From assembly GCA_024663395.1 (NCBI GenBank), contig JANFAH010000013.1, forward strand, positions 1,178,001 to 1,242,000: a DNA stretch of 64,000 nucleotides, read 5' to 3'. Made by a program: the position numbers and the translations under genes. How positions within the stretch are numbered: the first letter of the stretch is position 1; the number at the start of each line of letters is the position of its first letter. Under the pieces are notes generated by a model that saw nothing but the letters and a program-made list of their open reading frames with translations, was not told the origin of the DNA and searched no databases. The DNA is from Pisolithus tinctorius. Lineage: Eukaryota > Basidiomycota > Agaricomycetes > Boletales > Pisolithaceae. This document shows, one piece after another, positions 1-64,000 of this stretch.

Positions 1-71
1 AAGAAGTCGGTAGTGCAGAAGTTCGTCATGCGGTAAGTTAGTAGTTTTGTAGTTTTGTAGTACACAAGTTT
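1..71 (+). repeat. Left terminal inverted repeat arm
   Basis: Matches the reverse complement of 2171-2250. It starts AAGAAGTCGGTAGTGCAGAA and ends in TACACAAGTTT. Confidence 0.75.
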
Positions 72-1302
72 ATTGTGCTGCAAGTCTGGAGTCCACCATC
101 CAGTAGGACTAATGCATGGAAGCGTGAAAGTCTGTCGTGCCATAGTTCAGAGGCCTCTCGCAAAAAATGCATGTCCATGCTACGCTGATAGAAAAGGGAA
201 ATGGGGAGAGCGAGTGTGTGCTAGTGTTGGCACTTTAACCAGGTTGCAAGGGAGAGGGGTGTATCTACGAGCGACTAAGGGGGATGGGTGAAAACCCAAA
301 GGGTTTTCCGGCCCAGAGGAGGCACTGAATCTAAAGGAAATGAGTAAGCTGTGAGGGTGGGATGGGTACTGAACAGGTCTACTCTTCGCTCAGAGACTGA
401 TGTCAGCGCTCTGCCTGCAGGCAATATCGAATGATCCACTTGCTAGACCTGAGAGAGGGAGTGGTGGGCAGGTGCAAAAGCCCACTCCGCTTACTCGGAC
501 ATGGCCTACATTCTATGTCATGCTTCGTGACTCAGCTTACATAGAATACTATTTCTACTCAACAAACCCTGTCTTTGCGTATCGCTGCTGTCTGAGTTAA
601 GTGAGAAAAGGGGTGCTAGTAGCGGTATGTAGCGATTAAGCAGGAGTGGGCGAAGGCGCACAGTGCCTTCCGGCCGTGATGAGGTGGTGATCTACGAGAC
701 GAGCGTTAGCTGCGGGGGCGGGTGGGCCGCCTTGCGACGATTAGTGTCTGTCTCTGTGGACCACTGTCCTAGCACGGCAGCGTGGCGAGTCGAGCGAGGC
801 TAAATTCTGAAGGGTCGCATGAACCTACAGAATTCAGTGGAGTGGTGGGTGGGTGAAAACTGAACGATTAGAGGCCCACGCTGTGGGCTGGACTCTGACG
901 ACGATGGAGGAAGAAAGAGCGAGGGGATGCGGCTACACAGCCACTCGTGCAAAGACAATATTCTATTACTAGTCGTGCCTTCTACGTACTAGAATTCCTA
1001 TGTCTCTGCATGCCAATAACATTTGGCTTTGGTCGTGAAAATGTTTCAGATAAGGTACTACTCCCAGGTGTGAGCATGTTTTTCCGATGTGCCCGCATTT
1101 TTTTCTTAGGTACCGTGGTCAACCCCGCTTTGCTGCGCTCGGCAGTTCTAGAGTTTTTCCGCACCTTGCACGAGGCACACCCTCAAGATTCTGGAGTTGT
1201 AGCTCACGCAGTCCTGCGCCTTTCCTATTGCTTTTCGGCTTGCTCGTTCCCCTTGCCGAGACCTCTCCGGGGAGGCCTCTTCTGTCTACTTCCATGCAGC
1301 CG

Positions 1303-2115
1303 TTGTTGAGATATCACCGTTTTCGTGTTTGGAAGGCAGTAAGACAGTTTTGTGCATAGCTCAGGATCCAATGGTCCAATCGTGGTGGTTCCATTTTCTC
1401 CGCGTTTATCTACGAGTACTCTACCACCTTCCTGGGGCTTGTGTTGGTCACCCTAGCCGTTGTCCTGAGGTTGTGACCTGCTTGTTTGCTTTCCCGGAGT
1501 TACCCCTATCGTCTTGGGCCGTATCTCGCTCGTTTCTCCGACGCATCTCTCGCCTTTTTTCAGGCTTGTACTACTCGATGAAGGCTCCCCGTCGATGCCT
1601 GGATCGTTCTGATTGGTGCAGTAGTTACAGAGATATTCGCATTTTGGTGGCAAGGCCCGCCCTTGAAGTCCTCTCGTCGTGCCTCATGCATCTCCGCATC
1701 GCTTCTCTCGCTCTTTGAGCCACAAATTCGCCTTACCGACTTATTTCCGGGGTGCCCTTGTTCATCCAATTCCGCGCACTCATTGCTGAGATATTCCCAT
1801 TTTTGTGTTTGAAAGGTTTTGAAGCGGTTTGGCGTATAACTCAGGATCGGGTGATCCAATTGGTGTGTTTCCTCTTTCTCCCTGATTTCCTGGGAGTCAT
1901 CTGCCACATCCCAGAGTTTCATGTCGGTCGCCCCAGCCGTTGCCGTTCAAGGGTCTCCCCGCTCCCTCCTCCAGGATGTTATCTCACATGTCCCATGCGT
2001 TTTGCGGTCGTTCCTCTCACTTTCTTGGGATCATGCGCTACTCATTGAAGGCTTTCAGGTGGTGCATTATACATCGCACTGGCTGCCACCGTTGCAGAGA
2101 TATGCCCCGTCTTCA
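1303..2115 (+). repeat. Degenerate internal tandem duplication, period about 470 bases
   Basis: Segment 1303-1660 recurs at about 1776-2115. Both copies have the same order of landmarks: GAGATAT, then a CTCAGGATC block followed by GTCCAAT or ATCCAAT, then an AGCCGTTG block, a TGAAGGCT block, and a second GAGATAT. The copies are diverged by point changes and small indels. The duplication lies inside the TIR element. A shorter half-unit landmark (AGAGATAT) occurs at 1629 and 2095. Confidence 0.6.
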
Positions 2116-2170
2116 GTGTACTACGAAACTACAAAACTACAAACTTACCACGTGACGGAGTTATGCACTA

Positions 2171-2250
2171 CAAACTTGTGTACTACAAAACTACAAAACT
2201 ACAAAACTACTAACTTACCGCGTGACGAACTTCTGCACTACCGACTTCTT
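2171..2250 (-). repeat. Right terminal inverted repeat arm
   Basis: Reverse complement of bases 1-71 with one extra 11-base microrepeat and one substitution. It is preceded at 2115-2170 by further ACTACAAAAC-type microrepeats. Confidence 0.75.
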
Positions 2251-2562
2251 GCATGACGAACTTCTGCATTCATGCAGTGTCTGGTGTCCCCCTTCCGTTT
2301 TAAGTACTGCCGTCCGAAATTCTTGATGCACTTCGGCATTCCGCTGGGGGAACTTGCCCGTTCGGGAGTGCGATTGTCCGGCTTTCCATAGTCTCCGAAT
2401 AACAGCAATGGCTGGTTGGTCTTGTGATCCTTGTACCGTGCCACGACACTGGCCCAGCAAAAACTCAGGGGACAAAATGGTTTTCAGACCTGGACCAGGA
2501 TGCGTCCAGGAATACAAATGTGGAATACAATGAGAGTAGGACACCACTAACTTGAAGTACAA
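2238..2562 (-). pseudogene. Short coding-like fragments, unknown
   Basis: Two overlapping minus-strand frames (2215-2562 and 2238-2444) have protein-like composition and could be joined by a short GT..AG intron of about 40 bases near 2450-2490. The downstream part runs into the right arm of the TIR element, so any gene here would be truncated by it. No family is recognised. It could equally be chance coding potential. Confidence 0.25.
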
Positions 2563-2779
2563 CGAACAAAAACAGAATCGCTGCAGAGCATGGTGGCCCC
2601 TTGCCCGTGTTCTTTGGCATTATAAATGTACAAGTACTATTACGGATCTGATATGAAGGTCGTGTAATACATACTACCTGCGGAGTTCATGGGCAGATGC
2701 CCTACTGCAAGACACCCCTGTCTGCCAGAATGCTGTGGAAACGCATCAGTAAGTTGGCCTAGTGCCTACAAGGCATGGC

Positions 2780-3448
2780 CTACCAGCGTTCCACAAACTC
2801 GATCATAATCCCTGCGACTTCCATAAGGTCCTTGGTGCGACTCACTTGGAGTGGAGTGAATATTCTCTGAAATGGAATGCTGAGCAAGTTCATTAACAAA
2901 CGAAAGTAGAGGTGCACCGATTCTTTGTTCGAAATCGGCTCTCCAGCTGCCATTTTCAGTATGCTGCGGTTGCCCTGAATGAACACGGGAATTCCTCAAG
3001 TATAACAGGGGGGGTACTCACGTTCGCTGCTGTTCAATGTACACAGCGTCAGCCGTTTCCATGCAATCGCGAGCAAATGCGAGTATGATAGAGTAGTAGA
3101 TATTGACCTGCAGGAATTGGTTTTCATGAAAAGTAGTGCAAACAAAGTACGGACCAGTGGAATACCATTGAGTACCGCTTGGTGCACAATGTCATACATA
3201 GAGGCACCCCCACGCACGTCAAGATCAGCGGCAGGGAACGGTTCACCCGGCTGAGAACCAGTGGAGTTGCGAGGGCGGGTAGGGGTCCTCAAAGGGGTAG
3301 GTAGAGCCTCGAACATTTGGCGGGAACCACGAGATCGTAGATTGTATGGGGAATAGTGTCTGACGCCTTTACGAGACATGGAGCGCGTGATAGGGGACAT
3401 TGTGCAAAGAATCTCGAGAGGGGATTCAAGCGTTGAAATGTTCTCCAT
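2780..3448 (-). CDS. Unknown small basidiomycete protein, three exons (gene A)
   Basis: Begins at an ATG at 3448. Exon 1 runs to about 3164 and encodes a Ser/Arg/Pro-rich stretch including SRKGVRHYSPYNLRSRG. A 47-base intron (GTCCGT..CAG) leads to exon 2, encoding VNIYYSIILAFARDCMETA. A second intron of about 58 bases (GTGAGT..CAG, about 2964-3021) leads to exon 3, which continues in frame to a stop at 2780. Joining the exons this way keeps one frame with hydrophobic and charged patches that look like real protein. The N-terminal SRK..PYNLRS motif resembles that of gene B at 6299 (SRKTAPYDLRS), so the two may be paralogues. No domain of known function is recognised. Splice sites are inferred by eye. 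Confidence 0.5.
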
Positions 3449-3539
3449 GCAACGATCTCATTATATAGCCAGCGAACTGGTCTTCGATGCACAAAGGAAT
3501 AGCGGTAGTGGCACTCTGTGTGCTTTTTCATTAGCAAAA

Positions 3540-4136
3540 GAATGAGTGGTGTTGCAAGCCATGAGGCCCTGCAGCAGCTATCAGCGGACGATCAGTAGCT
3601 ATAAATCAACATCATCCACTCAATGAGTTACTTGATTGTCTTGCACGAGTACAGATACCTTTGTGAACATGGCTAAGGTACTGACTCTTTGTCCAGCTCT
3701 TACCATTGGTTTGGGCATCAGCTCAATGTCACAGTGGCATGTTGGAGGGCCCGTTCGAACTCCCGAGCAAGTGACCTCGCGGAGATAGCCGCTCGGCTTC
3801 ATGAAGACCTTGAACTTGGATTGAAAGAGGACAGGAATGGTTATACTTCCTTGCATTGTGGTGACAAGCCCTTGCAGGGGGAGGGGTCCGAGCCTCCGGA
3901 TAAGTAGTTGAAATAAGAATGAAAGATGACCGTCTGACACGTGGGTGTTAGCCTGCTCGCTTCGATTCGGAACACTATCCCGCACAACGCAGTCAGCAGT
4001 TTTGCAAAATCTACTACTTCCTAGCATTTTTTGGTTTTTCCCAATTACACACATATTCTGGCACTAGTAAACAACTCCTGAGACCTTGAACTTCGTGAAT
4101 CTGCGGAGAAATGAGTGAGATCGTTGAAAACATGAA
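3540..4136. other. No supported gene
   Basis: Reading frames exist on both strands (3620-4054 minus, 3689-3907 plus), but they overlap one another and neither has a recognisable motif or splice context. I see nothing else here. Confidence 0.4.
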
Positions 4137-4302
4137 TGTGCAGCAATTGCCTTTTTTGTTCAATCGTCAAAAAAGATTTTGTCGATGTCACAGGCCTTCA
4201 GGCAAATCGTCAAAAACTGACAAGCGTGGAACTTGTAGCGATTGCCTTTTTTGTTCAATCGTCAAAAGTGTCACATAAGATTTTTGTCGATGTCACAGGC
4301 CG
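4137..4302 (+). repeat. Two-copy direct repeat, offset about 103 bases
   Basis: The block GCCTTTTTTGTTCAATCGTC followed by a GATTTT..TGTCGATGTCACAGGCC block occurs at 4146-4197 and again at 4247-4302, with an insertion of about 12 bases in the second copy. Between them, 4198-4221 (CAGGCAAATCGTCAAAAACT) matches the reverse complement of about 11811-11834, next to the second syf2 fragment. Confidence 0.65.
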
Positions 4303-4889
4303 ATTGTGGGCTATCTAACCCTAACCTATGACGCTGCATCTGTAACATTAAACAAACAAAAATAAAACAGCTGATTGCACGACTTTTGCAGTACTGCTCC
4401 TGCACAACTTTTTGTACTACCCCTGCATAATTTTTAACACAGTCACTTTGCACCACTTTGCACTAGCTAGGAGGGCAGATAAAATAGATAAACGTAGGCA
4501 GGACGTGAACACAGTTCGTCGGCACCCTCCCCAGTCATCCCGCCCAATTCACAAGGCCGTGATGCCCCACAGGGCCCGCTCGAACGCTCGACCCCCTCCC
4601 CGCCCTCCCACCTAGTGGCGGGATTGCTCCTTCGGGAAATTCCCACGGCATCGCCACCTGCAAATTCATGTGACCGCACTCTGCGCCACAAGTCATCACT
4701 GGCCTAGCGAATTTGGGCCCGTTTCTTGGCAAAATACCCATTATTACATGGGTTATGTACAGTAGCATCAAAACGAGTCCCGAGGAACGGGCGAAGTCGG
4801 TTTCGGTTTTTACCCCGCTATGCCCTCGTGATGAGTGTACCTACAACTCATTTGACAGTGTCGACAAGAAGGCTAACCTTTCTTGCAAG
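4303..4889. other. Intergenic, no supported gene
   Basis: Contains A/T-rich sequence with several TGCA..CTTTTTGTACTAC-like short words (about 4375-4470) and a GC-rich part (4500-4720). No frame with convincing features on either strand. Confidence 0.35.
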
Positions 4890-5086
4890 AGCACAATGAG
4901 GAAGAGTGCGACATCACGTATGTCAACGAGCAGAATCGTGCATTCAACAAGAAGGTTAGTACATTATCTTCCGTCTTTCTTTCGTGATGCACTCTGATCC
5001 ATTGCTCCACATTTCAGATTGCGGGATATTATGACAAATACACTGCAGAGATTTGAGCCAGTTCCGAGCGCGGAACTGCACTATAA
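4890..5086 (+). pseudogene. syf2: syf2 pre-mRNA-splicing factor, 3' exon fragment with premature stop
   Basis: Two exon pieces, 4898-4954 and 5018-5086, flank an intact-looking 63-base intron (GTTAGT..TTTCAG). They read EEECDITYVNEQNRAFNKK then IAGYYDKYTAEI, followed by a TGA at 5054-5056, then ASSERGTAL and a TAA at 5084-5086. This is the C-terminal end typical of SYF2, the spliceosome-associated p29 family, which characteristically ends in ERGTAL/V. The TGA sits where a CGA arginine codon is expected. The rest of the gene is absent, and because the intron is retained the copy is DNA-derived rather than a retrocopy. A second, inverted copy lies at 11632-11800 and carries the same TGA. Confidence 0.75.
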
Positions 5087-5155
5087 CACCGTCGCATCGC
5101 TTCCTTGTACCTTCACAACCTTGGACTGTATGATTACTGCTGCTAATATAATTAT

Positions 5156-5590
5156 CTACGAGTGTAATGGGCAACTAGCAGTGTAAACAACCGTCAATGC
5201 ATCACTGATCATCCCTAATCCAAAGTTGCGCATACAATCAATCAAAATGCCTCGGGTATCCTTAGGATGTGCAGTGGCGATGTCATTGGCAGTGTTGATG
5301 TTGGCGGTGTGTAGGTCGGGCCAAAACATAGACGTTGCAGGAATAACACGCTGGGAAATGAAGCAAAACGCGAGGGTAGGAACTGCAGTGTAACAATACG
5401 TACATGAGTCTGGTCGACAAACAAGTAACGGATGGGACGAGGAAGATCAGTGGAGAGCATTTAATCCATATCAGAATACCCTGTGCTCAAGGGAGAGTCG
5501 TGCCGAGTCAGCAGAGGGATAAATGGATAGGGGAAAATGCTGCTAATTAGTTGCCCGTACTCAAGAAGAGCCTGAGATCTTCAACGTCTC
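5156..5590 (-). pseudogene. Unknown gene (gene C) with in-frame TAA
   Basis: From about 5574 down to a stop at 5156-5158 one frame reads as continuous protein after removing a 53-base intron (about 5351-5403, GTACGT..CAG). The exon after the intron encodes HRVIPATSMFWPDLHTANI and later ILIDCMRNFGLGMISDALTV. A TAA directly precedes the ATG at 5460, although the frame upstream of it (LLEYGQLISSIFPYPFIPLL) is equally protein-like, so a CAA to TAA change may have split a longer gene. Alternatively translation starts at 5460. Further coding-like pieces upstream on this strand (5797-6033) could be earlier exons. No family is recognised. Confidence 0.45.
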
Positions 5591-6298
5591 TCGGATATGA
5601 AACGCATGACCTGACCTGATATCAGAACAGGAACAGCTGGCCGCAATCCAAATCTGATTATATCTTTGTAGACACCAGGAACGTGTCATGAGCAACCAAC
5701 CGGGAAGTGTGCGAAACACGGGCAGAGGGGCGAGAGAGGGAAACCAAAGACCGTTGGTGCAAAGGTTACAACAAGCCAAACATCGGGCAATGTGAGTCAG
5801 TGATGGAGGGTCGACTTAGGATTTCTGGACCCACTTTCTTTGACCAAAAAGCCCGCACTCTCACGGTAGTTGGTAAAGTTCCAAGCTTCTTCAATTAACG
5901 TTGGTGGGAGACGGTACATATACATTTGGTTATGAACAAGTTGAGTTGACGCAGTCATAGATCTGGATGTGCATGACTTCAACCCAAACTCCATAAGATA
6001 GATGAAACGAAGATACAAACATTTACCTATCATGGGAGATAAGGAAATGTGTGAGCGGTAACCTAGCTATAAGAAACACACCGCCGCATTCAAGGATCGG
6101 AATAGATAGGAACCATAGATTTCAAGCGTTATGATGCTACACGTGTTACATAATCATGCGTAGGATCCAGACGTCCAGCTTTCTTTATTGCATCTCTTTG
6201 TAGAGGACCACAAAGACTGTGCTTTGTCTCTCTTTGCCGAGTACTGTATAAATGCCATCATGCCTGCGAGGGGATGATGTCTGCATCCCTCACCTACA
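5591..6298. other. No firm gene; possible 5' exons of gene C on the minus strand
   Basis: Minus-strand frames at 5561-5779 and 5797-6033 have some protein-like composition (for example PPTLIEEAWNFTNYRES), but I could not link them into one model. Promoter elements are not evident. Confidence 0.3.
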
Positions 6299-7373
6299 AT
6301 GGGCCGTGCTCGTACCACTCATGTCTCTCGCAAAACTGCGCCCTATGACCTTCGATCGTGGCGTCCTTGCTCGAAGCAAGAAGATCATCAATCATGGTAC
6401 TCAGATTGCCAACCTTGTATTTCTATGGTCGTCCCTCTTCAGGGCTATGACAATCCAGAGGACTTCGATTCGCCCCCCAAAACCTCTTCCCCTGTTGTAA
6501 GACTCAGCGATATCCTTTTTAACCGCTAATTATTTTCAGCAGCTCGAAGCTTTCGACGCTTTGGTATTTTCAGGGAATGTCGGATACCCTGTGCACCCCA
6601 CAATTCCCAATATTCCTTTCTCTGTAGTGAGTCGACTCCAGTTGCTTTATCCCAGTGATTCATGAAATTTCAACAGAAGCAGGAGGGCTTTCAATCTCCA
6701 GCAAACCTTCCCTCCAGCCCTCTCTTCCATATGGCGAGTCAAAGAGGTGCCAAGGCAAACGCAGAACGCTGAACAATCTTCCGTAGAAAGAGGAAGACCT
6801 GTCGATACCATCTACCCATCCCACCGATTGTGCTACCCTCGAAATGCAATACACAGTTGTAGGTTGATCTGGCGCTTCCCACTTCTAGTGAAAGTTCGTG
6901 ATTATTGACTGGTTTAGCCTAAGCAAGAAGATCCGCAGACACTACTGCTCTTGCAACAACTATGGAGTTATTATCCTTCTTCCCCTATGGTAATTCAAAG
7001 CAAAATCTATGACGGAAGTAAATATGATAACTGACCATACTGAATTACCAGATGTTGGAAGCCGAGTCCTCGACATCTGCAAAGCGCCAAGAACATTATA
7101 TTCCACCTGCTGTTCCTATCCCTCTTGTGCGTCCAAACTGAGGTGATACACTCACATGGCCACTGACTGATGCCAAAGAGTTCTTTGACTGATCCTACCA
7201 CAGGCAAGATCATCGTGGATGCCGTGTCACTGGTGGGAGTCTACTACTATTGTGAACTGCATGCTAACCCTTCCATCCCACAGGAAATGCATGCATTTGC
7301 TGTAGCCTACAATCATATGTTGGACGCTATGAGAGATGTTGAACGAGTTGCAAGGCATGCATTGGGGGCCTGA
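6299..7373 (+). CDS. Unknown multi-exon protein (gene B), possible paralogue of gene A
   Basis: Starts at the ATG at 6299 with MGRARTTHVSRKTAPYDLRS. Exon 1 ends near 6496 at a 43-base intron (GTAAGA..TTTCAG), followed by QLEAFDALVFSGNVGYPVHP. Further exons read QEDPQTLLLLQQLW (about 6913-6987), MLEAESSTSAKRQEHYIPPA (7051-7125), SSLTDPTTGKIIVDAVSL (7180-7233) and EMHAFAVAYNHMLDAMRDVE (7285 onward), ending at the TGA at 7371. Introns of about 50 bases with GT..AG ends keep the last three joins in frame. The middle (6660-6850) is uncertain and may hold a frameshift. No known domain; the N-terminus resembles gene A. Confidence 0.45.
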
Positions 7374-8712
7374 TTTTTATGTACTGTAGGGTGTTTAAAT
7401 GTGTTGCTATTTTCTGGCATGGGGATACAGATGTTTGGTACATTGAACGTATACTCTTATAGATGATTCTTAATTAGGACATCCATAGTGGGCGGCGTCA
7501 GTGATCTCACAAAGCCTTATCCAGACTTCTGGACTTAACTTGGGTAAGCATCACGTGACTGGAAGTTGCGAGTGTCGTCCACTGATTCTGACTCGAGTCT
7601 CCGGACCTAATTATGTAAAAACTCGTTTTCATAGTACGTTAATGCGTGGTAGGTATGACGACTAAACCAAAGCTGGAACCCTATTAACCCAGGACTCCCA
7701 GGAGCCACCTTCCAGACGTAATGCAGTTCCGTTCGTCCATCAGAACATAATTTAGAACTAAACGTCGAGAAGCTCCTGTCGAGGGTCTGGTCTGGCTGCA
7801 ATTAGATACTCAACAGGAATATCTCCCAGGGTGGAATTTTTGTACGAGGGCGGAAGGTTTCCCACTTCTGCGACAACTGGTTAGGTGTGTTGTATGTCCC
7901 TCCTTTTCTCGAAGTCGTAACTGGACCAACCTTTCGCAACGATCGCTCTAACTCATCCCCATCCTGCCATCTGAAAATGTGTCAAACTGGGTTGACCTAG
8001 CGCACCTGTGAGCAGATTTGGCCCACCAATGCCCCAAATCCTCAGAAAAGATGCATTTTGACAGGCAGCACCGTTTCAGGTCCTCTGACGACCTTCAATT
8101 CGGGAGATCAATTCCAAGCAGTGCGACCCTCTCCACCTCACGTCGTAATTCGCTCACCGTCAACTTTGGTCTAGAAAAGCGTGATGTAAGCACGGATGTG
8201 CGGGTTCTCCTTCAGACGGCTTTGATTCGCTATCACGGTCGCCCTTGCCCCATCCTAGCCCAGCGAAGGAGCCAGATGATGCCGTTGCAGCAATCATTAC
8301 CAGGGATCTGGGCATGCTGAAGCTCTTCTTGGGAAGGAATGTCCGCTCACACCACCATCTCTCCCTCCGGAGATCTCTGAAGTTCTGGTTTCTGCTAACC
8401 CAACCACTCCGAGCCAACAAGACGTTGTGCGGTAGACAAAGAATTCATGTCGTTCGTGACAGCCGGAGCAGTCTACTGTGCGAGACGGAAGTCCCATCGC
8501 TGGATGTTGATGCAATGCTGTTGGACTACGAGTTGCCTTGTTACGGCTAAGCTTAGGCGCTCGCCTAAGTGGTTTGGGTGAATATGAAGGGTGATGCTGG
8601 CATGAAGAGCGTGGACAGGCAGTGGTGCCAACCCAAGAGCATGGAGAACATTGGTATATGGAATGGCGTTTACCAGATTTAGAACTCATAGACTGCAGTA
8701 TCCTTCCCCCGT
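7374..8712. other. No supported gene; coding-like but broken frames at 8018-8550
   Basis: From 7374 to about 8000 I see nothing. From 8018 to 8550 all three plus frames contain protein-like pieces (for example NSLTVNFGLEKRDVSTDVRV, and in another frame ECPLTPPSLPPEISEVLVSA) that switch frame without clear splice sites. This may be a decayed 5' part of the gene at 8713-9355. Confidence 0.3.
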
Positions 8713-9355
8713 GTGAGGTCTGTCCACATTAATGAATTGCCCAAGTATCATCTTTACTGCGAAGATGGTGAGGAAAATTCGACACGGTCAACGGTTAAGA
8801 GTCCTCCGTACGTTCTCGTCAGCGGACCGATTATTCAGCTATATCATGGTGCAGTCCACCGAAACTCGTCCATACAGCAAGGGCATTACAATGCAATGGA
8901 ATGTTTCACAATTCAGCACCAGCAGATGATATCGGCATTGTCGAAGGAGGTATGTTGGAGGGTAGATCCGGAAAAAATATATGAGGTTGACATATAACGT
9001 TTCATGCAATTAGTGAAATCCCGAGAAACTGAAACCCCGACACCACCTGAGATCTGGCATGCAGAGTCAAGAATGCCAGCCCAAGGGACGAAATTCTTGG
9101 TTCTTACTTCCATCCCTGCTTTGGATCATCGTCATGTTGTTTGTAATTCAAGACTTCTGCCTCGAGAAGGGCGATTTAACCCACTTCGACCCACTCAATG
9201 TGTTATGGCCAATGTCTCCTTGGTACGTCCCGGTAGTCAATATTCAAGAGCATCCTCACTGGGGTGAACTAAGACCTAAACCGGTGCAGTCTGTTAGGAA
9301 TAGCGCAGCAAGATCACAATTACTCAAGTACCGTAGTTGGCAGATACAACCATAG
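8713..9355 (+). pseudogene. Unknown gene remnant with one predicted membrane segment (gene D)
   Basis: A frame from about 8716 reads HINELPKYHLYCEDGEENST and continues to LSKE at 8949, followed by an intron-like GTATGT..AG stretch of about 72 bases. The next exon (about 9023-9355) encodes a strongly hydrophobic segment, WFLLPSLLWIIVMLFVIQDF, then a Pro-rich tail ending at the TAG at 9353. No ATG clearly serves as start for the first piece. It may be the 3' half of a decayed gene or a fragment of a larger one reaching back to 8018. Function unknown. Confidence 0.35.
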
Positions 9356-9616
9356 AGCGATTCGGTATCAGACACCAACTCCTTTGTCCACGAAAACGTG
9401 TCGGACTTTATGCCGATTCTCCACCTTGCCCTGCCTTAGTCTTGACGGTGATCCTAAGTCAATTACAGCAGGAGTCGTACCCTAAGGCACTCCTCGCTGA
9501 GTCGTGCTCTATCATACCAAAACTTCAGGGCCAAATTGAATATCACCTCAACCTATATGCATGGCGTAAGTTCCCTAAGTTTCTGCACACGGCACAAAGC
9601 TTACACGGACAGTATC

Positions 9617-11326
9617 ATGGGAGGCAGCAGCGACATCTCGTCTTCGCCACCAACGACATTGAGCAAAGAGTTCCTTTCCATGCTCACAACTGCTGACGCA
9701 GAAGAGCTCGACGAAGTAATTGATGCACTCTGCCTTGCAATAGTCTGTGCAAGCCAGTGGCGCAATAGTTTTGCGCCAGCTGCTTGCCTACCAGGCGATG
9801 TGCTCCTTCTCATATTCGAGCTTGGATTGGAAAACAGAGACACCTCCACGCTCAGGAGCTTGAGCCAGGTGTGCTCGAGGTGGCGGTCGATCATTCTTCA
9901 AGCTCCAATCCTTTGGTGCAAGGCTCTAAATCTTGTCGACAGCGCAATGTGGGTCGCCAAAATCCTTAGACGAACTCAAGCTGTACCCCTAGACATCCAC
10001 TTCGACACAGCAGAAGACAATACTGGCTACGCAATTCCCAATCTCACCACGATACTAGCCAACTACTTCGAGAGATGTGCAAACCTCCACATCGAGGGAT
10101 ACGGGGACGACATAGAGGAAGTTTTGGGCACTGCCATTACGGCCAGTGAAGCGCCATTTCTTCGTTCTCTGTTGATCTGCAACATTTCGTGTTCAAAATT
10201 TTTGGACAGCGAGGCAAATATCCCTGACTCCATTTTTTCTATTTCAATCCCATGCCTCACCTCCCTCCATCTCGAAGGCTGTATATTCAGCTGGGATGTC
10301 ATTCGCACAGAGCTAGCACCTCACTCTCTGTGGCTATCTTCACTTCGTATTCGCAACTTTCGCATCCAATCAGCTGGTACTGTCTCTCAGTTACTTTCTG
10401 TTCTAGCATTACTTCCAGGCTTGGAGGACCTTTGGTTACAGGATTCTTTTGTCGACGGAGAAACGGATCGGGACACACGCGTTTGCACAGTACATCTAGG
10501 GAAGCTAACTTCTCTTTATTTTGAATCATCCATAATGGCTGCGGCCAGGCTTCTGGGCGCACTCAGACTTCCATTACTTGCGAGGTTGGATGCGGTTGTC
10601 GATGCTGGCCAGCACATCCGCGAGTTCATGGAAGGGCTTCAGCTAGCGACCCGCCAGATGGGAGGGCTCTTTTCCCTTCGTGTTCTCTATACACGCCGCC
10701 TTCTCGTCTTTCAGTCAAACCACAATGACCAGTCTTCTATGCTACAGGTGACCTTCAAAGATTGGGTCTGTCCTGAACTGGCCATTCCCGACACTCGCCT
10801 CACTGACCTGATTAGGAGTATTCCCACCGTTGTAGCAGTGCAAAGGGTGGAAGACTTTTGGGTGTCCCTTCCTGTGGGCATCGAGGAACACCTCGCGGAT
10901 CCCGATACTTGGAGTCACTTCTTCCGCCGACTGAGTATGATCTCATCTATCACCCTTGGTGCTCACCCCCCCGCATTCCTTATACGCACGCTATACCTGG
11001 ATGCTCACCATCATTGTACCCAAGCCCAATCACGACTCTTACCATCACTGGAAAGAATCACGCTGCCGCCAATCTATGAATTTGAAGTCCTCGCTGATGT
11101 TTTAGCTGAAGCATGGAGCCGTGTCGGCATTCCGCTGACAGTCACCACTACTATGCAACACCAGTCGCATATGCCACAACGGACGGTCCAGCCACTTCAA
11201 CCCACATACTCGATCCGTCCAAATGTGCTGGCTTGGTTAGCTGATCCAGCAGTGCATCGTGCACAGGGCCACTCCTGGTTGGTGGATTATGATGGTGTGG
11301 ACAGTGATGAATCAGAGGATGAGTAG
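9617..11326 (+). CDS. F-box protein with leucine-rich C-terminal region
   Basis: Single-exon frame of 569 residues from the ATG at 9617 (an in-frame ATG at 9557 would add 20). Near residue 57 it has a typical basidiomycete F-box: LPGDVLLLIFELGLENRDTS, then LRSLSQVCSRWRSIILQAPI about 25 residues on. The rest is a long series of Leu-rich segments (SLRIRNFRI, LLPGLEDLWL, LGKLTSLYF) as in F-box/LRR adaptors, and the tail is acidic (DGVDSDESEDE). By family knowledge it would bind Skp1 through the F-box and recruit substrates for SCF ubiquitin ligase. Agaricomycetes carry very many such genes. A GTAAGT near 9567 could mark a short 5' intron. The frame is intact. Confidence 0.85.
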   Translation: MGGSSDISSSPPTTLSKEFLSMLTTADAEELDEVIDALCLAIVCASQWRNSFAPAACLPGDVLLLIFELGLENRDTSTLRSLSQVCSRWRSIILQAPILWCKALNLVDSAMWVAKILRRTQAVPLDIHFDTAEDNTGYAIPNLTTILANYFERCANLHIEGYGDDIEEVLGTAITASEAPFLRSLLICNISCSKFLDSEANIPDSIFSISIPCLTSLHLEGCIFSWDVIRTELAPHSLWLSSLRIRNFRIQSAGTVSQLLSVLALLPGLEDLWLQDSFVDGETDRDTRVCTVHLGKLTSLYFESSIMAAARLLGALRLPLLARLDAVVDAGQHIREFMEGLQLATRQMGGLFSLRVLYTRRLLVFQSNHNDQSSMLQVTFKDWVCPELAIPDTRLTDLIRSIPTVVAVQRVEDFWVSLPVGIEEHLADPDTWSHFFRRLSMISSITLGAHPPAFLIRTLYLDAHHHCTQAQSRLLPSLERITLPPIYEFEVLADVLAEAWSRVGIPLTVTTTMQHQSHMPQRTVQPLQPTYSIRPNVLAWLADPAVHRAQGHSWLVDYDGVDSDESEDE

Positions 11327-11631
11327 TAACCAGGCTGTGATTTTTGACTATAGTTATAATTCTTGGAATGCAACATTCCTTTTGCTACTAGGGTCTCGGC
11401 TTGGGCTTGAGAGGTCCTTCCTCCCATTCGCAGGTGTCCTGACCGATAACAAGGACGGAGGGGTGCATGTTAGTCTCCGGAGTCCCTAAGCTGACTAAAG
11501 ACTCAATGGAAGGCGATCGCAAAATAAGTCACAGGCCAACAAAATCTTAGTAACGTCGTGGACACTTTAGACGAATGTCTTGGCTGTCGACTGATTGTAT
11601 GCACAACTTCGGATCCACGCTCGAAACTGGC
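11327..11631. other. Intergenic, nothing recognised
   Basis: 3' flank of the F-box gene, up to the inverted syf2 fragment. No gene, repeat or clear regulatory site seen. Confidence 0.4.
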
Positions 11632-11835
11632 TCAAATCTCTGCAGTGTATTTGTCGTAATATCCCACAATCTGAAATGTGGAGCAATGCATCAGAATGCA
11701 TCACGAAAGAAAGACGGAAGATAATGTACTAACCTTCTTGTTGAATACACGATTCTGCTCGTTGATATATGTGATGTCGCCCTCTTCCTCATTCGGTTGA
11801 TAGCCTCTTCGGAGTCAGCTTTTGACGATTTGCCT
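11632..11835 (-). pseudogene. syf2: syf2 3' exon fragment, inverted second copy with the same premature stop
   Basis: On the minus strand this reads EEEGDITYINEQNRVFNKK, a 63-base intron (11671-11733), then IVGYYDKYTAEI and TGA at 11632-11634. It is clearly homologous to 4890-5086 including the intron, and carries the same stop at the same codon. Here the stop is followed by ASFERG, the expected SYF2 tail; the match fades beyond. Upstream on this strand (about 11800-11835), AAGCTGACTCCGAAGAGG-type sequence and a CAGGCAAATCGTCAAAA block partly matching 4198-4221 extend the similarity. Shared stop and intron indicate duplication of an already broken copy. Confidence 0.75.
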
Positions 11836-12448
11836 GAAACGATGTCTATCTGCGCGTGAATTATGTAATTTATTTGCCGTCATTTTTGCGGCACCCCAGC
11901 TCATATATGACAAGTCGATAAAGCTGTGGACGATCACAGTATCATTACTTTGCACAAGAAGTACCTGTTCTGCTCACTCAGTGAAGATCAGTTCTTGACG
12001 ACGTTGCTTCTCAAGCATTTCCCAACTTTTAGAACCAAGTTTATGCGGCGGCCCATACCATTGTTCTTGAGTCATGGTGCGTGTTGTTCTCGCAGCGATG
12101 TCATTGGGTTAATTCGACTGTCTACCTATGAATCATTTAATGCCAATGCAAACAAAGCCCTGTGTTGGTGCTTCCACTGTGGTATGCATGGTCAGGAAGT
12201 GTTCCCTGTACTGGCCCTCAAGCCCAGCATTGTTCGTGACTCATAGAGGGTGGAGAGGGGCCAATGCTCTCAATTAATGGCCCCGGCCTGTCAGCTCTCG
12301 AAAATACATACCGACGCGACTAACAAGCATCTCCCATCCGGCTCTCGGTTTTCGGTTTCGTTGTACGGTGGCATGTGGGGTTTCGTTGTCACAGGGCGAC
12401 CCCATTCTCTGCGTGGCTTGGCCACAAACTGGCCGAAAGTCCATGCGC
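11836..12448. other. No supported gene; 5' flank of TE1
   Basis: A plus frame at 11926-12246 lacks an identifiable motif. The last bases (GCGC at 12445-12448) form the target-site duplication of TE1. Confidence 0.4.
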
Positions 12449-12912
12449 TGTAGGGAACGAGTTCGAGTTCCCTAGGAGAATCCGTCTTGGTCAGGAGTTT
12501 AGGGGTGGAAGGACTTGTTTTGTTTCTTGCCTTTGTTTTTGTGTTTGTACCCTGGACTTGGTGACGAGCAGCCGCGTTGCTGACTAAGCACGTGTGCTGT
12601 GTTCGCGTGAGTTCAGTTTACCATAACAACCAGTACATGTCACAGGCCCTCAGTAGTAGGGTGATTTAGTCTCGCAATTCGGCGAGTTTTTGAGGTTAGA
12701 TTTATTACTTTGGGGAGTACCCAAAGTGCCAGGAGGACTGGCAAGAGTATTAGACAGGCACAGCTAAGTATCTTTTTTCTAGTTCGCATTTTTTTCTTTT
12801 TTTACTACACTTCTTTCTCCAGAGAGAACCTCCCTTTTGGGTCGAGCACTAAACTCGCCCATTACTGACTATTACCATTATAGGTACATCATCTATTTTA
12901 CCTATTCCTACA
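12449..12912 (+). repeat. TE1 5' LTR
   Basis: 464 bases, from TGTAGGGAACGAGTTCGAGT to ATTCCTACA, matching 18855-19315 with a small number of substitutions and short indels. Confidence 0.92.
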
Positions 12913-12914
12913 TC

Positions 12915-12931
12915 TGGAGCCCACCGCGAGG
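12915..12931 (+). promoter_or_regulatory. TE1 primer-binding-site-like sequence
   Basis: TGGAGCCCACCGCGAGG lies two bases after the LTR. It begins with TGG, as expected for a site pairing with a tRNA CCA end, and recurs next to the 5' LTRs of TE2 and TE3. The primer tRNA was not identified. Confidence 0.7.
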
Positions 12932-13091
12932 GGGGTTCTGTTCGTTTTGGGGAAAGAAGCCACCACCTTATCACCACACGAAAATTTTTGCTGGATTCAG
13001 TTTGGACAAGCTAAGTGTTCAGGGTCTCGGTTCTAGTTACACTCTACACTCACAAATTCCGGAATTTTCAGAATTATTTTTCGAGCAGCAA

Positions 13092-14765
13092 ATGAAGAAC
13101 GAACGACGACTAAGTCGAAGATCCCTCGAGCCGAGAAGCAAGTCCGAAGGCAAATTAATAGTCAAATTTCTGCGAAGAAGTCGTGAGAATGCGCCGAGAG
13201 AACTCGAGGGAATGCCACCGAGGCATTCAAGGGATGCCCCATGGTTCTCAGGGTGTGCGTCTGACCTTTTTAGGTATTTCGAAGAGGTTCGAAGTCTTTG
13301 CGAGCGCGAGAATTGCTTCGATGACCAAGAATGGGCGAAATGGGCTTGCTGGTATGCAAGTGGCGAAATCTCAGACTCATGGTATGAGTTCGTTGAAGAT
13401 CACCTGAGTTGGCCCGAATTCGTGGTGGCCATCGCGCGTTTGTATCCTGGGTCCCGGAAAATGGATCGACAGTATTCGAGGAATGACCTTTACAGCCTCG
13501 TTGACAGCCGAGCAAGAAGAGAAGTTCGTACAGAGGAAGAACTGATGAACTACAGACTCTATTTTCTAGATTTAGCAGCGTTTCTACGGGTTTCGAGGCA
13601 ACTCGAGGCTGACGAGCTCGAAGACCTCTATGTACAAGGCTTCGACAAGGAATTCCGGCGCGAAATTATTCGGAAAATGCGACGCGACGATCGACGGCGA
13701 CACTCGGACGATCCATGGCCCATGGAACAAGTAACATACACAGCAACACGGCTACTACGCAAAGGATTTCGCTCGGAGCAAGCACGGACAAGCGCAGAAG
13801 ACTACTATGAGCCACGAAGTGACCCAGAGTCGAGTTCGGACAAGCAACATCTATCTACGAAGTGTTTTCTTCCTACAGCTGCACATGACTCGCTGACGAA
13901 CAATGTACAGGGATCTACAGAGTTATCGAGGTACATAGAGTGCGAGAAAGTACCGAAGTTAGTTTCGACAAGTCGCGCGCAGCCACACGGCCCACCCAAG
14001 AAGCCAAGTAGTGAGGACCGAAGCCCTGGCAGGCTCGTCGAAGCAGCCGCAGCAACCTGTTTTGAGATGGAAGAGTTTTCTCTGAGTACGAACCAAATAC
14101 TGACTACTGAGTTACAGGAAGCAGTAGAACTGGAGCGAGTTGAACCAACATTGGTGGAGGAACCACTCACAATGAAAGTCCCATTCGAATTCGAAGCGAA
14201 TTACAACACTCAAAGGGGTTTTTCTTTTTGTTCATATCGAGTTTCTCTGATGGCTACTGGTGTGTCACTACAGGAGTCCTACCTAAGAGGTCGAGGCAGT
14301 GAAAGGAGTGGCCTCGGAGTTCCTGCAGTCAGCAGAAATACGCATCAGTTAACTGACGACCTATTCAGGTCAAAGATTCCACTCGAATTCGAAGCCGAAA
14401 GGCTCGAAGAACACCCGAAGCCCACAGGAGTTGAAGTCGAAGGGCTCGAAACACTCGCAGACAGTCCCGAAACAGATAGGTTGGCATACGAAGAGGTCAT
14501 TGACTCACACAGAGCGCCGCAGCACATGAATCACATTGGTGTGCGAAGAGGTTGTTGCAAGAAGAATTCAGATCGAGGAGCCATCGAGGCTCAGTATACG
14601 AAGGAAGCCGCCGGAAGAAGTTTTGCGAGTCGAAATGTTGAAGCACGCGGCGAGGGTGGACGACCTCGCACTCGAGATATTCCGTGGCCGTGCAGCATCA
14701 GCAATATATATTTTTCGAGGATTCGTCGAGCGAATCGACGTGCGCAGAAAGTCCTGCGATGTTGA
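13092..14765 (+). CDS. gag: TE1 gag-like protein
   Basis: First ATG after the primer site is at 13092, giving about 557 residues. Residues about 105-250 resemble the gag regions of TE2 and TE3: a core with LYPGSRKMDRQYSRNDLYSL and, further on, LEDLYVQGFDKEFRREIIRK, matching the YPG..DR.Y..DL pattern of both relatives. No CCHC zinc knuckle is visible. The second half is acidic and low in complexity, and a switch to another plus frame (14536-14769, EEVVARRIQIEEPSRLSIRR) looks equally coding, so an intron or a frameshift is possible near 14200-14550. The stop codon (TGA, 14763-14765) overlaps the ATG of the next frame. Confidence 0.7.
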   Translation: MKNERRLSRRSLEPRSKSEGKLIVKFLRRSRENAPRELEGMPPRHSRDAPWFSGCASDLFRYFEEVRSLCERENCFDDQEWAKWACWYASGEISDSWYEFVEDHLSWPEFVVAIARLYPGSRKMDRQYSRNDLYSLVDSRARREVRTEEELMNYRLYFLDLAAFLRVSRQLEADELEDLYVQGFDKEFRREIIRKMRRDDRRRHSDDPWPMEQVTYTATRLLRKGFRSEQARTSAEDYYEPRSDPESSSDKQHLSTKCFLPTAAHDSLTNNVQGSTELSRYIECEKVPKLVSTSRAQPHGPPKKPSSEDRSPGRLVEAAAATCFEMEEFSLSTNQILTTELQEAVELERVEPTLVEEPLTMKVPFEFEANYNTQRGFSFCSYRVSLMATGVSLQESYLRGRGSERSGLGVPAVSRNTHQLTDDLFRSKIPLEFEAERLEEHPKPTGVEVEGLETLADSPETDRLAYEEVIDSHRAPQHMNHIGVRRGCCKKNSDRGAIEAQYTKEAAGRSFASRNVEARGEGGRPRTRDIPWPCSISNIYFSRIRRANRRAQKVLRC

Positions 14766-16702
14766 CTAAGCGGAGTCACGTGACCGCTCTGCGTGTCGTG
14801 GCCACGTGCACACAAGTAGTACTACACACTGACGACGCTAGTGTTATAGGCCAGCTACGCAAGATCGCAGCGATCGAAGGTTACGAAGAATGGGGCGAGA
14901 AAGGTACCGTATGGAAACTACCACGACTACGAGCGACAGCGACGGTGACAAGAGCGACGACATCAACACGAGCGCGAGCGGGGACGACGACAGCGCTGGA
15001 CTCGGAGCGACAGCCATGCGAGGCTGGAACAGCCATCTTGTGGAGACAAGGCGCGATGAGCGCTGGTACCGGGCTCGACAGCTCGAAGGTTCATTTCGAT
15101 TTCGAAACGCCTTACTTACATCGTCAGTATTCTAGGGAAGCCGGCTATCTACAACGAACAGCGAAGATCGCGATACAAGGAACGAAGACGACGGTTAGAC
15201 TTGGCGCGGATCAACAGCCGCGCGGGAGTGGAAGTGCCATTCGATGGGAATGGGGCGCGAGGAGCGCAGACATGGAGCTCGACGGCTCATCGGTTTGTTT
15301 AGAATTCGAAACGTTTTACTTACATCTACGCTATTCTAGGGATTACAAGAGTACGCAACGAAAAGCGACTGACATCCGAGGAACTGCAGTACTAAGAACG
15401 ATGACAATGACGACACTCGGCACAGATCGAAGATTGCGCGAGGCTAAAACAGCTGTTCGATGGGGACAAGGCGCTATGAGCGCGGGTACTGGGCCTGACG
15501 GCCCAAGGTTTCGTTTACATTCCATAGCGTATTACTTACAAATACTTTATTCTAGGGAAAACGGCTATACACAACGACGTATGAGCGACATCCAGACGAT
15601 CGGAATGCAAGGAACAACAACAACTAGACTTACCGCAGATCAAAGCCCCTACGAGACCAGAGGAGCCGTCCGATGGAAGCAGGGTGCAACGAGCACAGAT
15701 ATTGAGCATTACGGCCCAGAGTTTTGTTTCGATTTCATAGCAGTCTACTTACAGCTATCCTACTCTAGAGAAAACGGATGTACGCAACGAGGAGCGCGAG
15801 CAACGACAACAAGAGTGACAGCGACGTCAACAACGTTCAACACCGACCGAAGGCCATACGAAGCAAGAACGGCCACCCGGTGGACTTGGAGCGTGGCAGA
15901 GGCCGATGCTGAGCTCGAGAGCTCAAGGTTTTATTTTGATTTCGTAGCATTGTACTTACAACTATTCTACTCTAGGAAGAGCGAGAGGCACCTACAACGA
16001 AGTGGAATCGCGGCGCGAGGATCTACACAGGACCATGAACAGAAGACACTCGGACGTACAGGGAAACGAGTGCGACGACTACGGTTCGAGCTGCAACAGC
16101 AATCGTCGAAGATACGACATCCAACGAGCGTGGATATGGAGCCTAACAACCAAAACAATAACTTAGGCGGAAGAACGCATCGACTCACAGTCCAACAAGT
16201 ACGGAGACCCCGAAATAATGCGAGAGACACACTCGAAGCGACCGAACGGACTTCTATGCAAGATCTGCTACGAAGGGCGGCAATGACAGGGGTACGAGAG
16301 ACGACGTCGATGGTGCTGGATGCGGAGCGGTGGTCATACAATGCGAGAGTGGCCATATGGTGGATAAGAGGCATGGCAGAGACGAACAATGAGCTTGACG
16401 GCTCAAGGTTTTGTGTTCGTTTCAGTATATTCTGTTTACTTCTTCGTTATTCTAGGAAGGCCGGCTATCTACGACGAACAGCGTCCAAGACACAAGAAAC
16501 GACGGCGATCACGAGACTTGACACAGACCGAAGGCTGCGCGAGGTTGGAGCAGCCGTTCGGTGGAGACAGGGTGTGGGGAGCGCAGGCGTTCTGACGGCT
16601 CGAGGGTTCGGTTCGGTTTCGGGACGCTCTGCTTACGTCTACTTTACGCTAGGGATAAGGGATGGTCGCGACGAAGAGCGACCAAGGTCCTGGCAAACGT
16701 GA
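14759..16702 (+). CDS. TE1 internal repeat protein, about 70-residue repeats
   Basis: ATG at 14759 overlaps the gag stop (ATGTTGA). The frame stays open for about 647 residues and consists of at least six degenerate units of about 70 residues, each with a TDRR..EA.TA.RW.QGA head and a YLQL.YSRENGYTQR tail. Ends of successive units at 15135, 15339, 15555, 15768, 15975 and 16455 are spaced 204, 216, 213, 207 and 480 bases, all multiples of three, which argues that this frame was kept while the array grew. A different unit type (SSKIRHP..THR..QVRR.R) is inserted at 16060-16300 and recurs at 16760-16930. The last unit ends near 16652 and the frame then shifts. No known family. Confidence 0.5.
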   Translation: MLTKRSHVTALRVVATCTQVVLHTDDASVIGQLRKIAAIEGYEEWGEKGTVWKLPRLRATATVTRATTSTRARAGTTTALDSERQPCEAGTAILWRQGAMSAGTGLDSSKVHFDFETPYLHRQYSREAGYLQRTAKIAIQGTKTTVRLGADQQPRGSGSAIRWEWGARSADMELDGSSVCLEFETFYLHLRYSRDYKSTQRKATDIRGTAVLRTMTMTTLGTDRRLREAKTAVRWGQGAMSAGTGPDGPRFRLHSIAYYLQILYSRENGYTQRRMSDIQTIGMQGTTTTRLTADQSPYETRGAVRWKQGATSTDIEHYGPEFCFDFIAVYLQLSYSRENGCTQRGARATTTRVTATSTTFNTDRRPYEARTATRWTWSVAEADAELESSRFYFDFVALYLQLFYSRKSERHLQRSGIAARGSTQDHEQKTLGRTGKRVRRLRFELQQQSSKIRHPTSVDMEPNNQNNNLGGRTHRLTVQQVRRPRNNARDTLEATERTSMQDLLRRAAMTGVRETTSMVLDAERWSYNARVAIWWIRGMAETNNELDGSRFCVRFSIFCLLLRYSRKAGYLRRTASKTQETTAITRLDTDRRLREVGAAVRWRQGVGSAGVLTARGFGSVSGRSAYVYFTLGIRDGRDEERPRSWQT

Positions 16703-17080
16703 TTCAAGCATCTAAGAAGATTTGCAAGCAAACGCCGTGCGGATGTACGGTGGGACCAGAACGATGGCTACGATGTGATCTACGACGGCGATCATCGGAG
16801 ATACGACATCCAATGAACGACGAGCCAGAAGAAGGAACGCATCGACACACAGGGTGGCAAGTGCAACGACTACGAAGTACCGCGAGAGAAGCACTCGAAG
16901 CGACTCCGCAGACTTGTATACCCGGACTACCACGAATATCAATGCGACAGCAAACTTTGGGATTGCAGCGAGATGCGCAGGAAGCGAGGGGTGTCGAATC
17001 CAGGCCGAGTGGGCTCGAGGGCCCAATGTTCAGTTTTCTCTTCGAAGTGCTTTACTTACAACTTCGTTATTTCAGGAAAT
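14990..17080 (+). repeat. Tandem array of about 205-base units containing intron-like segments
   Basis: Unit ends marked by TTCTAG/TACTCTAG/TTTCAG at 15135, 15339, 15555, 15768, 15975, 16455, 16652 and 17075. Each is preceded by CTTAC(A), about 12-20 bases upstream, and by a GGTT or AGGTT about 47-50 bases upstream, so every unit contains a segment with 5' site, branch-site and 3' site features of a fungal intron. Related but more distant AG ends occur at 17600 and 18027. A second unit type at about 16050-16300 is duplicated at about 16750-16940. Confidence 0.65.
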
Positions 17081-17136
17081 ACCAGGTTTTACTAAATATT
17101 AAGGAATCTTCAAGCGACGATGCGCCTACAGTACGA

Positions 17137-17499
17137 AGCGAATTTTTAGGTCGACGCGCCATCGAGCAGTTAGTGAGGGGAGACACCGTCCCTGTGTTGG
17201 ATATTGTGCAGAGACATCATGGCCATGTTTCGCTTTATTCGGGGGACACCACAGACGAGCGGGACGTGTTGGATATATTGGAGAGATCAGGCATTACATA
17301 TATCATACAGAATGCCTTGCTACAGCGAGGCATGAAAGACCCCTCCGTCTACTTTGGGGGTTACGTCGAAGGCACCCGAGCCGTCATCGAAGCAACCATC
17401 GCAGCCGGTGTCCTGCCCTATCTGGAGAAGCCGTTCGACGCATATAATCTACTGCCTTACCGTTCTACCACGCTGAGCAAACCCAATCTAGAACAATGA
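17137..17499 (+). pseudogene. Captured fragment of a sterol dehydrogenase gene (Erg26-like, 3-beta-HSD/SDR)
   Basis: Within the plus frame 16561-17499, the part from about 17140 reads EFLGRRAIEQLVRGDTVPVL then DIVQRHHGHVSLYSGDT, DVLDILERSGITYIIQNALL, YVEGTRAVIEATIAAGV and LPYLEKPFDAYN. This order is that of the NAD(P)-binding half of C-3 sterol dehydrogenases (Erg26, C4-decarboxylase, ergosterol pathway). The glycine motif at the N-terminus is incomplete. The segment carrying the catalytic YxxxK is missing: the fragment jumps from the IAAGV helix to the LPYLEKP loop. It cannot be an active enzyme. It is fused in frame to the upstream repeat units, so it looks like a transduplicated host sequence. 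Confidence 0.65.
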
Positions 17500-18854
17500 A
17501 GTTGCACACAGTGTATTCGAAGCGATGTGGATTCAGATGCTGAGCCCGAGCGCTCATTTTTGTCTTTTGTTTTTATGACAATCTACTCACGAATCTACAG
17601 GTCTAAGGTACTCGACCAAGTCGAAGCGCAGTCGCTGGTATCCGAAGGAAAAGAAGACGGCACGAGTTCATGGGTAGAGTGCGAAGAGCTATTGACAAAA
17701 CTCAGGAAGGGGAGATTCGAAGCCAAGGTGCCCTTTTCGGTTTTGATTCGAACATTATCTACTGCGAGGTACAGGTACCCTGGTGCGAAGGAAAAAGCGA
17801 TTGATGGGGATGGACGGCTTGAAGCTGTTCATCAGTACTTAGCATCAAGACTTCGTCCGCCCAACTGTGAGGTTGAAGGCCGACGACCAAGATCGAACAA
17901 GGTTAGCACCTACACCCGTCGGAGTCGAAGACCTATCAACGAAGGAGACGCGAGGATCTACAGACTTAAGGTGACAGCTTTTATTATAGTTCAAGCATGT
18001 ACTACTTCGAGATATTTTTGTTTCTAGCAGTGAACAAGTGGTAGACGAAGATGGGCGACTCGAGGTCGCTCGGCGACACTTAGTGTGAGAGCTTCGGCCA
18101 CCTGATGGAGTACCAGACGAAGTACGAGAAATCAAGTGCGCGCATGCACAGGGAGTCGAGGCTGTGAAAATAGGAATGGGACAAGTGAACGAGGCAAGGG
18201 TCCTGGTGAGCGTGTCGATATATAGTTTTCTTTAAAATGAGTTTTGCTTCGAGCGACGTCGTTCAACCGAGTCGTGCTAACCTTCGGGTGATTCTACTCA
18301 CCCCGACTTATAGTTTCGAGTTCCATTGTCTTTCTTGGTGCTAAATCGTCTTAAGGACGAGCAGTAGTCGAGAGCACATATGCATATAAGGATAGTAAAT
18401 ACACGACTGATCAAGATTTGTTTTAGGTACATATATATGTCTTCGAGCTGCCTCGTAGAGGGCCAGCGTCCGCTGTACCAGCCGCTGAGCTGCGTTACAC
18501 TCTGTTACTGTTTCGCACAGAGACTGTGCCTCGAGGAGCAGCCACCGTCTCGCTCTGCACTCGTTGGTGCGAGGTTTTGGTGTTGAGAGGAGTGTTCGAG
18601 AGCAGCCAGAGTGTGTTAGAGAAGATAAGAGCGAAGAGGGGTCGGCGGAACCGAGCACGTGTTTGAGGCCAAGGAGGTAGGCCGGTGAGGGTCGAGGATG
18701 TGGATAGGGGGATTGGGCTGCGAGGCCGGATGGCGTGAGGCTAGAGGGGCAAGGTGCTGTGTTCGAGAGTCAAGGGAAGTAGGTGTGAGGGTGAGGATGT
18801 TCGTGTGAGGAGGAGAGCGACCAAGGACGGTCGAATTCTAAACCACCCCTCGGA
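17500..18854 (+). other. TE1 3' internal region with a second small duplication
   Basis: The frame 17527-18027 includes VSEGKEDGTSSWVECEELLT and GDGRLEAVHQYLASRLRPPN. A related piece DEDGRLEVARRHLV.ELRPP follows at about 18034-18100, interrupted by TGA, so the DGRLE..LRPP module (about 260 bases apart) is tandemly duplicated. Intron-like AG ends are at 17600 and 18027. From 18140 to 18854 no coding frame is convincing, but TCGAG/TTCGAG words stay frequent. Confidence 0.4.
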
Positions 18855-19315
18855 TGTAGGGAACGAGTTCGAGTTCCCTAGGAGAATCCGTCTTGGTCAG
18901 GAGTTTAGGGGTGGAAGGACTTGTTTTGTTTCTTGCCTTTGTTTTTGTGTTTGTACCCCTGGACTTGGTGACGAGCAGCCGCGTTGCTGACTAAGCACGT
19001 GTGCTGTGTTCGCGCGAGTTCAGTTTACCATAACAACCAGTACATGTCACAGGCCCTCAGTAGTAGGGTGATTTGGTCTCGCATTTCGGCGAGAGTTCGA
19101 AGTTAGATTTATTACTTTGGGGAGTACCCAAAGTGCCAGGAGGACTGGCAAGAGTATTAGACAGGCACAGCTAAGTGTCTTTTTTCTAGTTCGCATTTTT
19201 TACTTTTTTACTACACTTCTTTCTCCAGAGAGAACCTCCCTTTTGGGTCGAGCACTAAACTCGCCCATTACTGACTATTACCATTATAGGTACATCTATT
19301 TTACCTATTCCTACA
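18855..19315 (+). repeat. TE1 3' LTR
   Basis: 461 bases, starting TGTAGGGAACGAGTTCGAGT and ending ATTCCTACA, followed by GCGC, the copy of the 5' flanking tetranucleotide. Confidence 0.92.
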
Positions 19316-19388
19316 GCGCCAAGCGGCATCAACCAGAGCAAGGTCCCCTACTCTCAGAGGGAGCCTGCATTTGGCGTCCGTTTCTTAG

Positions 19389-20391
19389 TTGCTAATGTGC
19401 TGTACCACCGTGCATATATGGCAAAGGTTACCAACAAATTACGCAGCGAAGATCTCGAAGCTGGAGAACTCTGGCGCAGCACTCCCACCGATCTCACCTG
19501 CCAACACACAGCCGAATGTTGGCGCAGTTGCGAAGCCAGTCTTCACGCCAAGCCCGGCACCATCAAACGCATGCAGTTCACCTCCCCAGTCAATCAGCCG
19601 TCACCTGCAGCTCCCAACAACGTCCTTAGCAAACCCAATATCAAACCCTGTCCCGAATTCAAGGATTCACATGCCTCCGCTGCTAGACGTGGTCGTCAGG
19701 CCACTCGTTCATCCAATCACAACTCCGTTGCGGGCGACGACTCCAACAACGACCAAGATTCCTCTCTAGCGTCCCGTAAGTGAAAACACTGTCCTTTGCT
19801 ATGCAACGACCCACTCTCAAATTCCCCTTTTTGTTCTCCAACGATTTCGGTCTTCCAGCTCTCCTATCACTAATGTGACCACACCCATGAAGTACGGCGA
19901 AGACATCGCATGCTCTTCTTCCACATCTCACCATGCCTTAAGTATCTTCAGGCAACCATCGAACTCCCCCTTGACGAACTCCTCGACTCGTGCAATGAAG
20001 AGACGCCCTCCACGCCTTCTGCATTGGACGCCAATGCCACCACAAAATGCACCGGGTCCGGTGACATCGTCATGCAAGACCCCCCAGGTGCATACATGCA
20101 CAGCTACATCCAAGGTCCTTCCCCTTCTATCTCCAAAACAGGCGCCACTCCTACACCCGGTACCAGTGCCACTTCAACCTCTGGTACAAATACAGGCACG
20201 TAGTACAGATCCCAACGTCTCGCCTTCCACCACAGCTACGGTCACCAACTCCAGCACCAGCGCAGGTGCTCATCACCCAAACTAACCCCAGTGCTGGTAT
20301 CACTCATACTAAACCCGGTCCTAGCACGACGGCTGGGACAACGCCGACCACAATGACAACTGTGGACGATGACAGCAACAACAGCTGCTGA
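19389..20391 (+). CDS. Thr/Ser/Pro-rich hypothetical protein, exon model uncertain
   Basis: Several plus frames (19389-19769, 19397-19783, 19875-20285, 19910-20203, and an open frame ending at the TGA at about 20389) overlap and are rich in Ser, Thr, Pro and Ala. Pieces such as ATIELPLDELLDSCNEETPS and SQSLPPQLRSPTPAPAQ-like text suggest a low-complexity protein encoded by more than one exon, with a likely intron at about 19778-19860 (GTAAGT..CAG). It lies between TE1 and the Tnp2 transposase and may be an accessory gene of that transposon or an unrelated host gene. No known domain. Confidence 0.35.
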
Positions 20392-20703
20392 AATGGCGAT
20401 GATCACTGACGACTGACATTAGTCTATTGTAAATGTAATTACTAGTCCCACTGAACCGCTGTGTAGTCTTGGAATTGAGTCGTAATGCCAGCCACTTTGT
20501 TCCAATAACTCACAAGGTGTGGAAACCCGACCTTGCTTTTTCCGACAGACTTTCCCACAACCAGAGCTCAACATCATAGAAGAACACTACAAGTTACATA
20601 AGCATTTCTGGATCTGGATCTGCTGCCAAATACTGCGCTTGTCACAATATTCTCTCTACAGAGTGGCCTAAGTTTGAGCGTTTCTGACACAGGTTGATTG
20701 GTA
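20392..20703. other. Spacer with a dispersed repeat, see 20498-20550
   Basis: No gene. Contains one copy of a repeat also found at 46653-46705. Confidence 0.4.
20498..20550 (+). repeat. Dispersed repeat copy 1
   Basis: TTGTTCCAATAACTCACAAG followed by GTGTGGAAAC and later CTTTTTCC. Matches 46653-46705 at most positions. It could be a transposon end or an element-derived fragment. Confidence 0.55.
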
Positions 20704-23700
20704 ATGCGTCCATGTGTGGTTTTTCATTGCCTGTGCTGGCAGTGCTATGATCACACCACTGTTCATCCTGTCACTGGGCACTTGGTGAGGGGACGCCACC
20801 TCGGGAGAAAGGAATATGCAGCACATCGTGCTGCGCAGAATGCAAGAGCTACAGCTGGTGCGACTGGTTCTCCAGTTTTTTCCTTCCGCAGTCCCTAACA
20901 TGGTATTCCCTGAAGGCTCTTCGTGTTTTGGCACACATCGCGATCATCCTGATATGCCATCTCCGGCTGGGCCACTGTGTATGCCTTTGGTTCTGCAAGA
21001 TGAAGCTTCTGCTGTGACCGAGGAACAGCCCCATGAACCACCCGACGGAGATGTTCTCCAGTATTTGCAATACCTGTCCGATCGAATGGCAGCACAAAAA
21101 CGACGCTATGTGCAGAAGCGTACTCTGTATCCTTCTGTTTTCTGCGCCCCATCATCCCCTTCATCTACTGTCTCGGAGAGCGTGGACGACGCCATTGATG
21201 GTCCTTTGTCCCTAACCCATGATACGAAAGGAGACCCTGACGTCCTCGAATACGAGGAATTGTTGTGCAGTGCATTAACTGCAGCACAAAATGTGTCTTC
21301 GCATCCTAACATGTATGTACGCTTGAAAGCCAGGGTCCTAGAGAGTGCAGCCAAAAACGAGATACGTTCCCTTCATGAGTCAAATCACAAAGAATGGACG
21401 CAACAGTATACCTGTCATGGCGCCCACAATGCCTCTGCAGACATCCAGAAAGGTTGGTTTTCAGCTCTAAAATGCGATAAGCTATTCATCTTGCCATATC
21501 CAGAACGTTACTTCACACTACTCCAATTTTTTGATCCCATCTCTCTCCTCGTGCACATAATTGCTGCGGTTCTCCACCTCCTGTGTGGTGTTTCAATGGA
21601 TCACTGCATGTTCGTACTGTCTGGCCTGCGATTGTTGCTCAAACTATCACTTCCAATGCAGTCGGTGCCCTCTGGACAGCCATCCTCCGAACAGGCTTCC
21701 AATATTGTGGATAGCGTTCCCCGGGATATAAGATCAGTTGTAGATGCTCTCTCTCTCTCCCCCGTCACAGAGGAGTTTGTTTGTTGTCCCAAGTGCTTCA
21801 GCTGCTACCTGCTAGAGTCCTTCCCTGAACGCTGCACCAATCAGGACACCCCATCTAGTGTAGTATGTCAGCGGCTACTGCGAAAGCAACTGACCAGAGG
21901 GGGGCAGATAGATGACCCCCATGGGTACCCTCCAACACGGCTCTACGTTTATCATAACTTTAAGGAGTGGCTTGGCCGCCTTCATTCACGACTGGAGATT
22001 GAAAAGTACTTGGAGAAGAACCCAATAGTATTAGGCGGACAGGAGACGTCTGGCGTCTATCGGGATATATGGGACGCACCTGCTCTGCAAAAATTCCTGG
22101 GCCCAGATGGACGGCGATTTATCTCACCTGACTGTAGTGAAGGCCGATACATCTTTAGCCTCAATATGGATGGCTTCAACCCTTTCCAAAGGAAACAAGC
22201 TGGGAAGAAAGCTTCTTGCGGTGCGATTTATATGATATGCCTTAACCTTCCTCCAGAGATCCGCTACAAAGCTGAGAATATGTTCCTTGCCGGGATCATT
22301 CCGGGACCATATGAACCTTCCCTCCACCAAATCAACCACCTTCTTCGACCGCTGGTAGATGATCTTCTTACTGCCTGGCACCATGGGATCCGATTCTCCA
22401 GAACAACCTTTCATCCCACAGGCCGCACAGTTCGATGTGCACTTGTGCCACTGGTTTGTGATCTCCCTGCTGCTCGTCAGATGGCTGGATATGCCTCCTA
22501 CACATCCACTAATTGCTGCTCCTACTGCCACATGAGGCTGCAAGACATAGAGAATTTCGATGAGTCGACGTGGCCACGCATGACCCGAGAAGAACACTTA
22601 TCTATTGCACGACAATGGAGGGATGCACCTTCCGAAACTGCGCGTTGCATGCTCTACGAGGAGTATGGCATACGATGGTCAGAACTCCTCCGACTGCCAT
22701 ACTGGGATCCTCGAAAGTTCGTTGTCCTCGACTCGATGCACACTTTCCTACTTGTCCTCATTCAGAAGCATTGTCGTGAAGTGTGGGGAATGGACGACCA
22801 GCTTGACGATGGTCTCGGAGCAACGTATGACAAACTCATAATGAACCAGCCTCTGTCGTATGACCAAATCCAAAGTGGTCTTCACATTCTCCGATCCGGA
22901 ACGGTCAAGGACCTGCAAAAATTGAGCGAACCTGTGCTTCGCTTCATGTGTCGGGAGCTTCAAATCCGTTTCGGTGGCAAGAAAGGTAGGCTCATTAAAC
23001 AACTAATCAGTTTCGTGAGTCCAATTCGTGCGCCCTTTCTTGAATCTTTTTGAATACCATTTCCTTCGCAGAGAAATCAGATGGACTGGGACAAAGAAGC
23101 GGATATGACCCATGCGGCTTCCGACTCTGGCACACCCACTGCAACCACCAATGAACCAAATGCTTTATTGTCCGTCGATGGAACTTCCCTTTTTCCAGAT
23201 CAGTCTCAGTCGCCTGATGTCGTAGAAAAACCAAATGTTCTGCTAGCACCTAACGACATTCCCTCCGTTCACTATGCGACCCCCATGCGCATGCCAGGGG
23301 GCCCGACCGATGACGATGACCGTTTAATATGCTGTGCTCTTAATCTACTGGAAGGCGAGAGAGAAAAGGCTTTGAATCTGCTGCACAAAACTCCTAGTCA
23401 CTCGACTTTAATGCACCTCAAGAAAGCCATGCTGGTGTTCCTGTGTTCCCTGAAACTTCCCATTCCATCTGTATCTGGGAAGCCACCCAGCGTGGAAGAG
23501 CGAGTCACTTACTACACTGCATGAGTAAAAGAGGAGCTGGTAAATGACCTTGTATGCTCCTCCCATTCAAATATCTTGTCTGCAAACTCATTGACTCATT
23601 TCATCGTTGTGACATACAGTGCAAGCAAATAGACGCTGCGAATCCAACTGAATTGGGTAACCGCAAATCGGACACTTTCCGAGGACAGCCCAACCATTCA

Positions 23701-25361
23701 CTAGGCTCTATGGATTGCATTCAACCTCAAATGGAGATCCCACGTGATAATGGACTTGAGGAAGCACTAGCAGTGTTGGAGACCACGACAGGCACGAAAG
23801 CGCTATGTCGACTTTGTAAGGCTTCTCTGGTCGCGCTTTGTGTTGCGAGGCTTGGCAAGAGTGAGAGTGCCTGCGAAACAAGTGATCGTCCGTCTTACGA
23901 TGGACTTTCTAAGTTCGAATTGGCTGGGATGTTGGACGATTGGGTATGTCTGTGGCGCCTCATCCTCACGAACTGAGCACTCACAGTATTTTGTCGTTGG
24001 ACGGTCTCAGCAAAAAAAGACAGGCATTGTGGACAAGGACGGTCATTTGGTGGAGACACACGCACCGAAGGCAAGCAAGCACCAGCAACAAAGGAAAGCT
24101 AAGAAGACGAGAGTACTTGGCCGCACCACCCTGGCCTCCATTTGGGAGGATATGGATGGCTTATCTCTCCCTTCCTGGGTCGCCCCTGTGTCACGAGGAG
24201 TCGGGAGTGCTCGGAATGGAAAACTGTCTGCTGATCAATATCGAACTCTGTTTACGATTAACCTTCCATTCACCCTCGGTCACCTCTGGGGGACGAAAGA
24301 TCCGCATTCCGTCGAGTACAAGATGTTTGCCAACTTCATGGACTTAGTCTCAGCAACCAGGTTAGTTATGATGCGTACCATGACGCCTGACCGCATATCC
24401 AAGTATCAATCCTATATGAAGCGGTACTTGCAGACGCTACTGGATCTCTATCCAGGTCTTTGCCTCTCGCCTACCCACCACATCTGTCTTCATCTTGCAG
24501 AACTCCTTGAGGATTTCGGCCCAGTTCATGCTTGGAGGTGCTTTCCATTTGAAAGGTATAATGGGATGCTTCAGAAGATCCCAACTAATGGAAAACATGG
24601 TAAGCACGCAGTACAGTTTTACTGGAGTATAAGGCTAAAACCACATGATAGGCGAAATGGAGCAGACTATGCTGCGCCGTTTCTGCATGGGTCAACATCT
24701 GCGGGCTTTGTTATCTTCCAAGTCCATGCCTCACAAGGCAACGAGTCTGCTTCTCGACTTCGATCATATCTTTCAGACCAATATGCGGGGAACTTTATTC
24801 AATGATATGTTGTCGTTTGACGGATCGTTGGATGAAGTGGAGCAGGGTGCAAATTGCAGCAAGTTGGATCTCAAACTGTTGGATCAGGATGACTGCCGCC
24901 TCCTCAACGAATGGCTCTTAAGACACGCAAGCGACTACGATGCGATCAAAGGTGTTAGGCCCTATGCCTATCCTCGCCAGTCTATTAGTTGGCGTGGAGA
25001 GTCGTTTTCAGTGGAATCCAAGTCTCCCCCCAACAGCCGTGTCATCTTCCGGGTCGATGGTGGGCTCGCAGCCGGAATAATTCGGCGTATTTTCTACCAT
25101 GCAAGAACGACAACTAGTGGGCAGAAGGCAGCGCAGATGTTCTTTATTGTGGCTCGATATGCTGAATTATCAGAAGAGTTCGTACTTGCCAACGTATATG
25201 CGGCCTTCCCAGATGCAGGAATATATTGCATCTCCACGAGCACTCTTCCTGACGCATTGCTGATAACTAGCACGGATATAGTGTGCCACTTTGCCTCTGC
25301 AAAAATACCCATAAATGAAGGGGGGGGGGTATATTGTATGTACAATCCCTGGATAAGGTAG
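20704..25361 (+). pseudogene. Tnp2-type transposase 1 (CACTA/En-Spm-like, Transposase_21 family)
   Basis: Multi-exon gene. The N-terminal part, from the ATG at 20704, has a zinc-binding-like CLCWQCYDHTTVHPVTGHLV. The main exon (about 20901-23014) carries the family core: DGFNPF (about 22170), IIPGPYEPSLHQINHLLRPL, a CxxC around 22525, and DSMH (about 22735). Introns at 23015-23071, 23540-23619, 23944-23986 and 24600-24651 keep the frame. The later exons include FPFERYNGMLQKIPTNGKHG and end at 25361. DGFNP, DSMH and FER are plausible members of the DDE catalytic triad, by analogy with the second copy. One CGA to TGA nonsense change (23522-23524) interrupts an otherwise continuous frame; a weak alternative splice just before it could avoid the stop. 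A run of G at about 25320-25329 may also shift the frame. Confidence 0.8.
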
Positions 25362-25565
25362 GCATCACATTTGTCACATTGATCCCGTGAGCCGATCTCC
25401 AGAACTGGTTCTTTCCAGGATTGACATAATTCTGGTCGACGGTTAGCTGTCCCCGCACAAGGTTGCGTAGTTATGATGCATTATTATTACGACCAAGAGA
25501 ATTGGGATGTACTCAGGATGTAATTACTCTAGTTACCTCAATACATTGCAAGCCATACTCAGTAT

Positions 25566-26067
25566 TCACGCATCCCTACTGTTGTGAATGAACTGTTCCA
25601 TCTGTGATAAAGCAAGGCATTCATCTGAAGAGAACACCTCTTGCATGTCCTGTGCAATGACATCCATGCCATCCAAGAACCTCTCAAGGGCGAAGGCAGT
25701 TACAGGTGCAGTCATTGCAGGCTTGCGGCACATCGGGCACTTGTTTTGTAACAGTGGGTCTCTACCCGCCCCATATGCGAAGTGACTCTGCAAACATGAG
25801 CAGCAGTATGTATGTCCACAATCGCGCAGCCTACATAAGTCATTAACAGCCTTCGTGTTAACACGTAAACTAACTCACATGACCGGTCTATGAAGAACTT
25901 CGCAGCATATACTGCAGGACATGCTGTTCTCCGCTAAAGTAACCACCTTGTGACTGTTACTGATTTCGAATTTGCATAGAAAAGTAAGTTCTTACTCTAT
26001 GTACAAACTCCTGGAAGTGTTTCTTGGCGGTAGCAAGCTCTATGTGCAATGCAGTGTTCGCATCCAT
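25566..26067 (-). CDS. RING-finger protein, three exons
   Basis: Starts at the ATG at about 26067. Exon 1 encodes MDANTALHIELATAKKHFQE. A 49-base intron (GTAAGA..ACAAG) precedes exon 2, which begins VVTLAENSMSCSICCEVLHR, and a second intron of about 48 bases (GTGAGT..GTAG) precedes exon 3. The joined protein has a C3HC4 RING: CSICC, then DCGHTYCCSCL, then CPMCRK. The exon 3 frame ends at 25566. About 135 residues. RING proteins of this kind are usually E3 ubiquitin ligases. It is tail-to-tail with Tnp2 transposase 1, about 200 bases away, so it may be a host gene or cargo of the transposon. Intact. Confidence 0.8.
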
Positions 26068-26921
26068 CTGGGATCCATACTTTCAGGCTGCAAACATGCG
26101 ACGAAAAGTGACGAGATGAACCAATGGTCCAATGATTGAGATATTTTCAACTTCGGGCTCTGATACCGCTGACCAACAGGGAGGGATCATGACAAAATCA
26201 CCATCATCACATTCCATGTTGATCGAGCCAAGTTAGTTGCCAAGGTGCCACAAAACTGAGTGCTGAAGATGTGAGGATACGAGGGGAGAAAGACACACAG
26301 AGTAGCCACACAAGAAAAATTGGCCTTTAAAACCGTTCTAACCATGGTGAATATTCCATGAATAAAGCATACCGGCGATCCCGCGTTTCACCTGAGGAAA
26401 AAAGGTCATAAAGGCTCAAACTGAATGCACAAAAGATACGTACCAATACCAATTACTATGCCAACACAAAGAGCCACAGACATTGAAGGAATCCCATGAG
26501 GCAGAGCCTGCATGCCGCTTTGTGATAAAGCACATGAAGCAGTCCAATTTGTGTATTGGCAACTATTCCAGTGTCATCAATAGCAAAGGGACTAATAGCG
26601 GGGCGCCGCAGCGCGAAACTTGTGTACCAGCAGGAGTAACTTGGCACATAACTCACATTCCTTGCTACCCCTGGAATATGTCGCTCGAAGAACTGGTCAC
26701 AGCTGGATTGTCATGTAGATTCCATCATCCTGCTGCATGCAAGGTCACCCGTTGTTGGCTTTCTGTGCGGATCGGACACATAGACAAACAAGTCCCATTT
26801 TGGGTGTGTGCTGTACATGAACAAACAAAAATCACCGCGACGGATAGAATACTGCGATCGCTAGAACCTTGATGCCAGTGTGCTACTTGAAGCTCAAAGC
26901 AGCAGGTGCCCGGGGGCAACG
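26068..26921. other. No firm gene
   Basis: Minus-strand pieces at about 26340-26560 (for example MQALPHGIPSMSVALCVGIV, followed by a GTACGT..CAG intron-like stretch) look weakly coding and hydrophobic, while a plus frame at 26483-26872 overlaps them. I could not build a model for either. Confidence 0.3.
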
Positions 26922-29725
26922 ATGCCACCTTGTTATGTAACACACTTGGTTGCACGGGTTGACAGCAGTGACGTACCAGCTACACACCAATCTACTGTAT
27001 CAACTTATTCTTCTCTCGTCACCTCAACAGTACAGGAGCAGGAGGGACACGATGAATCCCGTCCATTCGGATACACTAAGGAAGAGGTGCTCAGGATTTA
27101 CAAAGAAGGTGGAGGGAAGGGCGGTCTGGGACTCGAAGTAGAGCGATGGGAGGGGATAGTACATGAAGCTGGCAGCGAACCTGCGAGTCTGCGCGAAATG
27201 GACGAGGCCGAGAAGAAGGTCAGATGAAAACCTGTAAAGTATGTCATGCACTTTTCACTCACGGACATGTAGCTGTTTGCAGGGCCACTGAATTCTGAAA
27301 TTTGTCGGCATCAACCAAGTGATTTAGTAAATGCTTTGTCTTCGACATCCGATAGACCCAGAGTGAACCACGTAGGTGGCGGGGGTGGTCCGGTGCGCGA
27401 CCGCTTTGGCCTGATGATGGGCAGAAGAAGGGAAAGCGCAGGTGAATTCTAGCTGGTTTTCGCTCTCTTGTTAGTCTGACATGCATTTGTTTGTTGATCA
27501 AGATCAACCTGCATTGATGCCTCGAAAGTTGTCACTGTCCAACACGCAGGGTAGTTCATTGGCCTCCCCTCGTGAGGCACTTTCCTCCCCGCGCAATAGA
27601 ATGGGTACATTTGGTTCTGGTTTCGACGGCGTTCTCAATAATGGGGATTCTTGGTCGAGGAGACGTCCTTCTGCGAGTCTCGTTGGAACAGCCGGTACTC
27701 CAGCACAGCCGGAGGGCAAAGATGTGGAGTTGAGGCATTCAAACACCAAAGAAGAGGAGGTTTATGTTCCCTTGGACGTTGATGAAGGTGACCTCACTGG
27801 GAACAAACCAACAACTCCCGTCAGCCAGTCCAGATCGGTCTCGGGCGGTGTCTGCAGATGATAGTCAGCCATCCACATCTATTGGCACTTCTGTTGTCCA
27901 GGGTGTTGCTGATATGAACTTGGGAGAACCAAACAATTTGGATATGAGCCTGCAAATCACAACGGCTACTAGCGCTCCGGTAACTGGATCCTCAGGGTCA
28001 AGTGCAAGGTCTGTCTGACCCTTGGAAAGTGTTCGATGTTCTTACCCTCATCTTGTAGGTCCATTTCGCGCTGATGTTATGCAGAAGTAGTTTGATGAAG
28101 GTTACTTTACCCCCGAGTTACTCATGAAACGCACATATTTGGACGTCGAATGGATTCCTGTTGCAGCTCTTGAGCGACGCTCTAACGGAGGAAAAGTCTT
28201 TCTTTCGCAGCCACTCTCAGTTCCTGGTTCACCGGGATTGACTCTCTGCACGGAGTCACCTCATGGCTACTCTCCCACCCATGAACATAGCACCTTTGAT
28301 GGTCACCAACCTGTACCACAACGGGCAGTACGAAGCACGCCCTTGGATCCGTCATACCTCAGTAATGCCTCTCCTTCAGACTCTCCATCCTCATCCTTGG
28401 GAGCTGCCACATTTGGTGATGGCTCGCCGGACCCAACAGTATTTGGCAGTAGAGGCAGAGGTAGTGCATACTCCGGTGACAGGGTACCGTTCAGTAACAG
28501 GACACCTGGCAGGGCTACTTCGCTTGATACATTTGGCCGTTACAACGAAGGAACACTGTGGTCGGCAGGTCTCAGCCCAATGAACCAGGGCTTCAGCACA
28601 AATGAACGACATCCTTTCACCGATGGCTATAGCAGCATAACCTCGAATATGATAGGTCCCAATATTCCCGTGACCCAAGTCCATGGATTCAACCAGGAGC
28701 CGTCCAACGATGCACCGTACAACAACATGGGCGGCCTCGGCGGTCACCAACACCCTCCATTTGCAAAACAGGTTATTGAGGCCAATGGAATAACGTTTAG
28801 TAATGGCATGATTAATGGTCTCAGCGAATCGCAGTACAATTCTCCGACTCGGTCCCAGTACTCCCAGCCATCTGCCTCATTCCCACCCTCTGCGCAACAT
28901 CAGGCTGTGTCACCCTTTGGAGAGGCGTTGACGCAGCCCTCAGTATCCCCTCACGTATCTCACCTCCTGACCTCTGCCGTACAAGCTAATAGTGGTACAT
29001 CACCCTGGCCTGACCCATCTCCTGTCTGCCATACGAGAACAGTTGACACCTCTGCTACCTCATCACTGGCTGTGATGTCGGCTCAAGCTCAGCAAGGATT
29101 TAACTGGGCTCGACCGATTCAGCCTCCTCAGGCCGTACCTCAACTGAAGGACCCATCTCCTTGGCTGATGGCATCTTTGGGGGTACCGATGACAGATGGA
29201 AAGAGATCCCTGATGGGCAAGGCGCAGAGGATGTTTTCGTTGCTGGTTCTCCTATTGATGGAGGAGTCCCTACTCCTCCCGTCCCGCAGACACCGGCGGA
29301 TGAGCTTCCAGTAGCGTCCGCAGCTCCAATACCAGCGTCTCAACCGGTCCCCCCCAGTAGCGATCCCCAAGTGACAAGCAAACCTAGCTGTAAGTCAACA
29401 GCACATGACGCTCATGCATCAGTTACTGTGCCAAAGGGTACACCAGCAAGCGTTGTCAAGGGCCCATCTCCTGTTCCTACAATCTCCCCGCCTGCACCGA
29501 AATCTGTGTGGTCCACTGCGGACGAGGAGAGGAAGGTGAAACCTACTGTGACAATGAGTTTTCGCGAGATTCAGGAGGCAGAGGCGAAGATGACAGAGGC
29601 ACGTAAGGCTTCTGAGAAGGAGCAAGAATGCGCCTGCAGTAACATCGCAACTTCTCTCATTGCTTCCGATTCCGAAGACGCCCAGCCGTTTACTGCATCC
29701 TGGGGATTGCTGACATCCCAAGCGG
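26922..29725 (+). pseudogene. GYF-domain protein gene, 5' part (split by TE2)
   Basis: Exons at about 26922-27226, 27272-27439 and 27502 onward match the conserved N-terminal region of basidiomycete GYF (GIGYF/Smy2-like) proteins: FGYTKEEVLRIYKEGGG, LGLEVERWEGIV, VRDRFGLMMGRRRES, PRKLSLSNTQG, GFDGVLNNGDSW. The GYF exon (28063 onward) reads GPFRADVMQK, then TAG (28086-28088), then FDEGYFTPELLMKRTYLDVE, so the tryptophan of the W-x3-GYF signature is a stop. The W-x-Y half of the domain is missing. Downstream the frame shifts at about 29165 and continues to KPTVTMSFREIQEAEAKMTE and SWGLLTSQA, where TE2 interrupts it at 29726. The family binds Pro-rich ligands and acts in translational repression and mRNA decay. 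Confidence 0.8.
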
Positions 29726-30695
29726 TGTGGGACACGACTTCTGGGAAGCGTGCGACTAGAGGAAGGGTGAAGGGAGAATTCCCTAGGGTCGTCCCAAGGG
29801 GTACTGTGTGGAAGGAGAGGTCGAGAAAGGGCTTAGAAGCGGTGGGGAAATTCGAGCGAGAGTCGCGGAATTTAATTCCGGGCAGATGTAGATGCGTGAG
29901 GAGCAGCAAGATGGGTATATGAAATTCCGAGGGGGTCGCTACGCGTCAAGAGGAGCGAATTCGAAGCGAAAGGGACACGGATTAGTGTGCAGGGCTGGAG
30001 GACGCAAGAGACACGAAGACCTCTGGGGACACTGAAGACGCAGCAGACTCTATGTACGCACTTTAGACTCTCGAAACTCTCGAACTCGCAGAACACACAC
30101 GGATAGCGACTCAAAAGGTGGGTGTCATATTTCCGACGCTATGGCGGAATTATATAGTACAGGGAAAGTAGGTACGAGTCGGAGTAAGGTGGGGCGGAAA
30201 AACTAAAAGACCGGAAAATAAAGGGAAGGACGTCAGACGTCAGCGAAATACAGATGCACGTGAAATAGTCCGTGGGTAGTAGACAAGAGTAAGAACGGGA
30301 CAACGGTAAGGGGTATCTTCCAACAGAACGAGAGTATGCGTACAAGTGGGAGGTGGAGCTGAGTGGCACAGGAGGGCAGAGCGTAGCGTACTGGCACGAA
30401 GTCCAGCTTGCGGAATTTAGGGCGACAGGGGAAACCGGGTTTTTTAGAGGTAAGTGCACGGATGACTGGTGACATGGCTGAGCATGGCTACTGAACTCCG
30501 ATGACTCTGCGCGAATGCGGCATAGCGACATGCTGAAGGTCGGTAGAGACTCCGAAGGGGACAGGGGATGGGAGGAAACGCGAGGACACGAGCGGAAAAA
30601 AATTCCGAAAAACTCCGAAACGGTTTGTCGTAGAGGCCTGCGGAATTTAGTGACAGATTCCTGTTCCAGCCTCAGGGAGTATACGGCTCCCTACA
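29726..30695 (-). repeat. TE2 LTR, left copy (3' LTR of the element)
   Basis: 970 bases. On the plus strand it begins TGTGGGACACGACTTCTGGG and ends GGCTCCCTACA. It holds eight CGGAATT/AATTCCG sites if the pair CGGAATTTAATTCCG at 29865 is counted as two. It differs from the right copy by a handful of transitions and 1-base indels. Confidence 0.93.
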
Positions 30696-30960
30696 CCTCC
30701 CGGGGACTGCGAATGCTGACCGTCCTCAGTCAGACCGAACCGAGACGACAGAGACGAGCACGGAGGAATTTCGGCAGACGTTACGTAACAATGATGGCGC
30801 GTGGTCGGAATTCCGCCTCGTGCAGAGGGAAATTCCGCATTGTACGAGATGGCCCTGCGGAATTTAAACTCGCCCAGAAGGTGGCCCACCGCTCGTCAAA
30901 CTCCCCCAACAACACCCTCGCCCACTTATCTTGCTCCCAACGTCTCATCCACCCGTCGAC

Positions 30961-32560
30961 ATGCAAGCTTACTCGATCCGCGACGCACGGCCGGTGATTA
31001 GCATGAGGGACCAGGCCATTATCTCGCTGTCAGCAGCTCTGAGGCACGTTAGGGTGTTGATCGACACGGCGCCGCAACCCGAGGAGAGCCTAGAGGCGAT
31101 ATACGAGTGGGTGGCGGACTGGGACCAGACCTGGGTGAGTGCACTAGATACTCGTACACGCCACCGCTAACAGATCTCCAGGCCGGCATTTACTCGTGGT
31201 GGAAGTACGTCGACGAGAACGAGATCTCCATCCCGAAGGTGCGCGACGCCAACCTACGCGACATGACCGAAGAATCCGCGATGGAGCAGAACGAGGTGAT
31301 CCCGGCGGTCATAGCCATAGCAGATCTTCGTCGGCCAGAAGGGCAGCGAAGATTCCACATCGACGACGTCTTCGAGGACTACCAGGAGCGGGTCGAGGAG
31401 AGAGCGCGCTTAGAGGCTGAGAGGTTGGCCAAGGCACCATCCATGCACACCCGCCAAGCAGCAAGAGGTGAGGGCCAAGACCACGCACCAGAAGATACCG
31501 AAGGAAACCCGTCAAGAGGAGCTGCACGTTCGACAGGGGGGGGCTCTGGAAGCGCGAGCAAAGGAAAAGGGAAACAGAAGGTGCGTTCCACGTCCTTGAC
31601 AACCCCGAGCGTGAGTGCTGACTTCAACGAAAACTCCGCAGGCCACCAGCGAGGAGGACGAGCTGGCTGATGACGTCGACGATGACGAGGGCGACGGCGA
31701 AGGCGAAGGCGAACCAGGTCCTTCTGCAAAGAGACCTCGTGGCTGGAGACAACGAGCCCTGCGAGACGTGTGCGCAGGCGAACCTCAGGTGCGTCGGGGA
31801 GCCAGAGTCATCCTGTAAACGGTGCCAGAAGGCGAAGCGCAAGTGCTCGCGCTCTCGAGGGGTAGGGAGAAAGGTGAGTACCGAACAGGTGAAATTCCGC
31901 AAGGGAACGGGCTGACACCACCTTCAGCGAAAGAACTCCGGTACCGTTGGGGAAGCAGGCCCGTCCCACAAACGGGTCAAATCGATTACGACCGCGAAGG
32001 CGTCCCCGGCCGAACCTGCGACTGGACCTGCCAAGAAGCTCACTCTGAAAATTCCGGCTCGAAAACGGCAGCCTGATCCGACTCCCACACGTTCTCCTTC
32101 GCCACAACCGACCCCTTCACCCCACGATCCTCCGCCAACACCTCGTCTCTTTTTCCGCGGGGCTACTCCAACGCCCGGACCTTCATTCAAGCCCTCTCCA
32201 GTCCCTGTCGACGATCCTCAAGCGTCACCTTCGATCGACGAACCGCAAGTCGAGCGAGCCTTTTTTGCGACTGCGACCAGTTTACTGGACGAACCTGGAG
32301 ATCGAAGTGACGGCCCAGAGCGACACTCCTTCTGCTGCGGAAATTCCGGAGGTCGAGTACCCACGCGAGCGGTCGACAGCGAACATCGTCGAGCGTCTGC
32401 GAGTGCTCGAGGCGAGGGCCAGGACGAGGAGTTCGAGTTGGAGCAGGTCTACCGGCTGCTGGGGATGCTGGCGAGGCGGGTGACATATCGCATCGAGACT
32501 GCGCGGGCTAGACGGGAGGAGTTGCGAAGGTTGAAGGACGATCTCCGCACCTGTAAATAG
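30961..32560 (+). pseudogene. TE2 antisense gene: Zn2Cys6 zinc-cluster protein with C-terminal coiled coil
   Basis: Runs opposite to gag-pol. Four exons: 30961-31134, 31182-31580, about 31642-31873 and 31928-32560, with GT..AG introns of 47-61 bases. Exon 1 begins MQAYSIRDARPVISMRDQAI. Exon 2 has YSWWKYVDENEISIPKVRDA and ends Lys/Gly-rich. Exon 3 is acidic, then carries CETCAQANLRC and CKRCQKAKRKC: C-x2-C-x6-C-x7-C-x2-C-x6-C, the Zn2Cys6 pattern. Exon 4 is open for 210 residues, Pro-rich, and ends in a charged helix (ELEQVYRLLGMLARR..REELRRLKDDL) suited to coiled-coil dimerisation. A single-base indel near 31735 separates the acidic part from the zinc cluster, so this copy is broken. The gene layout matches the antisense gene of TE3. 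Proposed role: sequence-specific DNA binding, possibly to CGGAATT. Confidence 0.75.
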
Positions 32561-32680
32561 CGTACTAGTGTCTGCGGAATTTTGTACTCGTATGTCCCGA
32601 ATGTGAAAGAGTCTTTCGTGCGTTGGAATTAGTACTACAGTAAGGAAACGTAAGACTTCTGAAGGAAAAGTAGTGCGGAA

Positions 32681-32703
32681 TTTTTTTTTTTTTTTTTTTT
32701 TTT
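32681..32703 (-). other. TE2 23-base A tract downstream of pol (T run on plus strand)
   Basis: A pure run of 23 T on the plus strand, that is A23 on the pol strand, about 120 bases after the pol stop and about 120 bases from the 3' end of the antisense gene. It looks like the remnant of a poly(A) tail. It is preceded on the pol strand by a long pyrimidine-rich stretch (plus-strand purine tract 32765-32818). Confidence 0.6.
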
Positions 32704-32821
32704 AGCGACTTTGTCTCTTTCATGTGAGCGGTGCGGAATTTATATATGAGATGAAACGGGTATCGATAAAAGAAAGAAGAGAGAAAGAAAAGAAAAGAAA
32801 AGAGGTAGAGAGAAGGACGGG

Positions 32822-34631
32822 CTACTCATCTGACTCGTCCAACGGGACGCCAGCGAGCGTAGGGTCCGGGAACGCTTCGTCTTCAAGACGATCCAGGTCT
32901 TGTGGGGAAGCACCAGTCAGCTGGGTGACTTCAATACGAGCGTTATTCCGCGGGAAATAGGGGTATAGGCGAAAGGCAGCGAAACGGAATTTCGAGACTG
33001 CGCCATCTAATTCCGCAAGTATGTACGAACCGCCTTTAGTGCGTCTGATGACGATCATAGGCCCTAGGTAGCGCGGTTTGGTTTTCCGGTCGAGTTCTAG
33101 TTCGATACGGGAATTCCGAACGAGGACAAGCGACCCTGGTTCGAAGTTTAAAGTCTTTGATGGACCGTGCAAAACGAATCGACGAAATCCTTGGCTGAGG
33201 CAAAGCGGGATTTTAGGACCATATTGTGGATGCGAGCGAGGTCCTCGGGGCGTGTTCTGGAGTTGGCGAGCACAGTGAGCAATGAGGTCTGTAGTCGAGT
33301 AAAATTCTGCCTCGAAAGGGGCTAAAAACGTCGCTTCGACCAGATCGAAAGGGAGTCTGGGTTCAACACTGTGAGCCATATAGAATGGAGAGAACCCGGT
33401 TGCCTTGTGAACCGTAACCCTCTCTGCCCAAAAATACCGCAGGAGCCACTTCTGACCACTTCGACGCTTCCCCACCACAACTCTTTACCATCGCCTCTCT
33501 GACATCGAAATGCCGCCGTTCGACGACTCCATTAGCCTGCGAATTATAAGGGGAGATGCGTATGTGGCGAATTCCGACGGTCTTGGAGAGCCAGTCGAGA
33601 GCGAGGACGTATGGTCCCCCATTATCTGTGACAATCTCCGCAACGGCACCCCAACGGCACAGAATCTGTTCGAAGATGAACTTTCAATGGACTTGCCTGT
33701 CTCTGCACGAAGCATAGCCCATTCGGGGTAACTGGTGAGTGAACAGCGGGCTTGGGTAACGTTAGCGAAAACCCGTTCGACTTCGGCATTAAGAACGTGT
33801 CCATATAAGCCTTGTAAAACAGGGGTTCGGGGATGGCGACAACTGGCGGTATATGGAATGCGATCCAAACGACGGATCTGGCACTCGTGGCACGATTTAA
33901 CCATACCAACGGACGTCCTGCTCTAGCATGGGCCACCAAAAGCGAGTCAGCAACGCATACGGGTCGAGAAGATACCCTTGTGCCCTAGGTTGTCGTGGGC
34001 CTGGCGGAGAATTCCAAGGTGTTTGTGTGAGGGTACCACTAGCTGATGCCGTCCCTGGGGATCCTTCCTCCACAGTTCTCCCCCTTTTACGAAATACCGA
34101 GTCGCAAGGCGCACTAGGCTCTCCAACTCCGCCTCCTCTAACCCTTCGGGCGTTTTCTTCGTTTCCAAAAACTCCTTTCACCACTCTCATCCTCTCCTCT
34201 TTCTGTTTCGCTTTTTCTGACCTCGGAATTTCAGTCTCGAGGTTTTCCGGCATCGATTCTTCGGCGGTAAAGATACCTAGACTCTGTGACAGGGGGAGGG
34301 ATGAGTCTGACACGACGCTCGGAATTTCCAAGGGGTAAGGATGGGACTCGAAACGCGCTTCCCTACGATTCAAGAGCTCGACTGCAAAAGCCCCACACTC
34401 ATCAATCCAATCCTCATAGTCCTCGTCTCCCTCCTCATCTTCTTCTGCTCTCGGTCTCCTCGAAAGTCCGTCCAGCGCTGCGTGCTTGTGTGCTGGAACA
34501 TGTATGAGCTCGAAGTCGAATAGGAGAATTCCGGCGATCCAGCGATTTATGGTCGCGTTAGGCTGTAGGTCGGGATTGTTAATCATCCCTTTGATGTACC
34601 GCGCATCCACCTCAACGACTAAATTCCGCAC
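32822..34631 (-). pseudogene. pol: TE2 pol 3' part: RNase H tail and integrase, broken
   Basis: Continuation of pol after the stop at 34647. Frame 34631-33897 begins with VEVDARYIKGMINNPDLQPN, as in TE3. The integrase zinc region is split between frames: HDNLGHKGIFSTR at about 33990-34030, and FWWPMLEQDVRWYG followed by CHECQIR at about 33880-33945. The core (ALTSYPEWAMLRAE-like; frame 33904-33485) and C-terminal part (33478-32822, EPGSLVLVRNSRIELELDRK, YLGPMIVIRRTKGGSYILAE, a GPY/F-like module) lie in further frames. At least three frameshifts or stops compared with TE3 pol. Not functional. Confidence 0.85.
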
Positions 34632-34646
34632 GCCGAAGATATGAAG

Positions 34647-36447
34647 TCAGACGTCGTGCAAGGCTCGGAAAAGCCCAAATAATTCTAGCTTAGCTTGGCT
34701 GTAGCGACGTTCGCGTTCATTGAGAGTTATCGAGCCGAACCTAGCAGGGTAGCGTTTGCCGTCTTCCCCCTCCTGCATGAGGAGATACCCGACAGCGATG
34801 TTAGAAGTGTCGACAGCTAAAATGACTTTGTTTTCGGAATTATAGTCGATAGTTCGTAACGCAGGGGACGAGACGATCGCATGGCGGAGGTACTCCATCG
34901 CTTCCCTATGCTCGTCACGGAATTCGAAGGGGACGTCCTTCTTGGTCAGCTCGACGAGGGGACGGGCATGTTTGGCGAAGTCTTTGATGAAGATCCTGCA
35001 GTACGAACAGAGACCTAAAAATCTGCGTACTTCAGTGACATTTGTGCAGTACGGCCAATCTTTAATCTTTTGGACTTTAGATTCGTCCGGAATTCTACCC
35101 TCAAACGACACCTTGTGCCCGACCACTATGATAGACGGCGCAGCAATGACGCATTTCTTTGCTGACACGGTGGCTCCTGCATGACGCAGACGGTGTAGGA
35201 CTCGGTTGACGTTCTGCAGGTGCTCCCAGATGAAGCGTCTAATCCCGGAATTCTGTGGAATCGTTTCGGAGGTCCCGTCGGGATTTTGGTAGCGAGATTT
35301 GGGACCTTTAATGGGACAGTCGTCGATAAACGGGATGGTGACTTCCAGAATTTCGTCTTTTAAAATCCAACAGACGTCTCCGTGGAAAATTTGGACGGCA
35401 TTCGTGTAGCCCATAGGAAGTTTGGTGAGTCGAAGAGTACCTATAGGAGTTTGGAAGGTAGTGAGGTCACGGTAATCGTCGTGTATGGTGCGATGATCAT
35501 ATCCGACCATAAGATCTAAAATTCCGTAGACCGAATGACAAGCGAAGGCTTCAGCAATCGAATCGACGAATGGGGGAACGGCTGAGTCCTGGATAGAAAC
35601 GGTGTTTAGAGGTTGTAAGTCATGTACGAGGCACAGAGATTTTCCGTCCTTCTTGACTACGCAGAACCATTTTGAGCGGTAAGACGAAGTAGACGGTTCA
35701 TAAACCCCTGCGGAAATCTTTTCCTTGATGATATTAACGACTTCACGGAAAATAGCCGGAGGAATGGGAATATTCCGCTCGACCCAAGGCTTGTGTGCTA
35801 GCGTAGGTATCTTCAGGGGCGGGAACATGTCTTCTCGAAAGGTCCCTCTTTCCGAAGCGTCCCAAGCAAAGGCATCTTCTTGCTCCCTGACTAACCACCG
35901 TACTAGGTCTAACTCCGTAGGCCAAAGGAACCTTGCCGGGTCCAAATCGAGCTCGTCAGCTCTTTCCTGAGTAAACCTGAAACCTGGCATGAACGGAGGG
36001 GGATGAGTAGGTAAGACAGGCAGATCTGCGAGTGGGTCTTCGGCCTCCCGACGCTCTACCCGGAATTCTGCTGGCATTGACGTCGGTACCCGGCCTCACC
36101 TTCCTCGCTACAGGTTTGTACTTTAAGACATGATAAACGGGATCGAACTGATAAGTAGAGCGTAAGGCAGAAATTGTCAGTGGAGAAATGGTAGTAGCGG
36201 TCGAGAACAGGAAAGGATCAGTCGGAGAAACGGAACTGGTGTCAAAGGGATCGACAGGAGGCGTAATGTTGCCTCGCAAGTCGTAGATAAACACCGCAGC
36301 GGAATTTACGGCAGAGTCTGTGGGTAAAAACGTGGAAGACTTCAAAGGGTATAAAGATGGATCAGAAACATAAAGTGAACACACGGAGAAAGCGCAGTCC
36401 TGGTCTCCTCGTAGATCGTACGAGTCCTCGACCGATACTAAAAACCC
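34647..36447 (-). pseudogene. pol: TE2 pol 5' part: reverse transcriptase and RNase H, broken
   Basis: Enters by -1 shift at GGGTTTT (36447-36441). The first segment runs to about 36075 (VYHVLKYKPVARKVRPG), then a one-base frameshift leads to 36077-34647. RT landmarks: YEPSTSSYRSKWFCVVKKDG, LVHDLQPLN, FIDDC (the YxDD-box position, with Phe-Ile-Asp-Asp), GHKVSFEGRIPDESKVQKIK, then an RNase H-like segment VILAVDTSNIAVGYLL. It stops at TGA (34647-34649), where TE3 pol and the downstream frame indicate CGA. Domain order is that of Gypsy elements. Confidence 0.9.
36438..36447 (-). promoter_or_regulatory. TE2 -1 ribosomal frameshift site GGGTTTT plus stop
   Basis: On the element strand the gag-pro frame reads CAG GGT TTT TAG. 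The heptamer G GGT TTT (36447-36441) is a canonical X XXY YYZ slippery site, and the pol frame is exactly -1. The same heptamer directly before the stop occurs in TE3. Confidence 0.8.
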
Positions 36448-36449
36448 TG

Positions 36450-38708
36450 CTTGGGTGGATTCATGTGGCGACGCATTTGTTTTCGCGCAAAGAAGTCTTC
36501 TTCGTCTTCGGAATTTACGAAACGTGGAAGGGGTTGCAGCCTGTTGCGAGGTCGTGTCGGAATTAAGACTTGTTTACCGGAATTAGGGTCGCGGATTTCT
36601 AGAGACTGTTCTCCGTCAGGGAAATCGCGAAGGACGCTGGAGAGTAGGCAGAAGAAGGGTCAACCGAGAAGTAAGTCGAAAGGCGTGCGATCAACGACCT
36701 GGATTTGTAGATGAGCCTCGACGTTTCCTATGCGCAAAGTGGCATTCTCTATGACCCCAAGGGTGCTTTCTTTAGATTGGTTAGCGGCCTCCAGAGTCAT
36801 GGTCATGTCAGTACGGAGAGGGGCCTCTAAGGCTTCCCACAACTCCCGTCGCAAGGCCACTACCTGGCATCCGCTGTCCAAAATACATTCGACATGGAGT
36901 TTGTCCATCAAGATTCCGTCGACAGCACATAAGGGAGCCGTAGCGAGGCCCACGCACTTCCCTTCTGTGTCTCTAACCCAGTACTGCTCATAGGACGCCC
37001 AAGCAGCTGAGGGAGTTGCGTCTGATGCGGTTTCTAAACTCCCAATAGTTATCTTCTTCGTCGCAGCTAGTTCTCTGATCTGCTTGCGAATCTCTGGGCT
37101 AACAGCTAATAGATCTTTAGTAGAGATTTCCATTTTTGCGTCTAAGACTTGGTTTACGATCCGCTTGGTCGCCGCAGCTTCATCAAAACTGCTTTGGTAA
37201 CGGAATTGGGGTGCGGAATTTGTAGTTGGCTTAAGTTTCCGGAGGTCTGTAAGATTAGGAGCAACCGGAGTTTTTCTGGCTATTGGGGCTTCCGAAGACG
37301 AGGCGGGGTTAGCTGGAGCGGAATTACTGACTGGGATAGGAGGCACCGGCGCGTTGGCCGACGCTGGGACTGCTAGTGCCGGCCTTTGACGACGAACCGG
37401 GACTTCTACGCCATCGAAGCGGGCTGTCTTCTTTTTCTTGATAGCGTTCTTCAACTCTTCTACCTGCGCATAAGCCCTTGCTAAGGCACGTTGGTCTTCT
37501 TCGTCAGCATCCTCCTCTAGGTTTTCGTCGACTAGATAGGAAGAGGGGTGTAGGTCGACTTGGTATTCCGAAACATCTTCGTTGCTGAAGAACATTGTGC
37601 TGACGAGATGGGGAGGAGTTTCACACCCGCGGGATGAGGTTGACTGCTGGCCGGGTTGCTGAACTGAGACGAGGTTTGCCGAGGCAATGATCGAGTCGCG
37701 CATGGCGAGGAAGTTATCGATCTTTTCCTTGAAGTTACGGCCTGCAGCTGTCCTAGGAATATCAGAGCCGTCTGGCATGAAAACCCTCCCTCCAATCAGG
37801 GAGCATTTCCCAGCTTGTACGTATTCGTGACACAGTGCACATTCTGCAGTTCTGTGCCCATCTGTTCCTCCACAGAAGAAACATCGTGGATCGAAGGAAC
37901 GACGGAATTGTCCTTCTTGACCTTGTTTGGGGGGCGGGGTAGGAACGGGTTGCTGAGCGACATGAGCATACTCTCGCTTCAGGATAGTAGGAACGGCCGG
38001 CGAGGACGATGGAGCGGAATTCTGGGGAAACAGTGCCGACGAGTCTGGTTGAGGGAGGTTCCGTTTGGCCCCACTGAGGAGGTAGTTGGCGTGTTTATAG
38101 GCCATATCGAACTCCCATGGTTCGTCAATGTCATGATCTAAGTCAGAGAGTTGCAATCGCGTGAGCAAGGAATTCCGAAATCTCGGGGGAAACCCCTCAA
38201 GGAATTTCTCGTTGATGTAGTCCTCAGGGAGTTTCTTCTTCTTCTGGATGAGGCCGAGGATGCGTCGGAATTCCCGGACGTATTTCCCGAGATCTTCCAG
38301 TGATCCCATCAGTTTCTGAACTTGATGGTAGAGTAAGGTTTCAAGGTCGGCTTTAGTATAGCGACGATCTTTCACCGAGGCACCTGGATAGTAGTTCAGG
38401 AGTTCTTTGGAAAACGCATCCCAGTCATTGAAGCCGTCGGTTGCGGCGTCTAAGGTTGACCAAAACTCCGCCTCGTTGTGGTTAGCGTAACGAATGACCC
38501 AGTGGATCTTATCTTTCCCGGTGTCAAGGCCAGCTTCGACGCAGAGTTGTTCGACGTCTTCAAGGTAGCGAGTGATGTCTTCGGTACGACCGGAAAACTT
38601 CGGGGCTTTGTTAGAACCCCTGAGTGGCATATCTCTTGCTCCAGACATTATGCGAGGTGGTACGGGGATCTGGATCGGAATTCGGGGAAGGATAGGAGCG
38701 GAATTCAA
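36450..38708 (-). pseudogene. gag: TE2 gag-protease
   Basis: ATG at 38708 (MNSAPILPR); another, MSGARDMPLRGSN, is at about 38648. Gag core with KAPKFSGRTEDITRYLEDVE and ELLNYYPGASVKDRRYTKAD, then a zinc knuckle CFFCGGTDGHRTAEC at about residue 275, a Pro/Ala-rich linker with repeated NSAP, and a retropepsin motif CILDSGCQVVALRRELWEAL. The frame is cut at TGA (36660-36662) after FDLLLG, where TE3 has FDMLLGRLF, so CGA to TGA is likely. It then continues in frame to the slippery site at 36447. The recurring NSAP and EFR words in the protein are translations of embedded AATTCCG motifs. Confidence 0.88.
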
Positions 38709-39168
38709 GAGAGTCGAGGCAAGAGAATTCTGTACGGGTATTTGAGTAGAAAGGGAGGTAACGGAATTTGCGATTAGGGAATGGGAAGGAAGTAGGAGCT
38801 GTTCAGCAGCTAGTTCTGAGTCACTGGATGGCGAGGACGACGAAGAAGTTAGTTCTGAGAGAGGCGAAAGTTCTTGACGTTCAGCGGGGGGATCGAAGGG
38901 CTCGTCGAAGTCGAAGCCTCCTGGAAACGCTGGGCAAAACGCTGGGGACTCTGGGCTGCGAAAGATCTCGTCTAAACCGAGATCTGAGTCTGACGAGTGC
39001 GGCTCTGAAATATCTCTAGGATCAGCTACCGGAATTAAGATTTCTGCTGAGGAAATAGATAGTCTGCGGAAGGGCTCCAGGAGCTCTTCGAGTTTGGTTC
39101 TTTGACGAGTGGGTCGTAAGGATCTCCTTTCCAGACCTACAGACCCCTCGCGGTGGGCTCCAAAACGT
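38709..39168 (-). other. TE2 5' leader between LTR and gag
   Basis: About 460 bases holding the primer site and a stretch open in the gag frame upstream of the first ATG (NSVTSLSTQIPVQNSLAS-like reading), so a non-ATG or upstream start cannot be excluded. Two CGGAATT sites, at about 38763 and 39031. Confidence 0.4.
39144..39162 (-). promoter_or_regulatory. TE2 primer-binding-site-like sequence
   Basis: On the element strand TGGAGCCCACCGCGAGGGG, six bases after the LTR. Same core as in TE1 and TE3. Confidence 0.7.
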
Positions 39169-40146
39169 TGTGGGACACGACTTCTGGGAAGCGTGCGACT
39201 AGAGGAAGGGTGAAGGGAGAATTCCCTAGGGTCGTCCCAAGGGGTACTGTGTGGAAGGAGAGGTCGAGAAAGGGCTTAGAAGCGGTGGGGAAATTCGAGC
39301 GAGAGTCGCGGAATTTAATTCCGGGCAGATGTAGATGCGTGAGGAGCAGCAAGATGGGTATATGAAATTCCGAGGGGGTCGCTACGCGTCAAGAGGAGCG
39401 AATTCGAAGCGAAAGGGACACGGGATTAGGTGTGCAGGGCTGGAGGACGCAAGAGACACGAAGACCTCTGGGGACACTGAAGACGCAGCAGACTCTATGT
39501 ACGCACTTTAGACTCTCGAAACTCTCGAACTCGCAGAACACACACGGATAGCGACTCAAAAGGTGGGTGTCATATTTCCGACGCTATGGCGGAATTATAT
39601 AGTACAGGGAAAGTAGGTACGAGTTGGAGTAAGGTGGGGCGGAAAAACTAAAAGACCGGAAAATAAAGGGAAGGACGTCAGACGTCAGCGAAATACGGAT
39701 GCACGTGAAATAGTCCGGTGGGTAGTAGACAAGAGTAAGAACGGGACAACGGTAAGGGGTATCTTCCAACAGAACGAGAGTATGCGTACAAGTGGGAGGT
39801 GGAGCTGAGTGGCACAGGAGGGCAGAGCGTAGCGTACTGGCACGAAGTCCAGCTTGCGGAATTTAGGGCGACAGGGGAAACCGGGGTTTTTTAGAGGTAA
39901 GTGGCACGGATGACTGGTGACGTGGCTGAGCGATGGCTACTGAACTCCAGATGACTCTGCGTGAATGCGGCATAGCGACACGCTGAAGGTCGGTAGAGAC
40001 TCCGAAGGGGACAGGGGATGGGAGGAAACGCGAGGACACGAGCGGAAAAAAATTCTGAAAAACTCCGAAACGGGTTTGTTGTAGAGGCCTGCGGAATTTA
40101 GTGACAGATTCCTGTTCCAGCCTCAGGGAGTATACGGCTCCCTACA
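39169..40146 (-). repeat. TE2 LTR, right copy (5' LTR of the element)
   Basis: 978 bases, TG..CA ended, followed by GCGG. One CGGAATT site present in the left copy (30601) is altered here to AATTCTG (about 40050). Confidence 0.93.
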
Positions 40147-40925
40147 GCGGGAGGAAGAAATACCGCAGCACCGAAGGAGCCCCCGACGCCTGTTACCCCC
40201 AGTGCGCCTGTTTGGATGACCACTGCACCAACCGCTACCGTAAAGAAGTCGATGAAGGAGATCCAAGAGGAAGAGGAGAGGATGAAGAAGGTAATAGTGA
40301 GAGAGAGCGTGGTGTCCGCCACTGCCCACCGGCCTTACGCTGAGACTACCTTCAAGGTTGGTGTTAATTCGTCTTGTCAGTTTCTCTGTTGCTGATACAG
40401 TACTACACTAGACTGCGCCTAGTGCACAGAATACTGGCAGCGGTGCATGGTCAACTATTGGGGCAAATGGTAAACCAGCCACGCCTGTGGCTGCTCCCCC
40501 GCGACCCGCGGCGACTACGCCTGGCTCAACAGTTGCTGTAGGACCTCCGGCTACAGTACCTCGACAACACGGTGCCGCTACGCAACCAGGAATGTCGGCA
40601 GCTACACTGGCACCTACTAAACCCGCTGCAACACCACGTGTGGAGGATTCTCCTGTTACTCCGTCGCATGAATTCTTGAAATGGCTGAGTGATTCATTGA
40701 AGGGCTTAAATACCTCCGTCAATTGTGAGTGATGTTGTCGGCATGATTCTAGCTAACTTGTCTCTGAACCCACTTGCAGTGGAAGAGATCACTTCGATGC
40801 TTTTCTCGTTCCCGCTCGACCCGGACCCATCAACGATCGAGATTATTTCTGACCTTATCTATGCCAACAGCACGATGCTTGAAAACGTTAATCAGTGCAC
40901 AACGATTGTTACAATCACGAATTAA
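40147..40925 (+). pseudogene. GYF-domain protein gene, 3' part (downstream of TE2)
   Basis: Resumes directly after TE2 with APKEPPTPVTPSAPVWMTTA, then KKSMKEIQEEEERMKK, the second EIQEEE block typical of GYF proteins, and YAETTFK. An intron (about 40353-40399) leads to a Pro/Ala/Thr-rich exon ending in SHEFLKWLSDSLKGLNTSVN. A further intron (40728-40780, GTGAGT..GCAG) leads to EEITSMLFSFPLDPDPSTIE and IISDLIYANSTMLEN, the conserved C-terminal helical module. The stop is at 40923-40925. Together with 26922-29725 this reconstitutes the normal order of the gene, so TE2 inserted into a previously contiguous GYF gene or pseudogene. Confidence 0.8.
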
Positions 40926-41186
40926 AGGACAATCGATGGCTGCTACCATCTGAGGTTTTGGCGCAGGATGACGATCCTCCACTCATATCAGGCTGGGCAC
41001 TCCGATTGACTCATTTCTGGACCCAGGTCTGCTGATAATTATTTCGGGAGGACCCGCTGTCACTGTCATGTTAGTCACAAAGCCAACATAGTCTCTTTGT
41101 TCTGTGCTCTGCCACTGATGAAGTATCTTGTAGGGGGTTATTGGTGATGATTTTGCATCCATCTTTCAACTTCCCATCAGCTCTAC
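40926..41186. other. Intergenic, nothing recognised
   Basis: Between the GYF 3' end and gene E. No motif seen. Confidence 0.4.
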
Positions 41187-44100
41187 ATGCAGTCCACTCT
41201 TGTGAATAACATTTTACACTATACTCTGTGGCGTAGGCGCACATTTGAGCCGTACAAGCTTGCTCAACAAGTCCGAAAGGAGAGAACTTTGCGACGTCTT
41301 GAGCTGTCAGAGGTTCCCGATGCAATTCTAGCAGGCGATCCAAGTTCTATGGACGGGGCAGATACTGAGCCACTTACTTCTGAGGTGCCCGACGCAACCT
41401 CAGCAGATGTTCCAAGTCCCGTGGACGAGGCGAATACTGAGCCACCTACTTCGGAAGTGCCTGGCACAACTCCAGCGGATAATCCAAGTCCCATGGACGA
41501 GGTGGATACTGAGCCACCTACTTCAGAGGTGCCTGGCATAACTCTAGGAGACGATCCAATCTCTGTGGATGGGGCAGATACCAAGCCATTCACCTCTTCA
41601 CGACATGATGCCCTTGGCGGCGTTGGTGCACCTGTTGGACTGCACCATGGACATATCAAGGTATGTAGTGTTTGGCCGCTTCAGGTGTGGCCGTCTTATC
41701 TTTGCTGATTCGTTCTGTTATAGGAAACTAGTTCTCGTCTAGGCTCTACTGTCGAGCGGCCCAGATTTCCTACCCCGCCGCCGCATTCTATGTCCAAGAG
41801 GCCCAGGTCTCCTACCCCACCAATTGGACTTAATGGTATGGCAAAACGTACGACCAGTTCCCACCCCATGAAGAAGATGAAGACCAGCCATACTGTTTCC
41901 GGCACAAGCTCTCATGGACCCATAGCGAAACCCCATACTGTGAAGGGGCCTAGGTTAAGATTAGAACAGGATTCCATTCGTACTGCACAGGATACTGGAA
42001 CGGATAATTCCAATTGCACCAAGAGCACGGTACGTCGTTCCAGACGACAGGCCACCTTGCCAATACATTTATGTATTTTTTTATTCGTATAATAGGATTC
42101 TTCGGCCCAACTTCGGGAAGTTGACATGGAGGGGAGCCAAGCCATCCGTACCTTCACTTTCAGATTTCCGATGCCCCGAGAGATATTCATGGGTGCAATG
42201 GCAACACTACGTTTAGCTGGCCAAGGACGAACTCACAGAGCCAACACAAGTCCTCATGGTGAACACATTCCCGATCTGAATGACAGGCCCTCTGGAAGCC
42301 TGCAGCAAGACACCAGGTCTAATGCTCAACGGAATGAATCTACCTCCAACGGTACTGTCATACCTATGTTGTCCCCTGAGGCACCACAAGACTTGAATGA
42401 TCGATTCTCATCCATCTCATCGACGCCTGGGCCTCTCCCACTCCCCTGCCCGTCGCCGCCCAGTTCGTTGCTCCTGACTTTTATGGACCAGGATCAATTG
42501 CAACCTCCGGAGGAGAGAATTCTGCATATGCAGATTGCATGGTCTGTACATCACCCAGGGCCTCCCAACTCGCCGGGCGAGGACGGCGGACCCGGTCCAG
42601 TGTCTAGTATTCTACAAAACCAGCATTACCCCATTTCCGATGACGGCAGGGCACCTCGTCCTCATAATGAACTCGATCCCGACCCAAATGATGGACCCTC
42701 TGGAAGGCTGCCGCATGATGTCGGGTCTAATGCGCAACGGAACGAATCTACCTCCAACCGTAATGTCGTGCCTCTGTTGATTTCTGAGGCACCGCCAGAC
42801 ATGAATGGTCAATTCTCATCCATCTCATCAACGCCTGGCCATCATCTGCTTCCCTGCCTGTCGCTTCCCAGTTCATCGCTCCCGACTTCTACAGACCAAC
42901 TACCTCCAGCGGAGAGAACTTCCCCACAGTCTGTATGTCACCCACGATTCGGTGAGGATGGTATACCCGGTTTGACATCTAGAACTCCACGAAATCAGTA
43001 CTACCCTGTTTTCGATGGCAGCCAAGCATCCGGCATGCCCACACCTGCTACCATGCATGAAAACTGCCCAACACTGTCGATGCATGATTTTTCGGTTTCT
43101 GCTCGCACGAACGAATCGGCTCAGTCAGACGCTGGCATTGCTGGTGTGGAGCTGGACAACGATCATTGGCAAGATGATGCCCTTGCACCTACGACAATAG
43201 TGCATCCTTCGATGACTCCGTCATTGCTGGCTTGCGATCACCTGTCATCACCTGTTGCGACTGTGACCATAGACTTGCTACCAGGTCTTGTCGCCGATAG
43301 ACCTGAGTTCCCACCAGATAATTTGGTTTCACATCCTGGTACTGTCTATTGGCTTTTTGCTGCTGCTTGTTGCTGACAACTTACAAGTGCCCGATTTTCA
43401 TTATGATTGCATGGATAATGTCAACGTCGAAGATGGCGATGAAGGTTATGGTATGGTAGCTACAGACCAATCCCGAGTGCCTGGTTTCCACGACAACGAT
43501 GCTGGGCTTGCCGATTCTAGCAGAAATCCCGATGTGAGCCAGCGATCCCCAGGATGGCAGGATACTTGCCCTATAAAATCAGGGCCTTATGGGAGTGACA
43601 TCCACAATCAAAAGGAGAGCGGTGGAGGACCTTCCCCATCTCCTCAACCTGGTACTGTGTCTATTGACCCGTTGCCACTGTTTTCTACTGACGAATTCCA
43701 AGTAGCCGATTTCCATGACGAGTGTGTAATGGAATATAGAGATGTTGAACATAACGATGAAGGGTATGGTTCAGCAGCTGCTGATGAGTCCCAAGTGCCC
43801 GGTTCCCACGATGACCATGCCATGGAATGCGGACATAATGATGTTGATACCGAAGATTACGATGAAGATTGGAGAGGCTATGTGGCAGACTGTGATGGCG
43901 AAGATGAGCCCGTCGGTTTTAGTGGGCATACATCGGAGAACCCAGGTGTAAGCCAGGGATTTGCAGGACAGCAGCCTTCAGATAAGGCAAGTAATAGGTG
44001 TATGGTATGATCTCGCCCCAACATTCCTTCCTCATAACATGTACTGAAGTAGCTGTATGCAGGACGTGGCTCTCGAGCAGCTCTTGGGAGGCGACCAGGT

Positions 44101-45400
44101 CTGTACTGCTGTACGAAGCTATGCTGCATATGTTCATGAATTTTCAGAACCAGTCCGTGACAAAGGCAGATCTAATTGTACTCACGTCCGCAGTGCTAGA
44201 CTTGCATGATGCTATAGTGACGCAGGGAGCCATGGAAAAATCGTCTCCAGCCCCGAAAGGGCTATCTACGGTCACACCTGCCAACCCCACGCTTAACCCT
44301 GAGGAAGAGCAGGTGCCCAACTATGAACGAAAATACCAAGATGGTGTGACGCTCGTTTTACAGGTAGGTCTAGCACCCTGGGTGATGTATCTTGATACTA
44401 GGATTAATGTCTTACAGGAGAACGTGCGGCAGCATGCAGTCCACCTACTAGGTCGAGGGAACAAGTGGCATCCTTTTCCAATGGCAAGCGTCGCATCATC
44501 ACAAGAAACTGCACTATATGCTGCTACAGGGCGTGGAGGGCCCACTGCTGAGGACTTCCGTTTGGACTTCCAAGGACCGCTTTCTTCGGACTGGAACAAA
44601 CGTGCTACAGAAGTCTTTGCATCTCACTTCTTTGAATGTGGATGGTATGGTTCTCCAAACAAAAGTGCTATTAAGAAAGTCTTCCGGACTCACCTGTGCA
44701 CCCTACGTGCGCAGTACACGGATTTGCAAGCCAATAGTGACCCTGATGACGAGCAGCTGCAAATTAAGCGTGATGAAGAAAAGGAGAATGCAAGAGATCA
44801 GAGACGCTGCTCGGCAAGATTTCTTCTGACATGGTGTAGGACTCTGCTGAATTCTGGCTGCCTTTCATAGCTGCGACATCGTCGGGCAAATGCTTGCTCG
44901 GCACATCTGGACCTTGCGCACTTTAAGCCCCTTTGGAAAACCCTGCCCCATGATGCAATGAGTGGCGATGAGTCCGACCACCTGCCTGGTTTGAAGCGAT
45001 ATGCCATTACGCGACTGAACTGGCGCTCTCAGATGGCTACCGATTGGTTACGAGTGTTTGATCTTATTCATCTGTCCACCCGGTTCAATGCGAATGGCCG
45101 AGCCAAACATGGTGCTTTCCCACATACGCGGGTCCCTTCACGCCGGGTGGAATCAGCAGGTGCAGCAGTCCCAGGCTTACCGAGCAACTTCTATGATAGT
45201 ACCTGGCTCCTCAATCTGGATGACGATGATAAAGTCAGGCTCAACATACTTCCAGAGGTGGATTTATCACACACGGAGGCTGTTTTGAGGTAAGTTACAG
45301 TTCATCCCCTCGCTTGTACTCCATGTGGAACATATCACACATTTCTAGGGTAGCGGAGAAATTCAAGGGCATGAAAGGGAGGAAGCTTGCAAGTAGCGAG
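41187..45400 (+). CDS. Repeat-rich member of an unnamed Agaricomycete protein family (gene E), multi-exon
   Basis: Plus-strand coding pieces follow one another: 41187-41660, 41724-42085, 42098-43360, 43379-44000, 44050-44870, 44890-45290 and 45348-45400, separated by short GT..AG gaps. The first part is acidic and repetitive; the middle has MSKRPRSPTPPIGLNGMAKR and Pro-rich duplications. The C-terminal part (from about 44360) has FASHFFECGWYGSPNKSAIK, RDEEKENARDQRR, SGDESDHLPGLKRYAI, LNWRSQMATDWLRVFDLIHL and VPGLPSNFYDSTWL, a pattern I know from many Agaricomycete hypothetical proteins, whose function is unknown. Whether all pieces form one gene is uncertain, since exon joins near 43370 and 44840 are not clear. 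Confidence 0.5.
41310..41597 (+). repeat. Four tandem 72-base (24-residue) coding repeats
   Basis: Unit begins EVPDA/EVPGT/EVPGI and ends TEPPTS or similar, with exact 72-base spacing and point divergence between units. It keeps the reading frame of gene E. Confidence 0.85.
42270..42935 (+). repeat. Two-copy coding duplication, offset about 410 bases
   Basis: The block from DLNDRPSGSLQQDTRSNAQR to the PPEERI region recurs as DPNDGPSGRLPHDVGSNAQR to LPPAERT. Both contain SNAQRNESTSN and FSSISSTPG. Confidence 0.8.
43385..43830 (+). repeat. Two-copy acidic coding duplication
   Basis: The segment VPDFHYDCMD..DEGYG..SRVPGFHDN recurs about 310 bases later as VADFHDECVM..DEGYG..SQVPGSHDD. Confidence 0.75.
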
Positions 45401-45678
45401 GTATGCAGTTCTTAGGCTTGGATCATTATCCTATTAGAAGGAACGCGTTCTGTGGTGTACTTGTGGATAGCTGTTACTACTTGCAGGCATGTGCATGCTT
45501 GGCCCCTGGTACACGTCACCTCTCAATGTACTCGTGTTGAGCCTTAGCATTAGTAGATTGTTGTTCGTTGCTTAGTTTTCCTTCTCGTGCTATCATATCT
45601 GGCAGGCATGACTATGCAACATCTGATGCCAACGATGAATGCATGTTCTGATCACTCAAGATCGCTCACCCTGTTATT

Positions 45679-46620
45679 TTGTCGTTTCCAAGGATAATGT
45701 ATGGTTCAACTATTCCTATCTTATTGCAACTGACCACTGAACCTGGTTTGATCGCAGAACCATTTCCGCTGTGTATATTATCCTGGTGGCTTCAACAGGT
45801 GACGTTTCCCTCATCTCTCCACAATTTCGCTTGCGACCGCTCGAAGAGTTTCATGAAACAGGCTACCATATGCGAGTTGGAGGGAACGATTGAGCTGTTC
45901 CGTGCAGCGTTGGAACTATGTCCCCCTGGGCATCAACATTGGTCTTCGTCGCTCCGTGAACTTGTTCTCTGTCTCTCGAATAGATATGAAAATCAAGGGG
46001 TATTATACTCAGACGCGCAGGACTAGAGCTCTGTCTGCCAGGCCATCCTGACCATGGCATACCTCTTCACAACCTTGCTTGCGACCTCAGGAGGAGGTTT
46101 GCGAAAAAGGCTGCGATCCGCGACTTGGGGGGGGAGGTGAGTGACTTGCTCCGTCAAGCTTCAGAACGACATCCCCCTGGACATTCTGATCAGTTCTCAA
46201 CGATTGGTCCTGATTGGTCTTCATCCCTCCGTGAACTTGCTCTCTGTCTGTTCAATAGACATGCCAAGCTTCGGGTAGTCGATGGCTTGGAAGAAGAAGC
46301 CATCCTGCTTGGATGCACAGTGCTAGAGCTCTGTCCAACAGGACATCCCGATCGTGGCATATCTCTCCACCTTGCTCATGGCCTTTGGACGAAGTTTCAG
46401 TAACAGGCACGCATGCCTCAGTTGCGCAGGGCATGTTTTCTTGATCAGGCTACGTCGGTGGTCCATCCGTCCAACGAGCAGGGCTGATATCGCCTCTTCC
46501 CTTTTCAACCAGGCCATGACGACTGACTTAGACGATGCCATGTGTCTTTCAACGTCACACTCAGAGCTCCGATTACCTCATGAAGATGTTTCTGTTACAG
46601 GATGTGTTCAGAACCACTGA
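45679..46620 (+). pseudogene. TPR-repeat protein remnant (CHAT/NLR-type TPR array)
   Basis: Degenerate copies of the roughly 42-residue TPR unit common in basidiomycete CHAT-domain and NLR-like proteins: ELEGTIELFRAALELCPPGH..SSLRELVLCLSNRYE (45870-45990), then ELCLPGHPDHGIPLHNLACD (about 46030-46090), DLLRQASERHPPGH..SSLRELALCLFNRH (46145-46265), VLELCPTGHPDRGISLHLAH (46320-46380) and a weaker piece near 46500. Stops and frame changes (46023, 46401) break the array, and no effector or NTPase domain is visible. A remnant of a once longer gene. Confidence 0.7.
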
Positions 46621-46652
46621 AATGACGAGGACGATGGGGGTGGGGTTTTGTT

Positions 46653-46705
46653 CCAATAACCCACAAGGCGTGGGAACTCAAACTTACTTTTTCCAACGCC
46701 TTTCA
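46653..46705 (+). repeat. Dispersed repeat copy 2
   Basis: TTGTTCCAATAACCCACAAG followed by GCGTGGGAAC and CTTTTTCC; counterpart of 20498-20550. Confidence 0.55.
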
Positions 46706-47184
46706 GGCTCTCTCTCATCCCATTGCCACTCTCCGCTACCATCAGTCGTTTCTTACACCCTCTCAACGCTTTCTGGTAAAAGCGATGTTAGAGCCACCTT
46801 CTCCTCGCACGTTCTTTGCCAAGACCCCCCGTCGTTCTGGTGTTTCCCTTGAGCGAGATGTGAGACTTGTGTCCTAGTTTCTTCTGAAGCTAACTTCAGG
46901 TAGGAAGTCCCTATCTTGAGGCAGGTATTTCCCATCCGCCGCCAGCGTTCCAAGCCGCATCTTTCCTACTCGAGCATCACAAAGTTCATATCACTAGGCC
47001 GATGCTTGTGCTTTGTTGTTCACACCTTCCTTTAGCTATCGTCCATCTATTACTCGAAGCCGTCTTGGATCGTCAAAGCATTTGCTCACGAATTACTCTG
47101 TTTCACCATCTCATAATGGGTATGTCTACTGAGCCACTCAAGTTTACATCGTCATTTACCATATAAAATGGTAGGCATGGTGGA
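46706..47184. other. 5' flank of gene F
   Basis: No independent gene seen. An intron-like segment (47119-47173, GTATGT..GTAG) right before gene F suggests that its true first exon lies just upstream of 47119. Confidence 0.35.
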
Positions 47185-48198
47185 TTGCACAATCAAGCCA
47201 CAGCTGCTCATCCATCTCGAATGAAGTACAGTTCAGAGGTTATGCCAGGCATACGATGTCCGTTTGAGGGTAATACTACAGGCCTTTCCTCGTCTACTTG
47301 CAAACTGCCCATTCCTTACATGACCCCCAACCCGCTGGCGGGTCCAACCGAGGGTCGCACCTTTGTAAACACAAAATTTGTAGCCACCACCCAGGCATCT
47401 CCTTCAGTGACCTCACCTGTGGCCCAAATTATCGACTCGACTAGCAACCATCTCGGTGGCGTTGTCAACCCTCTAGCGAGATCTGGACTGGTGGCCCCTT
47501 GCTCGACTCTGTCCTCTCTCACCTCTCTCGGCAGTCTCACCGGTAGTGATGACTCCGAATCCACCACTGGTGTTCAGGATTGTGTGGAGACCGTCCACTC
47601 CCAAGGCCCTTGTCAGGCTTCTGGGAAGGATGCAATACCAATCGTAGTTACTCGTCCTCCGGACAAGCTTCCCACCGCAACAGAAGGTTTGAGTGGTACG
47701 AAGTCACAAATCTCAGCCGTCCCAACCCACGATCAGCCTGCTCCTGTTTTCTCATTCAGCTCTCTCCACACGCCTGGACCGGTGACAAACTCGCCCCCCG
47801 TTGTGGTTGTAGAGTCACAGCCGGAAGCCCCTCCTTTGGTTCCTTTGGTTGGTAAAGTCTCACCTTTGAGGTGCACGCGGAAGGCTATTAGGGGCAAGAA
47901 AGAGTGGGTTGTTTTCTACAAGTCAGCTGGCGGCCAGCCCTTGGACTCGCCACCTGAGGTTCCCCATGCATACGAATACCCGCCAAATACAGCGGACTTA
48001 TATGTTCACCAAGATCGAAGCAAGGGCACGTTTCAGGTCTGGATCTGGTTAGGTGATAAATGGGCTGACGCTCAGATCAATGCTTGTCATCCAGTGTTGC
48101 CCGGATATCATCTAAAGTTATTGGACAATGGAGACCCATCGTGGGTGACCAGGAAAACGATAATTACCGACCAAGGCAGGGCAAAAAGAAAACTTTAG
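47185..48198 (+). CDS. Unknown protein of about 325 residues (gene F)
   Basis: Open from 47185 to the TAG at 48196-48198. The first in-frame ATG is at 47221 (MKYSSEVMPGIRCPFEGNTT), but the frame extends upstream and probably joins an earlier exon. The N-terminal two thirds are Ser/Thr/Pro-rich and low in complexity. The C-terminal third is a compact conserved-looking module: LRCTRKAIRGKKEWVVFYKS, EVPHAYEYPPNTADLYVHQD, GTFQVWIWLGDKWADAQINA, HPVLPGYHLKLL. I do not recognise a named domain. Intact. Confidence 0.6.
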   Translation: MHNQATAAHPSRMKYSSEVMPGIRCPFEGNTTGLSSSTCKLPIPYMTPNPLAGPTEGRTFVNTKFVATTQASPSVTSPVAQIIDSTSNHLGGVVNPLARSGLVAPCSTLSSLTSLGSLTGSDDSESTTGVQDCVETVHSQGPCQASGKDAIPIVVTRPPDKLPTATEGLSGTKSQISAVPTHDQPAPVFSFSSLHTPGPVTNSPPVVVVESQPEAPPLVPLVGKVSPLRCTRKAIRGKKEWVVFYKSAGGQPLDSPPEVPHAYEYPPNTADLYVHQDRSKGTFQVWIWLGDKWADAQINACHPVLPGYHLKLLDNGDPSWVTRKTIITDQGRAKRKL

Positions 48199-48563
48199 TG
48201 CTGAGCTATTGAGCCCTTACTTCCCACTCCTGCTGTAATTGTAACGAATGGGATTTTTTCTATACGACCTTAGTTCTAGGCAGATTCGGAGAAAACATGT
48301 GTTGTATTGCTGTATTGAATTGTGACGAGTTAGACATCCAGACTCGGAACACGCCGAGGTGATCTGTGTGTCCTCTGGGCATCCATTCATGTTCCCAAGG
48401 CGCAGGACGCAGGATTGCGCTAGGTGGAAGAAGTAATGGCATCATGTTTGATGACTTCCTAGTACGCGCTAGAGCAACAGAGATGTATACTGTCCCCCCA
48501 GCAATGTACTCTCGCCTCCACCCCACCCTTCCCATGGCCTGCAGACATCTCGACCATGCCCGG
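48199..48563. other. Intergenic; weak minus-strand frame
   Basis: A minus frame at 48260-48535 has no motif. The region abuts the 5' LTR of TE3. Confidence 0.35.
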
Positions 48564-49217
48564 TGTGAGGAATCCGCATTCCCTGGACGCGTAAGCCCCT
48601 ATCATTAACCGTTCCGTGGCTACTGTTACGTCCGCTCCCATCTCACGTTCACCATTGTTCATGCGCTACCTTCCCACACCCTCGCTCCCTCTCGCGTGGA
48701 GCTATACCTGCGGCTGCTGTGCTCCGGTCGTAGTTTTTCCTCGGACTCTTTTCTTGTCACGGTCTCTGTTTCTTTAGTGCTTGTAGTTATACCCTCGGCC
48801 TCTGTTCGGCCAATCTTGTTTGCACGCGCTGTTGCGTGGCTTTCCCTTACTGTACCCTGTCTTACTTAGGTTCCGGGTTTGCCCGGACTATAAAGCCTTG
48901 TACTTAGGTACAGAATGATACCTTTTGGCACTCGGAAGGTCACCACGAGTTTCTTTTCCACTTCATCTACACCGCACATCTCGCATTCCACCGCGCACGA
49001 ACTACGTATACCGCTCGCACCGCTCGCATCACCAGTACTACTCCGCAGACCACGCCACGCACGCCACGAAACACTACCGCTACAAAGCGCTGGGTCTCCC
49101 CTTCTAGTCCCGACAGTCCAGAATCCCTTGGGACAAACAATTCGTTCCCTTCATTTCTTATTGTTGTTATCTAAGCCATCTAGCTCGTGTTATACAGCTA
49201 CTTGGACTTTTCCTACA
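48564..49217 (+). repeat. TE3 5' LTR
   Basis: TGTGAGGAATCCGCATTCCC to TTTTCCTACA. A TATAAA at 48889-48894 is a likely promoter element. The first 360 bases match 57657 onward. Confidence 0.85.
48889..48894 (+). promoter_or_regulatory. TATA box in TE3 5' LTR
   Basis: TATAAA within GGACTATAAAGCC, preceded by the short inverted repeat CCGGG..CCCGG. The truncated 3' LTR lacks this part. Confidence 0.5.
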
Positions 49218-49219
49218 AC

Positions 49220-49236
49220 TGGAGCCCACTGCGAGG
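49220..49236 (+). promoter_or_regulatory. TE3 primer-binding-site-like sequence
   Basis: TGGAGCCCACTGCGAGG, two bases after the LTR. One base different from the TE1 and TE2 sites. Confidence 0.7.
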
Positions 49237-49299
49237 GATTCTGCTGTCACTTCCAGAAGGTCACTCAGGCGCACCACCGAATGCACCGAACTCGAAAAT

Positions 49300-51050
49300 T
49301 TACGCCTGCACTTTCGCAATCTCAACCTGTCAGAAGACTCCGACATTTTCCGCCCTGTTTCACCCGTAACACCGGATCACGCGCAATTACCCGCTGACAT
49401 TCCGTGGGTACTACCCGCGATCACCCCCCCTGATATCTCGGCAGACCAGATATCCGTCGCGTCGGATCACCTAGATCTCACTGCCCCTGATTTTCCCGGT
49501 GGCTTTATCCACTCGACTCCCCGAAGGCCCGAAACCCCGCCATCACCTTTAACACCCGTCACATCATCTGATTCATCATCACCGACGCCCTCTTTTTCCC
49601 GTCTCCTTGATGACCATGGCAAGATCAGAGCTGCAATCCGCTACGCTGACCTCGAAGAAGCCGAGGTCTGGCAAATGCTTCTGGAAGCCGCTTTCGCGGC
49701 CGACGACTGGGATGCCTTCGTAGTCGCTGTTAAGGGTTTGTACCCTGGCTGCGAGGGTGACGACCGCTATTGCCGCGCGGATCTGCAGTATCTCGTCGAA
49801 GAATATCAGTCAAAGCCTATGCGGAACCAGGATGACCTCAGAGAATACCAGCGGAAATTCGCTAAGATTTCTGCCCTGCTCATTAAAACTAAAAAGCTTG
49901 CAGAGACAGAACGGGATTCCATGTTCCTGAATGGCTTCCCGAAGGCCATCGCAGACCGTATTCGTCATCGACTCTCCATAGTCCGCACCGACCTCCACCC
50001 TGACGATCCATACCCGCTCGCAGAAGTTGTCAAAGCTGCCAAGTTCCTTCTGACAGGATCCGCTCTTCGTAGCGTGGTACCGACGATGGGTACCGTGGCC
50101 TCGCCAGCTGCACCTCCCTCGTCGGCTTACATGCCACAAGTGCCACCTTCTGGTACTGTCGTTAAACAGGAATACAACTTCCAAACGCAGCCTCCGCCGC
50201 AGCAACGCAGACCCGGCTGCAGTTTCTGCGCAGACCCCAACCACTGGACAAGGATGTGCGCACTCGTTGAAGTTTATATCCGCGCTGGTAAGATCATGAG
50301 AGGTACAGACAACCGTCTCTATCTGGCAGACGGGAGCCAAATTCCACATTTCCCTGAATGTAACTCACTGAGAGAGGCTGTTGACCGCGTCATGGCTGAC
50401 AGAGACCAGGCCAGCGCACGTGCTGCAACTCCTGCCGCTCCGCGCAAGGCACCGCCAACCTCTTCTGCGTTGCCCATCCCGAAATTGACGTGCAGTTGGA
50501 GATCCAGCCTTCTGCCTTCTTAAACACCGTCCAAGATGCCGATGAACCTGTCGCAGACTTAGCCGACCCTGACTTCCAAGCATATGTCGCTCAAGCTTGG
50601 GCTACCTACCAAGCGGATAAAGGTAACAAGGGAGCAGTCATTCCCCGTGGAAAGAAAGCCCGCTTCGACGGAGTTGAAATCACAGCTCGACCCGCGGCAC
50701 GTCCTGCCAACCCCCCACGAGTCGACCCGCGCGCAGCCACTGTTGAAGAGGAAATCATTTCCCCTGGTGTTCAAAGTTCACGTGCCGCTTGCCAGGCATC
50801 CGAGCCCTCCACACCTGCACCAACATCTACCGCTACGAAACCATATGTTCCTCCGACTAATCCGGCTCCAACGCCCGTGCGCAAGGACCCCGTTCCCATA
50901 GCAATTGTTCCGTCACAGACACCGTACCCAGCAGCTCGCAATCAAAACCAGTACCGTTACTCGTTCCCTCTCGAAGACGAAGCCGCGCCCAGCGTATCGT
51001 GGAGCGTGTACTCGAAACCAGCGTTGCCATGCCAGTCAAAGAATTATTTG
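49300..51050 (+). pseudogene. gag: TE3 gag, frameshifted
   Basis: The coding frame is open from about 49300 (ENLRLHFRNLNLSEDSDIFR) without a clear ATG; the first in-frame ATG is at 49675. The core has AFVVAVKGLYPG..DDRYCRADLQYL and a zinc-knuckle-like CSFCADPNHWTRMC at about 50220-50262. At about 50490-50520 and again at 50980-51050 the frame moves by -1: HPEIDVQLEIQPSAF, then QRIVERVLETSVAMPVKELF. Comparison with TE2 gag shows continuous homology across both points, so these are mutations rather than programmed sites. Part of the linker present in TE2 is missing. Confidence 0.8.
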
Positions 51051-51727
51051 CAGTAGCCCCAGAGTTTCGCAAACAGTTCAGAGACATCACCATGGCGAAA
51101 TGCGTCACCACAAACGAGATTGAGGTAGTTCGTAGCGACGATGAAGAAGGAGTACAAGTGAATGAACTGACCGGCTGCGATCCTCAAAGAACCGCGCGCG
51201 AATACGGAGACTGCGTTATCTGCAGTGACGACGGCTCCATCGTAGCTCACCACACTCTGCCGCTCCGCTGCATTGAAGCTAAGGTCCCCGGGACCGACAT
51301 CACAATCAACTGCGTACTAGATTCCGGTTCAGAAATCGTCGCCATGCCCAGGCGCGTTTGGGAAAAGATCAGACTCCCTTTGCGCTGTGATCATCTCATG
51401 ACTATGACATCTGCTAACATGTCTAAAGACACTACTGTAGGCATACTAGAGAACCTGAAACTCGACTTCGGCGCTGGGCCAGTCATGCTACAGGTTCAAG
51501 TAATTGAACATGCCAACTTCGACATGCTCCTCGGACGTCTGTTCATTTGCCTTATGAGTGCGGTAACAAACGATTATCCCAACGGCGGACAGCGGATTAC
51601 TCTCCGAGACCCGAATGATGGCCGCGAGTACACTTTGCCCACGCGCCCGTGGTGCGAGGGCTGTCCGCGCTGCAAGTGCAGCAAGCACTGCCATAGCCAC
51701 CAAAGTATAGTCGAATGGGGTTTTTGA
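50999..51727 (+). CDS. TE3 protease region (3' end of gag-pro)
   Basis: Frame with the retropepsin motif CVLDSGSEIVAMPRRVWEKI and FDMLLGRLF, as in TE2. The tail is Cys-rich (CEGCPRCKCSKHC) and ends EWGF followed by TGA at 51725-51727. The last codons contain the slippery heptamer that gives access to pol. Confidence 0.85.
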   Translation: MERVLETSVAMPVKELFAVAPEFRKQFRDITMAKCVTTNEIEVVRSDDEEGVQVNELTGCDPQRTAREYGDCVICSDDGSIVAHHTLPLRCIEAKVPGTDITINCVLDSGSEIVAMPRRVWEKIRLPLRCDHLMTMTSANMSKDTTVGILENLKLDFGAGPVMLQVQVIEHANFDMLLGRLFICLMSAVTNDYPNGGQRITLRDPNDGREYTLPTRPWCEGCPRCKCSKHCHSHQSIVEWGF

Positions 51728-54700
51728 ATATCGATGATCCACCAAATGGTCGGGGAGAGCCTACTAAAACGTCCTGTTTCCTGTTTAGCCGCTGTTATCC
51801 GTTCCTCAGTCCTACTGTCTCATCCCTAGCCTTCACTTCGACGAACTTCTCTTTGCCCGCGGCACCCGTACCGCGGAACATACCCACTGGAATACCCTCG
51901 CCTGCTTTCACTTTCCTCTCTTCCACTCAGACAATACTAAACCCCTCTGCTATAGCCACATTCGGCAGCGTTTATCGACTAGATCCCGCGGTTCGCACCC
52001 TCGTTTACAAGCCAGTTGCCAAGAAGGTTCGGACGGTACCTGCCCCGATGGCGGAAGAGTACCGCATCGTGTGCAGCCTGCCTGACGACCCGCCCGCTGG
52101 TCTCCAACCACTTCCAACCCATCCTCCAGACTTCGCCCCGGGCGTCCGCTTCACTGCTGAACGGGCTGCGGAACTTGACCTCAACCCTGCAGATTGGCTT
52201 TGGCCAGAAGAACTTAAACTCGTAACTTGGCTCGTTTCGGTCCATGAGCTCGCATTCGCTTGGGACATTACAGAGTGCGGACACCTAGACGAACGCTATT
52301 TTCCGCCAGTAAAGATTCCTACGATTCCACACACGCCTTGGGTCCAACGCAATATCCCTATCCTGAACGCGATCCATGCCCAAGTCATAGACATGATTAA
52401 AGATCGCATCAAGTCCAGCATGTATGAACCTTCTACAGCGGCTTACCGCTCCCGCTGGTTCTGCGTAGTAAAGAAAGACGGAAAGTCTCTTCGCCTTGTG
52501 CATGACTTACAGCCCCTGAATGCAGTGACCATCTGCGATGCGTCCGTTCCGCCCTTCGTAGAACACCTCGCAGAATCCTTTGCTGGATATGCAGTGTATG
52601 CAATGATGGACCTCTACTCCGGGTATGACCAGCGCGCACTTCACGTGGATTCCCGCGACCTCACCACCTTCGGTACCCCCCTCGGACCACATCGGCTTAC
52701 TACTCTGCCGCAGGGTCATGCGAATGCGGTACAGGTATACCAGGGAGATACTGCATTTGTTCTCCAGGATGAGATCCCGCATCATACCCTACCCTTCATA
52801 GATGACGTCCCCGTGAAATCCGAGACCACCCACTATCAGCGCGCAGACGGCTCCTATGAGACTATCCCGGAGAATCCTGGGATTCGGAAATTTATCTGGA
52901 ATCACTGTATAGTCGTTAACCGTATCCTTCAGCATTTGCAGAACGTTGGAGCCACTGTCTCGGCAAAGAAGTTCGTGCTAGCCGCTCCGTCCGCTGTGAT
53001 CGTTGGCCACAAGTGCACCTTTGAAGGTCGCATTCCTGAAGAAAGCAAAGTGCAGAAGATCCGCGACTGGCCCGAGTGCCGCAACCTGACACAGGTTCGC
53101 AGTTTCCTCGGTGTCTGTGGTGTGCTACGCATCTTCATCAAAGACTTCGCCAAGATCACGCGGCCGCTAGTCGCACTCACGCGGAAAGACGTACCATTCA
53201 CATGGGACGAGCTGCAACGCGCTGCCATGCAACGCCTCAAGGAAGAAATTGTAAAGTCCCCCGCACTCCGAAGAATCGACTACGAGTGTGGTCGCGAAGT
53301 AGTTCTAGCAGTCGACACATCGGTCATCGCAGTTGGCTACATCCTCTACCAGCTTGGCGAAGATGGCAGATGGTACCCAAGTCGCTTCGGATCCATCACC
53401 CTCAATGAAGTGGAAAGCCGCTACTCCCAGGCTAAGCTTGAGTTGTATGGTCTCTTCCGCGCATTGCGTGCGGTACGCGTATACATCTTCAGTCTCACTA
53501 ACTTCACTGTGGAGGTAGATGCAAAGTATATTAAGGGCATGATAAATAACCCGGATCTCCAGCCTAACGCGACGATCAATCGCTGGATCGCTGGCGTCCT
53601 CCTCTTCTCGTTCAAACTCGTCCACGTTCCTGCGGACAAGCATGCCGGCCCTGACGGCTTATCCCGCTGTCTGCAGTCGGAGCTTGACCTGCCCGAGGTT
53701 GATGACCATGAGGATTGGCTGGACCATTTCTACTCTTTCTCTACACAGGTTGTCAATGACCACCCGCCTCCTATGTCACTTTCCAGTCAAGATCAGCATT
53801 CCCTACCGCCACCCGCCTACCATCGGGTGAGCCTCCCGCCGCCTGCATCCTTCTATCTCGCATTCTCTGCAACTGCTGATGCTAATAACCCTTCTGATAC
53901 CCCAGACGACCCTGCCATTCCGCAGTCCGCGAAAGCTCGGGCACGCGAAGCAAAGATGGAAATGATCCGCGCATTCCTCGCGACCCGCGAGCGTCCTCCT
54001 GACCTTACTGATGCGCAGTACTCATCCTTCTTTAATTCGGCCAGCCGCTTCTTCCTCCTAGATGGCAACTTATGGTGTCGGGAACCGCACGGACGGCACC
54101 AGCTAGTCGTCGATGCATCCAAGCGGTACCGTCTCATCAAGGAAGCGCATGATGACCTCGGGCACAAAGGTGTCTTCACGGTCCGCACACACCTTCTCCT
54201 CCGCTTTTGGTGGCCTCTGCTTGTTGAGGACGTGAAGTGGTATGTCCGCACTTGTCATGAATGCCAGATCCGCCAGACGCAGAAGCTTCATATCCCCCCC
54301 ACTGTACCCATGATAGGGGGCTTGTTTCATAAAGCTCACATTGACACGATGCTGATGCCCAAAGCCGGCGGCTACCGCTACATAGTACAGGCCCGTTGCG
54401 CGCTGACTTCATATCCCGAATGGCGTATGTTGCACGCGGAAAATAGTACCGCGCTCGCGTCCTTCATCTTCGAGGACATTCTATGCCGCTGGGGTCCGCT
54501 CACCGAGATTGTCACCGACAACGGTCCCGCGTTCGTCCAAGCCTTAGATGCCCTAGCCGCGCAATATCATATCCGTCACATCCGTATCTCTCCTTACAAC
54601 TCTCAGGCTAACGGTATTGTAGAGTGTCGCCACTATGATGTTCACGAGGCTATCATGAAGAGCTGCGAGAACGATGATCGCCGCTGGCACACCGTTGTGC

Positions 54701-55326
54701 ACTTCATCTTCTGGGCCGAGTGGGTCACCATTTTGAAATCCACGGGTCTATCCCCTTATTTCATGGTACATGGTGTCGAACCGCTGTTCCCATTCGACCT
54801 TGCAGAGGCTACTTTCCTTTTACCCCTATCCCGCGATGAGGTGACACCGCTGACTACCACAGAACTGATAGCTTGGCGAGCGCGCCAGTTGCAGAAGCGT
54901 CAGGATGACTTAGACCAGGTCCGCGGCAACATCCTCCACGCACACTTCCAGTCTATCCAGCAGTTCGAAACCGCCTTTCAGCATCGCATTAAAGACCATA
55001 ACTTCGCTCCCGGCACCCTCGTGCTCGTTCGCAACTCCCGCGTAGAGAAAGAACTGAACCGGAAGACAAAGCCGTGGTACACCGGTCCCATGGTTGTCCT
55101 TCGTCAGACCACTGGGGGCTCGTACCTACTGGCCGAGCTGGATGGATCCATCTCCAAACTCCGCTTCGCTGCATTCTGCTTACTTCCCTACCACCCGCGG
55201 TCTCAGACCCGCGCAACCGTAACTCGCATTACTGGGTTAGATGATGAAGAACTAGACCACCTTCTTGAAGAGGCTGAGGATGACCCCACTGATGATGATG
55301 TGGAGGCTTTTTCCGCAGACAGCTGA
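51715..55326 (+). CDS. pol: TE3 pol: reverse transcriptase, RNase H, integrase (intact)
   Basis: 1203 codons uninterrupted; it probably has no start of its own (the ATG at 51715 lies in the slippery region) and is made by -1 frameshifting. RT from about residue 235 (MYEPSTAAYRSRWFCVVKKD), LVHDLQPLN, catalytic FIDD at 361-364. RNase H-like VVLAVDTS with D534. Integrase zinc region H812-x4-H817 and C847-x2-C850. Catalytic triad candidates D877 (HIDTM), D935 (VTDNG) and E970 (NGIVE). GPY/F-like module around 1085-1150 (WYTGPMVVLRQTTGGSYLLA). Acidic tail. Domain order PR-RT-RH-IN is that of Gypsy/Metaviridae. No chromodomain recognised. Confidence 0.97.
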   Translation: MGFLNIDDPPNGRGEPTKTSCFLFSRCYPFLSPTVSSLAFTSTNFSLPAAPVPRNIPTGIPSPAFTFLSSTQTILNPSAIATFGSVYRLDPAVRTLVYKPVAKKVRTVPAPMAEEYRIVCSLPDDPPAGLQPLPTHPPDFAPGVRFTAERAAELDLNPADWLWPEELKLVTWLVSVHELAFAWDITECGHLDERYFPPVKIPTIPHTPWVQRNIPILNAIHAQVIDMIKDRIKSSMYEPSTAAYRSRWFCVVKKDGKSLRLVHDLQPLNAVTICDASVPPFVEHLAESFAGYAVYAMMDLYSGYDQRALHVDSRDLTTFGTPLGPHRLTTLPQGHANAVQVYQGDTAFVLQDEIPHHTLPFIDDVPVKSETTHYQRADGSYETIPENPGIRKFIWNHCIVVNRILQHLQNVGATVSAKKFVLAAPSAVIVGHKCTFEGRIPEESKVQKIRDWPECRNLTQVRSFLGVCGVLRIFIKDFAKITRPLVALTRKDVPFTWDELQRAAMQRLKEEIVKSPALRRIDYECGREVVLAVDTSVIAVGYILYQLGEDGRWYPSRFGSITLNEVESRYSQAKLELYGLFRALRAVRVYIFSLTNFTVEVDAKYIKGMINNPDLQPNATINRWIAGVLLFSFKLVHVPADKHAGPDGLSRCLQSELDLPEVDDHEDWLDHFYSFSTQVVNDHPPPMSLSSQDQHSLPPPAYHRVSLPPPASFYLAFSATADANNPSDTPDDPAIPQSAKARAREAKMEMIRAFLATRERPPDLTDAQYSSFFNSASRFFLLDGNLWCREPHGRHQLVVDASKRYRLIKEAHDDLGHKGVFTVRTHLLLRFWWPLLVEDVKWYVRTCHECQIRQTQKLHIPPTVPMIGGLFHKAHIDTMLMPKAGGYRYIVQARCALTSYPEWRMLHAENSTALASFIFEDILCRWGPLTEIVTDNGPAFVQALDALAAQYHIRHIRISPYNSQANGIVECRHYDVHEAIMKSCENDDRRWHTVVHFIFWAEWVTILKSTGLSPYFMVHGVEPLFPFDLAEATFLLPLSRDEVTPLTTTELIAWRARQLQKRQDDLDQVRGNILHAHFQSIQQFETAFQHRIKDHNFAPGTLVLVRNSRVEKELNRKTKPWYTGPMVVLRQTTGGSYLLAELDGSISKLRFAAFCLLPYHPRSQTRATVTRITGLDDEELDHLLEEAEDDPTDDDVEAFSADS
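51718..51727 (+). promoter_or_regulatory. TE3 -1 ribosomal frameshift site GGGTTTT plus stop
   Basis: The gag-pro frame reads TGG GGT TTT TGA; the heptamer G GGT TTT spans 51718-51724. Slippage by -1 enters the pol frame as GGG TTT TTG AAT. Same site and same position relative to the stop as in TE2. No stimulatory structure was computed. Confidence 0.85.
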
Positions 55327-56239
55327 CTATCTGTCCTTTCCAGTATCCACAGTTTGTCCATCGCGCTATTCCTCCGTACCCTCTTCTCCCACGATACCCA
55401 TACCTCTTTCTGCGGCCTCGCCCGCCTCCCCGCGGCTTCTCCTACTACGCTCGTTCCTTCTCCCATGCTGACTGGGGACAGTCAGTGTTCAAAGTCCCCT
55501 GCAGGGGTGACCAGCATACCACTTGATCCACCCGATATCAGACATAGTTTGTTTCCTTTTATCTGTCTTACCCCGGGTTTCGTCCGGAGACCTCTATTTC
55601 ACCCCAGGTTTCGTCCGGTGATTCTACTGATAGCTAGTCCTCGCTCAAAAAACATATCTTACAAAAAGTCCAAAACCGTCCAGAAAAATAACAAAACACC
55701 GAATAAGTATATAGCCAAAACACCGTCTCTCCTATCTCTCTTACTAGTCTCGCTGATACCGTCCTCGGCCGCTTTACACCGTGGATACTTGCAACCACCC
55801 CGCACAATTCTTCTTCGAATGCGCAGTCAGCGTGCGCCCCTTGATCTATTTTTCTTTCGATTCTCCTTCCGCTTCCTTACAATTAATACCCAAAGACCGT
55901 CACAGTTACCCGATAAACAGTCCCTTCGCTCTCTCTCCATCATTCCGTCACATCCTACCATCAAGATCGTTTCATGAGGACTTACCGTTGAGAGAAGTCG
56001 AAAGCCGCAGTGATTTAACTTCAACTAAAGAAATTATTTCTGGCGGTACCCCGCGCTCTCTACGATACCGCAGCCGATTCAGGGCCAGTTCCTTGCCTGG
56101 CGGACAGAAGTCCTTCGCAGTGCCTTACGTCGCATCCGCATCGGACGAGCGAAGATTTGATATATTTCCACGCACAATGCGCAGGAAGACAGCAATGCAG
56201 GGTATAGTACAAACGGGGATCTACAAACGGTATGATCGT
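55327..56239. other. TE3 spacer between pol and antisense gene
   Basis: Contains a hairpin-type sequence (55468-55512, below), a two-copy repeat of GGTTTCGTCCGG (about 55577 and 55607), and T/C-rich sequence. Plus frames here are not convincing. Confidence 0.4.
55468..55512 (+). repeat. Hairpin-type repeat, copy 1 (also at 57609)
   Basis: CTGACTGGGGACAGTCAG is an inverted repeat (CTGACT..AGTCAG), followed by AAGTCCCCTGCAGG. The same arrangement is found at 57609-57656 as CTGACCGGGGACGGTCAG followed by AAGTCCCCCGCAGG, directly abutting the 3' LTR. The pair brackets the antisense gene. Confidence 0.7.
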
Positions 56240-57336
56240 CTACTCTACTCCCAGCTTTGCCAGGGCCTCTGACAGCTGCTCGATGCGGACTTGAAGGCGA
56301 AGGTTTGCTGCATGCGCAGCCACGGCCTCGGCCCTGACCATCCCAAGGGCTTGCGAGATATCCAAGGTGGTCTTGCCATCAAACCCACCACGCACTGGCG
56401 CCTTACCCTTGCCGCGCGCGCGGGTTTCGACCACCTCCACATCGTCGCCATGGGCCCGTTTGGAAGGGCCAGCCCTCGGTGCCTTGGTCGATCGCGCTGC
56501 ACCCTGTCAACCCCGGACACGTCGGAATGCGGCCACCGCTCACCTACTGATGCCCTGGCCTGCGCCTTCTTCCCAGTCCCCTTGTTGGACTTCTCACACC
56601 TTTGCTTCATCTTCACGCACCCGTCGCACGTCTTGCCGCTCGGTCCGATGCATGACATGCCTTTGAGGGCGCACCGTGCGCAGGGCACCGGATGCAGTAC
56701 CGCCCCGGGGGAGATGGTTATCTTCGGCTTGTCGTCATCATTGCCCTTGGCGACGGCCTGCCGAGAACGCTGTGTTGCCGTGGTGTCAGTAAAACTACCT
56801 GGCATACCTGCGGAGACTTACCTTGCGCGCCGGCTGAGGGACTTCCACGTGTGTCATCCTTACGGACGCAACAGGCTCGGCAGCACTTGCCCCTTGCCCC
56901 TCGGCGCCCTGCGAAGCTTCCTCCTCCATCCGCACGTCCTCGTCAACCTTGAGCCGTGCGATCTCCTCCGACACCCACTGCTCATATGCCTCGTCTGCCT
57001 CCGCTACCGCCGGACCATCTGCCGCGTCTATCTTCGTGTCGACATCGAGCTCTCTGCCGTGCTCGACAAGCAGGAACACTTCGCCCTGGGCAATGATCAA
57101 TGCTACGACTCTCTACCCAAACGAGCGCTTACCGATCGCTTCTCCCAACGTCACAGCCACATCACTTTCTCCTCCCACAGGTCTTCCCTGTCGTCCGGCA
57201 TGCACTTCGCCTCAGCAACCAAGGCTGTGGACACGGCAATGAACTTCGCCTTCAGAGCAGTCTTCTCTGCTTCGATCGGGTCGGGGGTGGCTGCGCATAC
57301 GAGCTGAGAGAGACGGGGGGCACGGCTGGAAGACAT
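56240..57336 (-). CDS. TE3 antisense gene: Zn2Cys6 zinc-cluster protein (intact four-exon model)
   Basis: ATG at 57336 (MSSSRAPRLSQLVCAATPDP). Exons 57336-57166, 57085-56822, 56757-56548 and 56503-56240; all introns are GT..AG and phase 0, giving about 302 residues. Exon 2 is acidic and Ala/Glu-rich. Exon 3 carries CARCALKGMSC and CDGCVKMKQRC: C-x2-C-x6-C-x7-C-x2-C-x6-C, identical in spacing to the TE2 protein and matching Zn2Cys6. Exon 4 is basic, then ends in a heptad-like helix (LRLQVRIEQLSEALAKLGVE). The first splice is the least certain: an alternative GTAAGC donor at about 57132 would include a TGA at 57151-57153. Likely a nuclear DNA-binding protein. Confidence 0.75.
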
Positions 57337-57608
57337 GATGAGAACGATAGAAGGGGTTGATGATGGGAGGAAAGAATCAAATCGATGCGAAGGTTTGAGC
57401 CACGCACTAACAATTATATACTTAGCGGCCATGAGGCGCTTATGTCATCGGTCCGGACGCCTATACGCAGTATTCAACGGCCTTCTTGCGTCCCTCGGCT
57501 CTATGCTTCCTTCGCTTCTACGCGGAACTCTCCGGTATTCTCGAACCCTCGGCACCACACCGTTGCCATCACCACGTGGCAAGCTATTTATGTCCTCCAC
57601 GCCACGTG

Positions 57609-57656
57609 GCTGACCGGGGACGGTCAGCATCTAAGTCCCCCGCAGGTGTGAGGAAT
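57609..57656 (+). repeat. Hairpin-type repeat, copy 2
   Basis: CTGACCGGGGACGGTCAG then AAGTCCCCCGCAGG directly before the 3' LTR. In TE2 the corresponding position reads CAGTCCCCGGGAGG before the LTR, so the AGTCCCC..AGG part is conserved and may be the plus-strand priming region. Confidence 0.65.
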
Positions 57657-57955
57657 CCGCATTCCCTGGACGCGTAAGCCCCTATCATTAACCGTTCCGT
57701 GGCTACTGTTACGTCCGCTCCCATCTCATGTTCACCATTGTTCACGTGCTACCTTCCCACGCCCTCGCTCCCTCTCGTGCGGAGCTATACCCACGGCCGC
57801 TGTGCTCCAGTCGTAGTTTTTCCTCGGACTCTTTTCTTGTCACGGTCTCTGTTTCTTTAGTGCTTGTAGTTATACCCTCGGCCTCTGTTCGGCCAATCTT
57901 GTTTGCACACGCTGTCACAGCGAGTTTTCCACTATATAGTACCCTGTTATATGTA
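57657..57955 (+). repeat. TE3 3' LTR, truncated
   Basis: TGTGAGGAATCCGCATTCCC onward, close to identical with 48564-48830. Similarity becomes weak after about 57925 and ends near 57955. Confidence 0.8.
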
Positions 57956-58485
57956 ATACAATACATCAATCTCACACTTGGAGTTTGTGATGGCATACTG
58001 AAAAAATCCATACTTGAAGTTTAGATCCTTTTCTACACGTTTGCTCAGGTTTGAAGTCAGAGCGAACATCTAATCATTGTGTAAACAATAAGTATGGATG
58101 AATAGCAGATGTTGTCCAAGATAGGAAGTTATGTCAACACGTGCAGTGCAGGGTGAAACTTTAAGTTTTGTCCTAATTTGCATAACTGACAATACACGAA
58201 GTGCTGCCAAAATTCCAGTAACAGATTTTACTTCAAGTCTAGAATTAGTGTTCCTACACATGCTTGCACTTGAAGTTTCGCCACTGTCTATACTAATCGC
58301 CCGACAGTCACCTGTTCATCGCCCAATGATCGCCCTGTTGTCGCAAAACAGTCGCCCAGCGTGATCATCCTATAATTATCATAGCTATTGTTACATGGTC
58401 ATCATATTTCCCTAAGTAGATCCTACAAATTTTTTTCCATGATGCCTTGACATTTGTCAGTCCTATCATTGCAAGAATTCAACAG
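57956..58485. repeat. Possible subterminal repeats of the Tnp2 transposon
   Basis: Short words of the type ACTTGAAGTTT in both orientations at about 57979, 58013, 58155, 58228 and 58266. CACTA-type elements often have such repeats near their ends as transposase-binding sites. No CACTA terminus or inverted partner beyond 62307 was found, so the assignment is tentative. Confidence 0.4.
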
Positions 58486-61400
58486 TCAAATCAGAGTGGC
58501 ATGAGACAGAGCTTCACTCACTCGACTCAACGTAAGAATGACAACACGGTCATCAGATATCGGCCACCGTGCGCAGTGACTCATAACCCATGATACCTCG
58601 ACTTTCTCCAGTGTTGTGGAAAGCATGCGGCTGTAGGTCTTTGCTGGGAAATGTGGGTAGCATGCAAAGGGGTCATTTGTGCCTTTGTTCAAAACCAGGG
58701 GACACTGCCGGCAGACAGCAAATGTGGACCGTCCATCCTGTTCGTATATGTATTTGATGCTCGCAGGAACTGGAGGCAAAGATCGGTTGCCTGACAGGTG
58801 AATCAGAGCAAGTACCACAGGAACCAGAAGTGAAATCCATCACCTGATGGGTGAAACATAATCAGAGAGTTTCCTACATGAGTGGCAATGCGGCTATAGA
58901 CCACTCCACCATATCTGATATGGGCCTGCAGCATCACATCCTGTTTATGAATCAAGTTGTACAGGTCTGGAGGGGTAGCAGTTGACTTCCTCGTCCAGGA
59001 ACAATCAGAGTCGTATTCATTGTCATTGCCATAAGCATGATCTAAGAGGACCTTGCATTCTTGGACTGCATTGGGACAATCCGGGCGGGAGAGCCAGCTG
59101 CGGAGGCGTGCACCCCTGAGATAGGAACGTAGCATTGTTGCCTCCAATTCACCTGTATGAAATGAGAATAATGTCTTCCCGAAATTGACATTGTTTGACT
59201 CACCGGATTTGTGGTTGGTGGGGAGACGCTGGAGAACACCGATTAAGCGCTCGAAAGGAAAGGTCCACCATGAATGGACGGGTCCAAAAAGGATAAGGTA
59301 GTCATATATATGAAAGGCAGCATGATGATTTGGACGCAAGTTGAATGTCAGATGTACTTGTTTCAGGTTCCCGACATAACGTGCAATGTACGAGCAGTAT
59401 GCATTAGCCCTTTGAGTACTCATTATCCAGGAGCATGCGATGTTGACCAGGGAAACGAGGTCCATAGTATGATCCAGAATAAACTTGTCACCTGGCTTCA
59501 GTTCATCGACATCAGGTGCTCCCCACAAGCTGATGAGGGCGAGAGGGATATGAACAGTGATGAGTGTCCGCCACTCATCTGCTTTAATTGTTCCAGCAGA
59601 TGGATGGCCAAAGTTAGCTGGCGCTGAACTGAACCATGATGGCAGTACTGTGTTCCGTATAACATTGTGGATGCAACCTAAGATCTTTGTTGTGTCATAG
59701 CGATCTCGTACATGCTTTTGCACGCTGGAAAACAATGGCATCGTTTGGCGCTAAGAAGACTATAAACAATCGCAATCTTTGTGGAAGAAAGACGACACCT
59801 CACCCATTCAACTAAAGCTTTGGCATAAGCAATCTTATACACTCTGCCGGTCTTCAATGGTGCACAGCCCAGACTCTGACAGACAAATTTGAGCGCGTTG
59901 AAGTTTTTGCGGTAGAGTGATTCCTGAAGAGTTGTGAACGCTGAAGCCAGAGGTGTGTCTTGTGAAGATATCGGAGAAACGAGCAGTGTATGAATCGCAG
60001 ATACTTGAATGATTTCCTTCTGAGTCAGCGAGGTAGTGGTTGGGTCAGCTTGGATGAAGTCGTGGTGGAAGGCAGGGAATTTCGAGGTTGTTGTCACTGA
60101 ATCTTCTGTAGATAACCCCAACAGAGTGCGTACGTGGTGTTGGACCAGCCCCTCCAGAATGCAATGCATTGAATCGATGACGAGTTGACGTGTGGGATCC
60201 CAGTAAGGAAGACGCCAAAGTTCCGAGTAGTGTACACCATGATCTTTGAAGAGTCGCTCTCGGTCTGCAGATGAGACTGCATCCCACCATTGCTCAGCAT
60301 GAAAACGAAGTTTATCTCGATCCCGGGGAGCCCAATGCTCACGGTCAACTCTACCATAGTTATTCTTATGATAGCAATCGCACACACTGCAGAAAAAGTG
60401 GCTGCCGACGCCAGCGAGTGCTGCCAGATGACGAGCAGTAGGAAGATCACACACGACGAGTGCGATGGCACTGCGAGTGACCCGACCATCAGGGAATTTA
60501 GCTGTTTTTGAGAAGCGGATGCCACGTTCCCAAGCAAGGAGCAAGTCGTCGATCAAGGGACGTATGTAATGATTAAGTTTTTCTAGGGATGGCTGTTTCG
60601 GGCCAGGAATAATACCTGCTGAACATGAGTGTTCATTCTCCGGACACTCTTGTGAATGAGAACGTACCAGCTAAGTATAGGTTTTCTGGCTTGTAGCGGA
60701 TGTCCAGCGGTAAATTAAGGCAAGCCATGGATATGATTCCTGAAGATACGGTCGCCCCATGCTGACGCATCCCCTCTGGGTTGAAGAAATCGACATGTAG
60801 CGCAAAAGCATAGCGGCCTTCATCTCCCCTGTCAACGAAGAGTTTACCTGGTTGGGGACCTGTAAACTGGCGGAGGAACTCAGCTTCAAAGGGATTCGTG
60901 ACAAAGCGAGGTGGTGACAAGTGGAGTGACTTTGCGAGGTCATCGCAAGCTGTGTCCATCATAATTTCGATGTCGTGACAGGAAAGGAGGCCGGCGAGGT
61001 AGTCTTTGAAGTCATGGTACAGAAAAACTTTCTTGGGATGAAGCTGACCATCAGAACGTTCGTCCAGCAGCGGTTCACCACAGACAGTCTCGGGTGTAGG
61101 ACGATTGGTACAGTGGGGGGGGTAACTTGCAATCTTGGAGTCATTCGCATATGTTGGTGCATATGTACAATGACAACTGCAGATGGCATAAGGAATGGTG
61201 TTACCCGTGAGCTTGAATTTGCCGAGGGCGCTGGCGATAGACGATGGGATTTGTGCGAGGATGTTTTCATGAGAGACACTAAGCTGTCCACTGGTATCCT
61301 TGAAGGCGAGGAACAGTAGAAGGGAAAGGGCGTTCATGATAAAGTTGCCTGCCTGAGTACCGACATCCATTACTATACTGCAGATGACGCCAATGACCAG

Positions 61401-62307
61401 TGTGACTTGTGCGATAGTGTCCATATGATTGACGGGAGAGCAATATTGGTCATCTGCCAGAAATGTCACCTTGAGTTCAGAGCTAGGGCTAGGGCTAGAA
61501 TCACTACACACCGGCCACGAAAGGTACAGGCTGAAAGTCTTCAGGGGATGGTGTCACAGGCCTACTTTTGAGTATGGATTCTAGCTCATCCATAGTTTCG
61601 ATGACCACTCTCTTGCGCGCAACTACGCAATTGGCACGGCACTTTATGTCGTTGGTTGCCTGGCGGAGCAGACTAAGTTCTCTGCTGACGGTAGTAAAAC
61701 TTTGTCCATCCAGCAGAAGGTGGGAACATCTTTGTATTCGGGAGTCAATATTTGATAAAACCTTCATAGCCCTGCTAGTTTGCTGACGAACATTCCTGAT
61801 CTGAGGACAGGTATCGTGTGGAATGGCTTTGGCAGTCGATAATGGTGGCTGAGCACTCGTGGGGGCGCAGGAGAAGCTCGATGTATTCATGAGACGGTGG
61901 AGAGATTGGGTGATACCGGAAGTGATAGAAATAGGGTTTCGCGGACCAGCCAGGATGTCAGCAGTGGCTCCCATCTGCTGGAATTCCTCATGGGAGTTCC
62001 ACATTTTAGAAGCACGGGACATGGAGTTTGGACCATCGTCGGTGATGGTAAGAGCCACTAAATGGCTAGCTAGGGCATCTGAAGGAGAGGCTAATTCTGA
62101 TGATTCAAGTACATGTTCCGGAAGAGTTCTATCTAGAGCACGAGGTAGTGTTCGGTGGGTATGGGGGTCTGCTCGAGGGGATTCACTTCGCTGTTTTATG
62201 TGTTTCAGATGCAGCGACAAACGATGGGAGTCCATGAGAACACCCCTGCCATTTTCCCTGACGCATTCTTCGCAGGTGCACCACTTCAGGACGGGTGAGG
62301 CAGGCAT
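58486..62307 (-). CDS. Tnp2-type transposase 2 (CACTA/En-Spm-like)
   Basis: Multi-exon on the minus strand. ATG at 62307 (MPASPVLKWCTCEECVRENG) gives an N-terminal Cys motif typical of these proteins. The core (61511-60633, no ATG of its own; an exon join is needed near 61505) has DFFNPEGMRQHGATVSSGII and LNLPLDIRYKPENLYLA. An intron of about 50 bases (about 60619-60668) restores GIIPGPKQPSLEKLNHYIRP, followed by CDLPTARHLAALAGV, SELWRLPYWDPTRQLVIDSM and H. Exon 59741-58850 has FPFERLIGVLQRLPTNHKSG and HPSG; a 55-base intron leads to the C-terminal block (58803-58486) with DPFACYPHFPAKTYSRM and SHCARWPISDDRVVILTLSR. No nonsense codon is needed in this model, so it may be functional. Confidence 0.8.
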
Positions 62308-64000
62308 AACAGCAACCTGTAATTGTATTAGTACAACATTCACATATGCCACTATGTAGTCATACCTAGAACGATAGACAGTGAGCTCACAAATGAAGCA
62401 GTAGAGGAATATCTGTGTCACAGCACAAGAACAAGTACGGGCAATGGCCAAGACTGGGCAGGCTGCAGTCGCTTTTATATCCTAGAATGAGAAGAAGAAC
62501 AAGACAAATTGCCATTGACCGGTACATACTTGCGATGAAACACAGACCCTGCCAAGCGCTGTTCATCCTCCGCTACGATTCATGCATCATGAAAAACAAG
62601 ATCCTATATAAAGAAAATTCGTCAGCATACATGAGTTGAGAACAAGGCCGCCGACAGGCTGGCACTATGGAGTAGCATAAGAACAACTGCCACTGGTCGA
62701 TACACAACTATAAAATGAATGTAGTCCTACAATGATCTATTGACGAATTGAATATGGTAGATGTTAGACAATATGGATTGAAACCATATTTGGATTAACG
62801 TTGGACTCACTCATGCACGTCTTGACGACGTTGGGTTTCTAGCTTCGCGACCTTGTCAATTGGTCGTCAAGCGGTTTGGAAACGCATTCAGATTGGAAAA
62901 CAATAAAAAATTATCGCCACGATGGCCGCTAAAAAGGTAGCAAGACCTAGGTATGCTTAATTAATTAGATTAAACATGTACGCAGAGTTAGTATGCGACC
63001 AACCTGTGTGTGGTGACAGGTATGCGACGTCATGGGTTATAGGGACCTGCAGATAATTATTAATGGTCCTGGAGTATGTAGTCAGATTGATAACCAAGTA
63101 AGCAGCATACTTTGTGCTTATCTTTATTGAATGCCGCGTCACATTGTTGCTTCCTCAGGCATATGAATTTTATTATATCTTCGTCTACACTCATATTATT
63201 GAAATTCTACAGTACTCATCAGTTTCGCGTTGATGGTCGCATCGCACCATCTTCGCAAAGACTACTATTAATATTGATGTAATTCTAATTCTAATACTAC
63301 GGTGTCTAATGCTAAAGTGGTGGGCTGCGAGCGAAGAAGGTTAATAGATTGCTGAGTACTAAGAAGTGACGAGCGACTTGCCTGTAGGTGGTGGAAAGAA
63401 GGAAAAAGTGTTCGTGAGAAATTTCGTCGTTGATATACTGAACGCAACTCACGCTCACGTGCTCCCGTTAGGTGGCGTAAGCTTACCGCTGATATAACCG
63501 TGCCGTGGAAGTTTCAATGTTATCACGCGCTCTAAAGAGTATTCCAAAATGAAAATGTCATCACATTCATACGAGACGACATGCAAGATGACATGCAGTC
63601 ATCTAAACAATAGGGCATATAAGTGGGTATGCGGGTTATAGCTGTAAGTTTGTGCGAGATGTACACGTATGATAGATTCTAGGCACAAAGGTACAAGTTA
63701 TTGGGGTTGGCTGTATCCAGCACATTGACTACTCACCTACAGTTCAAGTCGGACAGTTCACTCGGGTGAGGAGTCTCTTCTTATCTTTTGCCGGTGCCTT
63801 GATGAAAGGTACTTGAGACGAAGGTGGATCATATCGATAACAGGCCAACAGTGCTCGTAGTCCTCGAGTCGCAGGAACCGTTGCCTGGCCTAAAATGAGT
63901 GAGTAAATTCCCTCCGGACACAATAAATAACCTACAATGCCTGTGACTTTCTGAACAGCCTTGAAATCCTGGTAGCTCCTGCTTTTCGTCGTATCGAGAT
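62308..64000. other. A/T-rich region without supported genes
   Basis: No frame with a recognisable motif on either strand. Contains an inverted pair CTTGACGAC (62821) and GTCGTCAAG (62868). The rest shows nothing I can interpret. Confidence 0.4.

Follow-up and report, generated by a model that had tools for sequence, protein, structure and literature searches.

The window analysed here, a 64-kb stretch of a Pisolithus genome, contains a retrotransposon, TE2, in which a single seven-base word, CGGAATT, recurs from end to end and a gene for a zinc-cluster protein lies antisense to pol. The question raised by this locus is whether the protein reads the word, as the original prediction of a self-targeting system supposed. 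TE2 (29726-40146, pol on the minus strand) is a complete Ty3/gypsy-type LTR retrotransposon, as judged from the alignment of its LTRs, its ends and its Pfam domains. The two LTRs, one at the 3' end of pol and adjoining the antisense gene (29726-30695, minus strand) and the other at the 5' end of pol (39169-40146, minus strand), are 98.2% identical over 988 alignment columns. The ends read TG...CA, and a 4-bp GCGG flanks the element at either end; a scripted search for a flanking 5-bp target duplication found none. The coding frames are split in the list of open reading frames. Gag and aspartyl protease occupy 36660-38648 (minus strand; PF13352 DUF4100 and PF13650), and the reverse transcriptase (RT) and RNase H portion of pol 34647-36077 (minus strand; PF00078, below cut-off, and PF17919). 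The remainder of pol (32822-34586, minus strand) is split between two open frames (33897-34586 and 32822-33379), neither of which matched a Pfam family at E 0.01. The LTR pair, gag, protease, RT and RNase H assign TE2 to Ty3/gypsy; Pfam recognised no integrase in it and the RT match lay under the cut-off, whereas RNase H and integrase are both recognised in two further gypsy elements, TE3 and TE4.

Other features of the window were recorded as well. A third LTR element, TE1 (12449-19296), has LTRs that are approximately 96-100% alike; one ORF appears gag-like by eye, with no Pfam match, and internal imperfect repeats spaced about 210 bases apart lie within a long open frame. Three copies of CGGAATT lie near the start of TE1, two of which overlap as AATTCCGGAATT. 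Two ORFs on opposite strands (23900-24805 and 58803-59741) have phrases such as FER..G.LQ..PTN.K.G in common and resemble members of one transposase family. No Rfam match was obtained in the window at gathering scores.

The window contains 56 copies of CGGAATT, compared with a mean of 7.49 (sd 2.82, maximum 14) in 100 dinucleotide shuffles. TE2 contains 52 of these sites, where a second-order Markov model expects 2.0, and only 4 are found in the remaining 53,555 bases, which bears out the earlier claim that the word saturating TE2 contains CGG. The field extends from 29866 to 40098 on both strands, through the LTRs, the antisense gene, pol, gag and the leader, with 35 sites on the plus strand and 17 on the minus strand. 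The pol and gag stretches hold 27 of the 52 sites, 19 of them within the four open frames. When codons were shuffled synonymously, the word remained in excess in gag (7 vs 1.36 expected) and in the RT frame (6 vs 1.24), with none of 2000 shuffles reaching the observed count in either, and in the two further pol frames (3 vs 0.31, p 0.001; 3 vs 0.79, p 0.01). When every 7-mer of the TE2 coding sequence was scanned blind, CGGAATT ranked first (19 vs 3.9, maximum 10 in 300 shuffles), and CGGAGTT is a weaker second form in the element (9 vs 1.5). The 11 rows that Tandem Repeats Finder reported for TE2 are short arrays, and CGGAATT is part of the repeat unit in none of them. Chance, composition and codon usage are thus ruled out as the source of the word by the dinucleotide, Markov and synonymous-codon nulls. 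The inverted CGG..CCG pairs that had also been proposed do occur, both in the LTR dyad described below and among neighbouring sites less than 40 bases apart, but they are a minority of those close pairs (4 inverted, 1 everted and 4 direct; n=9).

The antisense gene (30961-32560, plus strand) is located in the interval that separates the end of pol from the neighbouring LTR. Its predicted exons, bounded by splice-like sites, are 30961-31134, 31182-31580, 31642-31873 and 31928-32560. The copy in the window has frame breaks, in agreement with the earlier view of a broken reading frame, and three relatives (L009, L010 and L011) are open through exons 3 and 4. The encoded cluster, CETCAQANLRCVGEPESSCKRCQKAKRKC (31760-31846, plus strand), and that of TE3 are the only two matches to the Gal4-like cysteine spacing in all six frames of the 64-kb window. 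The spacing in TE2, TE3 and F37, a sister lineage of TE2, is C-X2-C-X6-C-X7-C-X2-C-X6-C, and TE4 has X8 and X9.

The order of the two halves of the TE2 cluster is unusual: half 1 resembles the second half of a canonical cluster and half 2 the canonical basic first half. Against solved structures, the cluster matched LAC9 (1cld) weakly (E 2.7) in a crossed alignment, with the second half of TE2 on the first half of LAC9 and vice versa. The halves of four clusters were exchanged and rescored against PF00172, for which the Pfam gathering score is 21 bits. The score rose in all four cases, namely TE2 (15.2 to 27.7 bits), TE3 (13.2 to 18.9), F37 (17.2 to 27.3) and TE4 (11.4 to 17.9); none passed the cut-off in natural order and two did so when swapped. 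When the halves of Gal4 itself were exchanged as a control, the score fell from 48.7 to 35.1 bits. Judged by sequence, the four clusters score better as Zn2Cys6 clusters whose halves stand in reverse order. The predicted antisense cluster of Gal4 type opposite pol is accordingly present in its six cysteines and their Gal4-like spacing, and departs from the type in that PF00172 prefers its halves swapped. The Zn2Cys6 (Gal4-type) family binds CGG. TE2 shares with Gal4-type factors the six-cysteine spacing, the basic half, a CGG-containing word and predicted C-terminal helices; unlike them, clusters of the TE2 type have swapped halves and fall below the Pfam cut-off in their natural order.

Profile comparison of the TE2- and TE3-type proteins aligned them at the cluster only (probability 91%), and cluster comparisons with TE4 were weak (22% for TE2-TE4, 9% for TE4-TE3). 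AlphaFold models of antisense proteins had low confidence (mean pLDDT 48 and 64); they contain C-terminal helices that, as modelled, would suit dimerisation. In all three types of antisense protein, AGPS is followed, after 0-1 residue, by KR some way past the zinc cluster, as seen in the translations of L040:3480-4799 (minus strand), window 31928-32560 and P0001; this may be a nuclear signal or a trace of common origin. Protein searches with the TE3-, TE4- and TE2-type antisense proteins returned 7, at least 53 and at least 56 proteins, respectively, all labelled Pisolithus, with P. orientalis among the species that have related proteins; for the TE4 and TE2 types, these figures refer to the candidates sharing most words, which were the ones scored.

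A search of the genome (92.5 Mb, 221 contigs) with the TE2 cluster gave at least 109 matches. Twenty of these were taken as stretches of up to 10 kb, two more (L037 and L038) as 4-kb stretches, and 8 of 150 TE3-cluster matches likewise as 4-kb stretches. Because the copies vary greatly in CpG content, CGG was pooled in the counts with TGG and CAG, the forms to which it decays (YRG). Among the 512 YRG-containing words, YRG+AATT leads in 18 of the 20 TE2-like loci and is second in L028; it is also the top word in L037 and in L038, which is decayed. The one locus where it falls outside the top four, L024, aligns to TE2 over just 412 bp and was discarded as an exception to the rule, being a fragment amid other elements. 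The piece of zinc cluster in question (L024:1335-1733), surrounded by unrelated elements, recurs at four places, each at 70% identity, which suggests that it is carried by another repeat. In the eight TE3-type stretches, the word ranks first only in L030 (9 vs 1.0), part of which aligns to the TE2 LTR in reverse, and L030 was not retained as a TE3-type case of the word.

The sister lineage F37, assembled by extending L037 with L041, provides a comparison across a larger distance. Its cluster is approximately 61% identical to that of TE2, and it contains 25 CGGAATT where 1.3 are expected. In the sequence that can be aligned between the two (80% identity), 10 of 19 TE2 sites are kept in F37 (binomial p 0.004), compared with 22.6% of 3,906 other 7-mers, and 3 of the 9 lost sites read CGGAGTT. 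Dense occurrence, excess over synonymous shuffles and retention across lineages together form the pattern expected from selection for binding. The antisense gene itself gave dN 0.348 and dS 1.831 between L010 and F37, and hence a dN/dS of about 0.19, with the two premature stops of the F37 copy skipped, dS near saturation and exon 3 alone giving no dS. On this sequence comparison, the gene is under purifying selection between the lineages. Both CGGAATT and the basic half of the cluster are retained in F37.

A dyad in the TE2 LTR, CGGAATTTAATTCCG (CGG-N9-CCG; 29866-29880, plus strand), has a twin in the other LTR (39309-39323). It is symmetric except at its centre base. The exact dyad occurs at 128 sites genome-wide, and the reversed control pattern at 0; the total remains 128, equal to the T-centred count, when the centre base is left free. 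The centre base of CGGAATT-N-AATTCCG is T or A in all 100 rows (50 sites) listed of the 128 sites, although the dyad is carried by two unrelated families. Among the first 100 sites listed, 28 lie at a TE2-like distance from a zinc-cluster match, 24 form 12 pairs that are 4.7-5.1 kb apart, and 48 are other sites. Of the latter, L044 holds two, both from a deleted copia copy, and L045 holds two more, one in a TE2 LTR and the other in a copia LTR. One 4.8-kb pair, L039, was examined whole and is a Ty1/copia element (copia-type gag, RVT_2) with LTRs that are 97.6% alike. By coordinates, 11 of the 12 pairs among the listed sites contain a copia RT match, and the idea that the 4.8-kb pairs are non-autonomous TE2 copies was dismissed.

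The L039 copia contains 22 CGGAATT against an expectation of 0.91, oriented 14:8, and the excess in its long frames persists under synonymous shuffling (4 vs 0.50, p 0.0005; 8 vs 0.80, 0 of 2000 shuffles). It has no blastn similarity to TE2 or TE3, and the zinc-cluster pattern is absent from its six frames. A copia family with CGGAATT and without the zinc-cluster gene breaks the rule that the word implies the gene. The sharing of both the word and the 15-bp LTR dyad by two elements with no blastn similarity, one of them lacking the gene, would also be anticipated if a host factor reads CGGAATT, the two elements having gained sites for transcription or for escape from silencing while the antisense gene serves otherwise. 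We regard this explanation as unlikely. It accounts poorly for two zinc-cluster gypsy lineages that each carry a CGG word of their own, and for the retention in F37 of the word together with the basic half of the cluster; moreover, CGGAATT is not in excess in three further ORFs of the window, of which one is host-like. The reading in which the protein of TE2 itself recognises the word is preferred here, and the copia would then be a freeloader, served in trans by the TE2 protein.

The second of these gypsy lineages, TE4, is nested at the L033 locus and is undecayed in CpG (0.98). L033 had been a candidate for a TE3-like element with the word CGGAGT, which was withdrawn as the word belongs to the nested TE4. 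According to Pfam, the pol of TE4 comprises RT, RNase H, integrase and a chromodomain, and the opposite strand bears an ORF with the cluster CTRCIASLMAGQCEPGQGKTRACVPCHNKKKTC; in a relative, long helices are predicted on either side of the cluster by AlphaFold at low confidence. A search in which 150 of 343 candidates were scored gave no fewer than 150 matches, and a scan of IMG/VR for TE4-type proteins confirmed none. TE4 contains no CGGAATT in pol. Its own word is GCGGAG (62 vs 10.2; CGGAG 97 vs 34.4), with a contrast that falls to 60 vs 13.5 under strand-specific composition, so that the excess is partly compositional. Synonymous shuffling of pol nevertheless left CGGAG at 57 vs 22.2 (maximum 36 in 2000 shuffles). 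The word is present alike in the leader, the antisense ORF and pol, and GCGGAG is kept in two further copies, L042 and L043, which are approximately 90% alike.

The words have a preferred orientation in TE2 (35:17), in the copia (14:8) and in TE4 (85:12), and they stand mostly antisense to pol. This would fit a role as RNA- or codon-level signals, in packaging, translation or composition, with no DNA-binding protein involved. We consider such a role highly improbable, as the excess persists under synonymous shuffles, the TE4 sites fall in all three codon phases, [GT]CGGAG in TE4 has the orientation seen in pol (46:4) within the antisense ORF too (14:0), and the TE2 dyad is symmetric apart from its centre.

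TE3 (48562-57915, pol on the plus strand) is a related gypsy element, of the same lineage as TE2, with an antisense half-swapped cluster at 56596-56682 (minus strand) in an ORF at 56245-56805 (minus strand). Its coding sequence has an excess of GCGG (98 vs 68.5, maximum 86 in 500 shuffles), a word picked after several had been viewed, and GCGG was not preferentially retained among relatives (131/206 vs 252/370, p 0.27; 4 of 7 aligned loci summed). TE3 is thus an element with the antisense zinc-cluster gene and without a clear private word. The outcome that the original prediction named as counting against it, motif without gene and gene without private motif, is seen in part: the copia has the word without the gene and TE3 the gene without a clear word, but the word follows the gene through the two sister lineages, with TE4 as an analogous case. 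The idea of self-targeting is partly supported, gaining from a word that exceeds chance and codon effects and is kept above other 7-mers.

On the sequence evidence, a reader of CGGAATT is very likely to exist, the best candidate being the protein of TE2 itself. Two gypsy lineages each pair an antisense zinc-cluster protein with a CGG word of their own, which makes the element's protein the likeliest reader. We propose that the antisense gene would supply a DNA-binding protein that acts in trans at CGGAATT; the protein would bind as a coiled-coil dimer, for which the LTR dyad may be the best site, and binding would presumably benefit the element. That the protein binds CGGAATT and so marks its own copies, for escape from silencing or for transcription, we hold to be slightly better than an even prospect.

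The decay of the copies bears on the direction of this effect. The CpG observed/expected ratio of the TE2-like copies (L009-L028) ranges from 1.12 down to 0.05, and their clusters show changes of Arg to Trp, Cys or His, a sign that older copies in the Pisolithus genome have undergone strong CpG mutation. In 14 of the 20 TE2-like loci, 155 of 471 CpGs within CGGAATT were kept against 2,021 of 6,562 others (p 0.35); in other CGG contexts 558 of 2,163 were kept, so that motif CpGs decay slightly less than these (p 0.002), with both p-values generous as the copies are related. Motif CpGs decay about like other CpGs, which indicates no strong local protection, and such protection, as a sign of anti-silencing, is not clearly seen in the 14 loci. 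This would agree with a protein that binds CGGAATT and represses its own element, as a control on copy number; repression draws on the same sequence evidence as the preferred reading, and activation and repression cannot be told apart from sequence. The gain and retention of dozens of sites, also by the copia without the gene, would fit a benefit better, and we assign self-repression a low probability. Of the two directions, protection or activation is favoured by analogy with VANC (PMC5735166).

VANDAL elements are Mutator-like DNA transposons. TE2, by contrast, is a retrotransposon with LTRs, gag, RT and RNase H, and its host is a fungus. In the portions of the VANC literature consulted, the VANC21 motifs of VANDAL21 in Arabidopsis lie chiefly in non-coding tandem repeats, in one orientation, and their binding is shown, and related systems carry different proteins and motifs (PMC5735166, PMC10398659). 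TE2 resembles this system, as far as described there, in pairing a transposon-borne protein with a short motif accumulated in its own family; it differs in that CGGAATT is dispersed over coding and non-coding sequence alike and that binding is predicted from the sequence. Plant elements are known to carry antisense ORFs in the space between pol and the 3' LTR, whose function is reported as unknown, and the antisense protein of Retand is predicted to bind DNA through a TRP28 domain (excerpts of PMC7264820 and PMC11963269). The extra gene of TE2 has the same position and orientation, whereas its protein has a zinc cluster rather than TRP28; Pfam at E 10 on 6 related proteins gave only matches below cut-off, none of them to PF04195 (TRP28). 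Unlike for TE2, no saturating target word is named for Retand-type elements in those excerpts (PMC11963269, PMC7264820). Boty-like elements of Botrytis cinerea with the antisense gene brtn (as cited in the excerpt of PMC7264820) are, by description, likewise fungal LTR retrotransposons with an additional antisense gene. Fungal DNA transposons also carry TET/JBP genes, for which a role against DNA methylation or C-to-T mutation has been suggested; these are, like the TE2 gene, transposon-borne genes in fungi, but they encode an enzyme and reside mostly on DNA transposons, with no retrotransposon carrier reported in the part of the source consulted (PMC12730594). The matches listed in the open-licence literature included no account of an antisense zinc-cluster gene in a fungal retrotransposon, nor of a fungal retrotransposon saturated with a word of its own. 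New here are the half-swapped clusters, TE4 with its own word GCGGAG, and a gene-less copia saturated with CGGAATT.

Taken by analogy, we favour a VANC-like self-recognition system that is exploited by a second element. A wider form of this proposal, held tentatively and at rather less than even confidence, is that at least two fungal gypsy lineages co-evolved a half-swapped zinc-cluster protein and a private word as an anti-silencing self-code, and that an unrelated copia took over CGGAATT and the dyad without the gene. If so, sequence-specific self-recognition by transposons would have arisen independently in fungi and in retrotransposons, and a single genome would harbour several self-recognition codes together with a cheater element, making protein-word co-evolution and freeloading testable within one species. 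The half-swapped cluster would then represent a naturally permuted form of a DNA-binding fold that is already well studied, and TE2 gives the antisense gene between pol and the 3' LTR a concrete candidate target.
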